This document shows, one piece after another, positions 1-64,000 of a stretch of DNA of 64,000 nt. The notes under the pieces are model-generated. The model saw nothing but the letters and a program-made list of their open reading frames with translations. It did no database searches and was not told the DNA's origin. The position numbers and the translations under genes are program-made. The DNA is from Anaerolinea thermophila (GTDB lineage: Bacteria; Chloroflexota; Anaerolineae; Anaerolineales; Anaerolineaceae), in contig NZ_DYHZ01000002.1 in assembly GCF_020723905.1 (NCBI RefSeq), positions 124,001 through 188,000 on the forward strand. Reading direction: 5' to 3'. Numbering within the stretch: position 1 is the first letter of the stretch; each line of letters begins with the position of its first letter.

Positions 1-1258
1 CTGAAAAATCTGCCACCTCGCCCTGAATCTGGACGGGGAGAGGCGTAGGAGAAATGGTGGGCGAGGCAGTAGGCATGGGCGTTGCTGAAGGAACTGCGGT
101 GGGCGTGGCAGGGATGGGCAGAGGAGTGGTTTTCATGGGGGTGTCCAGAAGTTTCTCGCTAAAGAGCAGGCGTTGAATCGTCCCGTTATGGATGACATAG
201 ACGGCTCGTAATCCCTGGGCATCGAATACCCAGACGGGATGGTGAACCTCTTGCGCCTCGTCAAAACAGAAGGGGCGTTGCCAGCCTTGATCTGTGCGGG
301 TGAGATACCAGATACAGCCGGTATCTGCGGTCAAAACGTGCAGCACGCCGTTGACATCCACACCCACTTGAGGGGCGCCTGCTGTTCCATTCCCTGCCGC
401 AGGGGAGAAATTCTCAACGGGTTGCCATGTCCCATTCAAGGAAAGCGCCCGGAAATACCGTCCGCGCGTCGAGGCTGTGCCATTCCACAGCACTGCCAGT
501 TGATTCGAATCGGCGAGCAGATTGGGCGATACCCCGGGGGTTTCGTTAATTTTTACCGGCAGGTTCCAGACTTCTCCGCTTTGTTGCGCGGCAAAGAAAA
601 TCTGTTCCTGTTGCTCCCATACCAGTATCATCTGACCGGTGGCAGGGAAGAATGCCATGCGCATGTTTTGAATCCCATTGCCGTCCGGGAGGGGGTAGTT
701 TTGCATCCACCATTTCTGTCCATCGGTGGAGTAGTAGAGCAAAAACCCCTCGCCACTGGGGTTTGTAAAAACAGCGCGCAGGATTCCAAAGGCGTCCATT
801 GCCAGCGCACCGTTTCCGGTGCCTCTGCCAATCGGCGTGGGGCTGCTCCAGGCGGTAAGCGTCTGACTCTGAGTAACTTCCACCCTCCGGGCAAGAACCA
901 CTCCATCCACTTCATACAGCAGGTGCAGGACACCGCTGGCATCTACCACTGGCTGGGGGGCACCAATTTGTGCTCGCTCATCCAGTGTCAGGACATCGCT
1001 CCATTTACCATCGCGGCGAGAGCGTGTCAGCAGGCGGTCTTCCCCGGTGTGGCGTTCCACCCAGAATACCTGCAGGTTGCCAAAGGGATCTTCCACCAGC
1101 GCCGGGGAAAGAATTTCTGCCTCTCCGCCTGCCAGTTCCACCGGCTCGCTCCACCCCTTGCGATCCCGTGCCTGTCCCGTTGAAACCCAGAGGGTGAGAC
1201 AGATCCCTGCCAGAACAACTACCCGGATCCACACCTTAAGCCAGCGTGTCCTGTCCAT
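1..1258 (-). CDS. Exported propeller-like protein with Pro/Thr-rich C-terminal linker (partial, runs off left edge)
   Basis: The minus strand is open without a stop from an ATG at 1258 to the window edge (about 419 codons), so the 3' end is missing. It starts MDRTRWLKVW, followed by a hydrophobic segment and STGQA: a signal peptide or anchor. The body has repeated blocks of the form 'P.LVEDPFGNLQVFWVER', 'PQPVVDASGVLHLLYEV', 'PQVGVDVNGVLHVLTAD' (D.xG.LHV/L spacing), which suggests a six- or seven-bladed beta-propeller of the sialidase or BNR-like kind. The visible end is a low-complexity Pro/Thr/Ala/Ser linker, typical of cell-surface proteins in this lineage, so a further domain probably lies beyond the edge. 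No catalytic motif is seen. The plus-strand ORF over the same bases lacks any recognisable domain and is taken as a shadow. Confidence 0.75.
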   Translation of the reverse strand, partial: MDRTRWLKVWIRVVVLAGICLTLWVSTGQARDRKGWSEPVELAGGEAEILSPALVEDPFGNLQVFWVERHTGEDRLLTRSRRDGKWSDVLTLDERAQIGAPQPVVDASGVLHLLYEVDGVVLARRVEVTQSQTLTAWSSPTPIGRGTGNGALAMDAFGILRAVFTNPSGEGFLLYYSTDGQKWWMQNYPLPDGNGIQNMRMAFFPATGQMILVWEQQEQIFFAAQQSGEVWNLPVKINETPGVSPNLLADSNQLAVLWNGTASTRGRYFRALSLNGTWQPVENFSPAAGNGTAGAPQVGVDVNGVLHVLTADTGCIWYLTRTDQGWQRPFCFDEAQEVHHPVWVFDAQGLRAVYVIHNGTIQRLLFSEKLLDTPMKTTPLPIPATPTAVPSATPMPTASPTISPTPLPVQIQGEVADFS

Positions 1259-1353
1259 GAAACCTTCTTTCTCTTCTATATTAAGACAAAACAGGGCGTT
1301 AAGTGCATGAGGATGGGTAAACACAACGAAACTGTAATCCGGCGGGAAAATGG

Positions 1354-1383
1354 AAAGCCGCCATCCCCGGGGATGACGGCTTT
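1354..1383 (-). terminator. Intrinsic terminator after the GH94 gene
   Basis: A long near-perfect inverted repeat (AAAGCCG.CATCCCC / GGGGATG.CGGCTTT) lies 23 bases beyond the stop of the cellobiose phosphorylase gene, before the next minus-strand gene. Only three T residues follow on the minus strand, so it is a moderate terminator. Confidence 0.6.
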
Positions 1384-1405
1384 TGATGGGGGGAGGGGGA
1401 GGGAA

Positions 1406-3850
1406 TCAGCCCAGTTCTACCTCAATGTGGTGTGTGCCGGGGGGAAGCACCGGCAGGAGGTTGCCCTGCCAGGGCTTGCCATTAATCTGCACGCCTGTCA
1501 CTCCTTTGCTGACATGCCGGGGATTGCGTACTTCAATCAGGTACTCGGCGCCGCGGAAACGGCGCTGGAAGGTGAAGCCTTCCCATTCGGGCGGTATGCA
1601 CGGATCAATGCGCAGTCCATCCAGTTCAGGGCGCACGCCCAGAATCCACTGGGTGATGGCAACGTAATTCCACGCCGCGGTGCCGGTGAGCCATGAGTTC
1701 TTGGCTTCACCGTGCGTGGGAGCATCCTTTCCGGCAATCATCTGAGCATAGACGTAAGGCTCACACCGGTGCACTTCGCTGATGGCTTCTCGCCGGGATG
1801 GATTGATGCGCAGGTAGTAATCCAGCGCGCGGGCTCCGTTGCCCACGCGGGTCTCGGCGATTATCACCCACGGGTTGTTATGGCAGAAAATGCCGGCGTT
1901 CTCTTTGTACCCCGGCGGGTACGAGGAAATCTCGCCCAGATGCAGGTAGTAGCGCGAGTATGCCGGCTGTTGAAGAACGATGCCGTGCGGGGTTGCCAGC
2001 CAGCGCGCTACCGAGTCCAGCGCCTGTTGAGCGTAGCCGTTTTCCAATCCGATGCCTGCCAGCACGCAAAAGCCCTGTGGTTCGATGAAAATTTTGCCTT
2101 CCTCGCATTCCTGTGAACCCACTTTATTACCCGAGTCGTCGTAAGCGCGCAGAAACCATTCGCCATCCCAGCCGTATTGATAAATCAACTCGCGCATGCG
2201 CGCCGATTGGGCGCGATAGCGGGCGGCGTCCTCGCCGCGCCCGGTGCGCTCTGCCAGATTTGCCAGTTCCTGCGTGGATAACACGAACAGCCCGGCGATG
2301 AAGATAGATTCGGCAACTCTGCCGTCCTTATTCGTGGTGGTTTGGAAGGACTGTCCCGGGGTATCGGAGAAGCAGTTCAGGTTCAGGCAATCGTTCCAGT
2401 CTGCCCTGCCAATGAGAGGCAGCCCATGCGGACCGAGGCGGTCGAGGGTGTACTGCACTGCCCGTTGAAGATGCTCATAGAGGGGCGTTTCACTGCCGGG
2501 CAGGTTGTCATAGGGCACAGATTCATCGAGAATGGACCAGTCGCCGGTTTCTTTGATGTACGCCGAGACTGCCAGGATCAGCCAGTGGGGATCGTCGTTG
2601 AAGTTTGAGCCGATGTCGTTGTTGCCGCGTTTGGTGAGCGGCTGATACTGGTGATAGGCTCCACCGCTGGGCAGTTGCGTCGCCGCCAGGTCGAGGATGC
2701 GCTCGCGAGCGCGTTCTGGAACCATGTGAACGAACCCCAGCAAATCCTGATTGGAGTCGCGGAAACCCAGTCCGCGCCCGATGCCCGATTCATACAGCGA
2801 TGCCGAGCGGGAGATATTGAAGGTTGCCATGCACTGGTAAGGATTCCAGATGTTCACCATGCGGTCCACGTGCAGGTTGGGGGTGTGCGCCTGCTGGATG
2901 CGCAGGAGACCGTCCCAGTAGGAGCGCAGGTTATCCAGTGCCTGCTGAACCTGATGCGGGTCGAGGTAACGGGCAATCACCGGTTTGACGGTGCGTTTGT
3001 TGAGAATTTGCGAGCCGGGTGGGTCAAACTTTTCTTCTCGGGGATTTTCGTGATAGCCCAGCACGAAAATCACCTCGCGGGTTTCGCCGGGTGCCAGGGA
3101 AAGGCGGACATGGTGCGCGCCGATGGGCTGCCATCCGTGCGCAACCGAGTTGGAGAGCGTTCCCCGTTCCACTGCCAGAGGGGAGTCCCATCCGCGGTAG
3201 GCGCCCAGAAAGGCTTCCCGCTGGGTGTCGAATCCTTCGATGGGCGCAGAACAGGCAAAATACGCAAAGTGATTGCGCCGTTCGCGGTACTCGGTCTTGT
3301 GGTAGATGACCCCATTCTCAATTTCCACCTCGCCGGTGGAGAAGTTGCGCTGGAAGTTGGTGGCGTCGTCCCAGGCATCCCACAGGCAGAACTCAATGGA
3401 GGAAAAGAGCGACAGAGAGGCGGGTTCGGCGCGGTGGTTGGTCACCCGGCAGCGCCAGACTTCCAGGGTCTCGCCCAGAGGAACAAAGTAGGTGGTTTCC
3501 GCGTGGATTTCGGCAAAGGTGGAGGCAATACGGGTATAACCCAGACCGTGCCGGCAGGTAAATTCGCTCAGCGCCGGGCGGGTGGGCATCCACGAGGGTG
3601 ACCAGAACTGCCCGTTCCGGTCATCGCGCAGGTAAAGGTAACGTCCGCCCAGATCCAGCGGTGCGTTGTTGTAGCGGTAGCGGGTGAGGCGGCGCAGGCG
3701 GGCATCGCGGTAGAAGGAATACCCCCCTGCGGTCTGGCTGATGATACCGAAGTAGGCTTCACAGCCCAGATAGTTGATCCACGGCAGGGGAGTATCGGGG
3801 CGGGTAATGACATACTCCCGCTGCTGGTCGTCAAAATAACCGAACTGCAT
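1406..3850 (-). CDS. Cellobiose phosphorylase, GH94
   Basis: An 814-residue protein of full length for glycoside hydrolase family 94. It should phosphorolyse cellobiose to alpha-glucose 1-phosphate and glucose in the cytoplasm, saving ATP compared with hydrolysis. It begins [15 protein letters not shown], then an N-terminal beta-sandwich and an (alpha/alpha)6 barrel. The DWND stretch at residues 484-487 carries the family's general-acid aspartate, and the C-terminal blocks around '[15 protein letters not shown]' and '[12 protein letters not shown]' are the phosphate/substrate-site signatures of cellobiose phosphorylases. The ATG at 3850 follows a strong GGGAGGAAG ribosome site. It stands alone with a terminator after it. 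Specificity for cellobiose rather than chitobiose or another disaccharide is inferred from the family blocks. The GH8 and sugar ABC genes at 8.9-13.5 kb point to the same plant-polysaccharide lifestyle. Confidence 0.9.
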
Positions 3851-3887
3851 GACTTCCTCCCAACAAACGGAACTTTGTTATTATGGG

Positions 3888-3905
3888 GAAGGTATGATAA
3901 CCTTC
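3888..3905 (-). promoter_or_regulatory. Candidate operator palindrome upstream of GH94
   Basis: GAAGGT-N6-ACCTTC inverted repeat, 38 bases upstream of the GH94 start codon. It could be a repressor site. It does not match the LacI-type operators at 7585 and 7711. Only the symmetry supports it. Confidence 0.3.
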
Positions 3906-3975
3906 ACATACTATAGCACAAGAGTTGTCAAAGGGGAATGCACTTTGAATACCGGTTCAGGTGGATTTAAGGCGT

Positions 3976-4006
3976 AAAAAGGGCTTCTGCCCCAGAGCAG
4001 AAGCCC
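3976..4006 (-). terminator. Intrinsic terminator after the AOR gene
   Basis: A perfect 10-bp stem GGGCTTCTGC/GCAGAAGCCC with a 6-base loop lies just beyond the AOR stop, followed on the minus strand by TTTTT. Confidence 0.85.
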
Positions 4007-4033
4007 CCGTTGGATGGACAAAACCGGAAGGAA

Positions 4034-5887
4034 TTACTGCAGAATCAGAAATTCCATTCCCAGACTGCGGAGTTTTTCAGGGGTTGGTAATCCCGTCTTC
4101 AGATCCCAGCCCATGGACTCGTAGTAACTGTTGAGGGCTTTTTCCAGGTCAACCACCTGCCCGGCTCCTCGCCCATCCGGTGCCGGTTCGGTCAGGAAGC
4201 GCTTGGGCAGGGTGTCATCTTTGCGGTCAAATCCCAGTCTGGCGTTGAGCATCCGTTCCAGGTTGATGACCCGTTCTGCGGCAAGCAGGAGGTCTTGTTT
4301 GCCAATTTCTTTGCCCAGGGCTTTGGAGATTAATTTTGCCCAGGTAGAGGCTTTGATTCCAAGCGTGATGGAAGCAAAGAGGCAAACCCCCAGCATGTTG
4401 GTAGCCATAGAAAGTTCCTGGAAGGGTTTAATCCACCATTTATTCCCATCTTCCAGGTAGTCAATATCCCCTACGATGCCCAGGTCTTCATCGCGGTACC
4501 CGAAGGCGTCAATGGCGGAGGCATAAGGCCTGAGATGGTCCGCACCGCGGGCAGATGTGGCGTGGACCACTGCCTCGCCCTTGCTGGCACGTACGCCATC
4601 CGCTGCCATCTCCAATCCCTTGACATGCATTGCCGCATATTCGGCTTTCTCGCCTAAACGATCCGCCGCACGTTTAACCCCTGATGCCAGCAAATCTCCA
4701 ACACCCTGGCGGTAGGCAATCCGTTTGACCATTTCCACGACGGCATCCCCATTCCCCCATTCCAGTTTGACGCCATCGGTCATTTCGGGGGTCAGGATGC
4801 CTGTTTCGTACCATTCCATGGCGGTCGCCAGCACTTGCCCTGTGGAGATCACATCCAGTCCCAGGTCGTTGCTCAGATGGTTTGCCGCGGTGATGGCGTT
4901 AATATCGGTGACCAGCAACTTACTGCCAAATGCCGCCAGACATTCGTATTCTGGGCCTCCTCCTTTCATCCCTGCATATGGTCCTTCCTTTACCTCCGTG
5001 TAACGTCCGCAGGCAATCGCACAGTTGAAGCACGCCTTTGCCCTGACATCCAGTTGCTCGTGATAAGCCTGGTACGTTAATTTACCCTCCGAGTCAGGGA
5101 AAGTGGTGAATTGCCAGTTTTTCGTTGGCAAAATCCCCAGTGCGTTAATGGCATCATAGAAGGATGGGGTTCCGTAGGGATGAAGTTCATCGCGCACGAA
5201 AGCCTCGCTGAACAGTTCCTCGCGCGCGGCTAGCGAGGCTTCTTTCAACCCCTCTGGATCGGCTACTGCGACTTTGTGGGTACCGTGAATGGCAATGGCT
5301 TTCAGGTTCTTTGCCCCCATGACCGTTCCCGGTCCTCCTCGACCAAAGGCGCGGTATTTATCGGTCATGATGCTGGCAAACATGACACCATTTTCGCCCG
5401 CCGGTCCAATGGAAGCAATTTCAAGCCCTCGGGCTCCGATCCGCTCTTTGAGGATGTCTTCGGTCTGGCTAACGGTTTTGCCCCACAGGTCCGAGGCGTC
5501 TCGAATTTCGACTTTATCATCATCAATGAACAGATAGACCGGATGATCAGCCTTTCCCACAATGGTGATGTAATCCCAGCCTGCTTTTCGCATGGCAGGG
5601 GAGAAATCACCGCCTCCGTTGCTGGCGCCAAGGGTGCCCGTGGCGGGAGAACGGAAGACCACACACCCGCGTCCACTGCAGGGTGCCAGCGTCCCGCTCA
5701 GAGGACCTGCGGCAAAAATTAAAGGCTGGCGCGGGTCGGTGCCATCCGCATCGGGGACGATAAGGTCCCATAAATACCGCATGGCTACGCCTTCGCCGCC
5801 GATATAATCGCGTACCCACTCATCGGGTACCGGTTGGGCTCGCACTTCCCCCTTTGACAGATCCACCCACAACATCTTTTGCTCCAT
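4034..5887 (-). CDS. Aldehyde:ferredoxin oxidoreductase (tungstopterin, AOR family)
   Basis: A 617-residue cytoplasmic enzyme that oxidises aldehydes to carboxylic acids with ferredoxin as acceptor, using a tungsten bis-pterin cofactor and one [4Fe-4S] cluster. The N-terminal AOR domain is clear (YIGGEGVAMRYLWD, GPLSGT..PCSGR, GAKNLKAIAI). The cluster ligands are C286, C289 and C293 (CFNCAIAC) plus C502 in GVCLFAS, the standard CxxC-xxxC...C arrangement. Length matches the family. An upstream promoter at 5923-5951 and a GGGAGGGA ribosome site support the ATG at 5887, and a strong terminator follows. It is a single gene with no adjacent pterin-synthesis genes. The exact AOR subgroup (AOR, FOR, GOR or WOR-like) cannot be settled by eye. 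Together with nifJ at 45.7 kb it indicates ferredoxin-based anaerobic metabolism. Confidence 0.92.
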   Translation of the reverse strand: MEQKMLWVDLSKGEVRAQPVPDEWVRDYIGGEGVAMRYLWDLIVPDADGTDPRQPLIFAAGPLSGTLAPCSGRGCVVFRSPATGTLGASNGGGDFSPAMRKAGWDYITIVGKADHPVYLFIDDDKVEIRDASDLWGKTVSQTEDILKERIGARGLEIASIGPAGENGVMFASIMTDKYRAFGRGGPGTVMGAKNLKAIAIHGTHKVAVADPEGLKEASLAAREELFSEAFVRDELHPYGTPSFYDAINALGILPTKNWQFTTFPDSEGKLTYQAYHEQLDVRAKACFNCAIACGRYTEVKEGPYAGMKGGGPEYECLAAFGSKLLVTDINAITAANHLSNDLGLDVISTGQVLATAMEWYETGILTPEMTDGVKLEWGNGDAVVEMVKRIAYRQGVGDLLASGVKRAADRLGEKAEYAAMHVKGLEMAADGVRASKGEAVVHATSARGADHLRPYASAIDAFGYRDEDLGIVGDIDYLEDGNKWWIKPFQELSMATNMLGVCLFASITLGIKASTWAKLISKALGKEIGKQDLLLAAERVINLERMLNARLGFDRKDDTLPKRFLTEPAPDGRGAGQVVDLEKALNSYYESMGWDLKTGLPTPEKLRSLGMEFLILQ

Positions 5888-5922
5888 AAACAGTCCCTCC
5901 CTGGAAATTAGAGTTAATCATC

Positions 5923-5951
5923 ATTTTAGAACACAATTTTTGTATGCCCAA
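5923..5951 (-). promoter_or_regulatory. Sigma-A-like promoter for the AOR gene
   Basis: On the minus strand TTGGGC, 17-base spacer, TAAAAT, ending 36 bases before the AOR start codon. Confidence 0.55.
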
Positions 5952-6046
5952 ATGCTTTTTGACCATAAACTGTATGAGGAAGTTCAGTAGACCATCTGCT
6001 CATTGATCTGTCGGGTTGTCTCAAAAATCATCCCCGGGATTTAAAC

Positions 6047-6069
6047 AAAAAATACCGCCACCCTGGCGG
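6047..6069 (-). terminator. Intrinsic terminator after the DUF1810 gene
   Basis: CCGCCA/TGGCGG stem with a 3-base loop followed on the minus strand by TATTTTTT, 25 bases after the DUF1810 stop. Confidence 0.8.
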
Positions 6070-6093
6070 ATCAATGCACGCAGAACATATGCC

Positions 6094-6546
6094 TCAAGAA
6101 GCGTTTTCTTTTCCCATCAGGGCAATGGTCCTGTCATCCATGTGCCCGTCAAAGTACCTGTCCAGTACCTGATGGAAGACTGAACCCGGTGATGAGATCA
6201 GGGCAAACAGTGTGGCGCAGGAACGCAGTTTCCAGTCGTCCGGAGAGCCAAAGATTTGATGCGTGGAGCGCCCTTCCAGCCTCAAGAGGGCTTCGAAGCA
6301 CTCCCGCAGGCGCGCTCCCAGTACCGGATGCGCCAGATACGCCTGCGCCTCGTCCAGACTGCGAATGCCGTAGTACTGGGACAGGGGGCTGAAGCCCAGT
6401 CCCAGAGCCTGCGGGAAGATGAACCACATCCAGTGGGTGCGCTTCTCGCCAGCCCGAATCTCGGAAAGGGCTTGGGCGTATACCCCTTCCTGTGCCTGGA
6501 CAAACCTTTCCAGATTAAAAGGATCGACAGAAGAAGCCGACATCAT
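6094..6546 (-). CDS. DUF1810 family protein
   Basis: A 150-residue protein of the DUF1810 family, which has no firmly assigned biochemical role. Family features: DPFNLERFVQAQE at the start, then HWMWFIFPQ, LSQYYGIRSLDEA, and a C-terminal FHQVLDRYFDG. It is soluble, has no signal peptide, and is complete. There is a TATAAT box at 6552-6557 on the minus strand, only five bases upstream of tandem ATG codons, and no ribosome site, so the mRNA is probably leaderless. Its neighbours give no functional hint. Confidence 0.85.
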   Translation of the reverse strand: MMSASSVDPFNLERFVQAQEGVYAQALSEIRAGEKRTHWMWFIFPQALGLGFSPLSQYYGIRSLDEAQAYLAHPVLGARLRECFEALLRLEGRSTHQIFGSPDDWKLRSCATLFALISSPGSVFHQVLDRYFDGHMDDRTIALMGKENAS

Positions 6547-6627
6547 TTTTTATTATACAGCCCGCCGCAAGGGGTAATCAGCGGAATCGGGTAAAATAAG
6601 CACATTCTATATTAAGAGGCTAATTGG

Positions 6628-7530
6628 ATGAAAGAGACCAAACGTACGTTGAAAGACCATCTGGGAATTACCCTGCGGGGATTTTTAATGGGCGCGGCGG
6701 ATGTGGTGCCGGGGGTGTCCGGCGGCACGATGGCGTTCATTCTGGGAATTTACGATGAACTGATTTCTTCCATCCGGGCGGTTGTTCCTTTTGTACGCCA
6801 GATTTTTCAGGGGCAGTGGAAACGGGCCTTTCAGGAATTTCCCTGGCGTTTCCTGCTGGCGCTGGGGGTGGGGATTGCCGCGGCAATTCTGAGTCTGGCA
6901 CGCCTGCTACACTGGGCGCTGGAGACGCATCCCACCCTGATCTATGCACTCTTTTTTGGCTTGATTGTGGCATCCGTGTTTGTGGTACGTCAGCGGGTGA
7001 CGCGCTGGACGGCAGGACGGGTCATTCTGGGGGCGTTGTCTGCGGTAGGGGCATATCTTCTGGTGGGACTGCGCCCCGCGCAGACGCCCGATGCCTTGTG
7101 GTTTATCTTCCTGAGCGGCATGATTGCCATCTGTGCCATGATTCTGCCGGGTATTTCCGGAGCGTTTATTCTGGTGCTGTTAGGAAAGTATCAAACCCTT
7201 CTGGGCGCACTGGTTCAAATGGATGTGCTGACCATTGGGGTGTTCCTGGCAGGCGCGCTGATTGGCATTGTCTCATTTGCCAGTTTCCTGCGCTGGCTGC
7301 TGGATCACTACCATGACGCCACGGTGGTGGGGCTGATGGGACTCATGGTAGGTTCTCTGCGGGAACTCTGGCCCTGGAAACAGGCCCAGTATGTTGATGG
7401 CGTTCCGGTAGCCGTGCACAATATTCTGCCGGCGGCGCTGGATGGAGATGCCGTCCTGGCGGTTGCTCTGATGATTCTGGGCGCCGGACTGGTGCTTTCA
7501 ATTGAATCTCTGGCAAACCGAAAGAAATAA
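6628..7530 (+). CDS. DUF368 membrane protein, PopT-type undecaprenyl-phosphate translocase candidate
   Basis: A 300-residue polytopic membrane protein of the DUF368 family. The diagnostic N-terminal block GAADVVPGVSGGTMAFILGIYDEL is present and is echoed in the second half by MILPGISGAFILVLLGKY, showing the internal duplication of the family. About eight to nine hydrophobic segments are visible. DUF368 members have been linked to flipping the C55-phosphate carrier back across the membrane (PopT), which would serve cell-wall or surface-glycan synthesis. Applying that role here is inference by family. It is a single gene in front of the LacI cluster. Confidence 0.85.
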   Translation: MKETKRTLKDHLGITLRGFLMGAADVVPGVSGGTMAFILGIYDELISSIRAVVPFVRQIFQGQWKRAFQEFPWRFLLALGVGIAAAILSLARLLHWALETHPTLIYALFFGLIVASVFVVRQRVTRWTAGRVILGALSAVGAYLLVGLRPAQTPDALWFIFLSGMIAICAMILPGISGAFILVLLGKYQTLLGALVQMDVLTIGVFLAGALIGIVSFASFLRWLLDHYHDATVVGLMGLMVGSLRELWPWKQAQYVDGVPVAVHNILPAALDGDAVLAVALMILGAGLVLSIESLANRKK

Positions 7531-7552
7531 AACAGGAATTTTTTAAAACCCC

Positions 7553-7580
7553 TTGATTTTTGCGAAAATTTTTCTATAAT
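7553..7580 (+). promoter_or_regulatory. Promoter of the lacI / sugar-uptake cluster
   Basis: TTGATT, 16-base spacer, perfect TATAAT. The first LacI-type operator begins five bases after the -10 box, across the expected transcription start. Confidence 0.75.
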
Positions 7581-7584
7581 AATT

Positions 7585-7598
7585 TGTAAACGCTTCCA
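7585..7598 (+). promoter_or_regulatory. LacI-family operator 1
   Basis: TGTAAACGCTTCCA, with the central CG and TGTAA half-site typical of LacI/GalR operators. Bound regulator would cover the transcription start of the promoter at 7553-7580. It pairs with operator 2, 126 bases downstream. Confidence 0.75.
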
Positions 7599-7690
7599 TT
7601 ATTTTTATCCCCAATATACGGCTGAAGCACACAAATATTGGTATTTTAAGCGGTATTTTGATTATTTTTTACACCTTTTTCAGGTTTTGA

Positions 7691-8752
<1,062 letters not shown>

Positions 8753-8872
8753 GGAAGACAGGCTTTTTGAGAACAAGGAGGTGATAGAGAGAAAAGAAGA
8801 AGTACCCCCCACTTAACCGTTTCGCCGATCCCTTCATCCCTGTATTTTGTTTCGCTCAGGAAGGAGAAAAGT

Positions 8873-10252
8873 ATGTCTCACAAATTGTTCCGTCTCTTTA
8901 GTCTGGTGATGATTGCCGTCCTGCTCTTGACGGCGTGTGCGCCGGCGGCAACCCAAACGCAGCAGCCAGCCGCATCCGAGCCGACCCAGCCGCCCGCGGC
9001 AGAGCCCACTAAACCGCCTGCTCAGGAGCCCACCAAGCCTCCCGCCGCTGAGAAAAAGGTGGTGATTAACTGGTGGCACATCTCCACCGCAGAGGAACAC
9101 AAAGCCCTGTGGCAGACCTTTGCCGATGAGTACATGGCGGCGCATCCCAATGTGGATATCCAGATTACCGTGCTGGAGAATGAAGCCTTCAAATCCAAGA
9201 TGACCACGGTGATGCAGTCGGGTACCCCACCAGATATCTTCCAGTCGTGGGGTGGCGGCGTGATGATCGAATACGCCAAAGCCGGTTTGCTCCGGGACAT
9301 CACCCCTGAACTGGATGCCAACGGCGGCGAATGGCGCAATACCTTCTCGCCGGGCGCCCTGGGTGTGTATGCCTTCGAGGGGCGCAATTACGGCGTACCC
9401 TGGGATATGGGCATGGTTGGCTTCTGGTACAACAAGGCTCTGTTTGCTCAGGCGGGTATTGAAAAGCCCCCCGCCACCTGGACCGAACTGCTGGATGCTG
9501 TGAAGAAACTCAAAGCCGCCGGCATTACCCCCATTGCCCTGGGCGCAGGCGACAAATGGCCTGCCATGTTCTGGTGGGCATATCTGGCGGTACGTCTGGG
9601 TGGGAAGGATGCCTTTGAAGCGGCTTATTCCCGCCAGGGTTCCTTTACCGATGCGCCTTTTGTAGAAGCCGGGAAGAAACTCCTCGAACTCATCGCGCTG
9701 GAGCCTTTCCAGGATGGCTATCTGGGTGCAACCTATGGCGATCAGGCAACGCTGATGGGCAACGGCAAAGCCGCCATGGAGTTGATGGGACAGTGGGCGC
9801 CTGCCGTCCAGAAGGATAACAGCGCCGATAAGCAGGGCATTGGAGATAATCTGGGCTGGTTCCCCTTCCCCATGGTGGAAGGCGGTAAGGGCGACCCCGA
9901 TGATGCCTTTGGCGGCGGTAACGGTTTTGCCATTGGCAAGAATGCTCCCCCTGAAGCCATTGACTTCGTCAAGTACCTGACCAGTGTGGATTGCCAGGTC
10001 CGGCTGGCGAAGATCAATGTGGCGCTGCCGGTGGTCAAGGGCGGCGAAGCCGGTGTGTCCGATCCACTCTTACTGATGGTTCAGCAGGGCGCCGCAAAAG
10101 CCAAGTACTTCCAGTTGTACTACGATCAGGCGCTTCCGCCCGCGGTGGGTTCGGTGGTCAATGATAGCGTGCAAGGTCTGTTTGCCGGCACGCTGACCCC
10201 CGAAGAAGTGGCGCAAGCCATTGAGGATTCTGCCGCGCAGGAACTGAAGTAA
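8873..10252 (+). CDS. Carbohydrate ABC transporter substrate-binding lipoprotein
   Basis: A 459-residue extracellular solute-binding protein (family 1). It has a lipoprotein signal ending LLTAC (lipobox, Cys 23), then a Pro/Thr/Glu-rich repeat linker (EPTQPPAAEPTKPPAQEPTK) tethering the binding domain to the membrane. The mature domain shows the MalE-like pattern (INWWHISTAEEHKALWQTF, PPDIFQSWGGG, WYNKALFAQAG, TLMGNGKAAMELMGQW). It follows lacI and precedes two permease genes and a GH8 enzyme, so xylo-oligosaccharides are the most likely ligand (inference). The ribosome site AAGGAG before 8873 supports the start. Confidence 0.93.
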   Translation: MSHKLFRLFSLVMIAVLLLTACAPAATQTQQPAASEPTQPPAAEPTKPPAQEPTKPPAAEKKVVINWWHISTAEEHKALWQTFADEYMAAHPNVDIQITVLENEAFKSKMTTVMQSGTPPDIFQSWGGGVMIEYAKAGLLRDITPELDANGGEWRNTFSPGALGVYAFEGRNYGVPWDMGMVGFWYNKALFAQAGIEKPPATWTELLDAVKKLKAAGITPIALGAGDKWPAMFWWAYLAVRLGGKDAFEAAYSRQGSFTDAPFVEAGKKLLELIALEPFQDGYLGATYGDQATLMGNGKAAMELMGQWAPAVQKDNSADKQGIGDNLGWFPFPMVEGGKGDPDDAFGGGNGFAIGKNAPPEAIDFVKYLTSVDCQVRLAKINVALPVVKGGEAGVSDPLLLMVQQGAAKAKYFQLYYDQALPPAVGSVVNDSVQGLFAGTLTPEEVAQAIEDSAAQELK

Positions 10253-10327
10253 TTCGCCATCGGGTTTCCGGGACGGAGATCGCCGGACGGTCTCCGTCCC
10301 GTTTCCTGTGGCAGGAGGAGGTATTCC

Positions 10328-11269
10328 ATGGGCGTTTCGATGAACCGCAATGGAGAGGGCGCTTTGCCGTTCCGTTCTACAGCCCGATCCCAGCACACAC
10401 TTACGGTGGTGCTTTTTCTACTTCCCACTTTTGTGCTGTTTATCGTCTTTGTGGTTTATCCGGTGCTTCAGTCGTTTTATTACAGCATGTTCAACTGGAA
10501 GGGCTTTGGTCCCGCTGTGGACTTTGTCGGGCTGGATAATTTCAAACGCATCCTGACCGATAAAGCCTTCATGAAAGCGGTAGGAAACACACTGAACATC
10601 GTGGTGCTTTCCCTGTTCATCCAGTTACCCCTCTCGCTGGGACTGGCATTGATGGTGGGGCGGGACCTGCCGGGTAAGCGGTTTTTCCGCACCATTTTCT
10701 TTGTCCCCTACGTCTTTTCCGAAGTCATTACCGCCATCATGTGGATGGGGTTGTTTAACCCCGATCCTGATCGCGGTTTAATCAACGCCCTGATTGTGTT
10801 GATGGGGGGAAAACCTCAACCCTGGCTGGGCAGTCCGCAAATGGTGATGGGGTGTATTTTTGTCGTTCTCACCTGGAAGTACTTTGGCTTCCACATGTTG
10901 CTTTACATGGCTGGATTACAGAACATTCCGCGGGAAATTGAAGAAGCCGCGTTAATTGATGGTTGTTCAACCGGTCAAATGATTTCTTATGTCACCCTGC
11001 CCCTGCTGTGGGGTACGATTCGCACCTCAATTTACCTCTCGGTACTGGGGGCTCTCCAGCAGTTTGGTTTGATCTGGGTGATGACCAAAGGCGGTCCGGT
11101 TAATGCCAGTGAGGTGATGTCTACCTACATGTACCGGTACAGTTTCATTCGCTTCTGGCTGGGTTACGGCTCGGCAGTGGCAATTGTCATTCTGCTCATT
11201 TCGCTGGCGTTCTCGATTGCCTATCTGCGCCTGGTGCGTCAGCAGGATTATCTTGGCGGGGTTTCGTAG
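10328..11269 (+). CDS. Sugar ABC transporter permease, MalF/UgpA type
   Basis: A 313-residue inner-membrane permease with six predicted membrane segments and the EAA loop that contacts the ATPase (EEAALIDGCSTGQMISYVTLP). A strong AGGAGGAGG site precedes the ATG. It forms a pair with the next gene. No ATPase gene occurs in this cluster, so a shared MsmK/MalK-like ATPase encoded elsewhere is presumably used. Confidence 0.93.
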   Translation: MGVSMNRNGEGALPFRSTARSQHTLTVVLFLLPTFVLFIVFVVYPVLQSFYYSMFNWKGFGPAVDFVGLDNFKRILTDKAFMKAVGNTLNIVVLSLFIQLPLSLGLALMVGRDLPGKRFFRTIFFVPYVFSEVITAIMWMGLFNPDPDRGLINALIVLMGGKPQPWLGSPQMVMGCIFVVLTWKYFGFHMLLYMAGLQNIPREIEEAALIDGCSTGQMISYVTLPLLWGTIRTSIYLSVLGALQQFGLIWVMTKGGPVNASEVMSTYMYRYSFIRFWLGYGSAVAIVILLISLAFSIAYLRLVRQQDYLGGVS

Positions 11270-11285
11270 AAGGGAGGCAGGCAGT

Positions 11286-12143
11286 ATGAGCGCATCTTCA
11301 CGTATTCTCGGGGCATCGGGGCGCAAAACGCTCTCGCGGGCGGTACAGTATTTCCTGCTCACCTTAATGTCCATCTACATTCTGGTGCCGATTGTCATTC
11401 TCATTTTTGGCAGTTTGAAAACGCGTGGACAGATGTATTCGCACCCGTACACCCCGCCCATTCCGCCGTATTGGGACAATTACATCAAAATTCTCACATC
11501 CAGCATCTTCTGGACCATGCTGAAAAACAGCCTTATCGTCACCCTGGCAGTGACAGTGGCGGTGCTGGTGATTTGCAGTCTGGCGGCGTTTGTCTTTGCC
11601 CGGCTGGATTTTCGCGGCAAGGATCTGGCGTTTAACTTCTTCACCCTGGGGCTGATGTTCCCCATTACCATTGCCATTTTGCCGGTGTATCTGGTCATCC
11701 GGCAAATGTCGCTCACCAATTCTCTGCTGGGCATCATTCTGGTGCAGACGGCTTTCCAGTTGTCGGGAAATATCCTGATTTTGCGTAATTTCTTTGCTTC
11801 GGTGCCGTTGGAACTGCAGGACGCCGCCTACATTGACGGTTGTACGCCGTTCGATTTCTTCCGCCTGATTTTGCTCCCGCTGGCGCGCCCGGCGCTCTCG
11901 GCGGTGGCTTCGCTGACCATGGTGGTCTCGTGGAATGATCTGCTGGTGCCGCTGGTGTTGATTGACAAGGAAACCCTGTGGACGCTCCCGCTGGGAACCA
12001 TGCAGTTTCAGGGACAGTACGGCACCGATTTAGCCCTGGTGGCGGCGTTTGTCTCGCTTTCGGCGGTGCCAGCCGTCATCTTCTACATCCTTGCCGAACG
12101 GCACATCGTCTCCGGTTTGACGGCAGGCGCACTGAAAGGGTAA
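11286..12143 (+). CDS. Sugar ABC transporter permease, MalG/UgpE type
   Basis: A 285-residue partner permease with six membrane segments and an EAA loop (LQDAAYIDGCTPFDFFRLILLP). The ATG at 11286 is preferred because GGGAGGCAGG lies just before it, 16 bases after the first permease stop. An in-frame upstream extension would overlap that gene and adds a basic, non-membrane sequence. With the lipoprotein and the first permease it forms a carbohydrate importer. Confidence 0.92.
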   Translation: MSASSRILGASGRKTLSRAVQYFLLTLMSIYILVPIVILIFGSLKTRGQMYSHPYTPPIPPYWDNYIKILTSSIFWTMLKNSLIVTLAVTVAVLVICSLAAFVFARLDFRGKDLAFNFFTLGLMFPITIAILPVYLVIRQMSLTNSLLGIILVQTAFQLSGNILILRNFFASVPLELQDAAYIDGCTPFDFFRLILLPLARPALSAVASLTMVVSWNDLLVPLVLIDKETLWTLPLGTMQFQGQYGTDLALVAAFVSLSAVPAVIFYILAERHIVSGLTAGALKG

Positions 12144-12176
12144 GTGCCTCCACGTTATCTTTCGAGGAGTGGTTCC

Positions 12177-13496
12177 GTGTTCAGACAAAACGGGTATCGC
12201 CTGGTGATAATTGTGGCTTTGTTGCTTTCGGCTTGTGGAGGTGGAGCGGTGATGACGCCACAGGTCCCTTCGCCCGTGCCCACGGAGAGTCCCACATCTA
12301 CCCCCCTGCCGGTGCCTTCGCCGACTCCGCTGGTGGTGGAGTCTCCACGCTCTTTCTACACGGGGGTGTATCGTAATCTGTTCCAGGAATATCTCGGCAA
12401 GAGCGATGCCGAAGTGCAGGCGAAACTGGAATCCGCCTGGCAGCACTTCTTTTACGGCGAGGAGCATACTCAGCGGGTGTACTATCCGGTGGGTGAGGAT
12501 ATGGCTTACATCCTGGACACTGGCAACAATGATGTACGCACCGAAGGCATGTCTTACGGCATGATGATTGCCGTGCAGATGGATAAAAAAGAAGAGTTTG
12601 ACCGCCTTTGGAAGTGGACCAGGACCTACATGTACCAGTCCGACGGTCCATACCGCGGGTATTTTGCCTGGCACTGCACGCCCGAGGGCAAAAAACTGGC
12701 GGCAAATCCGGCGTCAGATGGTGAGGAATGGTTTGTCATGGCGTTGTTGTTTGCGGCAGGACGCTGGGGCAACGGCGAGGGGATTTTCAACTATCAGGAA
12801 CAGGCTCAGGAAATTCTCGATACCATGCTCCATAAAAGCGAAGAGAACAACGGGCTTGCCACCAGCATGTTCGACCCTCAGACCTATCAGGTAGTCTTTG
12901 TACCCAGTGGACGCAATGCCACCTTCACCGATCCGTCCTATCACCTGCCGGCGTATTACGAATTATGGGCGCGCTGGGCACAGCGTGACCGCGAGTTCTG
13001 GGAGAAAGCAGTACAGGCAAGTCGAGAATTTTTCCCCAGAGCCGCTCATCCCGAAACCGGTTTGATGCCCGATTACGCTCATTTTGACGGCACACCGGTG
13101 GATGATCCGGAGCACGGTGTCTTCCGTTTTGATGCCTGGCGCACCCTCTCCAACGTGGCGGTGGATTATGCCTGGTTTGGCGCCGATCCCTGGCAGGTGG
13201 AGCAATCCACGCGGGTGCTGAACTTCCTTGCTCGTGAGGGGGTGAATGCTTTTGGCAATCAGTACACGCTGGACGGTAAAGCCCTCTCCGGGGATCATTC
13301 TCCCGGGCTGGTGGCGATGGCAGCGGTGGCGGCGCTGGCAACCGACCGCGCCACCGGTGAGCCTTTTGTGCAGGCACTGTGGGATTTGCGCTTTCCCACC
13401 GGCAAGTGGCGGTATTACGACGGCATGCTCACCATGCTGGGGCTCCTGCATGTCAGCGGGCAGTTCCGCATTTATCCTCCTGGCAATCTTCCTTAA
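12177..13496 (+). CDS. Lipoprotein GH8 enzyme, reducing-end xylose-releasing exo-oligoxylanase type
   Basis: A 439-residue lipoprotein. The GTG at 12177 follows GAGGAG and gives a proper lipoprotein signal ending LLLSAC, then a Pro/Thr/Ser linker; an upstream GTG at 12144 lacks a ribosome site. The catalytic domain belongs to glycoside hydrolase family 8. The block TEGMSYGMMIAVQMDKKEEF with its catalytic Glu, plus ASDGEEWFVMALLFA and FRFDAWRTLSN, is the pattern of Rex enzymes, which remove xylose from the reducing end of xylo-oligosaccharides. It would act outside the membrane next to the importer. A strong terminator ends the cluster. It could instead be an endo-acting GH8, but the family blocks favour Rex. 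Confidence 0.85.
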   Translation: MFRQNGYRLVIIVALLLSACGGGAVMTPQVPSPVPTESPTSTPLPVPSPTPLVVESPRSFYTGVYRNLFQEYLGKSDAEVQAKLESAWQHFFYGEEHTQRVYYPVGEDMAYILDTGNNDVRTEGMSYGMMIAVQMDKKEEFDRLWKWTRTYMYQSDGPYRGYFAWHCTPEGKKLAANPASDGEEWFVMALLFAAGRWGNGEGIFNYQEQAQEILDTMLHKSEENNGLATSMFDPQTYQVVFVPSGRNATFTDPSYHLPAYYELWARWAQRDREFWEKAVQASREFFPRAAHPETGLMPDYAHFDGTPVDDPEHGVFRFDAWRTLSNVAVDYAWFGADPWQVEQSTRVLNFLAREGVNAFGNQYTLDGKALSGDHSPGLVAMAAVAALATDRATGEPFVQALWDLRFPTGKWRYYDGMLTMLGLLHVSGQFRIYPPGNLP

Positions 13497-13509
13497 GTGT
13501 TTCTCCTCC

Positions 13510-13543
13510 TGCCCCCGCCTTCTCCGGCGGGGGCAAATTTTTT
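13510..13543 (+). terminator. Intrinsic terminator ending the sugar cluster
   Basis: A perfect 10-bp stem TGCCCCCGCC/GGCGGGGGCA, 6-base loop, then AATTTTTT, 14 bases after the GH8 stop. Confidence 0.92.
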
Positions 13544-13573
13544 ATGGGATGAAATTATCATAAAAATATCAGT

Positions 13574-13602
13574 TTGCGTCCGCTAAGATCCGATATACAA
13601 TG
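13574..13602 (+). promoter_or_regulatory. Promoter of the CARF-HTH gene (probably leaderless)
   Basis: TTGCGT, 17-base spacer, TACAAT, with the ATG at 13611 only eight bases after the -10 box and no ribosome site, so transcription would begin at or next to the start codon. Confidence 0.55.
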
Positions 13603-13610
13603 AAATAGTC

Positions 13611-14534
13611 ATGAAAAGTTCTGCCTTACGGGGGGAAGTCAGAACGACGATTGCTGGACTTGGCGGAACAAACGGATCAATGAATGCCACACTCATTGCA
13701 ACATTGGGAACAGAGCCGCAGGGCGTCACCTGGATGCTGGACTGGCTGCTGGCGCGAGGCTTTGCCATTGGTGAAGTGCTTGTTCTGCACACTACCGCCA
13801 GCGTCATTGAACCTGCCCTGAACATCCTGCAAAACGAGTTTGCCGGGTCCTATCCCGGCATTCGCTATCGTGCCGAAGCCGTTCAGGGCGATGACGGTCC
13901 GATTCAGGATATCGCCTCGGAGAAGGATACCTGGGCTTTTCTGCGGGCAGTATATCGCGCCATTCGTCAGACCAAGCGCGCCGGCCGTGCGGTACATTTG
14001 AGCCTGACGGGGGGCAGAAAAACCATGGCAGTGTATGCCATGGTGGCGGCGCAGTTGCTTTTTGATGAAAACGACCGTGCCTGGCACATGATTTCTGAGG
14101 TGCACTGGTCGGGCGCCGTGCGGCGCATGCATGCCACGCCGCTGGATCGCTTTCAGGTCGTGTCGGTTCCGGTGGTGCGCTGGAGCGATGCTGCGGTGGT
14201 GCAGGTCTTGCTTGCCGAGGTGGACGATCCCTGGGAAGCCCTGCGCCGACAGCAGGAATTTACCCTGCAGGAAGTCATCCGGCGGCGGCGGGAGTTCTGG
14301 GACCATCACCTGACCCCGGCTCTGCGCGAGGTAGCGGAGTTGCTGGTGCGCGAAGGACTGGATAACGCCGAAATCGCCCGGCGGCTGCACAAAAGCGAGC
14401 ATACCATTGCCAATCAGTTAACGCGCATTTACCGGGCTTTTGAGGAATGGCGCGGCGCCCATACGGGGAAAGCGGGCGCCAGCCGCGCGGCGTTCATCGC
14501 CGAGTTTTCCTCGCTTTTTTCGGGTAGAGAATGA
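13611..14534 (+). CDS. CARF-domain protein (NE0113-like) with C-terminal LuxR-type HTH
   Basis: A 307-residue protein upstream of the type III-B genes. Residues about 24-200 are a CARF (Rossmann-like) domain related to the Cas_NE0113 family: a first strand NATLIATLGTEPQGVTWML and the ligand-loop motif SLTGGRKTM at residues 131-139. Such domains bind cyclic oligoadenylates made by Cas10. After a linker, residues about 235-280 form a LuxR/GerE-type helix-turn-helix (EVAELLVREGLDNAEIARRL, then HKSEHTIANQLTRIYRAF). No HEPN or nuclease motif is visible. It is predicted to be a second-messenger-responsive DNA-binding regulator, perhaps of the cas operon, whose first gene starts 100 bases downstream behind a palindrome. 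The ATG at 13680, just before the CARF strand, is an alternative start. It could also act as a ring nuclease or signal sink. Confidence 0.8.
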   Translation: MKSSALRGEVRTTIAGLGGTNGSMNATLIATLGTEPQGVTWMLDWLLARGFAIGEVLVLHTTASVIEPALNILQNEFAGSYPGIRYRAEAVQGDDGPIQDIASEKDTWAFLRAVYRAIRQTKRAGRAVHLSLTGGRKTMAVYAMVAAQLLFDENDRAWHMISEVHWSGAVRRMHATPLDRFQVVSVPVVRWSDAAVVQVLLAEVDDPWEALRRQQEFTLQEVIRRRREFWDHHLTPALREVAELLVREGLDNAEIARRLHKSEHTIANQLTRIYRAFEEWRGAHTGKAGASRAAFIAEFSSLFSGRE

Positions 14535-14551
14535 TAGGAAGAAATTCCTAT
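14534..14551 (+). promoter_or_regulatory. Candidate operator upstream of cmr1
   Basis: A perfect palindrome ATAGGAA-GAAA-TTCCTAT overlapping the last base of the CARF-HTH stop codon, 84 bases before cmr1. A second inverted repeat, CCCTGT-gatg-ACAGGG, follows at 14566-14581. No T-tract follows either one, so they look more like protein sites than terminators. Confidence 0.4.
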
Positions 14552-14634
14552 TGGAATGGGGAAATCCCTGTGATGACAGGGAAAGAAAAAAACTGTAACC
14601 TCGAAACCGGGTCGTTCGGAGAAAGGAGAGGATC

Positions 14635-15567
14635 ATGAGTGACTGGAAACAACAGGTCAGGGTGCAACTGGAGACGGTGACCCCACTTTTTTTGGGGGGT
14701 GCCGACCCGCGGGGCGAGCCGGAACTGCGCCCGCCGGCATTTCGTGGCGCCATGCGGTACTGGTTCCGTGCTGCCCTCGGTGGGGTGATCGGGGATAAAA
14801 ATATGGAGGGGTTGAGAAAGCTGGAGCGAGAGGTGTTTGGGGATGCAGAATACGGCTCACCCATCGCCATTCAGGTGCGGCAGAAACCTCTTGAATTTAA
14901 GGAATTTCCCATTTTGCCCCATAAAACCCCTTCAGGAAAACGTTGGGCGTTCAATCCTGGACAGCGATTCGAGGTCATCTTGCAAACCACCCGTCCTGTT
15001 GATCTCCTGGTGTGGGTGAATGCCTGCATGGCGTTCAACCTTGCCATCTGGTTGGGTGGTTTGGGGTTACGCTCCAGAAGAGGGGCAGGGAGTTTGCGGA
15101 TTGTATCGAGCACTGATCTTTCTCTGATTCCTGTTTTCCCTGATGATATAGAGAAAATTCAGAGGTTAATGAGAGTCATTATTCGCTCAGCACTGGAGAG
15201 AGGAAAATCTCTGGCACAAGCATATAGCGTTCCTGTTGCGTCTTCTCTGCCTTCTGCTCCAACCGATTTCCCATGTGCCGCACAAGGGGCAGATATTTAC
15301 TTTGTACAAGACTGGGCAAAGACCCCTCAGGACGCTCTGGCAAAAGTGATGAGCAAAATACCCAAAGCCGATTACCTGGGGGGCATTTCTCCACGCCAGG
15401 GTTCTCCTTTATGGGTAAATATCCTTTACGCTTCCCAATCCTATCACCTGCTGTTGACCGTCTTACCTTCCAGACTGGTTTCGGACAGGCACAATTACCA
15501 GAGTCTATCAAACGTGCTTCAGACTTTCGGTGGGCAAAAGATTGAAGTAAAGGGGTGGAACGTATGA
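14635..15567 (+). CDS. cmr1: Cmr1, type III-B RAMP subunit
   Basis: A 310-residue RAMP protein, the Cmr1 subunit that caps the 3' end of the Cmr complex and helps capture target RNA. The N-terminal block VRVQLETVTPLFLGGADPRGEPELRPPAFRGAMRYWFRA is diagnostic (ferredoxin-like fold, strand 1 then 'RG..R.WfRa' helix), and the glycine-rich segment GGLGLRSRRGAGS is the RAMP loop. AAAGGAGAGG precedes the ATG. It is the first gene of a co-directional block that runs through cas4. The stop overlaps the cas10 start (ATGA). Confidence 0.92.
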   Translation: MSDWKQQVRVQLETVTPLFLGGADPRGEPELRPPAFRGAMRYWFRAALGGVIGDKNMEGLRKLEREVFGDAEYGSPIAIQVRQKPLEFKEFPILPHKTPSGKRWAFNPGQRFEVILQTTRPVDLLVWVNACMAFNLAIWLGGLGLRSRRGAGSLRIVSSTDLSLIPVFPDDIEKIQRLMRVIIRSALERGKSLAQAYSVPVASSLPSAPTDFPCAAQGADIYFVQDWAKTPQDALAKVMSKIPKADYLGGISPRQGSPLWVNILYASQSYHLLLTVLPSRLVSDRHNYQSLSNVLQTFGGQKIEVKGWNV

Positions 15568-17303
15568 CTGACGCCGTGTTGATTTTCACTTTTTCGCCGG
15601 TACAGTCCTTCATTGCCGAGGCGCGGCGCAGTGAGGACCTGTTCAATGGGAGTGCTATCCTCTCGCGGCTGGCTCAAGCCGCAGGTGAGGTGCTTAAATC
15701 GGCGGGCGAACTGATTTACCCTGCCGGACTTCAGGGGAATGACGCTCCGAATGTGCTGGTTGCGCGTATCCCCGCAGAAAAGGCGCAGGAAATGGCAGAA
15801 AAGGCGCAGGATGCCCTGTTGAGCCGGTGGCAGGAGATTGCCGAAGAAGCCCGTCAGAATGCCCGTCTGGATGAAGATGACCTCTGGAAAAACATCTGGA
15901 ATCGCCAGATTAAAGAAACGCCGCCGTGGCAAATCTTCTGGGCATATGTGGAACAGACGTCAGGGTATAAGGAAGCCTACCGCCAAGCCCGCGACCTGCT
16001 GGAGCGCGCCAAACGAAGTCGTCTCTTTGCACAGAGCGAAGAAGAGGGGGAGAAAGATTCTCTGAGCGGTTCTCGCGCCGCCCTGCGCACGCAAAAAGAT
16101 TCCGCCCGCAAGTACTGGGAAGCCATGTCAAAGAAATCTCACATCTTACCTTCGCAGGTGCGCCCTGAAGGGAAGGAATTGCTCGACAGCATTGCCCTGG
16201 TCAAACGCTTCTGGGAAGGCGGGCAGCGGGAGTTTCCCTCTACCAGTACCATTGCAGCGTGGGATTTTTATCAATTGGCAAAGAAAAATGCGCCAGATGA
16301 ATTGAGAAAGTACCGGGAAGAATTGGATCGCCTGCCTCTTTACAAAGCGCGCAGGAAAGATCCAGATTTTCCCTACGATGGCGATCTGTTCTTCGAAGAA
16401 ACTCTGACCTCCCAGCGCATGAAGGACAGTTATAACGTGGAATTGGACGAGGAGACTCTTCAGAAGTTGCGGAAACTGCTTGAGGACCTTGTTCATAAAA
16501 CGGGGAAATCTCCCTCGCCGTACTACATGTTGATTCAATTTGACGGCGACGGTGTGGGCGCCAAGATTGACCGCCTGCTGGAACAGGCAGATGCCGAGGA
16601 AAAGCACCGCCGCTTCAGCCAGAACCTCGCCCGTTTTTCTGAACAGGTGCGTGAAATTGTGAAGGAAGAAACGGGTGGCTTTCTCATCTACAACGGCGGA
16701 GACGACGTGCTCTTCCTGGCTTCACGCGAGAAGGGGCTGGAACTTGCCAGCAACCTGGCAACAGCATACCGGCTTTCTGTCGGCGAAAGTCTGGGTATCC
16801 CCGCAACCGCCTCGGCAGGTGTGGTGATTGCCCATCATCTCACCCCGCTTGCCCGTGCCTTGACCCTGATGCGCGAAGCCGAAAAAAGCGCTAAAGCAGG
16901 TAAAAAAGATGATCTGGGCAATAAAGACATGGTCTGTGTGACGCTTGCCAGACGCGGCGGCGAGGCACTTTCTGCCCTCAGCCCCTGGGGAGGGGTGGAG
17001 AAATACAGCGCATGGCTTGAGGTTTTCCAGAATGACGAGGTCGCAGGCGTCTTCCCTTATGCGCTGGCGCGTGAAGCCGAAACGCTTCAGGCTTTGCAAC
17101 CCGAAGCCATGGTCAGCATGGTGGGTTATCTGTTCAACCGTCATTCGGGTGAGAAAGTCTCAAAAGAACGCAGGGAAATGTTGCTGGAGGGTTTGCTCGC
17201 CTGGTACAAAGCCATTGAGGAGAAAACGGGAAAGCCCGCACTTGGGGAAATCGCCCGCTGGCTGATCATTACCCGGTTTCTCGCTTCTGGAGGTGCAGAA
17301 TGA
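15564..17303 (+). CDS. cas10: Cas10/Cmr2, cyclase-type large subunit without HD domain
   Basis: A 579-residue type III-B large subunit, predicted to make cyclic oligoadenylates when the complex binds target RNA. The ATG at 15564 overlaps the cmr1 stop as ATGA and has AGGGGTGG in front; a GTG nine bases upstream is less likely. The sequence begins directly with the D1 palm-like domain (LIFTFSPVQSFIAEARRSEDLF), so no N-terminal HD nuclease is present. The second palm keeps the metal site DGDG near residue 327 and GGDD at residues 378-381. The region that normally holds a zinc ribbon (about residues 170-215, ending in ALVKRF) has no cysteines. The C-terminal domain is helical. It should signal but not cut ssDNA. 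Confidence 0.95.
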   Translation: MTDAVLIFTFSPVQSFIAEARRSEDLFNGSAILSRLAQAAGEVLKSAGELIYPAGLQGNDAPNVLVARIPAEKAQEMAEKAQDALLSRWQEIAEEARQNARLDEDDLWKNIWNRQIKETPPWQIFWAYVEQTSGYKEAYRQARDLLERAKRSRLFAQSEEEGEKDSLSGSRAALRTQKDSARKYWEAMSKKSHILPSQVRPEGKELLDSIALVKRFWEGGQREFPSTSTIAAWDFYQLAKKNAPDELRKYREELDRLPLYKARRKDPDFPYDGDLFFEETLTSQRMKDSYNVELDEETLQKLRKLLEDLVHKTGKSPSPYYMLIQFDGDGVGAKIDRLLEQADAEEKHRRFSQNLARFSEQVREIVKEETGGFLIYNGGDDVLFLASREKGLELASNLATAYRLSVGESLGIPATASAGVVIAHHLTPLARALTLMREAEKSAKAGKKDDLGNKDMVCVTLARRGGEALSALSPWGGVEKYSAWLEVFQNDEVAGVFPYALAREAETLQALQPEAMVSMVGYLFNRHSGEKVSKERREMLLEGLLAWYKAIEEKTGKPALGEIARWLIITRFLASGGAE

Positions 17304-18391
17304 GTATCCTGTTCATGCAAGCCGAAGATGTCTTACTGTTCCGTGATGGACGTCCCTTCAGTGCCGGCAGCGATCACGAGGCGCGCAGTCTTTTCCCGCC
17401 TCCGCCTTCGGTGATGCAGGGCATCCTTCGTTCGCATTACCTGGCGCATAAAAACATCCCGCTGGATCACTCGCCTCAGGCGGAAGCAATGATTTCTGAA
17501 CTGGTAGGCGATTCGGCAACCCCCCGGGGATTGCGTCTGCGCGGTCCATTCCTTGCCCGCCGCGAGGCAAACAGAATTATGCGCTATTTCCCCACCCCTG
17601 CAGATGCCTACCCCGGCGATCAGGATGCCCGGCAAATTGTTCCCATGAAGGTAGTGGAGAACCCCGGGAGATGCGTGTGGAAGAAGGAAACCCTGCCCTG
17701 CCTGCTGGAGAAGCCGAATGAGGTTATCACAAAAAACGCTCCGGGAGCATTCCTCAGTGAGGATGCATTGAAATCCTATCTGGAACAGGGCAGGGCTGTT
17801 ACGCCGGTCAAAGCCGCTGATCTGTTCGTCACCGAGCGGCGACTGGGCATTCAGACCGATTCTCAACGGATGTCCACCGTTGAGGGGATGCTCTACGAGG
17901 TGGAATTTGTTCGCCTGCGTGAGGATGCCGGGCTGGTTGTGGAACTGGTGGAGGGATATCCCGACTTTCCGCCTCAGGGAGTGATGCGTGCAGGCGGTGA
18001 AGGGCGCGCCTTACGCTATGTGACCCTGAAGGATGGAGAGGTTGCTCCGCTTTCGTGGGGCCACACCGGTGAACTTCCCCCGTTCTTCAAGGTGTATTTT
18101 GCCACCCCGGCGTTTTTCTCGCAGGGATGGAAACCCGCTTCGTGGGACTCTTTCTTCACCGGTAAGGTGAAACTGGAAGCCGTTGCCCTCTCACGCTATC
18201 AGACGCTGGGAGGCTTTGATTTGCTCAAAAAGGTGCAGAAGCCGGCGCGGCGTTATATCCCTGCCGGCAGTGTGTATTACTTCTCCCACACGGGAGGGGT
18301 GCAGTTGTCTCAGCAAGCCATCACCGAAGACGGAGCCGCCCTGGGTTTCGGACAGGTGATGATTGCTTCCTGGAAACCGGAATCAGCCTGA
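17300..18391 (+). CDS. cmr3: Cmr3, type III-B RAMP subunit
   Basis: A 363-residue RAMP that binds the crRNA 5' handle and pairs with Cas10 at the base of the Cmr complex. It is recognised by the start LFMQAEDVLLFRDGRPF and SLFPPPPSVMQGILRSHYL, by ALSRYQTLGGFDLLKK, and by the closing glycine-rich ALGFGQVMIASW. The ATG overlaps the cas10 stop (ATGA), showing translational coupling. Length is normal for the family. Confidence 0.92.
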   Translation: MSILFMQAEDVLLFRDGRPFSAGSDHEARSLFPPPPSVMQGILRSHYLAHKNIPLDHSPQAEAMISELVGDSATPRGLRLRGPFLARREANRIMRYFPTPADAYPGDQDARQIVPMKVVENPGRCVWKKETLPCLLEKPNEVITKNAPGAFLSEDALKSYLEQGRAVTPVKAADLFVTERRLGIQTDSQRMSTVEGMLYEVEFVRLREDAGLVVELVEGYPDFPPQGVMRAGGEGRALRYVTLKDGEVAPLSWGHTGELPPFFKVYFATPAFFSQGWKPASWDSFFTGKVKLEAVALSRYQTLGGFDLLKKVQKPARRYIPAGSVYYFSHTGGVQLSQQAITEDGAALGFGQVMIASWKPESA

Positions 18392-18418
18392 TCATTTGAT
18401 TTTTGGGAGGAAAAGACC

Positions 18419-19324
18419 ATGTTTAAAGCCAGACATTTGCTCTTCTTCTACGTCGAAACGCCCCTGCATGTGGGCGCCGGGCGTGCCAGCGCCAATGTGG
18501 ATTTGCCCATCCAGCGTGAACGGGTGACGCAGTATCCCATGGTGCAGGCTTCCAGCCTCAAAGGCGCTTTGCGGGCGGAGTACCGTCATCAATACAATCT
18601 CAAGGATGATTCCCATGAGGTGGAAGCCGTTTTTGGCAAAGCCGGAAGTAGCGGAGAAAACTGGGCGGGTGCCGTTTCTACCGGCGATGCCCGCATTTTG
18701 CTCTTTCCAGTGCGCTCACTGGCAGGCGTGTTTGCCTGGGTGACCAGTTTGCATGTCCTGGAATCTTTCCGCCGCGCAGCAGACCTGGTCGGACAACCCC
18801 TCCCGTGGACGTTACCTCAGGGTGAACCCGGTGCCGACTCCGCGTGGGTGGGCAGCAAATCGCAGGTGGTGGCACAGGGCAAGGTGGTTCTGGAAGAGTT
18901 CAGTTTCAGTGCCCAGCCCAAGGGCGAAGTGGACGCCATTGCCCGGTGGCTTGCCGCCAACGCTCTGCCTCAGGGGGAGGCTTTCCGTTACTGGCGTGAG
19001 ACTTTGCCCGGACGTCTGTGCATTTTGCCAGAGGATGCCTTCCGCGATTTCTGCCTCTATGGCACCGAGGTGCAGACGCATGTGCGCATTGACCCCGATA
19101 AGAAGACCGTTAAAGAAGGCGCACTGTGGACGGCAGAAAGTCTGCCTGCCGACAGCCTGCTCTACGCCCCGCTGATGGCAATGGATGTGCGCAACGGCAA
19201 AGACAGTCTAACAGCGCATGATGTCCTGAAACAGTTCAATTTCTTACAGGACGGACATATCCAGTTAGGTGGAGATGAAACCACCGGTCAGGGTTGGGTA
19301 GCGGTGAAAGTGTATGGAGGGTAG
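18419..19324 (+). CDS. cmr4: Cmr4, type III-B backbone RAMP and RNase subunit
   Basis: A 301-residue backbone subunit that polymerises along the crRNA and cuts target RNA every six nucleotides. It is recognised by LLFFYVETPLHVGAG at the start, the SLKGALRAEYRHQ helix, and STGDARILLFPVRSLAGVFAWVTS, the classic Cmr4 block. Asp28 in the loop ASANVDLPIQRE sits where the catalytic aspartate lies in characterised Cmr4 proteins, so RNase activity is predicted to be intact. GGGAGG precedes the ATG. Confidence 0.94.
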   Translation: MFKARHLLFFYVETPLHVGAGRASANVDLPIQRERVTQYPMVQASSLKGALRAEYRHQYNLKDDSHEVEAVFGKAGSSGENWAGAVSTGDARILLFPVRSLAGVFAWVTSLHVLESFRRAADLVGQPLPWTLPQGEPGADSAWVGSKSQVVAQGKVVLEEFSFSAQPKGEVDAIARWLAANALPQGEAFRYWRETLPGRLCILPEDAFRDFCLYGTEVQTHVRIDPDKKTVKEGALWTAESLPADSLLYAPLMAMDVRNGKDSLTAHDVLKQFNFLQDGHIQLGGDETTGQGWVAVKVYGG

Positions 19325-19328
19325 TGCC

Positions 19329-19709
19329 ATGACCGAAACAGTATCCAGACAACGTTCACTGGAGCAGGAACGCGCCGCTCATGCGTATGCGGCGGTGAAG
19401 AACGAAAAAGGGAAGAAGGATAAGGAATTGAAATCCCTTGCCCGCAGCGCTCCTGCCAGCATTCAGAGTAATGGCCTGGGGCAGACGCTGGCATTCTGGA
19501 AAGCCAGAAAAGAAGAACACCATCTGGCTCTGTACCACGCCCTTTCGGGCTGGTTGAAAAAGCAGTTGTCCTTGAAGGATGACCGTGACCTGCTGGAGTG
19601 GATTGCTACCGAAGCCACCAGCCTGCAGTACCGCCAGGCGACAGCCGAAGCCCTGGCGTACCTCAACTGGTACAAGCGTTTTGCTGAGGCTGAATTGAAG
19701 GAGGGGTGA
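19329..19709 (+). CDS. cmr5: Cmr5, type III-B small subunit
   Basis: A 126-residue all-helical small subunit that lines the belly of the Cmr complex along the target RNA. It is recognised by RSLEQERAAHAYAAVK at the start, SAPASIQSNGLGQTLAFWKA, and EATSLQYRQATAEALAYLNWYKRFAEAEL. The ATG at 19329 has GGAGG eight bases before it; an in-frame ATG at 19314 lies inside that ribosome site and overlaps cmr4. Confidence 0.93.
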   Translation: MTETVSRQRSLEQERAAHAYAAVKNEKGKKDKELKSLARSAPASIQSNGLGQTLAFWKARKEEHHLALYHALSGWLKKQLSLKDDRDLLEWIATEATSLQYRQATAEALAYLNWYKRFAEAELKEG

Positions 19710-19712
19710 TTG

Positions 19713-20633
19713 ATGAGCCCGAATGCTCCTCAAAGATATGGTAGTCCCCCGAATCGCCCCGCCGGGCAGGGTGGGGGCGGCAATCGCTCTCAGGAACCGG
19801 AATACCCCCTGCCGAAAGAGACGGTGGCGGTGTTTAAGGGCAGCCGGGTGAGCAACCCGGGGCTGGTTTTTGAGCGTTATATCCCTTTTATGAATAGGGA
19901 TAAAGAAAACCGGCGTCAGCAAGCCCTGGATCTTGCAAAAACTGCCCCGGATTCAGATGCGCTCCGGGCGGCTTATGCACGCTGGCGGGCGTTAGTGGAA
20001 GCCTGTAAAGCCCAAACCTTTACCCTCAAAACCGACTGGCGATTCATCCCCGGGCTGGGGCGTAAAACCGCCCTGGAAATTGGCTTTGGCTTTCACCGCT
20101 ACGGCTTTCCTTATCTGCCAGCCAGCAGCGTCAAGGGCATTGCCCGTACCTGGGCGCTGTTCGAACTGGCGTCGCTCCTTGAAATTGGCGAGGGCAAGTT
20201 GTTTGACCTTGACAGGACCATGGAAAAAGAAGAGGGCGAATTCCAGAAAGCCTTTGAGGCTTACAAGCCCTCGGATGAGGCTTGGGAACGGGCGAAAATT
20301 TTCCGTTGGGTGTTTGGCACGCTGGAGCAGGCGGGCGGCGCGGTGTTCTTGGATGCCATCCCTACTTCGGCTTTTCCGCTGGATATTGACATCATGAACC
20401 CGCACTACGCCCCTTACTATCAGGGAAAAGAACCTCCTGGCGACTGGCACAACCCGAACCCCATCACCTTCCTCGCCGTTCCAAAGGACAAAGAATTTGC
20501 TTTTGCTGTGGCATGGCGGCGCGGCGCTTCGCACCCCGAATTGCTGGAGCAAGCCAGCGCCTGGCTGAAAAACGGTTTGCGCGATCTTGGCGCAGGCGCC
20601 AAGACCAGCGCAGGTTATGGCTATTTCAAATGA
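19713..20633 (+). CDS. cmr6: Cmr6, type III-B RAMP subunit
   Basis: A 306-residue RAMP that occupies the 3' side of the Cmr complex next to Cmr1. After a disordered Gly/Pro/Arg N-terminus of about 40 residues it shows the Cmr6 blocks WRFIPGLGRKTALEIGFGFH, YLPASSVKGIARTWA, a D..P...LDIDIMNPHYAPYYQ stretch and the final LRDLGAGAKTSAGYGYF. The ATG at 19713 follows GGAGGGG; the in-frame TTG just before it is not needed. It is the last core Cmr subunit before the CARF nuclease. Confidence 0.93.
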   Translation: MSPNAPQRYGSPPNRPAGQGGGGNRSQEPEYPLPKETVAVFKGSRVSNPGLVFERYIPFMNRDKENRRQQALDLAKTAPDSDALRAAYARWRALVEACKAQTFTLKTDWRFIPGLGRKTALEIGFGFHRYGFPYLPASSVKGIARTWALFELASLLEIGEGKLFDLDRTMEKEEGEFQKAFEAYKPSDEAWERAKIFRWVFGTLEQAGGAVFLDAIPTSAFPLDIDIMNPHYAPYYQGKEPPGDWHNPNPITFLAVPKDKEFAFAVAWRRGASHPELLEQASAWLKNGLRDLGAGAKTSAGYGYFK

Positions 20634-20641
20634 GGTATCCG

Positions 20642-21553
20642 ATGATCCTGCTCTGTCTTTCCGGCGAACAACCCATTCCCAATCTGATTCCGGTGCGCTA
20701 TCTGAAACCGGCGCAGGCCTGGATTGTCCACACCTCTCTGGATGCCTCCCGGAAGAGCGCTGTGCGTCTGGCTGCACTCACGGATCACGCCCGCCTGTTC
20801 TTGATCGATGAGGGGTACCAGATTCCCCGTATTCTGGAGAGTTTGCTCCGCGAGGTGGGTGAGCCGGAGGAAGAAGTGGTGGTTAACCTGACTGGCGGCA
20901 CCAAACCGATGGCGCTGGCAGCGTTTGAACTGGCGCGCCAGCGCCGCTATCCGGTGGTGTATTACCAGACCGAAGGTCCCCGCGGGCGTGATCAAAAGAG
21001 CATGCTGTATCGGTATTCCTTTAACGGGCGGGGTGAATTGCAACTGGATGAGGGCTATCCCTGTGAACTGCCCGCACTGATTACGCTGGATGATTACCTC
21101 AAAGCCTATCTGGATGATTATCAGGAAAAGCCGCCTTCGGGCGCCTCTGGCGAACGGTTGGAAGATGCCATTGCTCAGGCTCTGAAGCCCCATGTGGATG
21201 AGATCAAACAGCGGGTTGTGCCTGCTGGGGTGAAAAATCAGGCAGAAATTGATCTTCTGGTGCGCTGTGGCAACCATGTGGGGGTGTTTGAAATTAAAAC
21301 CGGTGGCGAGGGCAGTGGCAAGCATGCTGTAGATCAACTCACCACCATCGCCGCCCGGGAGTATCTGGGAACCTATGCCGCGCGCTTTATGGTCACACAG
21401 GCCTCCATGGAAGACCGTTACAAAGCGCTGGCGAATGCTCTGCAGGTGACTGTCGTCGAACTGCGCGATTACCGGCCCGGCAGACCGCTCAGCCAGCGGG
21501 ATCGATACACCCTGTTCCAGAATGTCTCTGCCACACTCCCTGTTCGTGGATAG
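20642..21553 (+). CDS. can2: Can2/Card1-like CARF nuclease
   Basis: A 303-residue two-domain effector. The N-terminal CARF domain (DUF1887-like) opens MILLCLSGEQPIPNLIPVRY and has the ligand-loop motif NLTGGTKPM (residues 82-90), expected to bind cyclic tetra-adenylate. The C-terminal PD-(D/E)XK nuclease keeps E202, D204, E217 and K219 (AEIDLLV...VFEIKTGG). Characterised Can2/Card1 proteins become active against single-stranded nucleic acid or nicking of supercoiled DNA on cA4 binding. GAGG six bases before the ATG at 20642 favours this start; an ATG at 20630 overlapping the cmr6 stop is the alternative. Its place directly after cmr6 supports a role as the cOA effector. Confidence 0.9.
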   Translation: MILLCLSGEQPIPNLIPVRYLKPAQAWIVHTSLDASRKSAVRLAALTDHARLFLIDEGYQIPRILESLLREVGEPEEEVVVNLTGGTKPMALAAFELARQRRYPVVYYQTEGPRGRDQKSMLYRYSFNGRGELQLDEGYPCELPALITLDDYLKAYLDDYQEKPPSGASGERLEDAIAQALKPHVDEIKQRVVPAGVKNQAEIDLLVRCGNHVGVFEIKTGGEGSGKHAVDQLTTIAAREYLGTYAARFMVTQASMEDRYKALANALQVTVVELRDYRPGRPLSQRDRYTLFQNVSATLPVRG

Positions 21554-21562
21554 GAGGAATGC

Positions 21563-21946
21563 ATGATTCTGGTCAACTTCTCTCATCCTCTCTCTGCCGA
21601 CCAGATGAAACAACTGGAAACCCTGCTCGGTGAACCTGTGGAGCGCGTTGTGGAGGTGCACAGCCAGATTGAACCCGACCAGCCGCTTGCCCCGCAGGTG
21701 GCGGCAATGGTGGACCAGGCCGGGCTGAGCATGGAGGAATGGCAGAACACCCCTATCCTCATTAATCCGCCCGCGCTCAATTTCAGCGCTGTCCTGCTCA
21801 TTGCCGAACTGCACGGGCGGATGGGATACTTTCCCGCATGCCTGCGCCTGCGCCCGCTCAACGGCGCCATCCCGCCGCGCTTTGAGGTGGCTGAAGTGCT
21901 CAACCTGCAGAGCCAGCGGGATTCTGCCCGCCGCAGGCGGGCGTGA
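21563..21946 (+). CDS. csx15: Csx15-family type III accessory protein
   Basis: A 127-residue protein matching the small Csx15 family: ILVNFSHPLSADQMKQLETLLGEPVERV at the start, a middle PQVAAMVDQAGLSMEEWQ, and ILINPPALNFSAVLLIAELHGRMGYFP. Csx15 proteins are found almost only in type III loci and have a minimal CARF-like fold; a cyclic-oligoadenylate binding or degrading role has been proposed. Here it lies right after the CARF nuclease and could switch off or buffer the signal (inference). The Arg-rich tail (DSARRRRA) is unusual. GGAGG precedes the ATG. Confidence 0.82.
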   Translation: MILVNFSHPLSADQMKQLETLLGEPVERVVEVHSQIEPDQPLAPQVAAMVDQAGLSMEEWQNTPILINPPALNFSAVLLIAELHGRMGYFPACLRLRPLNGAIPPRFEVAEVLNLQSQRDSARRRRA

Positions 21947-21971
21947 TCCCCTCTTTACATGGAGGAAATCT

Positions 21972-23444
21972 ATGTCTGAGATGTCCTTTTCTCCCCCCGA
22001 TTACACCGGTCATCCCCTGCTGGATGTGGGGCTGGCAACCCTGACGGCGTTTGCCGGCAGAAAACGCCCTGCCCAACTGACGGAGGAAGACCTGCGCCTT
22101 GCGGCGGAGTACATCCGCGAAAATTACATCGTGGACCCGCTCAAATCGTTCCTGAATGTGGCGTTTCCTAACTCCGGGTTTACCAACCCTGCCTTTGAGA
22201 AACAGCCTGAAAAGCGCCGCCGGTACGCCGAAATTGTCGCCGGGGCTTTTACCGCGCCTCCCGGAACAGAGCGCGACCCGCTGACCGGCTTACCGGCGAC
22301 CGGGGTGCCGCTCAACCCCGATGGCGATTTGCCGCCCGGACGCACCTACCGCCAGCATGTGCCTTTGCTCACCGGCGTGGATGTGATTAACTTTCATCCC
22401 TACGGCGAAGCGGGCATCCCGCTTTCCGGAGTCAGTTTGCTGGCGTTTCAAATGCTCCCCATGGGGTGCGCCAAAGTCAGCGGGAAACTGCTGGCAGTGC
22501 ACAGCGACGACCCCGACCTGTTGCTCTACTTTGCCAAGACGTTCCTGAAAACGAACCAACAGGGCGTTAACGTGGCGCGCGCCGCAGGCGAGAAGAAACT
22601 GCCCGATACTGCCCCCCATCGCGCCCGCACCGTTTTGATTGAGCATCTCCTCAAGGCTGAGCACGAACTTGCCCGCCTTGAGAGCAACGGCGATGTGCCG
22701 GCTACCCTGACCGGCTACTACTTCACCAACAGCGGGCAGGGAGCCGAACTGGATATTTACCCCCTCCCGCTGGAAGTGGGCAGTTTCCTGAAAGTGGTGA
22801 TGAAAAATCCCGTGTTCCAGTCAGACTGGGAAGCCCTCACCGCCCGCGGCTGGCAGTTGACCCGCAAAGAAGGCGATATCCCGCGTTACAACCGCCTCTA
22901 CGAAGATCTCTTCTCCCTGCCCGAGGGTGCGGCGCGCTTCATCCGCCTGTATTTCCTGCGGAAACCCTCGCGCCAGATGGGCGCCGTGGATAAACAGGAC
23001 CCCACGTTAACGTACGATACCCGCCGCGAAGCGAACTTAATTTCATGGCGGTTGACCGAACTCTTTCTCAGAAAGGTGATGCTTATGGAAGATTCCCGTG
23101 TTCAATCTATTCGTGAACTGGGCGACGCTCTTGCTCAGTACATCCTCGATCGAAACGATCGAGGGGTGTTCAATGCTTTCTGGATGGCTCGCAATTACGG
23201 CGAACTGCGTGCGGTGCTTATCCGCGCTTCTGCCGCCGAGGTGCGCGCCGGACGCAAACCCCTCATCACCCTCGATCAATTCCTTGCCGTTTTCGAGCAG
23301 TCCGAAGGCGTCCCCTTTGCCGACTGGCGCCTTGGGCGCGATCTGGTGCTCATTCGCCTGCTCGAACAGTTGTATCAGAAGGGCTGGCTCCAGGCGCATG
23401 CCGAAGAACTGCCCGAAACCGCCCCCGAAGAAGAAAACTCGTAA
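21972..23444 (+). CDS. cas8b1: Cas8b1/Cst1, type I-B large subunit
   Basis: A 490-residue type I-B large subunit expected to recognise the PAM and help open target DNA. Cst1-like blocks: DYTGHPLLDVGLATLTAFAG, FLNVAFPNSGFTNPAF, YRQHVPLLTGVDVINFHP and the PLSGVSLLAFQMLPMG stretch. Typical Cst1 proteins have a CxxC...CxxC zinc site before RQHVPLLTG; here that region (about residues 85-125) has no cysteine. The start at 21972 follows GGAGGAAA; a longer in-frame extension would overlap csx15. The C-terminal 120 residues are helical and are preceded by an internal ribosome site and ATG (23085), the likely Cas11 start. A perfect hairpin lies at 23144-23164. Confidence 0.85.
   Translation: MSEMSFSPPDYTGHPLLDVGLATLTAFAGRKRPAQLTEEDLRLAAEYIRENYIVDPLKSFLNVAFPNSGFTNPAFEKQPEKRRRYAEIVAGAFTAPPGTERDPLTGLPATGVPLNPDGDLPPGRTYRQHVPLLTGVDVINFHPYGEAGIPLSGVSLLAFQMLPMGCAKVSGKLLAVHSDDPDLLLYFAKTFLKTNQQGVNVARAAGEKKLPDTAPHRARTVLIEHLLKAEHELARLESNGDVPATLTGYYFTNSGQGAELDIYPLPLEVGSFLKVVMKNPVFQSDWEALTARGWQLTRKEGDIPRYNRLYEDLFSLPEGAARFIRLYFLRKPSRQMGAVDKQDPTLTYDTRREANLISWRLTELFLRKVMLMEDSRVQSIRELGDALAQYILDRNDRGVFNAFWMARNYGELRAVLIRASAAEVRAGRKPLITLDQFLAVFEQSEGVPFADWRLGRDLVLIRLLEQLYQKGWLQAHAEELPETAPEEENS
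23085..23444 (+). CDS. cas11: Predicted Cas11b small subunit from an internal start within cas8b1
   Basis: In frame within cas8b1, AGAAAGG (23070-23076) lies eight bases before ATG 23085 (another ATG at 23079 is closer). Translation from 23085 gives 119 residues, MEDSRVQSIRELGDALAQYI..., an acidic all-helical protein of the size of Cas11 small subunits. Type I-B, I-C and I-D loci are known to make Cas11 from such internal starts in the large-subunit gene, and no separate small-subunit gene exists in this I-B module. Whether this start is used here is inference. Confidence 0.6.
   Translation: MEDSRVQSIRELGDALAQYILDRNDRGVFNAFWMARNYGELRAVLIRASAAEVRAGRKPLITLDQFLAVFEQSEGVPFADWRLGRDLVLIRLLEQLYQKGWLQAHAEELPETAPEEENS
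23144..23164 (+). repeat. Perfect hairpin within cas8b1/cas11
   Basis: CCTCGATCG-AAA-CGATCGAGG, a 9-bp perfect stem with a 3-base loop, 57 bases after the proposed internal Cas11 start. Such a strong structure in coding sequence could slow ribosomes or help initiation upstream. Confidence 0.5.
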
Positions 23445-23468
23445 ATTCAACACCAGAAGGAGGATCCT

Positions 23469-24548
23469 ATGTCATTTGTCACCGGTTTACTGCTGATTGA
23501 CGCGCCTGCGTCTGCGTTGAACAACCTGGGCAACATCCCCGGGAGCATGACCGAAAACGTGGTCGGGGTGAAGCACATCCCTACCCGTGAGGGCAACTAC
23601 CCCTACGTCTCTGCGCAAGCCTTCCGTTACTGGCTGCGCACCACCCTGGAACAGGGCAACTGGGGCTGGAAAGCCGCGCCGGTCTTCCGCGAAGCCAAAA
23701 TTGCTTATACCGACGCCAACCCCATCCTCTACTGGGATGATGATCTGTTCGGCTATATGCGTGCCCCCTCCAAAAAGACCGAAGCCGTTAACGCCCGCGA
23801 AGCCAGCGGTCTGGTGGCTCAGGCTACCCCCACTGCCGAAACAGTGACCCGCGTTTCGCCCTTCCGTGTCAGCACTCTGGTTTCGGTGGCGCCGGTGCGT
23901 CTGGTGGAAGATTTTGGCACCATGTCGCGCCACAATGGCGATCCTGTCCCGCACGGTCACCAGTTCTACCGCGCCACCCTGCAGGGGCTGTTCTCCCTCG
24001 ACCTGCATGCCGCCGGTACCTTTACCTACGCCGAGCGCACCGGCTACCTTAATCTGGATGAGGAACGCCGCAAACTGGCGGAGGAAAAGAAACTGGAGCA
24101 TCTGGAGAAGCACAAAGCCTACCGTCTGCCGTTGAAGGAACGGCTTCAGCGCGTGCGCGCCCTGCTGGAGGGACTGGCAGAACTGAACGGCGGCGCCAAG
24201 CAAGCCCTGCACTACACCGATGTCAGCCCGGATCTGATCGTTCTGGCGGTCACCCGCGGCGGCAACCATATTTTCGGGCATATTATCGGCACGCAGGGGG
24301 AACGCCCGGTGCTGAACCTGCCTGCCCTGCGCGAGGCGCTGGATGTCAACCGCGAGGACCTGCTTTCGGATGTTTACATTGGCTGGGTGCGCGGCTATCT
24401 GGATGCCGAACGCGAGAAACTGGAAGAAGCCCTCGGCGAAGCGGGCATGCTGGGCGACTGGAACGCCCGGATCCACCTCATCCATCCGCGCGAAGCCTGC
24501 GTGCGGCTGGCTCAGGAGCTGGAGGCGCACCCGGACTGGATGCAATAA
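23469..24548 (+). CDS. cas7: Cas7 (Cst2/DevR family), type I-B backbone
   Basis: A 359-residue RAMP backbone protein that coats the crRNA spacer in the type I-B Cascade. It is recognised by FVTGLLLIDAPASALNNLG, then KHIPTREGNYPYVSAQAFRYWLRTTLEQ, and the thumb block THHGSxD-like SRHNGDPVPHGHQFYRATLQGLFSLDL, all of the Cst2/DevR family. AAGGAGGA precedes the ATG, 24 bases after cas8. It overlaps nothing, but spacing to cas5 is only 15 bases. Confidence 0.92.
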   Translation: MSFVTGLLLIDAPASALNNLGNIPGSMTENVVGVKHIPTREGNYPYVSAQAFRYWLRTTLEQGNWGWKAAPVFREAKIAYTDANPILYWDDDLFGYMRAPSKKTEAVNAREASGLVAQATPTAETVTRVSPFRVSTLVSVAPVRLVEDFGTMSRHNGDPVPHGHQFYRATLQGLFSLDLHAAGTFTYAERTGYLNLDEERRKLAEEKKLEHLEKHKAYRLPLKERLQRVRALLEGLAELNGGAKQALHYTDVSPDLIVLAVTRGGNHIFGHIIGTQGERPVLNLPALREALDVNREDLLSDVYIGWVRGYLDAEREKLEEALGEAGMLGDWNARIHLIHPREACVRLAQELEAHPDWMQ

Positions 24549-24563
24549 ACGGGAGGGGTGCCT

Positions 24564-25283
24564 ATGCGCGCGCTGAAAATTGTCGCCGAAGGGCTCACCG
24601 CATCCTTCCGTTACCCCCATTTCATGATGGGTGTCCAGCCTACGTTTGAAATGCCCCCACCTGCCACCCTGTACGGGCATGTTGCCAGCGCCCTGGGGGA
24701 GTGGTTTGATCCGCAGGGGGTGCGCTTTGCCGTGCGTTTCGAATTCCGCCGCAAACAGGCAGATATCGAGACCACCTACCTGCTTACCCCTGCCAGTGGC
24801 AAAATGCCGGGCGACAAATCGTTCCCCAAGGCGCTGGAGGGTAACCCCAACCCCTTCCACCGCGAAATTCTCTACTTCCCGCGCCTGACGCTGTACCTGA
24901 ACCGCCCCGAATGGCTGGAGGCGTTTCGTCACCCGCGTTATGCCGTGTGCCTGGGGCGTTCGCAGGACCTCTTCACCTACCGCAGGGTGGAGGTGGTGGA
25001 CCTTGAGCCTGCCGATCACGTGGTGCTGGAGCATGCCCTGCTGCCCTATTCCTTTGCCGCCTACACGGCTGCCGGGCAGGCTGTGCTGATGCCCCGGTAT
25101 CTGGATTACCGGAACCGCCGTTACCCTGCTTTTGAACGGTATGTCATTCTGCACCGCCGGGTGCGTACGCGCGAGTTCACCCGCTATACCGGTCAGCCGG
25201 AACTGGAACCATGGTGGGCAGACCCCACCGAACCGGTGGCAGGCGAAGAGCGTGCCGGTGTGGTGTGGCTTTCATGGGTATGA
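24564..25283 (+). CDS. cas5: Cas5 (Cas5t type), type I-B
   Basis: A 239-residue RAMP that binds the crRNA 5' handle in the type I-B Cascade. It is recognised by LKIVAEGLTASFRYPHFMMGVQPTFEMPPPATLYGHVASALGE, the standard Cas5t N-terminal half. The ATG at 24564 follows GGGAGGGG; the GTG at 24558 lies inside that ribosome site. The stop overlaps the cas3 start as ATGA. Confidence 0.92.
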   Translation: MRALKIVAEGLTASFRYPHFMMGVQPTFEMPPPATLYGHVASALGEWFDPQGVRFAVRFEFRRKQADIETTYLLTPASGKMPGDKSFPKALEGNPNPFHREILYFPRLTLYLNRPEWLEAFRHPRYAVCLGRSQDLFTYRRVEVVDLEPADHVVLEHALLPYSFAAYTAAGQAVLMPRYLDYRNRRYPAFERYVILHRRVRTREFTRYTGQPELEPWWADPTEPVAGEERAGVVWLSWV

Positions 25284-27670
25284 AGACGGAAAAGCCCTGC
25301 GTTCCTGACGGTTTAGCCCACCTGTGGGCAAAGAGCCCTGCTCCCTCGCAACGACAGGGGCAGAGCCTGGTACACCATACCTGGGAGGCGCTGATGCGTC
25401 TGAGCGATCTGGCGCATCAGCGCCCCGGTCTCTCTGATCTCAGCGGACAGCCGCGCCTGTGGCATTTGCTTTTCTGGGCGGTTTTCCTGCACGACTGGGG
25501 CAAAGCCGCCCAGGGTTTTCAACGTCTTCTACGTGGAAAGGAACGCCGCTGGCAGTTTCGTCACGAAGTGCTCTCGCTGGCGTTTGTAGACTGGGTTTCT
25601 TCGGGGCTTTCCGGGGAGGAAGTTGCCTTTCTGGCGGCGGCAATTGCCACTCACCACAAGGATTTTGACGAAATTGAGGGCTACCTCGAAGAACAGGAGG
25701 AACCCGATTATGACCCTCTGAACCTTATGCTGGCGGAGGTGTCGCCGGAGGATGCCACCGCTCTCTACCGCTGGGTGGAAACCTGCGGTGAGGATTGGAT
25801 CGATGCCCTGGAAATGCGCCCTCTGGGGGTGACCTGCCCTGCCCTGCCTCCGCTGGAACAGGCTCTTTCTCTGCTTACCCCGCAGGCGGTGCGCCGTCAT
25901 CTGCATCGTCTGGAATCCTTCCTGCGCCGGTGGGAGGATGACCCGCCCCCTGTAGAAGACCTGCGCCCGGGCATTTTTCTGCGCGGATTTGTCCTGCAGT
26001 CCGACCATCTGGCTTCGGCAGGATGGGGATCTTTACCGGAAGCGCGCCTGGCTCCCGAAGCAGTTCTGGAGGCGCTGGCTCTACCTTCCCGCGGTTTGTA
26101 TGCTCATCAGCGCATTGCTGCGCGTACTTCCGGGCATGCTCTGCTGCTGGCGCCTACCGGCACGGGCAAAACCGAAGCCGCTTTGCTCTGGGCGGTTCAT
26201 CAACGCCTGCCGCGCCTGTTTTACACCCTGCCGTACCAGGCAAGCATGAATGCCATGTACGACCGTCTCAACCGCATTTTCCCCGGACAGGTGGGGCTTC
26301 TCCACGGGCGCAGTACCATGGCGCAGTTCCAGCGCCTGATGGAGCAAGCCTACAGCCCCGAAGAAGCGGCGAAGACAGCCCGTTTACTGCACAATCGTTC
26401 CGGGCTGGCATATTACCCGGTGCGTGTGTTCAGCCCCTATCAGTTGTTGAAAGCCGCCTTTCAACTCAAAGGGCACGAAGCCCTGTGGAGCGATTTTTCA
26501 GAGGCGGCGTTCGTGTTCGATGAAATTCACGCCTATGAGCCCAACCGTCTGGCAATGATTACCGCCACATCGGGGCTTCTGGCGCGCTCGTACGGGGCGC
26601 GGTTTCTGGTGATGTCGGCTACCCTGCCTGCCCCGGTGCGTGCCGTGATTCAGGATACCTTTGGAGAGGTGGTTGCCATCCAGGCCTCCCGGCGGCTGCG
26701 CGCCAGCCTGCGCCGCCACCGTCTTTCTCTTGCCGATGGCAATCTGTTGGATGAGCATAACCTGCACAAAGCCCTTAATGAGGCGCTTCAGGGCAGGCGC
26801 ATCTTGATCGTCGCCAATACCGTGCGTCGTGCCCAGGTCATTTACCAGTGGATGCGCGACCATCTCCCTCCGCAGATTCCCGCCTTTCTTCTGCATGGTC
26901 GTTTTAACGGGCGTGACCGCGCCCGCAAGGAACGCGAAATGCTGGCAGTGGCGGGGCTGAACCCGGCAGAACGCCGCCCGCTGGTGCTGGTTGCCACTCA
27001 GGTGGTTGAGGTGAGCCTGAACCTTGACCTGGATATGCTCCTGAGTGACCCCGCCCCGCTGGAAGCCCTGCTTCAGCGCATCGGGCGCGTGAACCGTCTG
27101 GGACAGCGCGAACCTGCCCCGGTGATCGTCTTCCGCGGCATGGATGATGTCTTCCGGCGTGTGTACCGTCCGGTGGAACAGGTCACCCGCACCCTTGAGG
27201 TGCTTGATGAGGTTCTGCGTGTCGCGCATTGCGATAGCCTGCTTTTAGATGAAGAGCGCCTGCCGCGCTGGCTGGATGAAGTCTATACCGGTGAGGTGTT
27301 GACGGCATGGCGGCAGACCTTCGAACGCGCCCGGGTGGATTTCGAGCGCAGTTTCTTGCAGGCGCTTCAGCCGTTCCGTTCCAACCCCGCGCTGGCGGAT
27401 CAGTTTCACCATCTGTTTGACAGTACTGAAGTGTTGCCAGAAAGCCTGTACAATGAGTACCTCGAACTGCGCGACAGCGAGCGCGCCCTGGAAGCCGACA
27501 GCCTGCTGGTGCCGCTTTCGTGGGGCTTGCGCGCCATGCTTGCCGGGCGGGGATTGCTTCATCAGGGCGATCGCGATTTCCCCGATGTGGTCTCTGTGCC
27601 GTATGACGGGGAGTGGGGCTTGAACCTGGATGTTCAATCCCAAGAACAACCTGTGGAGGACCTGGATTAA
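25280..27670 (+). CDS. cas3: Cas3 helicase-nuclease (HD plus DExH)
   Basis: A 796-residue Cas3 that is recruited by Cascade to unwind and shred target DNA. The HD nuclease domain comes first (LVHHTWEA, HDWGKAAQ with H71-D72, ATHHKDFDE). The superfamily 2 helicase follows: Walker A APTGTGKTEAALLWA near residue 291, DEIH at residues 414-417, SATLP, and motif VI LLQRIGRVNRLGQ. All catalytic motifs are intact. The ATG at 25280 overlaps the cas5 stop (ATGA); ATG 25274 is also possible. This gives the locus a complete type I interference arm. Confidence 0.95.
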   Translation: MKTEKPCVPDGLAHLWAKSPAPSQRQGQSLVHHTWEALMRLSDLAHQRPGLSDLSGQPRLWHLLFWAVFLHDWGKAAQGFQRLLRGKERRWQFRHEVLSLAFVDWVSSGLSGEEVAFLAAAIATHHKDFDEIEGYLEEQEEPDYDPLNLMLAEVSPEDATALYRWVETCGEDWIDALEMRPLGVTCPALPPLEQALSLLTPQAVRRHLHRLESFLRRWEDDPPPVEDLRPGIFLRGFVLQSDHLASAGWGSLPEARLAPEAVLEALALPSRGLYAHQRIAARTSGHALLLAPTGTGKTEAALLWAVHQRLPRLFYTLPYQASMNAMYDRLNRIFPGQVGLLHGRSTMAQFQRLMEQAYSPEEAAKTARLLHNRSGLAYYPVRVFSPYQLLKAAFQLKGHEALWSDFSEAAFVFDEIHAYEPNRLAMITATSGLLARSYGARFLVMSATLPAPVRAVIQDTFGEVVAIQASRRLRASLRRHRLSLADGNLLDEHNLHKALNEALQGRRILIVANTVRRAQVIYQWMRDHLPPQIPAFLLHGRFNGRDRARKEREMLAVAGLNPAERRPLVLVATQVVEVSLNLDLDMLLSDPAPLEALLQRIGRVNRLGQREPAPVIVFRGMDDVFRRVYRPVEQVTRTLEVLDEVLRVAHCDSLLLDEERLPRWLDEVYTGEVLTAWRQTFERARVDFERSFLQALQPFRSNPALADQFHHLFDSTEVLPESLYNEYLELRDSERALEADSLLVPLSWGLRAMLAGRGLLHQGDRDFPDVVSVPYDGEWGLNLDVQSQEQPVEDLD

Positions 27671-28701
27671 TGGCAGACTTTCCCCTCACCTTTACCCGTT
27701 TGCGTTTTGAATGCCTTGCCGAAACCCCCCTGCGCTTCGGCGAATATCGTGCCGGAAGCAACCTGCGCGGCGCGCTGGTAAACATCATGCGGCGCGCCAC
27801 CTGCCCTCTGAGCGTTCCGGCGCTCCCCGGCGGGGTATCTGCCCCTCCCGACCCGCAGCATGTGGCAACCTGCCCGGTTTGCTGGCTGGTGGCGGCAAAC
27901 GAAAAGCCCGGTGTGGAGCGCCGTGGTTACATTCTCACTCCTCCGCTGGACCCGGTGCCATCTTACGCTCCGGGTGAGCGGTTTGTCTTTCACCTGACCC
28001 TCGTGGGCGAAGCCCAGCGCTTCCTGCCCTACTTTGTTCTGGCAGTGCCTGAAGCCGGACGCATGGGAATGGGTGCCGGACGGGGGCGTTTTGCCCTGCG
28101 GCGCATCCTTGCTGAGCGCCTTGACGGCAGCGAAGATGTCCTTCTGGAAGAGGGCGAAACGGTCCTGCGACCGGATGTTTCAGTCCAGTCTCATCGAGAT
28201 GTGCTTGCTCGCGTTGACCGGTTGCTCCCCCGGGATGCTGCCGGTGGGGTGCTGGAACTGCTCCTGCACTTCCTCACCCCCCTGCGGCTCATCTGGAATG
28301 AGCGGCTGGTCAAATCCCCCGATTTTGCGGTACTCTTTGCCCGTTTGCTCGAACGGGTGGATGAACTGGCTGTCCAGTTTGCCGGCGGGGGGCGGCGCCC
28401 CGCACAGGAGGTAGAGCGTCTCCAGAATTGTGCTTTGCAGGTGCGCCTGATCGAACAGAATACCCGCTGGGTAGAGGTTGCCAGCGGCTCCAGCCGTACC
28501 CAAACGCAGACATGGCTGAGCGGCATAGTCGGAACTGCCCGGTATGCCGCGCCTCTGGCTGTGTGGCGCGAACTGCTCCCCTGGCTGGTGTGGGGCGAGG
28601 TGGTGCAGGTGGGCAAGGACACGGTAAAAGGCAACGGGGTGGTGCACATTTGGATGGAAGGGGGCGTCTGTGGCGATTATTCAGCATCTGATCGCCGATG
28701 A
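27670..28701 (+). CDS. cas6: Cas6 pre-crRNA endoribonuclease
   Basis: A 343-residue RAMP of the Cas6 C-terminal family (PF10040-like), predicted to cut the pre-crRNA within each repeat. The N-terminal half has a cysteine pair (CPVC), and the C-terminal half carries the family pattern SGIVGTARYAAPLAVWRELLPWLVWGEVVQVGKDTVKGNGVVHIW, ending in a glycine-rich loop. The ATG shares bases with the cas3 stop (TAATG). The gene overlaps the cas1 start by 32 bases. As the only cas6 in the window, it should serve both the I-B and III-B complexes. Confidence 0.88.
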   Translation: MADFPLTFTRLRFECLAETPLRFGEYRAGSNLRGALVNIMRRATCPLSVPALPGGVSAPPDPQHVATCPVCWLVAANEKPGVERRGYILTPPLDPVPSYAPGERFVFHLTLVGEAQRFLPYFVLAVPEAGRMGMGAGRGRFALRRILAERLDGSEDVLLEEGETVLRPDVSVQSHRDVLARVDRLLPRDAAGGVLELLLHFLTPLRLIWNERLVKSPDFAVLFARLLERVDELAVQFAGGGRRPAQEVERLQNCALQVRLIEQNTRWVEVASGSSRTQTQTWLSGIVGTARYAAPLAVWRELLPWLVWGEVVQVGKDTVKGNGVVHIWMEGGVCGDYSASDRR

Positions 28702-29719
28702 ATACGGCACCTTTGTCGGCAAACACAGTGAACGACTGATTGTCTTCAAGGGAGAGGAAAAGCGCCTGCAGGCGCCCCTTCTGCACCTTGAATCGGTGGT
28801 GATTGCCAGTCTGGGGGTCAGTATCAGCGCCGATGCCGTGCAGGCGTGTACCGAACGCGGCATTCCCATTTTCTTTCTTAACTCTCTGGGCGAACCTTAC
28901 GCCAGTCTGTACAGCGCCGGATTGACCGGCACGGTTGCCACCCGCCGGGCGCAACTGGAAGCCTACCGCAGTCCGCGCGGTTTGGCACTGGTGCTGGCAC
29001 TGGCAATGGGCAAGATTCAGAATCAGGGCAATTTCCTGCGCTATATGAGCAAATATCGGAAAGAAAATGACCCTGAACTGTATGAAGAGTTGCGCCGCCG
29101 CTCTGCCGAGGTCCTGAACGCGCGGGAAGAACTGGAACGCCTGCATCAGGCGCACGAATTTCAGCAGGGCATCTGGAGCATTGAGGACCTGCGCGAAGTG
29201 ATCATGGCGGTTGAGGGACGGGCCGCCCGCACCTACTGGGAAGCCATTGCCCTCACCGTGCCAGAAAAATACGCTTTCCCCGGCAGGGTAGGGCGTGGCG
29301 CAGTGGACCCCCTGAACGCCGCCCTGAACTACGGGTATGGCATTCTTTACGGGCAGGTGGAACGCGCCATTGTGCTTGCCGGTCTGGATCCATATGCCGG
29401 CTTTCTGCATGTAGACCGCCCGGGGAAGCCCAGCCTGACTCTTGATTTCATTGAGGAATTTCGTCCAACGGTCGTGGATCGTACCATCATCGGGTTAGCC
29501 AATCACGGCACAGTATTTGAGCAGGATGAAAAGAATCTGCTCACCCAGGAAACCCGCCGAATGATTGCCGAAAAGGTGCTGGAGCGCCTGGATACTCCCA
29601 TTCCTTTTGAAGGCAAGCGCTATCCCATCCGAGCCATTATTCAGATGCAGGCGCGCCACATGGCAACTTTCCTGCGTGGCGAGCGTGATGCTTATTTGCC
29701 CTCTCAATTGCCGTGGTAA
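28670..29719 (+). CDS. cas1: Cas1 integrase
   Basis: A 349-residue spacer integrase that joins new spacers to the leader end as a complex with Cas2. It has an N-terminal beta domain (EYGTFVGKHSERLIVFKG...) and a helical catalytic domain with Glu182 (VEGRAARTYW), His247 (FLHVDRPGKPSLTLDFIEEF) and the acidic cluster at about 259-263. It starts at GTG 28670, inside the end of cas6, with GGAAGGGGG before it. Length and motifs are normal, so adaptation is expected to be functional. Confidence 0.96.
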   Translation: MAIIQHLIADEYGTFVGKHSERLIVFKGEEKRLQAPLLHLESVVIASLGVSISADAVQACTERGIPIFFLNSLGEPYASLYSAGLTGTVATRRAQLEAYRSPRGLALVLALAMGKIQNQGNFLRYMSKYRKENDPELYEELRRRSAEVLNAREELERLHQAHEFQQGIWSIEDLREVIMAVEGRAARTYWEAIALTVPEKYAFPGRVGRGAVDPLNAALNYGYGILYGQVERAIVLAGLDPYAGFLHVDRPGKPSLTLDFIEEFRPTVVDRTIIGLANHGTVFEQDEKNLLTQETRRMIAEKVLERLDTPIPFEGKRYPIRAIIQMQARHMATFLRGERDAYLPSQLPW

Positions 29720-29731
29720 GCGAGGAAAACC

Positions 29732-30004
29732 ATGAGCGTGGAAAAGGTTCCCAACCTCATTCTGGTATATGATATTGTGGATGACCGCAAGCGTGCCAAA
29801 ATTGCCGATGTGTGCCTGGATTACGGGTTAGATCGCATCCAGTACAGCGCCTTTGTGGGTTGGCTGATTCCTGCCAAACAGCAGGAACTGTTCACCAAAA
29901 TCAGGCGCATTCTGGGTAAAAGCCCCGGCAATGTGCAACTGGTGCCTATCTGCGCCGATGACTGGAAAAAACGCCGGGTCATTGACCAGCTCAACCGGGG
30001 GTGA
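29732..30004 (+). CDS. cas2: Cas2
   Basis: A 90-residue Cas2, the structural partner of Cas1. It has the ferredoxin-like first strand NLILVYDIVDDRKRAKIADVC with the conserved Asp, then YGLDRIQYSAFVGWL and a C-terminal VQLVPICADDWKKR. CGAGGA precedes the ATG. Confidence 0.95.
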   Translation: MSVEKVPNLILVYDIVDDRKRAKIADVCLDYGLDRIQYSAFVGWLIPAKQQELFTKIRRILGKSPGNVQLVPICADDWKKRRVIDQLNRG

Positions 30005-30007
30005 AGA

Positions 30008-30619
30008 ATGCTTGACCCCTTTGAAGAGATTTACGAATACCCCTTCCGGGTGACCGATTTGAAACAGTGGGTGTACTGTCGCCGTCTGCTGTATTTTCTC
30101 GCGTGTCTGCCCGATGTACGTCCGCGCACCTACCTGATGGATGCTGGTAAAGAAGCCGGAGAAGGCGAAGAAGGGCGGGAACTGCGTCGTTCACTGAAAT
30201 CATACCGACTGGTGGATGGGAGACGCGAGTTTAATGTGGCGGTGCGCTCGTCGCGCTGGGGGTTGCGGGGACTGGTGGACCTGGTCATCTGGGTGGATGA
30301 GCCTGCGCCTGGCGAAGTCATACCGGTTGACTTCAAACTTTCTTTTAAGAGTGGTGAGCACGTTCAGTTACAATTAATGGCGTACGGTTTACTGCTGGAA
30401 GAATCCAGCGGCAGACCAGCACGCCGCGGCTTTCTTTACGAAATTCCTCTGCGTAAAGCCATAGAAGTGCCGTTTACGCCGGCACTGCGCCGCAAGGTGG
30501 AAGAAGCCCTGCAGGGGATGAAAACAATGCTGGAGAGCGAAAAAATGCCTGAGCCCACTTCTCAACGGATGCGCTGTTTGGGTTGTGAGTTTAGACGTTT
30601 CTGCAATGATGTCGTTTAA
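30008..30619 (+). CDS. cas4: Cas4 nuclease (PAM-trimming, Fe-S)
   Basis: A 203-residue RecB-like nuclease that trims prespacers and sets PAM and orientation during adaptation. The four cluster cysteines are present: C24 (VYCRR), C190, C193 and C199 (CLGCEFRRFC). The nuclease motifs are RGLVDLVI, VIPVDFK and QLQLMAYGLLLEE. It follows cas2 by three bases and is the last gene before the array leader. Confidence 0.93.
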   Translation: MLDPFEEIYEYPFRVTDLKQWVYCRRLLYFLACLPDVRPRTYLMDAGKEAGEGEEGRELRRSLKSYRLVDGRREFNVAVRSSRWGLRGLVDLVIWVDEPAPGEVIPVDFKLSFKSGEHVQLQLMAYGLLLEESSGRPARRGFLYEIPLRKAIEVPFTPALRRKVEEALQGMKTMLESEKMPEPTSQRMRCLGCEFRRFCNDVV

Positions 30620-30627
30620 GAAAGGTT

Positions 30628-30676
30628 CTTTTCGCAAATCACCCATGTTTTTAAGCAAAGAGAGATTTGCGAAAAG
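30628..30676. repeat. 13-bp perfect inverted repeat in the CRISPR leader region
   Basis: CTTTTCGCAAATC at 30628-30640 and its exact reverse complement at 30664-30676, 23 bases apart, starting nine bases after the cas4 stop. It could be the cas operon terminator (no T-tract follows), or a protein site anchoring adaptation or control. Confidence 0.6.
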
Positions 30677-30724
30677 AGAGATAACAATAATTGGGAAGTA
30701 CAGCAGAAATGGCGGCAATAGCGA

Positions 30725-30752
30725 TTGCGGACCCGTACAGACACGGTATAAT
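30725..30752 (+). promoter_or_regulatory. Leader promoter of the CRISPR array
   Basis: TTGCGG, 16-base spacer, perfect TATAAT at 30747-30752, reading into the first repeat at 30769. It places the pre-crRNA start about ten bases before the array, on the side of the cas genes. Confidence 0.7.
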
Positions 30753-33700
30753 GGAGGAAAGGGATGCGGTTGCACCCGTCTCGATCCGTTAGAGGATACT
30801 GAAACAGCAACGCGGCGTAACTGGCAATCGGTTCAGCACCGGTTGCACCCGTCTCGATCCGTTAGAGGATACTGAAACTCCGCAATTACGATAGCCGACT
30901 TTTTGCTGCCATTCTGTTGCACCCGTCTCGATCCGTTAGAGGATACTGAAACGTAATTTATGTGGATACGAACGACGAAGCAAAAGCAAGTTGCACCCGT
31001 CTCGATCCGTTAGAGGATACTGAAACAATGCTATTTCGAGTTCCAGCGCCCATTCAATCTCTTGTTGCACCCGTCTCGATCCGTTAGAGGATACTGAAAC
31101 ACTCCGCAGCAATATGATTGTTCTAAAACCCGTGTCTGTTGCACCCGTCTCGATCCGTTAGAGGATACTGAAACTTTGCGTAACGGGTTGGCTTCCAACG
31201 CGCGATTATAGGTTGCACCCGTCTCGATCCGTTAGAGGATACTGAAACAATTTTCAATCTTCAGAATTTTTTGTTACCAGTTTGTTGCACCCGTCTCGAT
31301 CCGTTAGAGGATACTGAAACCAGCCGCCGACTTTTTGTTGCCACTCTTTGCCCGCTGTTGCACCCGTCTCGATCCGTTAGAGGATACTGAAACCGTATGC
31401 TGACTGCTTACTTACTTACTTACGCAGCCGTTGCACCCGTCTCGATCCGTTAGAGGATACTGAAACTTACGGAAGCGGGCAAAGGGTTCTGGCAACAAAA
31501 AGTCGTTGCACCCGTCTCGATCCGTTAGAGGATACTGAAACAGCGACATGAAAAAAAGAATAAAAATGACAAAAAATTGTTGCACCCGTCTCGATCCGTT
31601 AGAGGATACTGAAACTTTGCGTAACGGGTTAGAGTTTAAGGCGCGGTTATAGGTTGCACCCGTCTCGATCCGTTAGAGGATACTGAAACCACGCAACGCG
31701 CTCAGGTCGTAGCGACCATTCACACGAGTTGCACCCGTCTCGATCCGTTAGAGGATACTGAAACGCCTTGCCAGCCTTACCCCGGGGCTTGCGGCCGGTC
31801 TGTTGCACCCGTCTCGATCCGTTAGAGGATACTGAAACACGGATTGCTGAACAATGGAACGTAACGCACTTAGGGTTGCACCCGTCTCGATCCGTTAGAG
31901 GATACTGAAACACAAGTAAGGGCTAACCTCATCCGGCGAACCTGGCAGTTGCACCCGTCTCGATCCGTTAGAGGATACTGAAACCTTTCATTGGAATTTA
32001 GACAATTCTAAAAATTGAATAGTTGCACCCGTCTCGATCCGTTAGAGGATACTGAAACTACTCTTGGGCTGGCGGACTTTGCGTAGAATGGGGAGTTGCA
32101 CCCGTCTCGATCCGTTAGAGGATACTGAAACCAGATGTCGCATCTCACAGCATTTTCTTTTTTCATGTTGCACCCGTCTCGATCCGTTAGAGGATACTGA
32201 AACAGTAACAAAATTCTTGCTATTTTTCTTGAAAAAATACGTTGCACCCGTCTCGATCCGTTAGAGGATACTGAAACTTTGCGCAACGGGTTGGAGGCTA
32301 ATGCACGATTGTAGTTGCACCCGTCTCGATCCGTTAGAGGATACTGAAACTCCAGAACAATAGCCGTGGCATCTGACAATGCCCCGGGTTGCACCCGTCT
32401 CGATCCGTTAGAGGATACTGAAACCAATTACGATTGATTTTTTGCCAGAATTCTTTGCCCGTTGCACCCGTCTCGATCCGTTAGAGGATACTGAAACTTT
32501 TGTGAGCAATTCTTTTCGTCTGCGTATGCTGACTGTTGCACCCGTCTCGATCCGTTAGAGGATACTGAAACGACTGAGCCACGATTGAGCGCAACGCGCT
32601 CAAATCGGTTGCACCCGTCTCGATCCGTTAGAGGATACTGAAACAAAATCGCGGCGTAGCGGATAACCGGCTCAGCACCGCGTTGCACCCGTCTCGATCC
32701 GTTAGAGGATACTGAAACTCAGACACAATTACGATCGCTGATTTTTTGCCAGAATGTTGCACCCGTCTCGATCCGTTAGAGGATACTGAAACGCAGGCTC
32801 AATTACGATAGCCGCCGGCTTTTTGCCAGTTGCACCCGTCTCGATCCGTTAGAGGATACTGAAACGCTTTTTGCCAGAATTCTTTACCCGCTTCCGCAGC
32901 GTTGCACCCGTCTCGATCCGTTAGAGGATACTGAAACCTGCCTTACGGCCGGCTTTGCGTCCGGCTTTGCGGCCGGGTTGCACCCGTCTCGATCCGTTAG
33001 AGGATACTGAAACCTACGTCTACGCAAACGTAGTGGATTAGAGGCTAATGCGTTGCACCCGTCTCGATCCGTTAGAGGATACTGAAACGCATACGCAATT
33101 AGAGTATACAACAATCTTGAGAAAGTTGCACCCGTCTCGATCCGTTAGAGGATACTGAAACGTGGTAACAAAATTCTTGAAACTTGAAACTGGTAAGTTG
33201 CACCCGTCTCGATCCGTTAGAGGATACTGAAACGCCGGTGTACTGCCGGCTGGCATGTTTCCGCAAAATGTTGCACCCGTCTCGATCCGTTAGAGGATAC
33301 TGAAACAACAGCGCGAAAAATAAGATACTGAGTCTACATAAGTTGCACCCGTCTCGATCCGTTAGAGGATACTGAAACGACACAGAATAACTTTTGTTCT
33401 ATAATAGCAATTGCGTTGCACCCGTCTCGATCCGTTAGAGGATACTGAAACTGCTTCTAGGCTGGCGGACTCTTCGAGAGGCTGGCGTTGCACCCGTCTC
33501 GATCCGTTAGAGGATACTGAAACACGAATTACGCAAGGTACTGGGGTGGCTCTATGACGGTTGCACCCGTCTCGATCCGTTAGAGGATACTGAAACGCTT
33601 TGCGTCCGAGACCGTCCGCAATTACGATAGCCGTTGCACCCGTCTCGATCCGTTAGAGGATACTGAAACCTCTTACGTTTGCGTAGACGTAGAGGATTAG

Positions 33701-34772
33701 AGTCTGTTGCACCCGTCTCGATCCGTTAGAGGATACTGAAACGTCCTTTTGGATGGCGTTAAGGTTTGCACGCTCAAGTTGCACCCGTCTCGATCCGTTA
33801 GAGGATACTGAAACTCCAGAACGACAGGCGTGCTGTCCGGTAGCGCTCCGTTGCACCCGTCTCGATCCGTTAGAGGATACTGAAACACTAGTTTTTGTTT
33901 TTTGTGAGCAATTCTTTTTGTCTGTTGCACCCGTCTCGATCCGTTAGAGGATACTGAAACACTATCCCGAGCCTTCTTATCGCTTAACACCCAAGGTTGC
34001 ACCCGTCTCGATCCGTTAGAGGATACTGAAACTCCAAGGTCGGCAGCCTGCGTCAGTCCTTGTATCTGCGTTGCACCCGTCTCGATCCGTTAGAGGATAC
34101 TGAAACCTAGCGAAAGTCTCAGCCAGTGTGTCCCATGCACAAAGTTGCACCCGTCTCGATCCGTTAGAGGATACTGAAACTTTCGCGATTGCAGGACAAC
34201 GCAAGTCGCTGGAGATTAGTTGCACCCGTCTCGATCCGTTAGAGGATACTGAAACCTCACCTTGACCATTGCGGTGTTCGTCCAGTACAAAGTTGCACCC
34301 GTCTCGATCCGTTAGAGGATACTGAAACAACAAAAAACTCGAAGAAAAATCGCCATAGACTTCTGTTGCACCCGTCTCGATCCGTTAGAGGATACTGAAA
34401 CCGCAAGTTGCCGAGAGGAAGAACATGCCTTTATACAGGTTGCACCCGTCTCGATCCGTTAGAGGATACTGAAACAAAAAAATAATCCGGCGCTGGGCAA
34501 TTGCGCCAGGACTGTTGCACCCGTCTCGATCCGTTAGAGGATACTGAAACCTGACGGCTTTGGAGCGATGACATAATCATCTACAGAGTTGCACCCGTCT
34601 CGATCCGTTAGAGGATACTGAAACCGTTTATGTGTAGAGCGTTACGATTTTGACCTTAAATGTTGCACCCGTCTCGATCCGTTAGAGGATACTGAAACAT
34701 ACTTTTTTGCGATTGCTTTTGTCCTTCCGCGTTTTGTTGCACCCGTCTCGATCCGTTAGAGGATACTGAAAC

Positions 34773-34790
34773 CTGAAACCGCTGGAACTG
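34773..34790 (+). other. Aberrant 18-base spacer
   Basis: Spacer 55 is only 18 bases and starts CTGAAAC, a second copy of the last seven bases of the repeat, leaving 11 unique bases. It is the only clearly short spacer in the array and looks like faulty integration or slippage. Confidence 0.8.
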
Positions 34791-34836
34791 GTTGCACCCG
34801 TCTCGATCCGTTAGAGGATACTGAAACCACTGCGTG

Positions 34837-34865
34837 CGGCAGATAAATCATATCTGCCGTTTATC
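34837..34865 (+). other. Hairpin spacer (terminator-like)
   Basis: Spacer 56 contains a perfect 9-bp stem CGGCAGATA/TATCTGCCG with a 5-base loop, then TTTATC. It resembles a weak intrinsic terminator on the + strand. Confidence 0.55.
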
Positions 34866-37800
34866 GTTGCACCCGTCTCGATCCGTTAGAGGATACTGAA
34901 ACAAAAAGTGGAAGGAGAAATTTATGGCAGTAATTTATGTTGCACCCGTCTCGATCCGTTAGAGGATACTGAAACTACAGGTTGTACAGGTGGTACAGAT
35001 TTTGACGGGTCGTTGCACCCGTCTCGATCCGTTAGAGGATACTGAAACAAGTGATAACGGATGTATTCGCTGAACAAAGACGCGGTTGCACCCGTCTCGA
35101 TCCGTTAGAGGATACTGAAACACCGTACAATTGGGACAGTAATAGACAACGCGAAAGTTGCACCCGTCTCGATCCGTTAGAGGATACTGAAACAGAGAAA
35201 AAGGAGTAAGCCATGTCCACGAAGATCAGGTTGCACCCGTCTCGATCCGTTAGAGGATACTGAAACTTGCGGTAAGGGCGGGTAGCAGGGCTGTAAACGT
35301 GGTGTTGCACCCGTCTCGATCCGTTAGAGGATACTGAAACGTTGAAGAATAAAATCGTTCAAGAATAAGTGCGCAGTTGCACCCGTCTCGATCCGTTAGA
35401 GGATACTGAAACATTCGCTGGTAGCGGTGCAGTATTGCTATCCGCTCACAGGTTGCACCCGTCTCGATCCGTTAGAGGATACTGAAACAGCGCAACGTGC
35501 CACTCGCCGCTTATGATGACGTCAGTTGCACCCGTCTCGATCCGTTAGAGGATACTGAAACGTGCGAAACCTCATGCAAATCAGCCAAAACACGTCCAGT
35601 TGCACCCGTCTCGATCCGTTAGAGGATACTGAAACCTCAATCTCAGAGAGTGGAGAGACAGGGATTAAATGTTGCACCCGTCTCGATCCGTTAGAGGATA
35701 CTGAAACTTGCAACCTTGAAAGCATCCTGGTAATTTTCAACCCGTTGCACCCGTCTCGATCCGTTAGAGGATACTGAAACACCCTGCGCAGGGCAGTCAC
35801 ACCCTGTACAGGGTCGGTTGCACCCGTCTCGATCCGTTAGAGGATACTGAAACCCCATCGATTTCGCAACAGCGCTCACGGTCACTTCGTTGCACCCGTC
35901 TCGATCCGTTAGAGGATACTGAAACGTACAGGTCATGGTGATAAGGATTGTCAACTGTGGCAAGTTGCACCCGTCTCGATCCGTTAGAGGATACTGAAAC
36001 TCCGGGTCGTCTGGAGCAATGGCGACAACCCCGCGGGTTGCACCCGTCTCGATCCGTTAGAGGATACTGAAACTTCGTCGCGGCTTTCTTGGTTTACTGA
36101 ATTCCAGACGTTGCACCCGTCTCGATCCGTTAGAGGATACTGAAACAGCAAAGAATTGCCCAGCACGTTTGTAAACGATATCCGTTGCACCCGTCTCGAT
36201 CCGTTAGAGGATACTGAAACAATCAAAAACATTGCTTCTTCAAGCATGATAGGAATGTTGCACCCGTCTCGATCCGTTAGAGGATACTGAAACGGCGTGG
36301 CATCCAGCGTTCAATCCTGCGAATCGTCCGTTGCACCCGTCTCGATCCGTTAGAGGATACTGAAACATTATGACGAGCCAATGGAATGAATTTTCACACC
36401 AAGTTGCACCCGTCTCGATCCGTTAGAGGATACTGAAACAATACTGAGTATGAACTCCAAGTCTGGTTTTCATCCGTTGCACCCGTCTCGATCCGTTAGA
36501 GGATACTGAAACTTCTTTTCTTTCGGGGCGGGGATTGCCTGTAATCCGTTGCACCCGTCTCGATCCGTTAGAGGATACTGAAACAGCGGTCGCGGGCTTC
36601 CTTTGCGCTGTTTGGCCACTCGTTGCACCCGTCTCGATCCGTTAGAGGATACTGAAACCAGATGCACAACCTGGACTTGCGGCGCACGGCGATTGTTGCA
36701 CCCGTCTCGATCCGTTAGAGGATACTGAAACTGAAATACTTGCTGATCAACGGCTGTTGGGCAATAGTTGCACCCGTCTCGATCCGTTAGAGGATACTGA
36801 AACACATGGTTATTGCTGCGTCTGGAAACTGCGATTTGAGTTGCACCCGTCTCGATCCGTTAGAGGATACTGAAACGGGGGACGTGACAGCCGGGAGAGA
36901 CCGGCACAGCACGTTGCACCCGTCTCGATCCGTTAGAGGATACTGAAACTTCAATGATTTCACTTTTGGAGATTGTAATGTTCATGTTGCACCCGTCTCG
37001 ATCCGTTAGAGGATACTGAAACCAGGCATCTACGTACAGGCAGCAGGCGCGGTACAGGTTGCACCCGTCTCGATCCGTTAGAGGATACTGAAACTTTCCA
37101 ATGGGTTTCAATAAATTACGCTTGACAATTGTTGCACCCGTCTCGATCCGTTAGAGGATACTGAAACGAATTGGCTAAATAGTCACTGCGGCATTCATCC
37201 TCACTGTTGCACCCGTCTCGATCCGTTAGAGGATACTGAAACAGCCTTTAATTCTTCCGGGATGAATCCGAATTCCTTGTTGCACCCGTCTCGATCCGTT
37301 AGAGGATACTGAAACGTGGCGGGGCGCGCATGCCGAATACGCGCAAAAGGAAGTTGCACCCGTCTCGATCCGTTAGAGGATACTGAAACGATTGCGATGC
37401 GCGCGATTTCTACACCGCGCTGGAGTTGCACCCGTCTCGATCCGTTAGAGGATACTGAAACGCCAACGGAAATCTCGAAAACTGGGATGCGGTGATCGGT
37501 TGCACCCGTCTCGATCCGTTAGAGGATACTGAAACCTTTGACTTCCGGATGTGCAAGTAGCCTTGCCCCGGGTTGCACCCGTCTCGATCCGTTAGAGGAT
37601 ACTGAAACCTCATCTCGGTGGCGGACGCGATGACGGCGGGGGAGAGTTGCACCCGTCTCGATCCGTTAGAGGATACTGAAACACAAAGCGGAAAGACGCT
37701 TGACAGCCGGGACAGACCGTTGCACCCGTCTCGATCCGTTAGAGGATACTGAAACGATAAACTCATCGGGAACATCATCATGGAATAAATCGTTGCACCC

Positions 37801-37974
37801 GTCTCGATCCGTTAGAGGATACTGAAACACTGGCTTCAATTTGATGGGCTGCCTGTTCCCCTTGGTTGCACCCGTCTCGATCCGTTAGAGGATACTGAAA
37901 CTCTCCGGGAAGGCAAGACCGCGATCGGTGAGTCCCTGTTGCACCCGTCTCGATCCGTTAGAGGATACTGAAAC

Positions 37975-38011
37975 TTCTTTCGAAGCCGCCCCCGCCAGGG
38001 CGGTTTTTCAT
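37975..38011 (+). terminator. Spacer carrying an intrinsic terminator in the array's transcription direction
   Basis: Spacer 99 has CCGCCC (37986-37991), loop CCGCCA, GGGCGG (37998-38003) and then TTTTT (38004-38008). This is a standard intrinsic terminator on the + strand, with about 35 more units downstream. Confidence 0.6.
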
Positions 38012-40566
38012 GTTGCACCCGTCTCGATCCGTTAGAGGATACTGAAACTTCCAGTTTCAGCCTTAGGCTTTCCAGCCGCTCCAGGTTGCACCCGTCTCGA
38101 TCCGTTAGAGGATACTGAAACTTTGCGTCCCAGCATGTTTGTCAAGTAAGACCGTAAGTTGCACCCGTCTCGATCCGTTAGAGGATACTGAAACGTCTGG
38201 ATATACCCAGTTTTCTGGCAGCCTCAGATGTTGCACCCGTCTCGATCCGTTAGAGGATACTGAAACCTTCGCGAAGTTCCTTTAACGTGCATGCACGAGT
38301 GCGTTGCACCCGTCTCGATCCGTTAGAGGATACTGAAACGGTCAGATGGTTGTGGTATCCGGTCATTCCGGGGACGTTGCACCCGTCTCGATCCGTTAGA
38401 GGATACTGAAACACGCTGTCGCAAAAATGGTACTCGAAAACCAATTGCGTTGCACCCGTCTCGATCCGTTAGAGGATACTGAAACCTCTTTCAACGAAAA
38501 TGAATTCGACCAAATGGTTAGTTGCACCCGTCTCGATCCGTTAGAGGATACTGAAACACTAGGCTGCAACTCATCTTTGCTCTTGCGAACAGCAGTTGCA
38601 CCCGTCTCGATCCGTTAGAGGATACTGAAACTCCGGACGACACAGCGGTTATTCTGGATGGTGAGCCGTTGCACCCGTCTCGATCCGTTAGAGGATACTG
38701 AAACTGAATTACAACCATTTTGGTCACCCGACTGCTAAACGTTGCACCCGTCTCGATCCGTTAGAGGATACTGAAACAAATAATGTTAGATGTGTCTATT
38801 TTGAGGGATTGAGTTGCACCCGTCTCGATCCGTTAGAGGATACTGAAACCACGTTTGGTGTTAGTCGGAATCTTCAGTGCCAGCAAGTTGCACCCGTCTC
38901 GATCCGTTAGAGGATACTGAAACCCGAATTCTGTGTTGAGTTCAGCGAGAATGATTTTGTTGCACCCGTCTCGATCCGTTAGAGGATACTGAAACATTCA
39001 GGCATTTTTTCTTTTACGCTTATCCATTCCAGTTGCACCCGTCTCGATCCGTTAGAGGATACTGAAACGATGAATGGCAATTGCGATGACGTTTTCTTGT
39101 AGCGGTTGCACCCGTCTCGATCCGTTAGAGGATACTGAAACGGGATATTGACAAGCCCGAGGTAGTCGATGATGACAGTTGCACCCGTCTCGATCCGTTA
39201 GAGGATACTGAAACTCTTTTCCTAACCACTGCAATCTCTCAACTTTCTTTGTTGCACCCGTCTCGATCCGTTAGAGGATACTGAAACCTCTCCATCACTG
39301 GCAATAACTTTGAGCAAGTTTTGTTGCACCCGTCTCGATCCGTTAGAGGATACTGAAACCAATCACCTAGACAGTGTTTTTTGATGGCGTTCTCCGTTGC
39401 ACCCGTCTCGATCCGTTAGAGGATACTGAAACATCTACGCGTTGACCGCCACTCCCACGTGCCTGGTTTGTTGCACCCGTCTCGATCCGTTAGAGGATAC
39501 TGAAACAATTGGCGGGAGTTCGTACGCGCGTTGGTTTCTAGGTTGCACCCGTCTCGATCCGTTAGAGGATACTGAAACCGCGGACGTACGCTTCCGCAAC
39601 GGGTTAGCCCGAAGTTGCACCCGTCTCGATCCGTTAGAGGATACTGAAACGTAAATGGGATGAACTGTATAAAAATGTTGATATTTAGTTGCACCCGTCT
39701 CGATCCGTTAGAGGATACTGAAACCAAGTAAGGAAAAATGGGTTGAACTTCCAACCCAAAAGTTGCACCCGTCTCGATCCGTTAGAGGATACTGAAACGT
39801 GCGCGACGGTTTCGAAGGCAAACTGAACCAGCGGTTGCACCCGTCTCGATCCGTTAGAGGATACTGAAACAACGCAGTCAGCCCTAATCCGTCATAGCCC
39901 GTATACTGGTTGCACCCGTCTCGATCCGTTAGAGGATACTGAAACTCCTCACCGCTGGTCAGCAGGCACTCACCATCACCTGTTGCACCCGTCTCGATCC
40001 GTTAGAGGATACTGAAACTATGTATGCAAACTGTGATGCCGCATGTGCATCAAAGTTGCACCCGTCTCGATCCGTTAGAGGATACTGAAACGTTGAACAA
40101 CATCAAACTTTCATATCAGAGTTTTCGTTGCACCCGTCTCGATCCGTTAGAGGATACTGAAACCTGTCTCAGAATATGTCGAAGAAAACGACCTCGTGAA
40201 AGTTGCACCCGTCTCGATCCGTTAGAGGATACTGAAACTGTTTTACGGCATACTCGGCAAGGCTTGCGTAAAAGTTGTTGCACCCGTCTCGATCCGTTAG
40301 AGGATACTGAAACAACTGGTCAAATTTGATAAATTAGGTCCAAATACTGTTGCACCCGTCTCGATCCGTTAGAGGATACTGAAACGAATTTTCGGGTTCG
40401 GATTGCTTACCCTTCGTTTTGTTGCACCCGTCTCGATCCGTTAGAGGATACTGAAACATGCTGTGGGGAGACCCCGGCATCGGGAAAACGGCGTTGCACC
40501 CGTCTCGATCCGTTAGAGGATACTGAAACCACGCTGGCGGGCTAGAAAAAGACTGAGACAAAGATT

Positions 40567-40839
40567 GTTGCACCCGTCTCGATCCGTTAGAGGATACCCC
40601 CCATTCGGGGGGTCTTCGACTGAAACTCCTTCGATTGTGGGTTGAGCCCACGGGGGCGTTGCACCCGTCTCGATCCGTTAGAGGATACCCCCCATTCGGG
40701 GGGTCTTCGACTGAAACTCCTTCGATTGTGGGTGGAGCCCATGGGGGACATTGCATCCGTCTCAATCCGGGGGAAGATACCCCCTGTTCAGAGGGCTTTG
40801 ATGGATACTCTTTTCCCTTGATTGCGGGTTTGCCTGCTG
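40567..40839 (+). repeat. Three tandem 91-bp composite repeat units at the distal end of the array
   Basis: Units start at 40567, 40658 and about 40749. In the first two the normal repeat is split after GAGGATA by the same 23-base insert containing CCCCCCATTCGGGGGG, then resumes CTGAAAC, followed by nearly the same spacer-like sequence (TCCTTCGATTGTGGGT...). The third is a diverged copy of the whole composite (TTGCATCCGTCTCAATCC...). They mark the oldest, decayed end of the array. Confidence 0.85.
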
Positions 40840-41031
40840 GAATCGTTGCTCTTGTCCCAATCCTTTTATGAGGTTTCAACCTTTCGAGAGGCAATGTGAT
40901 GATGACATTCTATCTTCCCTTGCATTCGTCCCAGTGAGCCTTCGATTTCCCCCTTATGTTGCTGATTGCCACAGCATGGCGTAGTTTGCATAGCCCTCCT
41001 GTTCACCCCCGGGAAACCCCGTGCAAAATGG

Positions 41032-41037
41032 TATAAT
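41032..41037 (+). promoter_or_regulatory. Extended -10 promoter, leaderless start of the DsbA-like gene
   Basis: TGGTATAAT with the ATG at 41044 only six bases after the box and no ribosome site. Confidence 0.65.
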
Positions 41038-41043
41038 CAACCT

Positions 41044-41784
41044 ATGGACGAACAAAACACCCCTTTAAAGGTATCGAACGCGGCGCCGCGCCGCAATCTC
41101 CGCTGGTTGTACCTGTTACCGGTTGCTTTTGCCCTGGGTTTTGCAGTGGCTTATTTTGCCTTTGCCATCCCGTTGCAGAAAGAGGTTCGCACGCTGAAGG
41201 CGCAACTTGCACAGGCTGGATCGGTGGTGGACGTTCCGGAGCAGGTCAAACGCTACGAGGTGCCTGTGGATGACGACCCCGTCTTTGGTCCTGCCGATGC
41301 TCCCATCACCATCATTGAATTCAGCGATTACGAGTGCCCCTTCTGCCGCAAATGGCATCTGGAGGTCTGGCCCCGCATTCAGGAAGAGTTTGGCGATCAG
41401 GTGCGCCTGGTGTACCGTGATTTTCCCCTGTACGGCTTGCACGCCAATGCCGCTCCCTCTGCCGAAGCCGCCAACTGCGCTGGAGAACAGGGTAAGTACT
41501 GGGAATATCACAACGGTCTGTTTTCCTATCAGGGCGGGTACAGCCGTTCCGCGTTTGAAGAAATCGGCAAGCAGGTGGGACTGGATATGAATGCCTTTAC
41601 CCGATGCCTGGACGAACAGCGCTATAAAGAAGAGGTCGAAGCGGACTATGCCTATGCCGCCGATCTGGGCGTGCAGTCTACCCCAACATTTTTCATCAAC
41701 GGGCTGGCGCTGATTGGCGCGCAGCCGTATGAAGTTTTCCAGCAGGTCATTCAAATGGAACTCAACGGGGAAATCCCCCGATAG
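41044..41784 (+). CDS. DsbA-family thiol oxidoreductase, membrane anchored
   Basis: A 246-residue protein with a basic N-terminus, one membrane anchor (WLYLLPVAFALGFAVAYFAFAI), a short coiled segment, and an extracellular thioredoxin-like DsbA domain. The active site is CPFC in EFSDYECPFCRKWH, and the cis-proline loop is QSTPTFFING. It probably introduces or rearranges disulfides in exported proteins, as in the BdbD/DsbA-like anchored proteins. The start at 41044 is chosen because TATAAT lies six bases before it; a longer in-frame extension would begin inside the promoter. Confidence 0.88.
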   Translation: MDEQNTPLKVSNAAPRRNLRWLYLLPVAFALGFAVAYFAFAIPLQKEVRTLKAQLAQAGSVVDVPEQVKRYEVPVDDDPVFGPADAPITIIEFSDYECPFCRKWHLEVWPRIQEEFGDQVRLVYRDFPLYGLHANAAPSAEAANCAGEQGKYWEYHNGLFSYQGGYSRSAFEEIGKQVGLDMNAFTRCLDEQRYKEEVEADYAYAADLGVQSTPTFFINGLALIGAQPYEVFQQVIQMELNGEIPR

Positions 41785-41810
41785 GGCGCGCGGGATGGCG
41801 CCTTTTTCTT
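41785..41810 (+). terminator. Intrinsic terminator after the DsbA-like gene
   Basis: GGCGC...GCGCC stem followed by TTTTTCTTTT directly after the stop codon. Confidence 0.75.
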
Positions 41811-41837
41811 TTGCCATAGCCATTCAGGAGGGATGAA

Positions 41838-42494
41838 ATGAAACGCTATATCACCGTGGCGGGAAATATTGGCGTGGGGAAATCCACGCTGGTTGAACTG
41901 CTGTGTGCCAGACTGGGCTGGCAACCTTTCTACGAGCCCGAGGCGCACAACCCCTATCTCTCGGACTTCTATCAGGATATGGCGGCGTGGGGCTTTCACT
42001 CACAGGTCTTCTTCCTTGCCAACCGCCTTCAGATTCATCGCCAGATCATCCTTTTCCCCGGATCGGTGGTGCAGGACCGCTCGGTGTACGAAGATGCCGA
42101 AATCTTCGCTGCCAACCTGTACCGGCAAGGCTACCTGAGCGAGCGCGATTACGCCACGTATCGCGCCCTCTATCAGGGCATTGTGGAGTTTCTGCCCCCG
42201 CCCGATCTGGTCATTTACCTGCGTGCCCGCCCGGAAACCCTGATGGAACGCATTGCCCGGCGCAACCGCGATTACGAACGTGGCATCTCCCGCGAGTATC
42301 TGGAAGCGCTCAACGACCTTTACGAGCACTGGATTGAGTCCTTCACCCTTTGCCCGGTACTCACCGTGCCCGCCGACCACTTAAATTACGTTGCGCACCC
42401 CCGTCATTTAGAACTGGTGGTGCGCAAAATCAACGAAAAACTTGCCGGGAAAGAAGAAGTAATCTTCGACCCGCAGGAAATCGCTCAGATCTAA
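41838..42494 (+). CDS. Deoxynucleoside kinase (dAK/dGK/dCK family)
   Basis: A 218-residue kinase that phosphorylates deoxyadenosine, deoxyguanosine or deoxycytidine in nucleotide salvage. It has the P-loop GNIGVGKST at residues 9-17, a FYEPEAHNPYLSDFY substrate block, VQDRSVYEDAEIFA (the DRS motif) and a LID with RRNRDYERGI. GGAGGGATGA precedes the ATG. The exact base specificity cannot be read from sequence alone. Confidence 0.9.
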   Translation: MKRYITVAGNIGVGKSTLVELLCARLGWQPFYEPEAHNPYLSDFYQDMAAWGFHSQVFFLANRLQIHRQIILFPGSVVQDRSVYEDAEIFAANLYRQGYLSERDYATYRALYQGIVEFLPPPDLVIYLRARPETLMERIARRNRDYERGISREYLEALNDLYEHWIESFTLCPVLTVPADHLNYVAHPRHLELVVRKINEKLAGKEEVIFDPQEIAQI

Positions 42495-42509
42495 TCGCAG
42501 GAACGACGA

Positions 42510-42770
42510 TTAGCGTGGCTCGACAATGAGTTTAATGGCGGTGCGAACCTTGCCATCAATTTCAACGTCCACAAACTCCGGTACAGCGACGATGGAAATT
42601 CCGTCTTCTGCAAGATACCCTTTTGCCAGTACGAGTGCTTTGATGGCTTGATTGACCGCTCCGGCGCCAATTGCCTGCACTTCGGCATGCTTATGTTCGC
42701 GTATGACCCCGGCAATTGCCCCCGCAACCGCCGCAGTGCGCGAATTTGCCTTTACTTTGATTACGTCCAT
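42510..42770 (-). CDS. spoVS: Stage V sporulation protein S family (SpoVS)
   Basis: An 86-residue SpoVS protein, nearly invariant in its family: MDVIKVKANSRTAAVAGAIAGVIREH, EVQAIGAGAVNQAIKAL, and a C-terminal FVDVEIDGKVRTAIKLIVEP. These are small RNA- or nucleic-acid-binding ALBA-like proteins that affect sporulation and division in Bacillus but are also common in non-sporulating Chloroflexota. Its presence is therefore not evidence of sporulation. The ATG at 42770 has AAGGAG seven bases upstream; a TTG six bases earlier lies too close to it. Confidence 0.95.
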   Translation of the reverse strand: MDVIKVKANSRTAAVAGAIAGVIREHKHAEVQAIGAGAVNQAIKALVLAKGYLAEDGISIVAVPEFVDVEIDGKVRTAIKLIVEPR

Positions 42771-43146
42771 CGCCAATCTCCTTCCTTGTTGTTCAGTGTT
42801 TACAGGATGTTGCTCAATGCACTGGGGGCATGAACATACCTTAAAATAAATTTTAACGGAATCAGGTTATAGTTTCAAGGTTTCAATCTATATCATTTTA
42901 GTACAATTTCTAAAAAAGCACAAATTTTTCCATGGTTTGCACAGACTTTTTCTGAAAAAAAATTCATCAAAGCCTTTTCCGGGGGGAATTCTGGCAACAG
43001 CCTGACAATTTTTCTCCTTCACCCATCGCTTTTCCCGAAGGGGTGCCAGGCGCGTACGGGACAGGTTGCCTTTCCACTTCAAAATGACCGTGGTTGCCTG
43101 CTTTTTAAACCTGCCTCATTCGCCTGCCCTCAGATATAATGAGCGT
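42771..43146. promoter_or_regulatory. Intergenic region between spoVS and recJ
   Basis: This 376-base region holds no convincing gene. It contains the spoVS promoter on the minus strand: TTGAAA (42873-42878), 17-base spacer, TAAAAT (42850-42855). Close to its right end is the recJ -10 box TATAAT at 43135-43140. The AT-rich middle (about 42880-42970) shows nothing recognisable. Confidence 0.6.
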
Positions 43147-45450
43147 ATGTTCCAGTGGATTGAACCGGTCGAGAACCACATTCCCCCCGCTTTGCTGGAG
43201 GTGACGGGCGGTCAAACGCTGGTGGCGCGCATTCTGGCTCACCGCGGCATTACCGATCCACAGCGCGCCCGTGCCTTCCTTGATCCGGATTTCTATCAGC
43301 CCGCGCCCCCAGAAGACCTGCCCGGCATGGAAATCGCCTGTCAGCGCATCTTTAAAGCGATCCGCGGCGGCGAACGCATCTGGATCTGGGGTGATTTTGA
43401 CGTGGATGGACAGACTGCCACCTCCCTGCTGGTGCAAACGCTGCGCTGGCTGGGAGCCAATCCGCGCTTTCATGTACCGGTACGGGAGAAAGAAGGGCAT
43501 GGTGTCAACATTCCCTACCTGGAACGCATCCTCGCGCAGGGTGCCGATTTGATGATCACCTGTGACACCGGCATCACTGCCTTTGAGGCGCTGGAATATG
43601 CCCGCCAGCATGGTCTGGAAGTCGTCGTCACCGACCATCACCTGCTGGGTGAAGATCTGCCGCCCGCACTGGCGCATCTGACCCCGCGATTGCTCCCCGA
43701 AAGCCACCCCATGACCGGTTTGCCGGGGGTGGGGGTGGCGTATCAACTGGCACTGGCGCTGTTGACGCGCGCCGGCCAGCCAGAACGGGCAAATGACCTG
43801 CTCGATCTGGTGGCGCTGGGCATTGTCGCGGATGTTGCCCTGCAAACCGACGATACCCGTTACCTGCTTCAGCGGGGATTACAGGTACTGCGCCGCGGCA
43901 AACGCGTGGGCTTGCGGGCAATTCTGGATCGCGCTGAAGTTTCGCCCCTATGGTTAAATGAAGAACATCTGGGCTTTGTGCTGGCGCCCCGTCTCAACGC
44001 ACTGGGGCGGCTGGGCGATGCCAATCCAGCCGTGGAACTGCTCACCACAGAGGATGAAGAGCGGGCGCGGGTGCTGGCAGGGGAACTGGAAATCCTCAAT
44101 GCCCGCCGTCAATTCCTTACTGCACAGGTGCTGGCAGCGGCGGAAGACCGCCTGCGCGCCGATTCGTCCCTCCTGCGCTCGCCGGTGCTGATTCTGGATA
44201 ACCCCGAATGGGCCCCCGGAGTGGTGGGCATTGCTGCGGCGCAACTGGTGCAGCGCTATCATCGTCCGACCATTTTGCTCAGCGGATCGTCAAGCGGCAT
44301 GCTGCGTGGGTCGGCGCGATCCATTGAAGGGGTGGACATCACCGCCGCCATTAGCGCCTGTAAAGACCTCCTGATAGGCTTTGGTGGGCATCCCATGGCG
44401 GCAGGGCTTGCCCTGATGGCGGATCAACTGCCTGCCTTGCGCAACTGTCTGGCGCGGCAGGTGCAGGCGCAACTGGATGCGCAGGGCGGCTTACCCGAAC
44501 GCACCCTGCAACTGGAAGCCGTTTTGCGCCTGGAAGAGATCCATCTGGACGTTGCCGAAGCCCTGGAAAGCCTGGCACCGTTTGGCCCCGGCAACCCCAC
44601 CCCGGGCTTGCTGGTGCTGGATGTGCGTATCAACAATGTCATTACCATCGGGCGAAATGATGACCATCTGCGCATTACCATCGAGGACCGTGCCGGTAAC
44701 GAGCGTGAAGTCCTGTGGTGGGGAGGTGCTGGCTACGATTTGCCTGACGGCTGGTTTGACCTTGCCTGTACCCTGCGGGCTTCCACCTATCAGGGTAGTC
44801 GCGGCGTGCAGGTGGAGTGGCTGGACTGGCGTCCTCATCAGATGGAACAGATTGACCTGTACGGCTTGCTCGAGGTGGAGGATCACCGGGACGAGGCGCA
44901 CCCCCTGCCGCTTCTGGAACGCCTGCTGACAGAAGATCCCATGGCGCAGGTATGGGGCGAAGCCGAGGCACTGGATCGACTGCGTGAGCATGCTCGCGAC
45001 CGCACTGCCTTGCAGCCCGCCGAAACGCTCATCATCTGGACGCCCCCGCCTTCCAACCATGTTCTGCGCAAGGTGATGGAGCAGGTTAAACCCCATCGGG
45101 TGGTGCTGTTTGGTGTGGATCCGCAAACCGCCGGGATGGATGCCTTCCTGCAACGGCTGGCTGGTCTGGTCAAGTTTATCCTGCAGCAGAACCGCACCGT
45201 CACGCTGGAAAAACTGGCAGGTCTGACGGCGCAAAGCGAGGCGGCAGTACGCCTGGGGTTGTGCTATCTGGAAGCCTGCGGTTTCGTGCGTGTGCGTTTT
45301 ACCGATACCGGCGTGACGCTTTCCGAGGGTACGCGTCAGCCAACCGGTGAAGCGCCCGTTTTCCAGAAACAGTTGCAGACTGCGCTGGATGAGACTGCCG
45401 CGTACCGGCGTTTTTATCACAGTGCCGGGCGCATTACTCTTTTTTCATAG
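43147..45450 (+). CDS. recJ: Single-stranded-DNA exonuclease RecJ
   Basis: A 767-residue DHH-family 5'-3' ssDNA exonuclease for recombination and repair. Motifs: WGDFDVDGQTA (motif I), CDTGI (motif II), TDHH at residues 162-165 (motif III), GLPGVGVAYQLALALL, and the DHHA1 domain with SRSIEGVDITAAI-like GSARSIEGVD, then FGGHPMAAG, followed by an OB-fold region. The C-terminal 200 residues carry an extra winged-helix-like part (LEKLAGLTAQSEAAVRLGLCYLEACGFV) common in Chloroflexota RecJ. The ATG at 43147 is six bases after TATAAT with no ribosome site, so a leaderless start is chosen over an in-frame start 81 bases upstream. Confidence 0.93.
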   Translation: MFQWIEPVENHIPPALLEVTGGQTLVARILAHRGITDPQRARAFLDPDFYQPAPPEDLPGMEIACQRIFKAIRGGERIWIWGDFDVDGQTATSLLVQTLRWLGANPRFHVPVREKEGHGVNIPYLERILAQGADLMITCDTGITAFEALEYARQHGLEVVVTDHHLLGEDLPPALAHLTPRLLPESHPMTGLPGVGVAYQLALALLTRAGQPERANDLLDLVALGIVADVALQTDDTRYLLQRGLQVLRRGKRVGLRAILDRAEVSPLWLNEEHLGFVLAPRLNALGRLGDANPAVELLTTEDEERARVLAGELEILNARRQFLTAQVLAAAEDRLRADSSLLRSPVLILDNPEWAPGVVGIAAAQLVQRYHRPTILLSGSSSGMLRGSARSIEGVDITAAISACKDLLIGFGGHPMAAGLALMADQLPALRNCLARQVQAQLDAQGGLPERTLQLEAVLRLEEIHLDVAEALESLAPFGPGNPTPGLLVLDVRINNVITIGRNDDHLRITIEDRAGNEREVLWWGGAGYDLPDGWFDLACTLRASTYQGSRGVQVEWLDWRPHQMEQIDLYGLLEVEDHRDEAHPLPLLERLLTEDPMAQVWGEAEALDRLREHARDRTALQPAETLIIWTPPPSNHVLRKVMEQVKPHRVVLFGVDPQTAGMDAFLQRLAGLVKFILQQNRTVTLEKLAGLTAQSEAAVRLGLCYLEACGFVRVRFTDTGVTLSEGTRQPTGEAPVFQKQLQTALDETAAYRRFYHSAGRITLFS

Positions 45451-45732
45451 GGAGACCGCAACGTTTTTATCAAAATTCTGCGCCGCTGAAAAAGAAGTCA
45501 GTGTCGGTGGGCACTTTGTACTCACAGGAAGGTATTGTGTCTAAAAAAATGGTTGAGAGGTTTTGTGACAAATCCCGTTTTTTGTTAAGAAATATATTAC
45601 TATCCGATTTAGATGTTTGGACATAAACTCTTTAGATTGACGGGTCTTAACCTGTCCAGACCAGTGAAAACGCAAAGATATCTGCAGGGGGCAGAATCAT
45701 ATATCTGAAATAATTTTTACAGGAGTGTGGTT

Positions 45733-48700
45733 ATGAGCAATCGTCAAAAAATTACCCTGGATGGCAATGAGGCGGTTGCGCGGGTTGCTTACCGCGCCAG
45801 CGAAGTCATTGCCATTTACCCCATCACCCCTTCTTCCGCCATGGGAGAGTGGTCGGATGAATGGATGGCAAAGAAGGTCAAGAATCTCTGGGGAACTGTG
45901 CCGCTGGTGGTGGAAATGCAATCTGAGGGCGGCGCCGCCGGTGCGGTGCATGGCGCACTGCAATCCGGGGCTTTGTGCACCACCTTCACCGCTTCGCAAG
46001 GCTTGCTCCTGATGATTCCCAATATGTACAAAATCGCCGGTGAACTCACTCCGCTGGTGATTCACGTTTCAGCGCGGGCTCTGGCGGCGCAGGCGCTCTC
46101 CATCTTTGGCGATCATTCCGACGTGATGTCTACTCGCCAGACTGGCTTTGCACTGCTGGCTTCGCGCTCGGTGCAGGAAGCCCACGATATGGCGCTCATC
46201 GCCCATGCCGCTACACTGGAATCTCGCGTGCCCTTCCTGCATTTCTTCGATGGATTCCGCACTTCTCACGAAGTACAGAAGATCGAGGAACTCACCGAAG
46301 ACGACATGCGCGCAATGATCTCCGATGAACTCATCGCCGAGCACCGCAAGCGCGCCCTCAGCCCCGATCATCCCGTCCTGCGCGGGACTGCCCAGAACCC
46401 CGATGTGTACTTCCAGGGACGTGAGACAGTCAACCCCTTCTATGCCCGTTGCCCGGAAATCGTTCAGAAGACCATGGATCGCTTTGCCCAACTGACCGGG
46501 CGGGCGTATCACCTCTTTGAGTATGCTGGCGCACCGGATGCCGAGCGCGTCATCATCCTGATGGGCTCTGGCGCTGAAACCGCCGAGGAAACCGCTAAAT
46601 ATCTGGTGAATCGCGGTGAGAAGGTTGGTGTGGTTACCGTGCACCTGTACCGTCCCTTCTCCGCCAGGCACCTGCTGGCAGCGCTTCCTGCCACTACCCG
46701 AGCCATTGCCGTCCTTGACCGTACCAAAGAACCCGGTTCGGCGGGCGAGCCCCTGTATCAGGATGTGGTTACCGCCATCGCCGAAGGATTGGCGGGTGGC
46801 TTTGCTCCCTTCAAGACCATGCCCACCGTTATTGGCGGACGCTATGGTCTGTCTTCCAAAGAGTTCACCCCCGGCATGGTCAAAGCCGTATTCGATGAAC
46901 TCCAGAAGAACCAGCCCAAGAATCACTTCACTGTGGGCATCGTTGATGATGTCTCCTTCACCAGCCTGGAGTACGACCCCGACTTAGAAATCCTCGACTC
47001 CTCCACTGTGCAGTGTGTCTTCTTTGGTCTGGGCTCGGATGGTACAGTGGGCGCCAACAAAAACTCCATCAAGATCATCGGCGAGGAAACCGAAAACCAC
47101 GCTCAGGGCTACTTCGTGTACGACTCCAAGAAATCCGGCTCGGTGACTATCTCACACCTGCGCTTTGGACCCAAACCTTTGCGCGCTCCGTACCTCATCC
47201 GTCAGGCCGATTTCGTTGCCTGCCACCAGTTCTCGTTCCTGGAGCGGCTGGATATTACCCGCTACGCCAAACCCGGCGCAGTCTTCCTGCTGAACAGCAT
47301 TTACGGACCGGATGAGGTTTGGGATCACCTGCCGCGCGAGGTACAGAAGGATATCATCGAGAAGAAACTGAAGTTCTACGTCATTGATGCCTACGAAGTC
47401 GCCAACCGCACCGGCATGGGACAGCGCATCAACACCATCATGCAGACCTGCTTCTTCGCCATCTCTGGTGTCCTGCCGCGCGATCAAGCCATTGCCGAAA
47501 TTAAGAAATCCATTGAAAAGACCTATGGCAGGCGTGGTGAAGCCGTGGTGCAGAAAAACTTCGAGGCGGTGGATCACACCCTGGCAAACCTGTATGAGGT
47601 CAAAGTGCCCGATCAGGTCACCAGCACCTTCAGCCGCCGCCCGGCGGTAGGTCCCGATGTGCCTGAGTTTGTGCGCGAAGTGCTGGCGCCGATGATGGTC
47701 TTTGAGGGTGATAACCTGCCCGTATCTGCCATGCCGGTAGACGGTACCTTCCCGACCGGAACCGCCCAGTACGAAAAGCGCAACATCGCGCTGGAAATCC
47801 CCGTCTGGGAGCCCGATTTGTGCATCCAGTGTGGTAAATGCGTCATGGTGTGTCCGCATGCGGTCATCCGCATGAAGGTGTACGAGCCGGAACTGCTGGC
47901 AAATGCTCCGGCAACCTTCAAGTCCACCGATGCCAAGTTCAAGGAATTCCCCAATTCGAAATTCACCATTCAGGTGGCGCCCGAAGACTGCACCGGATGC
48001 GCGCTGTGTGTGGAAGCCTGTCCTGCCAAAGATAAGACTCAGGTCGGGCGCAAAGCCATCAACATGGCGCCTCAACCGCCCCTCCGCGAACAGGAACGCG
48101 AGAACTGGAACTTCTTCCTCTCTTTACCGGATGTTGATCCCACGGCGATTTCGCCTACCACGGTCAAGAATTCGCAATTGCTCCGCCCGCTGTTTGAGTT
48201 CTCTGGCGCCTGCGCAGGCTGTGGCGAGACGCCTTACGTCAAACTGCTCTCGCAGTTATTCGGCGATCGTGCGGTGATTGCCAATGCCACCGGCTGTTCC
48301 TCGATTTACGGCGGCAACCTGCCCACCACACCGTGGACGAAGAACGCCGAGGGGCGCGGTCCTGCCTGGTCCAACTCGCTCTTCGAAGATAACGCCGAGT
48401 TTGGGTTTGGCTTCCGCCTGACCATTGACAAACTCAACGAGTACGCCCGCGAACTGCTGGCGGATCTCTCCGGACTGGTGGGGAATGACCTGAGTGCCGC
48501 CATTCTGGAAGCCGACCAGAGCACTGAGGCGGGCATCCGTGAACAGCGTAAACGCGTTGCCGCGCTGAAGGAAATCCTCAAGGGCATCAAAGACCCGCGC
48601 GCTTTCAATCTGCTGAATGTAGCCGATTATCTGGTTCGCAAGAGCGTGTGGATTGTCGGTGGTGACGGCTGGGCATATGACATCGGCTACGGCGGTCTCG

Positions 48701-49305
48701 ATCATGTGCTGGCGTCCGGGCGCAACGTCAATATTCTGGTGCTGGATACCGAGGTGTACTCCAACACCGGTGGTCAGGCGTCCAAATCCACCCCGCGCGC
48801 TGCGGTTGCCAAATTTGCCATGAGCGGTAAGGGTTTGCCCAAGAAGGATCTGGGCATGATCGCCATGTCCTACGGTTACGTCTATGTGGCGCGCGTTGCC
48901 ATGGGCGCTAACGATCAACAGACCCTGCGCGCTTTCCTCGAGGCGGATGCTTACGAAGGTCCTTCGCTGATCATTGCCTACAGTCACTGTATCGCTCATG
49001 GTATTGATATGCGCAAAGGTCTGGATCAGCAGAAACTGGCGGTCAACTCTGGCATCTGGCCTATGTACCGCTATAACCCGATGCTCGCGCTGGAAGGCAA
49101 GAATCCGCTCATCATCGACTCCAAAGATCCGACGGTGGATGTCCAGGAATATGCCTATAACGAGACGCGCTACCGCATGCTCGTTCAGGCAGATGAAGCC
49201 CGTGCCGAGATGCTGATGCAGCAGGCGCGCGAAGACGCCCGCAAACGCTGGGAACTCTACAAGCAAATGGCGTCCATTCAATATAAATCCAACGGGAACG
49301 ATTAA
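45733..49305 (+). CDS. nifJ: Pyruvate:ferredoxin (flavodoxin) oxidoreductase, single-chain
   Basis: A 1190-residue homodimeric PFOR that converts pyruvate and CoA to acetyl-CoA and CO2, reducing ferredoxin. Domains in order: N-terminal pyrophosphate-partner domain ([11 protein letters not shown]), transketolase C-like domain II, gamma domain ([16 protein letters not shown]), a two-cluster ferredoxin insert ([12 protein letters not shown] from C697; [12 protein letters not shown] from C753), and the C-terminal TPP domain ([40 protein letters not shown]). All cluster and cofactor motifs are intact and the length is standard. The ATG at 45733 has AGGAG seven bases before it. It precedes a DHOD-like gene often paired with it. 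Confidence 0.97.
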   Translation: [1190 protein letters not shown]

Positions 49306-49317
49306 AGCCCGTACCAG

Positions 49318-49351
49318 GGCGCCTCTCATGGGCTTGTCTGTGAGAGGCGCC
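49318..49351 (+). terminator. Hairpin after nifJ
   Basis: An 11-bp perfect stem GGCGCCTCTCA/TGAGAGGCGCC with a 12-base loop, 12 bases after the nifJ stop. The following TCTCTT is a weak T-tract, so termination may be partial. Confidence 0.6.
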
Positions 49352-49385
49352 TCTCTTACCGTAAATAATGGCACCTTTTGAAAAG

Positions 49386-49451
49386 ATAATCCGATGTCAT
49401 TGCGAAGGCGTTCCCCCCATGAGGGGAGCCCCGTCAGGTGAAAGCCGGCAA
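49386..49451. repeat. REP-like element between nifJ and the DHOD-like gene
   Basis: The stretch begins GTCATTGCGAAGG and ends CCGGCAATGG, so CATTGC and GCAATG form ends in inverted order, with CCCCCC..GGGG inside. The TCATTGCGA start resembles short interspersed repeats seen in many bacteria. It is a single copy in this window. Confidence 0.35.
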
Positions 49452-49516
49452 TGGATTCAGCGGTTTCACTTCTTTGTAATGATCGGTACAGGAAACTGAA
49501 CAGGAGGGAAGGAATT

Positions 49517-50524
49517 ATGGCAGATTTAACGACAACCTATCTGGGATTGACACTGAAAAATCCGGTGGTGGCTTCGGCATCTCCGCTTTCCAAGAAACTG
49601 GAGGGTATCCGCCGACTGGAAGAGGCAGGCGCCGCTGCCGTGGTGATGTATTCGTTGTTTGAGGAACAGATCACCCACGAAAGCCTGGCGCTGGATCATT
49701 TCCTTAACCGCGGCACCGAGTCCTTTGCCGAGGCGCTCAGTTACTTTCCCGATCTGGAAAATTACAACGTTGGTCCGGAAGAGTACCTGAATCTCATCCG
49801 CCGAGCCAAAGAAGCCGTGAACATCCCCATCATCGGTAGTCTGAACGGCGTTTCGGCGGGCGGCTGGGTGGATTACGCTTGTAAAATCGAGGAAGCCGGC
49901 GCCGATGCGCTGGAACTGAATATGTACTACATTCCCACCGACCCCGACATCACCGCCCAGGAACTGGAGCAGAACTACGTGGATCTGGTGTCGGAGGTGT
50001 GCAGCCGGGTGAGCATTCCGGTGGCAGTTAAACTCAGCCCCTTCTTCACTGCCCTTCCCAACATGGCAAAACGTCTGGCAGGCGCCGGCGCTAAAGGACT
50101 GGTGCTGTTCAACCGCTTCATCCAGCCCGATCTGGATATTGAGACGCTGGAGGTCGTACCAGCCCTGCAACTCAGCACCCCCGCTGAACTGCGCCTGCCC
50201 CTGCGCTGGGTAGCCATCCTCTACGGACGTGTGCCCTGCGATCTGGCGCTTACTTCAGGCGTGCATGATGCTCAGGCGGTGCTCAAAGCCATGATGGCTG
50301 GCGCCAGAGTGACCATGCTGGCTTCGGAACTGCTCCAAAACGGTTTGAAACGCATTGAGGAAATCCTTGCCGACATGAACGCCTGGATGGATACCTTTGA
50401 GTACGAATCCGTCCGTCAGATGCAGGGTAGTATGAGCCAGAAAGCAGTGGCAGAACCTGCCGCCTTTGAACGGGCAAACTACCTGAAAGCCCTGCAAACG
50501 TTTGATAATAAGAAACTGTACTAA
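49517..50524 (+). CDS. Dihydroorotate dehydrogenase-like flavoprotein
   Basis: A 335-residue TIM-barrel protein of the PyrD family: [22 protein letters not shown] at the start, [33 protein letters not shown], and [17 protein letters not shown]. This group (DHOD-like, often next to nifJ) is distinct from true PyrD; the [11 protein letters not shown] region keeps FMN contacts, but the catalytic base loop is unlike classical PyrD. The role is unknown, and pairing with PFOR suggests a redox or hydrogenase/ferredoxin-linked function (inference). The ATG at 49517 follows GGAGGGAAGGA. Confidence 0.85.
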
Positions 50525-50533
50525 AAGGAAAAT

Positions 50534-50555
50534 CGCCCCGCCGTCAGGCGGGGCG
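50534..50555. terminator. Bidirectional terminator between the DHOD-like and SLC13 genes
   Basis: A perfect 9-bp stem CGCCCCGCC/GGCGGGGCG with a 4-base loop between convergent genes; ATTTTCCTTTT follows on the minus strand, and a weaker TTTAAATT follows on the plus. Confidence 0.85.
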
Positions 50556-50561
50556 AATGGT

Positions 50562-52355
50562 TTAAATTCCCCAGAACAAATGTAATCCTGTCAAAATGAA
50601 AACAATCGCCAGCAGGGTGAGGGGCATACCCACACGGAAGTAATCGCGGAAAGTGTAGCCGCCGGGGGTCATCACCAGCACGTTGACGGGATGCCCGAAA
50701 GGGGTGGGAAAGGAGAGCGAACAACCCAGCGCCACCGCCATGCCCAGCGCCCGCGCATCCAGATGGAGATGACTGGCAACAGTGATGGCGACCGGCGCCA
50801 GTACCAGGGCGGCAACCTGCCCGCTCATGATCTGGGTGAAGATGAACGCCAGTACGATGAGAATCAGCGCCACCATCCACACCGGAAGTTGGCCCATGCC
50901 CCCCATCAGCGGTTGAAGAAGGTCGTTGACCAGCCCGCTGGTGCGCATAGCCGTACTGAGGGGCCACATCCCGGCGATGAGGAAGATGGCTTTCCATTCT
51001 ACCGCATGGTAGGCTTCCTGCATGTCCAGACAGCCGGTGAGCAGGAGCAGGACAGCACCTCCAAACACCGCCAGCGATACAGGCAGGAGATTGAATGCAG
51101 CGGTTCCCAGTGCCAGCGCGGTAATTCCCAGTGATAAGCCAAACCGTTCCGGTTTGAGCGGAGCGTCGGGGTCTTCTTCCAGCACAATCCAGTCGGAGTT
51201 GTGGCGCAGGAGATGCAAACGCTCGGCGGCTCCCTGCACCAGCAGGGTATCGCCCTCGCGGATGCGGACGCTTCCAAGGTCGTCCAGCAGCGGCGCACCC
51301 TCGCGCCAGATGCCCAGTACCTGCAGTTGATAGGTCTCGTTGAAGTGCACTTCCTGCAGAGTGCGTCCGATCAACCCGCCGTGCGGCGAGACAATGATCT
51401 CTGCCAGCGCCAGCCCGCTTTCGGCAATGGGCTGCAGGTCGGGCAGGGCGCGAAGGAAGCGCAAGCCCAGGGCATCCATTTGTTCCATCTGAAGGATACC
51501 CTGTACTACCAGCACATCGCCGGGGTGAACCCGCATCCCCGGAAAGGGCGGCAGGTTGATGCGTCCCTGCGGACGCACCGTTAGAATGCGCAAGCCGGTG
51601 CGCTGAAGCCAGCGTGCCTCGCGCAGAGTCTGCCCGGCCAGCGGGCAGGTGGGTAGCACCTCAATTTCATACAGGCGGCGGGTCAGCCCGTACAACTGAC
51701 TGAGTTTTTCGTGCAGTTGCTGGGGAAGCGTATCATCCTCGTGGGTGTAGTGTGGCATCAGGCGTATGCCCAGCGTAACCATATACACGGCACCCAGCAC
51801 TACCAGTGGCGCGCCTACCGGGAAAAAATCCAGCAAACCAAAGGGGGCATACCCGGCATCTTTGAGGGCGTTGCTGACAATAAGGTTGGCAGTGGTCAGC
51901 AGGGTTGCCATGCCCCCCAGGGCAGTGCCGTAGGCGAGGGGCATCATCAGCCGCGAAGGCGAGGTATGACTGCGCCGCGCCAGCCCCAGCACGGCAGGCA
52001 ACAGCACCCCCACGACGGCGATGTTGTTCATCAGCAGAGAAAGCCCCGCCGAGACCAGCAGGGTGGTCAGAATCAGGTGCTTTTCGGTTCTGGCACCGAG
52101 GCGGTGCATGTGCGTCCCCAGCCAGCGGGTTACCCCCGTCTGACGCAGGGCTTCGGAAAGAATGGAAATGCCCAGAATGGTGATGACCGCCGAGCCGCTA
52201 AAACCGGCAAAGGCTTCCTGGGGGGTGACGATCCCGCCGATTCCCAGGAACACCAGCACAATCAGCGCCACCAGATCGGGACGCACCCGTTCGCTGATAA
52301 ACAGCGCTGCGGCGAGAATCATAACCACCAGGGTGAAGAAGGCAGGAAATTCCAT
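50562..52355 (-). CDS. SLC13/DASS-family anion permease with two TrkA-C (RCK_C) domains
   Basis: A 597-residue membrane transporter. About ten to twelve hydrophobic segments are arranged as two halves, with the pattern MNNIAVVGVLLPAV (the SNT/SNNAA-like helical hairpin of the family). Between them, residues about 205-375 hold two soluble TrkA-C domains (GQTLREARWLQRTGLRILTV...; GRTLQEVHFNETYQLQVLGIWREG). This layout is typical of Na+-coupled dicarboxylate, sulfate or arsenite-type carriers in bacteria. The substrate is not readable. It is a single gene ended by the 50534-50555 terminator. Confidence 0.88.
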   Translation of the reverse strand: MEFPAFFTLVVMILAAALFISERVRPDLVALIVLVFLGIGGIVTPQEAFAGFSGSAVITILGISILSEALRQTGVTRWLGTHMHRLGARTEKHLILTTLLVSAGLSLLMNNIAVVGVLLPAVLGLARRSHTSPSRLMMPLAYGTALGGMATLLTTANLIVSNALKDAGYAPFGLLDFFPVGAPLVVLGAVYMVTLGIRLMPHYTHEDDTLPQQLHEKLSQLYGLTRRLYEIEVLPTCPLAGQTLREARWLQRTGLRILTVRPQGRINLPPFPGMRVHPGDVLVVQGILQMEQMDALGLRFLRALPDLQPIAESGLALAEIIVSPHGGLIGRTLQEVHFNETYQLQVLGIWREGAPLLDDLGSVRIREGDTLLVQGAAERLHLLRHNSDWIVLEEDPDAPLKPERFGLSLGITALALGTAAFNLLPVSLAVFGGAVLLLLTGCLDMQEAYHAVEWKAIFLIAGMWPLSTAMRTSGLVNDLLQPLMGGMGQLPVWMVALILIVLAFIFTQIMSGQVAALVLAPVAITVASHLHLDARALGMAVALGCSLSFPTPFGHPVNVLVMTPGGYTFRDYFRVGMPLTLLAIVFILTGLHLFWGI

Positions 52356-52382
52356 CTACAGGGTGGATTGTAGCACAATTAA

Positions 52383-52412
52383 AAACCGCCACATCCCGGG
52401 ATGCGGCGGTTT
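52383..52412 (-). terminator. Intrinsic terminator after infA
   Basis: AAACCGCC-aCATCCC/GGGATGc-GGCGGTTT stem followed on the minus strand by TTTTTAATT, about 27 bases after the infA stop. Confidence 0.85.
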
Positions 52413-52438
52413 GAACACAAATAGGGCAGAGATTCAGG

Positions 52439-52693
52439 CTAGATTTCTTCTTCGACGATGCCTTCGCTCGTTTTCTTCTGACGATACACAATGCGCCCGC
52501 GCGTTAAATCGTAGGGAGACATCTCTACGCGCACCCGATCCCCCAGCAGAATACGAATGTAATACTTGCGCATTCTGCCGGAGAGGTAAGCCAGTACCTC
52601 GTGACCGTTGTCCAGACGCACTTTGAACTGCGTGCCCGGCAGGGCTTCAACAATCGTACCGTCAACCTGAATCTTATCTTCTTCTTTTGCCAT
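52439..52693 (-). CDS. infA: Translation initiation factor IF-1
   Basis: An 84-residue OB-fold protein that binds the 30S A site during initiation: [52 protein letters not shown], and [14 protein letters not shown]. The C-terminal tail ([12 protein letters not shown]) is longer than the classical 72-residue form. The ATG at 52693 lies seven bases after GGGAGGAG; the ATG six bases upstream is too close to it. It follows rpsU by 37 bases on the same strand. Confidence 0.96.
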
Positions 52694-52730
52694 GGGCATT
52701 CTCCTCCCGCAAAAACCTTACCCTGCGGGC

Positions 52731-52934
52731 TTACATTTCAGCCATCTTGGTGTACTGACGGCGTTTGAGGCGGCGCAGAGCCTTTTTCTTCTCCACGCGT
52801 CGCAGTTCGCTCTTGCTGACAAACCAGCGCTTGCGGCGGACGGTGCTGAGCACGCCACTCTTGACGACCTTCTTGCGGAAGCGCTTCAAGAGCTGATCTT
52901 GCGATTCGTTTGGGCGCAGAACGACAATCGTCAT
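52731..52934 (-). CDS. rpsU: 30S ribosomal protein S21
   Basis: A 67-residue basic ribosomal protein: IVVLRPNESQDQLLKRFRKKV, then a KSELRRVEKKKALRRLKRRQ helix. GGGAGGTGAGA precedes the ATG. It heads an rpsU-infA pair behind a structured 200-base leader containing an internal terminator. Confidence 0.96.
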   Translation of the reverse strand: MTIVVLRPNESQDQLLKRFRKKVVKSGVLSTVRRKRWFVSKSELRRVEKKKALRRLKRRQYTKMAEM

Positions 52935-53157
52935 GCCTTATCTCACCTCCCTTCTTTGCGAAGGATGCATAAAAAACCCGGCTGGTTTTCGCGAATGCAG
53001 CCGGGTTTCAGCACGTTACGGAATACATCATCCAGATCGGTTGCCTCACTCGGTTGCATTCACTCCTTCCTTCCCTCATCTCGATAAGAACGAAGGTCAC
53101 CCGCCTGCAGGTACAAACCTGCCTCTGGCGAGTTTTCACCAGCGCCATTGATTATAC
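52935..53157 (-). promoter_or_regulatory. Structured leader of rpsU-infA with an internal terminator (candidate attenuator)
   Basis: On the minus strand TATAAT (53151-53156) with TTCTCA 17 bases upstream starts a leader of about 210 bases. It holds a GCAGGT-ttgt-ACCTGC hairpin near 53110 and, at about 52968-53008, a terminator with a CCCGGCTG/CAGCCGGG stem followed by TTTTTT, ending about 34 bases before rpsU. A small ORF of 38 codons (53059 to 52943) with GGAAGGAG in front spans the terminator. This arrangement fits attenuation or readthrough control of ribosomal genes. Confidence 0.6.
52943..53059 (-). CDS. Possible leader peptide ORF overlapping the rpsU attenuator
   Basis: A 38-residue ORF, MQPSEATDLDDVFRNVLKPG..., with GGAAGGAG three bases before the ATG. 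It runs through the terminator hairpin and stops at the rpsU ribosome site, so its translation could affect whether the terminator forms. It resembles no family I know and may be chance. Confidence 0.3.
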   Translation of the reverse strand: MQPSEATDLDDVFRNVLKPGCIRENQPGFLCILRKEGR

Positions 53158-53192
53158 AAATGAATCTCCTTTTTGAGAAGGGAGAAGGGAAA

Positions 53193-53228
53193 TTCAAAGC
53201 CCCCCGCTTTTGAACGGGAGGCTTTGAA
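53193..53228 (-). terminator. Intrinsic terminator after the ABC exporter operon
   Basis: TTCAAAGC...CCCG/CGGG...GCTTTGAA stem followed on the minus strand by TTTCCC, 20 bases after the permease stop. Confidence 0.7.
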
Positions 53229-53248
53229 TACGGTCTGTTCTGCGCCGT

Positions 53249-54226
53249 TTACGCGCGAATCTCCTGACGCTGGAAGAGCACGTAAGACAGCGCAAAGATT
53301 AAAATCGTCACCGCAATCAAACCGGTCAGGTGAGGCCAGATGAGCAGAAGACTCTGGCTGAGCGGCAGAGGCGTGCCCAGAATGGCGCCCTGCAACTGAC
53401 TGGGCAAAACCAGTCCCAGCGATCTCACCGTCGGGTTAAGCAGGGCAACCATGCTCTCCGCATAAAGGGTGTTGGGCGAGAAGCGTTCCAGTGTCATCTG
53501 CAGTTGCGCCTGCCCGAGGATTTCCTGCGCCAGTCCAAACTGGATGGGGTGCAGGGCTTGCGCCAGCAGTCCGGCGAGAATCTCCCAGAAGACGGTGAAG
53601 AACAACCACACGGCGATGGACGCCAGCGCCGCGGTAGCAGGCTGGCGGAAGACCACCGAGAACATTTGCGCCAGCGCCAGCCAGATGCCCCCGTAGAACA
53701 CGGTTGCCAGCAGGAACCACAGCAGGCGCCCCACGTCCTCACTGCCGGGAGCCACGCCCAGCCCGATCATCCCCATGCCGAAAATCAACAACCAGATGGC
53801 GGTGAATACCAGTGCCAGGGTGAACAGCCCGGCGAGGAACTTGCCCATCAGCAGGGCATCCCGGTAGATGGGCTGGGAAAGAATGCGCGACAGGGTTTTG
53901 CGGTTGAATTCGCCGTTGACGGCATCAAACCCCAGAGCAATGGCAATGAGCGGAACGAGGAAGACCAGAAAACCCACCAGCGCGGGCAGAGGATCCTGCG
54001 CCAGGGTGAACAACCGTAGATAGACGAACTGCTCGCTGATGCCCGCCGAACGGATTTGTTGCATGGCAACGTACACCGTCCCCCCGGCAGTCAGCAGGAT
54101 GAGAAACTCCAGGATGCGCATGCGCGCGCTGGTCAGATGGTCCGCCATCTCTTTTGCCACCACTGCCCACAGCCCGGTCCACGGCGACCCTTCGCGGCGA
54201 GATTGCACACGTTCAGCGAGCGCCAT
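53249..54226 (-). CDS. ABC-2 type transporter permease
   Basis: A 325-residue membrane subunit with six predicted helices and the ABC-2/NosY-like pattern [21 protein letters not shown] before the first helix, then [32 protein letters not shown]. The ATG at 54226 follows AAGGAGGTGG and overlaps the end of the ATPase gene by 14 bases; a longer in-frame extension lies wholly within that gene. With the ATPase and NEW3 protein it forms a three-gene unit. Confidence 0.9.
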
Positions 54227-55157
54227 GTTCCACCTCCTTGAAGTAATGGGCGTAGATTTCATCCAGATTTTGCGCTTCCATGTACAGTCCCAACAGGCGC
54301 CGACCTGATTGGACAATGGCTTGCGCCACTTCGTGGCGGATTTCCCCCGCGGCTTCCACCGCCAGGCGGTTGCCTTCCAGCGGGTGCACATCCACCGCGC
54401 CGGGCACTGCCTTCAGGGTTTCGGTTAATTCCGGGGTGATCTCGTCCACCTCGACGATTACCCGATAGGCTCTGCCCAGCACCTTGCGCGCCAGTTCATC
54501 CACCGTGCCGACCAGTTCCATGCGTCCGCGGTTGAACAGACCTACCCGATCGCAGATGGCTTGCACCTGATGCAGTAAGTGCGAGGACAGCAGGATGGTA
54601 ATACCTTCCTCTTTCAGGGATTGCACCAGTTGCAGAAACTCGCGCGCCCCTTCGGGGTCCAGTCCCTGGGTGGGCTCGTCCATGATGATAATCTCTGGTT
54701 GTTTCAGCAGGACTTCTGCCACTCCCAGGCGTTGACGCATTCCGCGCGAGAAGGTCCCCACCCGTTTGTGGGCAACTGCCTGCAGTCCCACCTTTTCCAG
54801 CGCCGCCTGAAGGCGGGTATCGGCGTTCTTGCCGTTCAAGCCATTCAGGCGGGCGATGTAGTGCAGGTTTTCCAGCGCAGTGAGTTCATCATAAAATCCC
54901 ACCTGATCGGGCAGGTAGCCCACCCGCGATTTTACTGTCAACGGTTGACGGGTCGGGTCGTAACCCAGTACCTCGATTTGCCCCGAGGTTGGCTCGGTCA
55001 AACCGAGAATCATCAGGATGGTGGTGGTTTTACCGGCGCCGTTGGGACCCAGCAAACCGAACACCTCCCCCTGACGCACGGTCAGGTTCAGGTTGTCCAC
55101 GGCGGTAAAGTTGCCGTAGCGTTTGGTCAGGTCGCGGGTCACAATCACGTCACGCAT
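54213..55157 (-). CDS. ABC transporter ATP-binding protein
   Basis: A 314-residue exporter-type ATPase: Walker [11 protein letters not shown], signature [15 protein letters not shown], Walker [17 protein letters not shown] and the H-loop [11 protein letters not shown]-terminal regulatory tail of about 90 residues follows. It pairs with the overlapping ABC-2 permease downstream. The substrate is unknown; the NEW3 protein upstream suggests a surface or cell-envelope link. Confidence 0.94.
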
Positions 55158-55184
55158 AAGACACCCTCCTTTCAGGCAGAGGGA

Positions 55185-56345
55185 TTAGCGGCGCCCAAAG
55201 CGCATCACAGCCAGCAAGACCACCCCAACTGCCACGGCAATCAACACGATTCCGACCAGTCCCCACAGGGTGGAGGTCAACACAGTGATGCGGAAATCGG
55301 CAGATTTGGTCGAACTGCCCGTCGGCGCCGCCCGCAGGGTAAGCATGTAGTCGCCTGCCAGTGCGTTATCTGCCGGTTTCACCTTGACGGTCACGGTCAC
55401 TTCTTCACCGGCGGCAAGTTCTTCGATGCTCTCCGGCTCAAAAGCCACCTTCCAGCCATTAGGTTCACTGGAGGACAGTTTGATGCCGCGTGCCGGAGCC
55501 GTTCCGGTATTGCGTACCACCAGTTTCAGTGGAGTCTCGCGCCCGGAGCGCACCTGCGCGGAGAGACGACCATCCGGCGCGGTGAGGGAGAGGGTGGGCT
55601 GACCGGTCACTTCGGCGTTCAAATCCAGGCTTGCCTGTACCTCACCGCTCTGCACGGTAACTTTCAACGGGTAGGTACCTGCCTCCAGTTGCACATACGG
55701 CTCAGCCCGCACGGTCAGGCGTTTGGTTTCGCGGGCGTTGTTGGGGAACGAAGTCACGTCCTGCGCGCCCAGCCGGAAGGTCACCTGGAAACCTGCCGGC
55801 GCTGAAGCGCTGAGTGAGACGATCATGTCCTCATCGCCTTCGTTCTTAAGGGTGACGTCGTACGAAAAGGTGGAGGTTGGACCGCCTTTGATGGTGGGCA
55901 GGTCGGTGCTCAGGGTCAGACGGGCGGGTTGTTTTTCCTTAACCGTCACCTGTAAGGGCAATTGCGCTTTCAATCCATCTGCGCTGGCGGTCACCAGTAC
56001 ATTGAAAGTGCCAGACTGCACTTCTTTAGGTTGATCCAGCCGCAGGTCCACGCTGACCTCTTTGCCGGGTTCCACATACACGGATTGAATCGTTTTCCCT
56101 CCGCCGCGCAGAGTAGCTGTCCAGCCCTCTGGCAACTGAGTGACTTCCAGTTTGACGATGCGCGGAGCATCGCTCACGCTGACTTTTAAGTCAAACGACA
56201 CGCCTTCGTTCAACCCCACAACCACACCCGGATAGGTGGTGGTCAGTTTCAGCGGGGCAGTATCTTGAGCGTGCGCCGGTTGAATGGATACACCCAGTGA
56301 GAAGATCAGCAAGAGAGACATCAGTAACGCAACCAGACGTTTCAT
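55185..56345 (-). CDS. Membrane-anchored NEW3-domain protein
   Basis: A 386-residue exported protein: signal peptide (LLMSLLLIFSLGVSIQPAHA), three immunoglobulin-like NEW3/NPCBM-associated domains of about 100 residues each (for example PGVVVGLNEGVSFDLKVSV, and ETPLKLVVRNTGTAPARGIKL), and a C-terminal membrane helix (LWGLVGIVLIAVAVGVVLLAV) with a basic tail. Such proteins sit outside the membrane and are commonly encoded with ABC-2 exporters, as here (27 bases before the ATPase gene). The binding partner or cargo is unknown. Confidence 0.9.
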   Translation of the reverse strand: MKRLVALLMSLLLIFSLGVSIQPAHAQDTAPLKLTTTYPGVVVGLNEGVSFDLKVSVSDAPRIVKLEVTQLPEGWTATLRGGGKTIQSVYVEPGKEVSVDLRLDQPKEVQSGTFNVLVTASADGLKAQLPLQVTVKEKQPARLTLSTDLPTIKGGPTSTFSYDVTLKNEGDEDMIVSLSASAPAGFQVTFRLGAQDVTSFPNNARETKRLTVRAEPYVQLEAGTYPLKVTVQSGEVQASLDLNAEVTGQPTLSLTAPDGRLSAQVRSGRETPLKLVVRNTGTAPARGIKLSSSEPNGWKVAFEPESIEELAAGEEVTVTVKVKPADNALAGDYMLTLRAAPTGSSTKSADFRITVLTSTLWGLVGIVLIAVAVGVVLLAVMRFGRR

Positions 56346-56558
56346 CTTCTACCTCCTGTGGATGCAAGCGTATGAAATTGTAGAAATATCAGGATTCGGG
56401 CAGGGCTTTTGCCTGCACCGGAAGAGAGTTTAACATATTTGTATAAGAAGATTATTAATGAGGTGGGAAGCCATCCTCACGCTGCATTCTCTCAAGGAAA
56501 GCAACCTGTGTCTTCTTTTTACCCCCTGAAAGAAGGTGAAATTCCCCGTTGAAAAGAA

Positions 56559-56587
56559 TTGTCACCCTGCCTGCCCTTCGGTACAAT
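56559..56587 (+). promoter_or_regulatory. Promoter of the GH13 gene
   Basis: TTGTCA, 17-base spacer, TACAAT, about 47 bases before the ATG. Confidence 0.65.
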
Positions 56588-56634
56588 AGGGAAGGGCGGA
56601 TGAATTTCCCCAATCCCAGCAAGGAGTAAAACCT

Positions 56635-58266
56635 ATGGACAACAATTACCTCTGGTGGCGCGATGGTATCATCTATCAGATCTATCCGCGCTCCTTTGCC
56701 GATGGCAATGGCGATGGCATTGGCGATCTGGAAGGCATTATCGCCCATCTCGATTACCTGAAGGACCTCGGTGTGGATGCCATCTGGCTCTCGCCCATTT
56801 ACCCTTCGCCCGATGTGGATTTTGGTTATGATGTTGCCGATTATCTGAACATTGACCCCAAATTCGGCACGCTGGAAACGTTTGACCGGCTGGTGAAGGA
56901 AGCGCATGAGCGGGGGATCCGCGTGGTGCTGGATCTGGTGCTCAATCACACCTCCGACCAGCATCCCTGGTTCCAGGAATCCCGCAAGTCTCGCGATAAC
57001 CCCTACCGCGATTACTACATCTGGCGCGACCCCAAACCCAATGGCGCTCCGCCAAACAACTGGGGATCCATTTTTGGCGGCGAAGCCTGGGAACTCGACC
57101 CGACCACCGGGCAGATGTACCTGCACATCTTCTACAAAGAACAGCCCGATGTCAACTGGCGCAACCCGGCGGTGCGCCAGTACATGCTGGACGTGTTCCG
57201 CTTCTGGCTGAACCGGGGGGTGGATGGCTTCCGTCTGGATGTGTTCAACGCTTACTTCAAACACCCTGACCTGCCCGACAACCCTCTCAACTTAAAGCCT
57301 GCCAACCTTTTGCAGGGTCTGGCTTCGCCTTTCTTTATTCAGGAACACCGCTATGACATTGACCAGCCGGAAATGATTCCTCTGCTGAACGAAATCCGCG
57401 CCATTCTCGACTCTTACCCCGAACGCTATGCAGTGGGCGAGACGTTCATCGGTGGTGCTGAAAAAGCCGCCCGCTATGTGGGCAACGATAAACTGCATGC
57501 CGCTTTCAACTTCGAGTTCCTGGAATGCCCGTGGTGGGCAAAAGCCTTCTACGACTCTATTGCCAGGTGGGAGCGTGTTCTGCCTGCCGATGCCTGGCCC
57601 AACTACGTGCTGAACAATCATGACCGTGTGCGTTCAGCCACGCGTTACTGCCGCGGCGAAAACGACGAACGCCTGAAGGTGGCGGCAACCCTGTTGCTGA
57701 CCCTGCGCGGCACCCCCTTCATGTACTACGGCGAAGAAATCGGTATGCGCGATATCAAGATCACCCGTGAACAGGTGCAGGATCCCATCGGCAAACGCCT
57801 CTGGCCCCTCTTCAAAGGGCGCGATGGCTGTCGCTCGCCCATGCAGTGGTCTGCGGCGCCCAATGCCGGCTTCAGCCCTGCCGGGGTGACCACCTGGCTT
57901 CCGGTGCATCCCAATTACCGCACTCGCAATGTGGAAGCGCAGTCTGCCGACCCCAACTCTTTATTGAATTACTACAAACGCCTGATTGCGCTGCGCAAAA
58001 ACAGCCTTGCCCTGCGTCAGGGCATGTTCACGCCGGTGACGTACGGCACGCGCTTTATCCTGGCGTATCTGCGTCAGGTGGAAGGCGAGACGGTGCTGGT
58101 GGCACTCAACTTCTCTGAACGCCGTCAAAACCTCGTCCTCGGACATGAACTGGCGGGACGCCGCTGGGAACTGCTTCTCTCCAGTAAGCGCGCCTCCATG
58201 GTGCCGGTGGAAGGCAGTCTCATCCCACTGGAGCCCAACGAAGCCCTTTTGCTCCGGCAAGCCTGA
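56635..58266 (+). CDS. Alpha-glucosidase / oligo-1,6-glucosidase, GH13
   Basis: A 543-residue cytoplasmic glycoside hydrolase of family 13. It begins WWRDGIIYQIYPRSFADGNGDGIGDL. The four conserved regions are present: DLVLNH, GFRLDVFNAYF with nucleophile D202, AVGETF with acid/base E269, and LNNHDRVRSA with D330. The calcium-site loop DGNGDGIGD follows the oligo-1,6-glucosidase pattern. It should release glucose from maltose/isomaltose-type oligosaccharides. AAGGAG precedes the ATG. The single gene ends in a strong terminator. Confidence 0.93.
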   Translation: MDNNYLWWRDGIIYQIYPRSFADGNGDGIGDLEGIIAHLDYLKDLGVDAIWLSPIYPSPDVDFGYDVADYLNIDPKFGTLETFDRLVKEAHERGIRVVLDLVLNHTSDQHPWFQESRKSRDNPYRDYYIWRDPKPNGAPPNNWGSIFGGEAWELDPTTGQMYLHIFYKEQPDVNWRNPAVRQYMLDVFRFWLNRGVDGFRLDVFNAYFKHPDLPDNPLNLKPANLLQGLASPFFIQEHRYDIDQPEMIPLLNEIRAILDSYPERYAVGETFIGGAEKAARYVGNDKLHAAFNFEFLECPWWAKAFYDSIARWERVLPADAWPNYVLNNHDRVRSATRYCRGENDERLKVAATLLLTLRGTPFMYYGEEIGMRDIKITREQVQDPIGKRLWPLFKGRDGCRSPMQWSAAPNAGFSPAGVTTWLPVHPNYRTRNVEAQSADPNSLLNYYKRLIALRKNSLALRQGMFTPVTYGTRFILAYLRQVEGETVLVALNFSERRQNLVLGHELAGRRWELLLSSKRASMVPVEGSLIPLEPNEALLLRQA

Positions 58267-58290
58267 AGCCGGTTGAAAGAGCATCCACTG

Positions 58291-58325
58291 GCGGAGCCGT
58301 AGAAGCGCGGCTCCGCTTTTTTCTT
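58291..58325 (+). terminator. Intrinsic terminator after the GH13 gene
   Basis: A perfect 9-bp stem GCGGAGCCG/CGGCTCCGC, 8-base loop, then TTTTTTCTT. Confidence 0.93.
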
Positions 58326-58411
58326 ATGGCGCACGCCCGATCCCCTTCTCACACGGGATTGTGGTTTAATACAGACAGAAATCTGCCCCATGATCGGAAA
58401 GTGACCGTCCT

Positions 58412-59242
58412 GTGACCTTGTCCTCTCTTTTCGTGACTTTTCTTGGCACCACCACCCTGTTGCTCAGCGATGGGGAGACCCGCCTGCTCACCGATGGTTT
58501 TTTTACCCGTCCTGCACTGATGCAGGTGCTGTTGGGCAGGGTTGCCCCTTCTCCTGATCGCATCGCTCAGGCTTTGCATCGCGCCGGAATTGACCGGTTG
58601 ACTGCTGTGCTGGTGGGACATTCGCATTACGACCACGCCCTGGATTGCGGCGAGGTTTGCCGTCAAACCGGTGCTGTGCTGGCAGGTTCGGCTTCCACCC
58701 TGAATATTGGCAGAGGCGCCGGGGTGCCCGAAGCGCGCCTTTGCCTTGCCGAAGCCGGGAGGACCTTCTCATGGGGGGCGTTTCAGGTGACCTTTCTGAA
58801 GTGGCGGCATTCTTTCCCCCGCTTCTATCCCGGGGAGATTCGCGCCCCGCTCGTTCCACCCGCACCGGTTTCGGCGTACCGCGAAGGGGGAACGTTTGCT
58901 CTGTTTCTGGAACACCCCGCCGGCAATTTGCTGATTCTGGAATCGGCGGGGATGGTACCCGGCGCTTTACAGGGCAGGCGGGCGCGGGTGGTCTTTGTCG
59001 CCATTGCGGGTTTCCCGCGCACTCCCGCCGGGCGCGAACGCCTCTTTCGCGAAGTCGTCCTTAACACCGCTGCGGAGCGGGTTGTTCCCATCCATCATGA
59101 TCATTTCTTTTTACCGCTCGGCAATCCTCCGGTACTTCTGCCCGGTTCGCGCGTGACGATGGAGTGGCTGGAACAGCGCTGTCGGCAGGAAGGTGTGGAC
59201 TTTACCGTTTTACCGCCATGGGAATGTGTCTCTCTGGGGTGA
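58412..59242 (+). CDS. Metallo-beta-lactamase-fold hydrolase
   Basis: A 276-residue MBL-fold protein with the metal motif HSHYDH at residues 70-75, a TDGFF strand before it, an internal extended loop, and later metal ligands at LILESAG and PIHHDHFFLP. It resembles UlaG/lipase-like MBL hydrolases rather than beta-lactamases. It starts at GTG 58412. No ribosome site is strong, and the start could be a few codons inside. The substrate is unknown. Confidence 0.8.
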   Translation: MTLSSLFVTFLGTTTLLLSDGETRLLTDGFFTRPALMQVLLGRVAPSPDRIAQALHRAGIDRLTAVLVGHSHYDHALDCGEVCRQTGAVLAGSASTLNIGRGAGVPEARLCLAEAGRTFSWGAFQVTFLKWRHSFPRFYPGEIRAPLVPPAPVSAYREGGTFALFLEHPAGNLLILESAGMVPGALQGRRARVVFVAIAGFPRTPAGRERLFREVVLNTAAERVVPIHHDHFFLPLGNPPVLLPGSRVTMEWLEQRCRQEGVDFTVLPPWECVSLG

Positions 59243-59273
59243 AATCGGGGCTGAAAGGGTGGTTTTCTTAAGG

Positions 59274-59279
59274 TAGAAT
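59274..59279 (+). promoter_or_regulatory. -10 box of a leaderless RelA/SpoT-homologue mRNA
   Basis: CTGAAA, 17-base spacer, TAGAAT, with the ATG at 59286 six bases later. Confidence 0.5.
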
Positions 59280-59285
59280 CGGAAT

Positions 59286-61142
59286 ATGGTACGGATTGAA
59301 AAGATTAAAGAGATTCGCCCTCGCATTCTGGATCAATTTAACCTGAAAGAATTTGTCCCGCGCACGCCTGCCATTGCTGAGGCTTACCGCTGGGGGAAGG
59401 AACTGCATGCCGGGCAGATGCGATTGAGCGGCGAGCCCTATTTTGAAACGCACTGCGCCTGGGTAGGCGCGTTTCTGGACAAACTGGTAGAGAAAGAAGC
59501 CTGGACGATTGCCGGTTTGCTTCACGACAGCGTGGAAGACTCCGGCGAAAGTCTGGATCGCATCCGCGCTCATTTCCCCGGCGCACTGGGGGAGGAAGTG
59601 GCGTTTATTGTGGATGGGGTGACCAAACTCTCTGCGCCGCGCGATGGGCGCTCGCGCGAGATGGAAACCCTGCGTAAACTGGGGATGTTCCGCGATCCGG
59701 GGGTCTTTCTGGTCAAACTGGCGGACAAAACCCATAACCTGCTCACGCTGGAGCACATGCCGCCTGCCAAACGAGCGCAAAAAGCCACCGAAGCCATCCG
59801 CGCCTATGGCAAACTGGCGGGCATCCTCAACTGTCATCAGTGGCGTTGCTGGCTGGAAGACCTGGCATTTCCCTTTGCCGAGCCGGACATGTACGTCTAT
59901 GTCAAAGAGCATGTGGACGCCGATCCCCGCCTGCGTCTGGAGTTTATTCAACCCTTTATGGAGCAACTGGGCGGGTTGATGGAAAAGTCTGGCATTGATG
60001 GGCGGGTGAGCATCTTTGTCAATGGCTACTGGCAGGTATGGCAAAAACTGCGCCGTATGGCGCGTTCCCGCAAAGCCTCGTTGAACAGTTTTTCCATGGT
60101 CAACGATCTGGTCAGTTTCCGCCTGGTAGTGGATGGGGATAACAAAAACGCCTGTTATGCCCTGCTGGGCGCGGTCAACACCTTCTTTGGTCCCTATCTG
60201 GACAATGATCGTTTCGATGACTTTATCGCCTATCCGCAAAACGGCTACCGCGCCTTGCAGGTCACCGCTTACCTGCCCGATTTCGGAGCGGTGGAAGTTG
60301 CCATTGCCACCGAAGAGATGGAAGGGGAAAACATGTGGGGTGTGGTGGACTGCATCCGCAAAGGACGCGACACCAGCCAGTACAACCCGGTGGAAATCCT
60401 CACTCCCAGCGGCGGGGCGCGTTTCCTGCGCGAGGGCTCCAGTGTACTGGATGCCGTAGCCGCCATTCAGCAGGAAATGCTCCTGGACAAAATCAGCGCC
60501 GTGAAGGTCAATGGGGCGCTGGCGCGTCTCTCCGACCGTGTGCGTCCCGGGGATGTGGTGGAGGTGGTCACCAGTGGGAAGCGCCTGGTTCCCACCGAGG
60601 AATGGCTGGGCTTTGCCAATGAAACCACCGCTCGCCTGCTGCGGATGGTGCTGGCAACCCAGTCGCTCAAGAAGGACGCCGAACTGGGGCGCATTAAACT
60701 TTTACCCATTATCGCTGAAGAAGGAATTCTGGCGCTTGAGGACGTGCAGGCGCTGGAATCAGACCGCATGGATAACCTGCTCGAAGAACTGGGATGTTCC
60801 AGTCTGGAAGACCTGTACGTTGCCGTTGGCGGTGGTGCGGTGCGCCTGAATGATTTCCAGAAAGTCCTGTGCAAGGTGGGCATCACCCGCGAACAACTTG
60901 GCTGGGTGACGGTCAATATTACCGCCGACCCGGCGGAGAACCGCCCCGGCGTACTGGCAAGACTGGCAGGGCTGGTCTCAAAGCACAACGGTAACATCCT
61001 GCGCTCGGTCAACAATACCCTGCCCGAAGGGGGCTTTACCCTGCGGCTGGTGGTGATCTTCTCGCAGCCAGAAATGAAGGACGCCATGGAAGAATCCTTC
61101 CGCACTTCGGGAATTGTCTTCAAATCGTTACAGGTGGTTTGA
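59286..61142 (+). CDS. RelA/SpoT homologue with intact hydrolase and degenerate synthetase domain
   Basis: A 618-residue RSH protein (usual length about 720). The N-terminal HD hydrolase is intact: YFETHCAWV, LLHDSVED with H80-D81, and KLADKTHNLLTL. The synthetase region (about 245-345) is recognisable (SFRLVVDG, NTFFGPY.D..RFDDFIAYP, NGYRAL, VEVAIAT) but the canonical K of 'PK' is Q, the H of 'YQSLH' is Q, and 'EIQIRT' reads VEVAIAT, so (p)ppGpp synthesis is doubtful. A TGS domain (VEILTPSGGARFLREGSSVLDAV) and a C-terminal ACT domain follow. It is predicted to act mainly as a ppGpp hydrolase. The start lies six bases after TAGAAT, suggesting leaderless translation. Confidence 0.88.
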   Translation: MVRIEKIKEIRPRILDQFNLKEFVPRTPAIAEAYRWGKELHAGQMRLSGEPYFETHCAWVGAFLDKLVEKEAWTIAGLLHDSVEDSGESLDRIRAHFPGALGEEVAFIVDGVTKLSAPRDGRSREMETLRKLGMFRDPGVFLVKLADKTHNLLTLEHMPPAKRAQKATEAIRAYGKLAGILNCHQWRCWLEDLAFPFAEPDMYVYVKEHVDADPRLRLEFIQPFMEQLGGLMEKSGIDGRVSIFVNGYWQVWQKLRRMARSRKASLNSFSMVNDLVSFRLVVDGDNKNACYALLGAVNTFFGPYLDNDRFDDFIAYPQNGYRALQVTAYLPDFGAVEVAIATEEMEGENMWGVVDCIRKGRDTSQYNPVEILTPSGGARFLREGSSVLDAVAAIQQEMLLDKISAVKVNGALARLSDRVRPGDVVEVVTSGKRLVPTEEWLGFANETTARLLRMVLATQSLKKDAELGRIKLLPIIAEEGILALEDVQALESDRMDNLLEELGCSSLEDLYVAVGGGAVRLNDFQKVLCKVGITREQLGWVTVNITADPAENRPGVLARLAGLVSKHNGNILRSVNNTLPEGGFTLRLVVIFSQPEMKDAMEESFRTSGIVFKSLQVV

Positions 61143-61152
61143 AAAGGATGGT

Positions 61153-61653
61153 ATGAAACTGGGCGTTCTCTCCGACACACACAACAATCTCACAGCCCTT
61201 GAACAAGCCCTGTCGCTGTTCCGCCAGGAGAAAGTGGACTGGCTGATTCACTGCGGGGATATCACCACGCCTGAGACCGCTTCAGCCCTGGGAGAGTTCC
61301 CTGTGTGGCATGCGCTGGGCAATGGCGATTTTGCCAGCGGGGAAATCCGCGCGGTATTACAGCGTTTCAACCCGCTCAATCAATCCGCTCTGGTAGTTAC
61401 CGGAATACTGGGGGGATTTCCCATTGCCGTGACGCATGGACATGTGCCGGGTAAGGTGGCAGAACTGGCGCAAAGCGGTCAATACGCTTATGTCTTTTAC
61501 GGGCATTCTCACCGCCGAAAAGCTCAGAAAATGGGCAATACCTGGGTAATTAACCCCGGAGCGCTGGGCGGCTTGCGTCCGGAAGCCCCTTCGGTGTACC
61601 TGATTGACCTGCAAATCGGAGACGGCGGCTTTTTCCTCGTCCCAGGCAGTTAG
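61153..61653 (+). CDS. YfcE/MJ0936-type metallophosphodiesterase
   Basis: A 166-residue calcineurin-like phosphoesterase of the small YfcE group: KLGVLSDTHNN (metal ligands D8 and H10), LIHCGDI, GNGD, VTHGHVPG and YGHSHRRKAQK. Such enzymes hydrolyse phosphodiesters, with unknown natural substrate. AAGGA precedes the ATG, ten bases after the RSH stop. The 3' end overlaps the convergent murJ end by four bases. Confidence 0.92.
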   Translation: MKLGVLSDTHNNLTALEQALSLFRQEKVDWLIHCGDITTPETASALGEFPVWHALGNGDFASGEIRAVLQRFNPLNQSALVVTGILGGFPIAVTHGHVPGKVAELAQSGQYAYVFYGHSHRRKAQKMGNTWVINPGALGGLRPEAPSVYLIDLQIGDGGFFLVPGS

Positions 61654-63179
61654 AGGCGTAAGAGCAGTTTCAGTTCCTTGAAGATAAATGGAATGGCTAC
61701 CAGCCCGCCTGCCGTCATGGCAAGAAGGCTGGCAAGCAAAGGCGAAGACAGCACTCCGATATTCAGCACGGCAAAGGTGACAGCCCCGCCTGCCAGCGCC
61801 GCCAGCACCGCGCGGGTGAGGCTATCTCCCAACCGGATGAAGTGGCCCGTCTGCACCCCCAGCAACACCAGCAGAAAGACTGCCTGACTGGTAAAGCACA
61901 CGGCATCCGTCAGACTGATGCCCGCCGCTCCCAGAGGACGGTAAAGGGCGCTTCCCAGTCCAATATAGAGAAGCATGTTGCCCAACCCTGCCAGCATGGG
62001 GGGAATGGGACGCTGGCGGGCGTAGAACGAGCGTGCCGCCACTTCCATCAACGAATGTCCCACCAGACCGGCGAGGAATCCCCGGGTTGCCCACAGCAGG
62101 GTGGAGGCGTGGGCGTCGTTCAATGCAAAGACGGCTTGCATGACTGGACCCAGTCCCAGCGCCAGCACTGCCGCAATCGGCAGGGTGATGCCGATCAGTA
62201 CACGCACGGCGCGTTGAATGGATTCGTGAAACAGCCCTTCCTGTTTCTGCGCCGCCAGTTCTGAGAGGGTGGGCAACATGGCGGTGGCAATAGCGGTGCC
62301 GATAAGCGTTTCAGGTACCTGCTGAATCATCCAGCCGTAAGTCAGCGCGCTTACCGCGCCTTCGGGCAGGCGCGACGCCAGATTATCGCGCACCAGAAAG
62401 ATCACCTGCACGAATCCCACAGTGAGAATGCGCGGTGCCATCAATTTAAGCACCTGCACCACCTGCGGGTTATTCAGCCCAAGCCCTGCGCTCCAGCGGA
62501 AGCGGTAACGAATCAATGCCGGGATCTGAATGGCAAGGTGTAGAAAAGCCCCCACAATCACCCCCGCAACCAGTCCATACACGCCCATCCCCATGGCAGG
62601 CAGGGTGATGCCCGCAATGCGGTAGCCCTCGCCGGGAGCGAGGATGAGTGCACCAAAAATTTGCCCCACGTTGTAAAACAGGGGCGCCAGAGCGGGGAAG
62701 AGAAAGTGCTGATTGGCTTGCAGTGCCGACATCACCAGTCCGCTGATCGAGAAAATCAGCGTGGCGATCAGATTGAGGCGCATCAACTGCACAACTACGC
62801 GCTGTTGCTCCACGCCAAATCCGGGGGCAATGCCCACTTCAGCGCGCACCAGCGGCATGGCAACCAGAGCCACCACAATGGATAACCCCGCGGTCACCAG
62901 AAAAACCAGATTGGCAACATGCGAAAACACTTCCCAGAGGGCATCGCGTCCCTGGGTGGTGAGCGTGGCGGAGAGCACCGGTATCAGCGCCATGGCAAGC
63001 GCACCGCCGGAGATAACTGCATAAATTAAATCGGGAACATTGTTGGCAACGTTGAAGGCATCCAGTTCCGCCGAAAAACTGAACTGGCGGGCAATGATCA
63101 CCTGACGGAGGAACGCAGCGGCTTTGTCCAGGGCAAAGCACACCGCCAGCAGGATGGAAATGCGCGTCAATCGGGACAT
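61650..63179 (-). CDS. murJ: Lipid II flippase MurJ
   Basis: A 509-residue MOP-superfamily flippase with about 14 membrane segments. It moves lipid II across the membrane for peptidoglycan synthesis. The pattern SILLAVCFALDKAAAFLRQVIIARQFSFSAELDAFNVANNVPDLIYAVISGGALAMALIPVL is the MurJ N-terminal half with its conserved charged residues in the central cavity. Homologues are found in Chloroflexota even where peptidoglycan is atypical. It ends against the YfcE-like gene. Confidence 0.94.
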   Translation of the reverse strand: MSRLTRISILLAVCFALDKAAAFLRQVIIARQFSFSAELDAFNVANNVPDLIYAVISGGALAMALIPVLSATLTTQGRDALWEVFSHVANLVFLVTAGLSIVVALVAMPLVRAEVGIAPGFGVEQQRVVVQLMRLNLIATLIFSISGLVMSALQANQHFLFPALAPLFYNVGQIFGALILAPGEGYRIAGITLPAMGMGVYGLVAGVIVGAFLHLAIQIPALIRYRFRWSAGLGLNNPQVVQVLKLMAPRILTVGFVQVIFLVRDNLASRLPEGAVSALTYGWMIQQVPETLIGTAIATAMLPTLSELAAQKQEGLFHESIQRAVRVLIGITLPIAAVLALGLGPVMQAVFALNDAHASTLLWATRGFLAGLVGHSLMEVAARSFYARQRPIPPMLAGLGNMLLYIGLGSALYRPLGAAGISLTDAVCFTSQAVFLLVLLGVQTGHFIRLGDSLTRAVLAALAGGAVTFAVLNIGVLSSPLLASLLAMTAGGLVAIPFIFKELKLLLRL

Positions 63180-63205
63180 GGGCTAATGATAACACAGGTA
63201 AAAAG

Positions 63206-63236
63206 AAAAACTCCCGCCCGAATGGACGGGCGGGAG
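63206..63236 (-). terminator. Intrinsic terminator after metK
   Basis: A perfect 10-bp stem CTCCCGCCCG/CGGGCGGGAG with a 6-base loop, followed on the minus strand by TTTTTC, beyond the metK stop. Confidence 0.93.
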
Positions 63237-63259
63237 GGCAAACAGCCACACGAAAAGAT

Positions 63260-64000
63260 TTACAGACCGGCGGCGCGGCGTAAAATTTCGGCTTTGTCGG
63301 TGCGTTCCCAGGTGAGGTCCAGGTCATCGCGCCCGAAGTGGCCGTAAGCCGCCACCTTGCGGTAGATGGGACGGCGCAAATCGAGGTCGCGGATGATGGC
63401 GCCGGGGCGCAGGTCGAAGGTCTCGCTGATGATCTGGGCAATCTTCTCATCGGGGATTTTGCCCGTGCCGAAGGTTTCCACGTTGATGCTCAGCGGGCGG
63501 GCAACGCCGATGGCGTAGGCAACCTGCACCTCACAGCGGTTCGCCAGTCCAGCGGCAACCACGTTCTTTGCCACCCAGCGGGCTGCGTACGCACCGGAGC
63601 GATCCACTTTCGTGGGATCTTTGCCGGAGAAAGCGCCGCCGCCGTGGCGTCCCATACCGCCGTACGTATCTACAATGATCTTGCGTCCGGTCACGCCCGC
63701 GTCGCCCATCGGTCCGCCGATGACAAAACGACCGGTGGGGTTAACAAACACCTTCATGTGATCATCCACCATCTCTGCCGGTAAGGTGGGCAGAATGACA
63801 TGCTCCAGCACGGCTTCGCGAATTTCGGAATGAGAAATCTCAGGAGCGTGCTGGGTGGAGATGAGCACCGTATCCACACGTACGGGTTTGCCATAGTGGT
63901 ATTCCACCGTCACCTGGCTCTTGCCGTCGGGGCGCAGCCACGGCAGGGTGCCGTTCTTGCGCACTTCCGCCAGGCGGCGGGTCAGTTTGTGAGCGTAGTA
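63260..64000 (-). CDS. metK: S-adenosylmethionine synthetase (partial, 5' end beyond right edge)
   Basis: The C-terminal 246 residues of MetK; the frame is open to the window edge ([34 protein letters not shown]). The hallmark metal/ATP block [48 protein letters not shown] is complete. It makes SAM from methionine and ATP. The first 150 or so residues and the start codon are not in the window. Confidence 0.97.

Follow-up and report, generated by a model that had tools for sequence, protein, structure and literature searches.

A CARF-HTH protein as a candidate cyclic oligoadenylate-sensing activator of the adjoining type III-B CRISPR operon in Anaerolinea thermophila

The closest described counterpart of the protein considered here is Csa3 of archaeal type I-A systems, a CARF-wHTH regulator in which a CARF sensor and a DNA-binding domain are likewise combined beside CRISPR genes. 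Palindromic Csa3 sites lie by promoters (CAPPa; PMC8699464), and Csa3b is reported to repress some CRISPR promoters and to activate cmr genes (PMC8844856). DNA binding by Csa3a in vitro was independent of cA4; one study found it specific, the other nonspecific (PMC8844856, PMC8699464), and Csa3b bound one promoter about 10-fold better with a cA4 analogue, so that the feedback of the type III cyclic oligoadenylate (cOA) alarm on transcription is unsettled. Among bacteria, CalpL/CalpT/CalpS turn a cOA signal into transcription through the cA4-triggered release of a sigma factor (PMC11229360), but they employ a protease and an anti-sigma factor and not a regulator that binds cOA directly. Type III outputs include transcriptional regulators and HTH domains (PMC12669027), and CARF proteins of the NE0113 family were predicted to regulate transcription already in 2014 (PMC4012209). 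A literature search by title or the start of the abstract found no paper on the operator described below; the 2020 CARF classification may show a CARF + HTH pair.

The gene lies in a 64,000-nt stretch of Anaerolinea thermophila DNA (GCF_020723905.1, NZ_DYHZ01000002.1, positions 124,001-188,000 of the forward strand), which we call the window. Unlike Csa3, its product is bacterial, carries an HTH that is NarL/sigma4-like and not winged, and is encoded ahead of a type III operon whose inferred promoter is sigma70-like; the Csa3 profile (TIGR01884) reaches 20.6 bits, below its cut-off of 60.2. The protein shares with the Cas_NE0113/Csx14/Crn1 family the CARF domain (PF09623, 123.9 bits, E 1e-35, residues 35-216; cut-off 23) and the ligand residues, but it has an HTH, is without the catalytic Ser of Crn1, and stays below the cut-offs of the Csx14 (TIGR03642, 75.3 bits against 90.35) and Crn1 (NF040581, 35.1 bits against 125) profiles. 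With the NarL/LuxR-family activators (NarL, LuxR, FixJ and VpsT) it has a modelled HTH fold in common, although a CARF sensor takes the place of the receiver or autoinducer domain and the GerE profile remains below its cut-off. The lux box sits near -42.5, as do the candidate sites in the present loci.

The CARF-HTH gene and its neighbourhood

The gene, its domains and its surroundings are as follows.

13510..13535, + strand: intrinsic-terminator-like hairpin with a T run, separating the CARF-HTH gene from the GH8 gene upstream of it
13611..14534, + strand: CARF-HTH regulator gene, an ORF of 307 aa whose start may be 13680
13713..14258, + strand: NE0113-type CARF domain, residues 35-216, with conserved ligand residues D100, G135, R136 and K137
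14304..14435, + strand: NarL/LuxR-fold HTH, residues 232-275, with recognition-helix residues 267-271 ANQLT
14635..20633, + strand: type III-B effector genes cmr1, cmr2/cas10 (GGDD intact), cmr3, cmr4, cmr5 and cmr6
20513..21553, + strand: Card1/Can2-like CARF protein with a nuclease-like C-terminus, presumed effector (CARF_Card1, 47.1 bits; cut-off 24.6)
21563..21946, + strand: csx15 (166.9 bits; cut-off 35)
21801..30619, + strand: type I-B and adaptation genes cas8b1, cas7, cas5, cas3, cas6, cas1, a 90-aa ORF and cas4

Translation may begin at 13680 (residue 24) instead of 13611, because residues 1-22 have a pLDDT below 50 in the structure model and because the frame of Anaerolinea thermolimosa opens just 8 codons ahead of the matching Met (L001, 9977 against 10001). 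A preliminary description of this DNA had proposed an NE0113-like CARF domain with the motif SLTGGRKTM, joined to a GerE/LuxR HTH and accompanied by no HEPN or nuclease domain. The CARF assignment is borne out by the PF09623 match and by the motif, which is located at residues 131-139, and a Pfam profile search up to E 1 listed no HEPN or nuclease family in the protein. The HTH assignment holds at the level of the fold, as the proposed structure prediction brought out, but not as a sequence-family call. The C-terminal domain is modelled by AF2 (pLDDT 86.2) with the NarL/GerE four-helix fold, and its first-ranked Foldseek match is the NarL-DNA complex 1je8 (TMt 0.83, rmsd 1.3, probability 1.00, but E 0.12), with nothing at E 0.001 or better; structures of sigma region 4 match it likewise. 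In Pfam, this C-terminus passes the cut-offs of HTH_38 (28.9 bits; 27) and Sigma70_r4_2 (26.8 bits; 25.7), and the GerE/LuxR profile (PF00196) gives 19.5 bits, below 23.5. In Foldseek the full model lies closest to CARF structures of Cad1 and of the Crn1 type; Csa3 comes at rank 34.

Profile searches place cmr1-cmr6 directly downstream, in agreement with the adjoining type III-B operon described before. On the Card1/Can2-like protein, the NERD and Card1_endonuc profiles remain below cut-off. The 90-aa ORF (29732-30004) we tentatively take to be cas2-like from its position. Because all genes lie co-directionally on the + strand, the cmr operon, the type I-B genes and the adaptation genes, and hence both interference modules, could possibly be carried by one transcript.

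The mechanically called cas8b1 ORF overlaps csx15 at 21801-21946, and its true start is probably later. The CRISPR array at 30748-40747 is very long, with 135 copies of one repeat family. Its last two repeats (40567-40747) lie within two near-identical 90-nt units (98%) and have a CCCCCCATTCGGGGGG hairpin inserted inside the repeat; an apparent decayed third unit follows from about 40750. The units bearing this hairpin are perhaps an array-end element or a terminator.

Tandem dyads and promoter geometry

The palindrome ATAGGAA-GAAA-TTCCTAT lies at 14534-14551, ahead of cmr1, and overlaps the CARF-HTH gene as had been noted, its first base being the last base of the TGA stop codon (14532-14534). 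Perfect inverted repeats with 7-base arms and loops of 0-10 occur about 1.2 times per kb of the window outside the CRISPR array (nested ones counted apart), and a single copy therefore proves little. The palindrome stands above chance because it is conserved in relatives. Five of these, found among genome contigs, align with the protein over a span that begins at residue 20-24, reaches residue 303 or beyond and takes in the HTH; identity is 52-79%, the closest being A. thermolimosa (79%) and Thermanaerothrix daxensis (70%). Close type III-B relatives keep the palindrome in its place between the CARF-HTH stop codon and the cas operon, with letters changed on both arms (ATAGGAAGAAGTTCCTAT, TGGGAAGAAATTCCCA, AGTAGAGATCTACT and others), and the conservation check proposed earlier thus came out in its favour.

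Of 396 genomes sampled from the class, 132 carry PF09623; in a phylum sample, which overlaps the class sample, 49 of 301 do. Part of the PF09623-bearing genomes contributed to set 1, made up of 80 stretches together with L001-L005 and L014, and part to a held-out set of 60 additional stretches, of which 20 came from elsewhere in the phylum, outside the class. In set 1, CARF-HTH proteins of at least 100 bits were kept and two identical proteins removed. Of these, 92 were aligned with the window protein, 78 had sufficient sequence downstream and a recognition helix free of gaps, and 71 remained after dereplication at 85%; L004 was removed manually, as were the second copies in L045 and L046. The held-out set yielded 61 matches, 10 of which were dropped for redundancy, short downstream sequence or HTH gaps; among the 51 used, the HTH alignment is doubtful in a few and the helix of one cannot be read. 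In loci with 2.5 kb or more behind the gene, a type III gene was detected on the same strand within 2.5 kb downstream in 48/53 cases of set 1 and 23/41 of the held-out set; over the same distance upstream, no type III gene was detected on that strand in those loci. The held-out loci are more divergent, and 18/41 had no detected type III neighbour within 2.5 kb downstream; divergent type III genes may be missed, because the profiles were grown only from the window's genes.

Perfect 6-4-6 dyads occur in set 1 in 22/71 downstream gaps, as against 4/68 upstream, 6/71 mid-gene and 0/60 far regions, all of 200 nt. On the upstream count, autoregulation of the CARF-HTH gene at its own promoter was considered and rejected. 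Class-consistent site pairs have a start-to-start spacing of 22 bp (19 cases) or 23 bp (8 cases), and any other spacing was seen once. Measured downstream from the axis of the last site, the best -10-like hexamer begins at 30 bp in 19 loci, at 31 bp in 4 and at 29 bp in 3; it lies at 52-53 bp in 10 loci, all ten of which had just one scoring site. If the -10 box is at -12 to -7, the distances of 30 and 52/53 bp place the sites near -42.5 and -65 of the inferred promoters, as would be expected for class II activators.

Since the classes and spacings had been read from set 1, the test was redone letter-blind and on the held-out loci. An architecture-supported dyad was defined as a 16-bp 6-4-6 dyad that has either a TATAAT-like -10 at a distance of 30, 52 or 53 bp or a partner at 22 or 23 bp. 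Set 1 contains 23/71 (shuffle mean 1.24, maximum 5), a count that is post hoc because the spacings were found in this set. The held-out loci, as the independent test, gave a small signal of 6/51, compared with a shuffle mean of 1.17 and a maximum of 4 in 100 shuffles (in an earlier run, 6/51 against 0.84 and 4 in 200). Overall, 29/122 loci carry such a dyad (shuffle maximum 7), and the control regions of the same loci gave 1/117, 2/122 and 1/107. A laxer -10 raised the counts to 37/71 and 13/51 (shuffle maxima 7 and 6), with 3/117, 6/122 and 2/107 in the control regions. Even under the permissive -10, the dyad is absent from 72/122 loci. Among the used loci from outside the class, 2/16 have an architecture-supported dyad. 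The distance from dyad to -10 over the 122 loci is 52 in 12, 53 in 6, 30 in 5 and 41 in 5, with a mean of 0.5 loci for distances other than 30, 52 and 53. A dyad-dyad distance of 11 (11 loci) stands out along with that of 41, and both are tentatively read as arising from a false dyad formed between paired sites. The shuffles, and the permutations used below, ignore the tree.

Applied to the window, this geometry gives the following candidate sites.

14535..14550, no strand: proposed distal operator TAGGAAGAAATTCCTA, the core of the 14534-14551 palindrome, centred at about -65 of the inferred promoter
14558..14573, no strand: proposed proximal operator GGGGAAATCCCTGTGA, from the spacing rule, centred at about -42.5
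14573..14578, + strand: -35-like ATGACA, from the comparative promoter table
14596..14601, + strand: weak -10-like TAACCT, 17 bp past the -35, from the same table

The window is less tidy than the family pattern, with a perfect distal dyad, a proximal half-site and a poor -10. The proximal site has a good left half-site and a degenerate right half; it was placed by position only, and in the dyad scan it gives no scoring dyad on its own. A strict sigma70 scan of 13400-14700 found no promoter, the -35 and -10 listed above included, and the window promoter therefore rests on comparison. A further perfect dyad, CCCTGTgatgACAGGG at 14566-14581, overlaps the inferred -35, and A. thermolimosa and T. 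daxensis have a dyad with 5/6 pairs in roughly the corresponding position. It is possibly the site of another regulator.

In the 3.29-Mb genome, the pattern TAGGAAN4TTCCTA is matched exactly once and with one mismatch at two places. If up to two mismatches are allowed, it has 47 matches and the reversed control pattern 153. With a single exact match and a control that matches more often, there is no sign of other targets, and a wider regulon in the same genome was set aside.

Co-variation of recognition helix and half-site

The same genome encodes a second CARF-HTH (36% identity) on C5, also ahead of a type III operon. Its recognition helix reads EQHLR, and its site GGGGAAAACCCGCATGACA lies in the last codons of the gene, with a -10-like TACACT, seen by eye, 17 bp past it. 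This site pattern has one exact match genome-wide and four matches with three mismatches. The type III operon of this locus (L039, C5:300501-320500) has cas10 (GGDD), csx15 and cas1 nearby. Because the two regulators differ in both helix and site, the comparison suggests that they are insulated from each other.

Across loci, the similarity of helix residues 267-271 correlates with that of the half-sites (r 0.485, 50 loci, 0/5000 permutations), and it does so among pairs below 45% identity (r 0.383, 0/5000 permutations), although these significances are overstated because the permutations ignore the tree. The 50 loci are those with an architecture-supported dyad under the laxer -10, and their half-sites were picked letter-blind; from the window, this blind choice took the 14566-14581 dyad and not TAGGAAN4TTCCTA. 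Control residues 209-213 gave r of about 0, and overall identity was related more weakly to half-site similarity (0.39, and 0.30 for pairs below 45% identity). A first blind test with a noisier choice of dyads had given r 0.175, with 11/5000 permutations as good. Examples of the pairing are ANQL with TAGGAA, D[ST]HKT with TCAGAG, E.HLR with TACGGG, HAHKT with TTGGAA and DSHL with TCCGG; in some loci, an N[ST]HK helix is paired with TCAGCA. The class-by-half-site matrix takes its half-sites from the very loci it describes and therefore serves as description only. On the held-out loci, prediction by fixed classes did not reach significance (9/18 against a permutation mean of 7.6, 1145/5000 being as good), for which the loose half-site set of class C may be one reason.

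Proposed mechanism and alternatives

We propose, with a probability of roughly two in three, that CARF-HTH is a cOA-sensing class II-type activator that amplifies its own type III-B operon. The protein would be a presumably dimeric transcription factor controlling the adjoining operon. The ligand of its CARF domain would be cOA, most likely cA4, supplied by Cas10 of the same operon; the GGDD motif is intact in Cmr2 of the window and in the C5 Cas10 of the same genome. The NarL/LuxR-type HTH would bind two dyads 22-23 bp (two helical turns) apart, which stop immediately short of the -35 on its upstream side; bound at about -42.5 and -65, it would recruit RNA polymerase. Basal Cmr complexes meeting target RNA would produce cOA, and CARF-HTH would then raise the expression of cmr1-6, of the Card1-like effector and perhaps of the downstream I-B and adaptation genes, closing a positive feedback loop.

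Comparative sequence data support the domain make-up, the tandem operator, the fixed -10 spacing and the co-variation of helix and operator, and the predicted DNA target of CARF-HTH is well supported by them. Activation would be the mode of control rather than repression, and the dimeric state, promoter use and transcript extent are presumed. The preliminary description had suggested transcription control of the CRISPR locus. Comparison supports this and refines it: the palindrome is probably the distal member of a tandem pair, and it falls at activator positions of the inferred promoter.

A repressor could act on the same tandem operator, with cOA, or its loss, releasing or tightening the hold on the cas promoter. 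The proximal site abuts the -35, and Csa3b represses several CRISPR promoters, for one of which the cA4 analogue raised its affinity about 10-fold (PMC8844856). We nevertheless consider repression unlikely. The dyads, two helical turns apart, are upstream of the -35 and share no more than one base with it. Furthermore, the -35 boxes are weak, with a mean of 2.7/6 matches against a background of 1.5 in a 51-locus promoter table that was permissive (seven distances, -10 matches from 3/6) and served as no test. Weak -35 boxes are typical of activator-dependent promoters.

The operon regulator might instead sense a ligand other than cA4 (a cOA of another size, a linear product or SAM-AMP) or act independently of any ligand. 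Residue correspondences were taken from the alignment and from the residues named in PMC10018336, where D75, R105 and K106 of Crn1 bind cA4 and S11 (Sso2081) is the catalytic Ser; they equate to D100, R136, K137 and E35 in the window protein. Positions 34 and 35 are T34 and E35 in this protein and mostly G and Q in the family, unlike Crn1, and the CARF pocket has therefore changed. The equivalents of the cA4-binding residues are, however, mostly kept in the 71 HTH-bearing proteins (D in 64/71, R in 66/71, K or R in 71/71). The operon also encodes a Card1-like protein, and known Can2/Card1 proteins respond to cA4 (PMC9704534). A different ligand, or none, thus appears rather improbable.

That the CARF domain is a Csx14/Crn1-like ring nuclease and the HTH incidental is very improbable. 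The Csx14 and Crn1 profiles do match, below their cut-offs, and Csx14 has been placed in the Crn1 family (PMC12409355). However, the catalytic position 35 is Ser in none of the 71 HTH-bearing proteins (Q 48, E 15, K 4, G 2, R 2), against 7/14 NE0113 copies without an alignable recognition helix, and helix and operator co-vary. In these 14 copies, one of which (L064) runs off its contig end, position 34 is Thr in 9/14. We read this as a split of the NE0113 family between sensors with an HTH and ring-nuclease-like copies without one. Copies of the latter kind are sited between type III and type I cas genes in L040, L041, L042, L044 and L053. Such copies include L040:5465-6472, L041:15016-16053, L042:15019-16023, L043:13341-14381, L044:4426-5457 and L053:9623-10633; in L040, L041, L043, L044 and L053, the DNA past the stop codon reads, by eye, MG(V/T)YHLMGLGRS.

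The least credible alternative is that the palindrome, which would fall within a read-through transcript of the CARF-HTH gene, forms an RNA hairpin (an attenuator, terminator or RNA motif), since an Rfam search of 13400-14800 found nothing over it up to E 5 (and three chance-level matches elsewhere), its spacing is fixed relative to the inferred downstream -10, and its letters follow the recognition helix.

The activator reading can be extended tentatively to the phylum, at somewhat less than even odds: cOA receptors of Chloroflexota may each activate the type III operon of their own locus directly, as class II activators; they would be insulated by helix/operator pairs and divided into Ser-less sensors with an HTH and Ser-bearing ring nucleases without one. 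The locus offers a bacterial counterpart to Csa3 whose operator is short and whose promoter geometry is fixed, and the helix/operator variants form a natural series; binding, the effect of the ligand and specificity are therefore directly testable. The candidate operator and promoter could also yield a cOA-responsive promoter for reporters. If this extended reading is true, the type III alarm would be self-amplifying, and each locus would be insulated from the others in the same cell.
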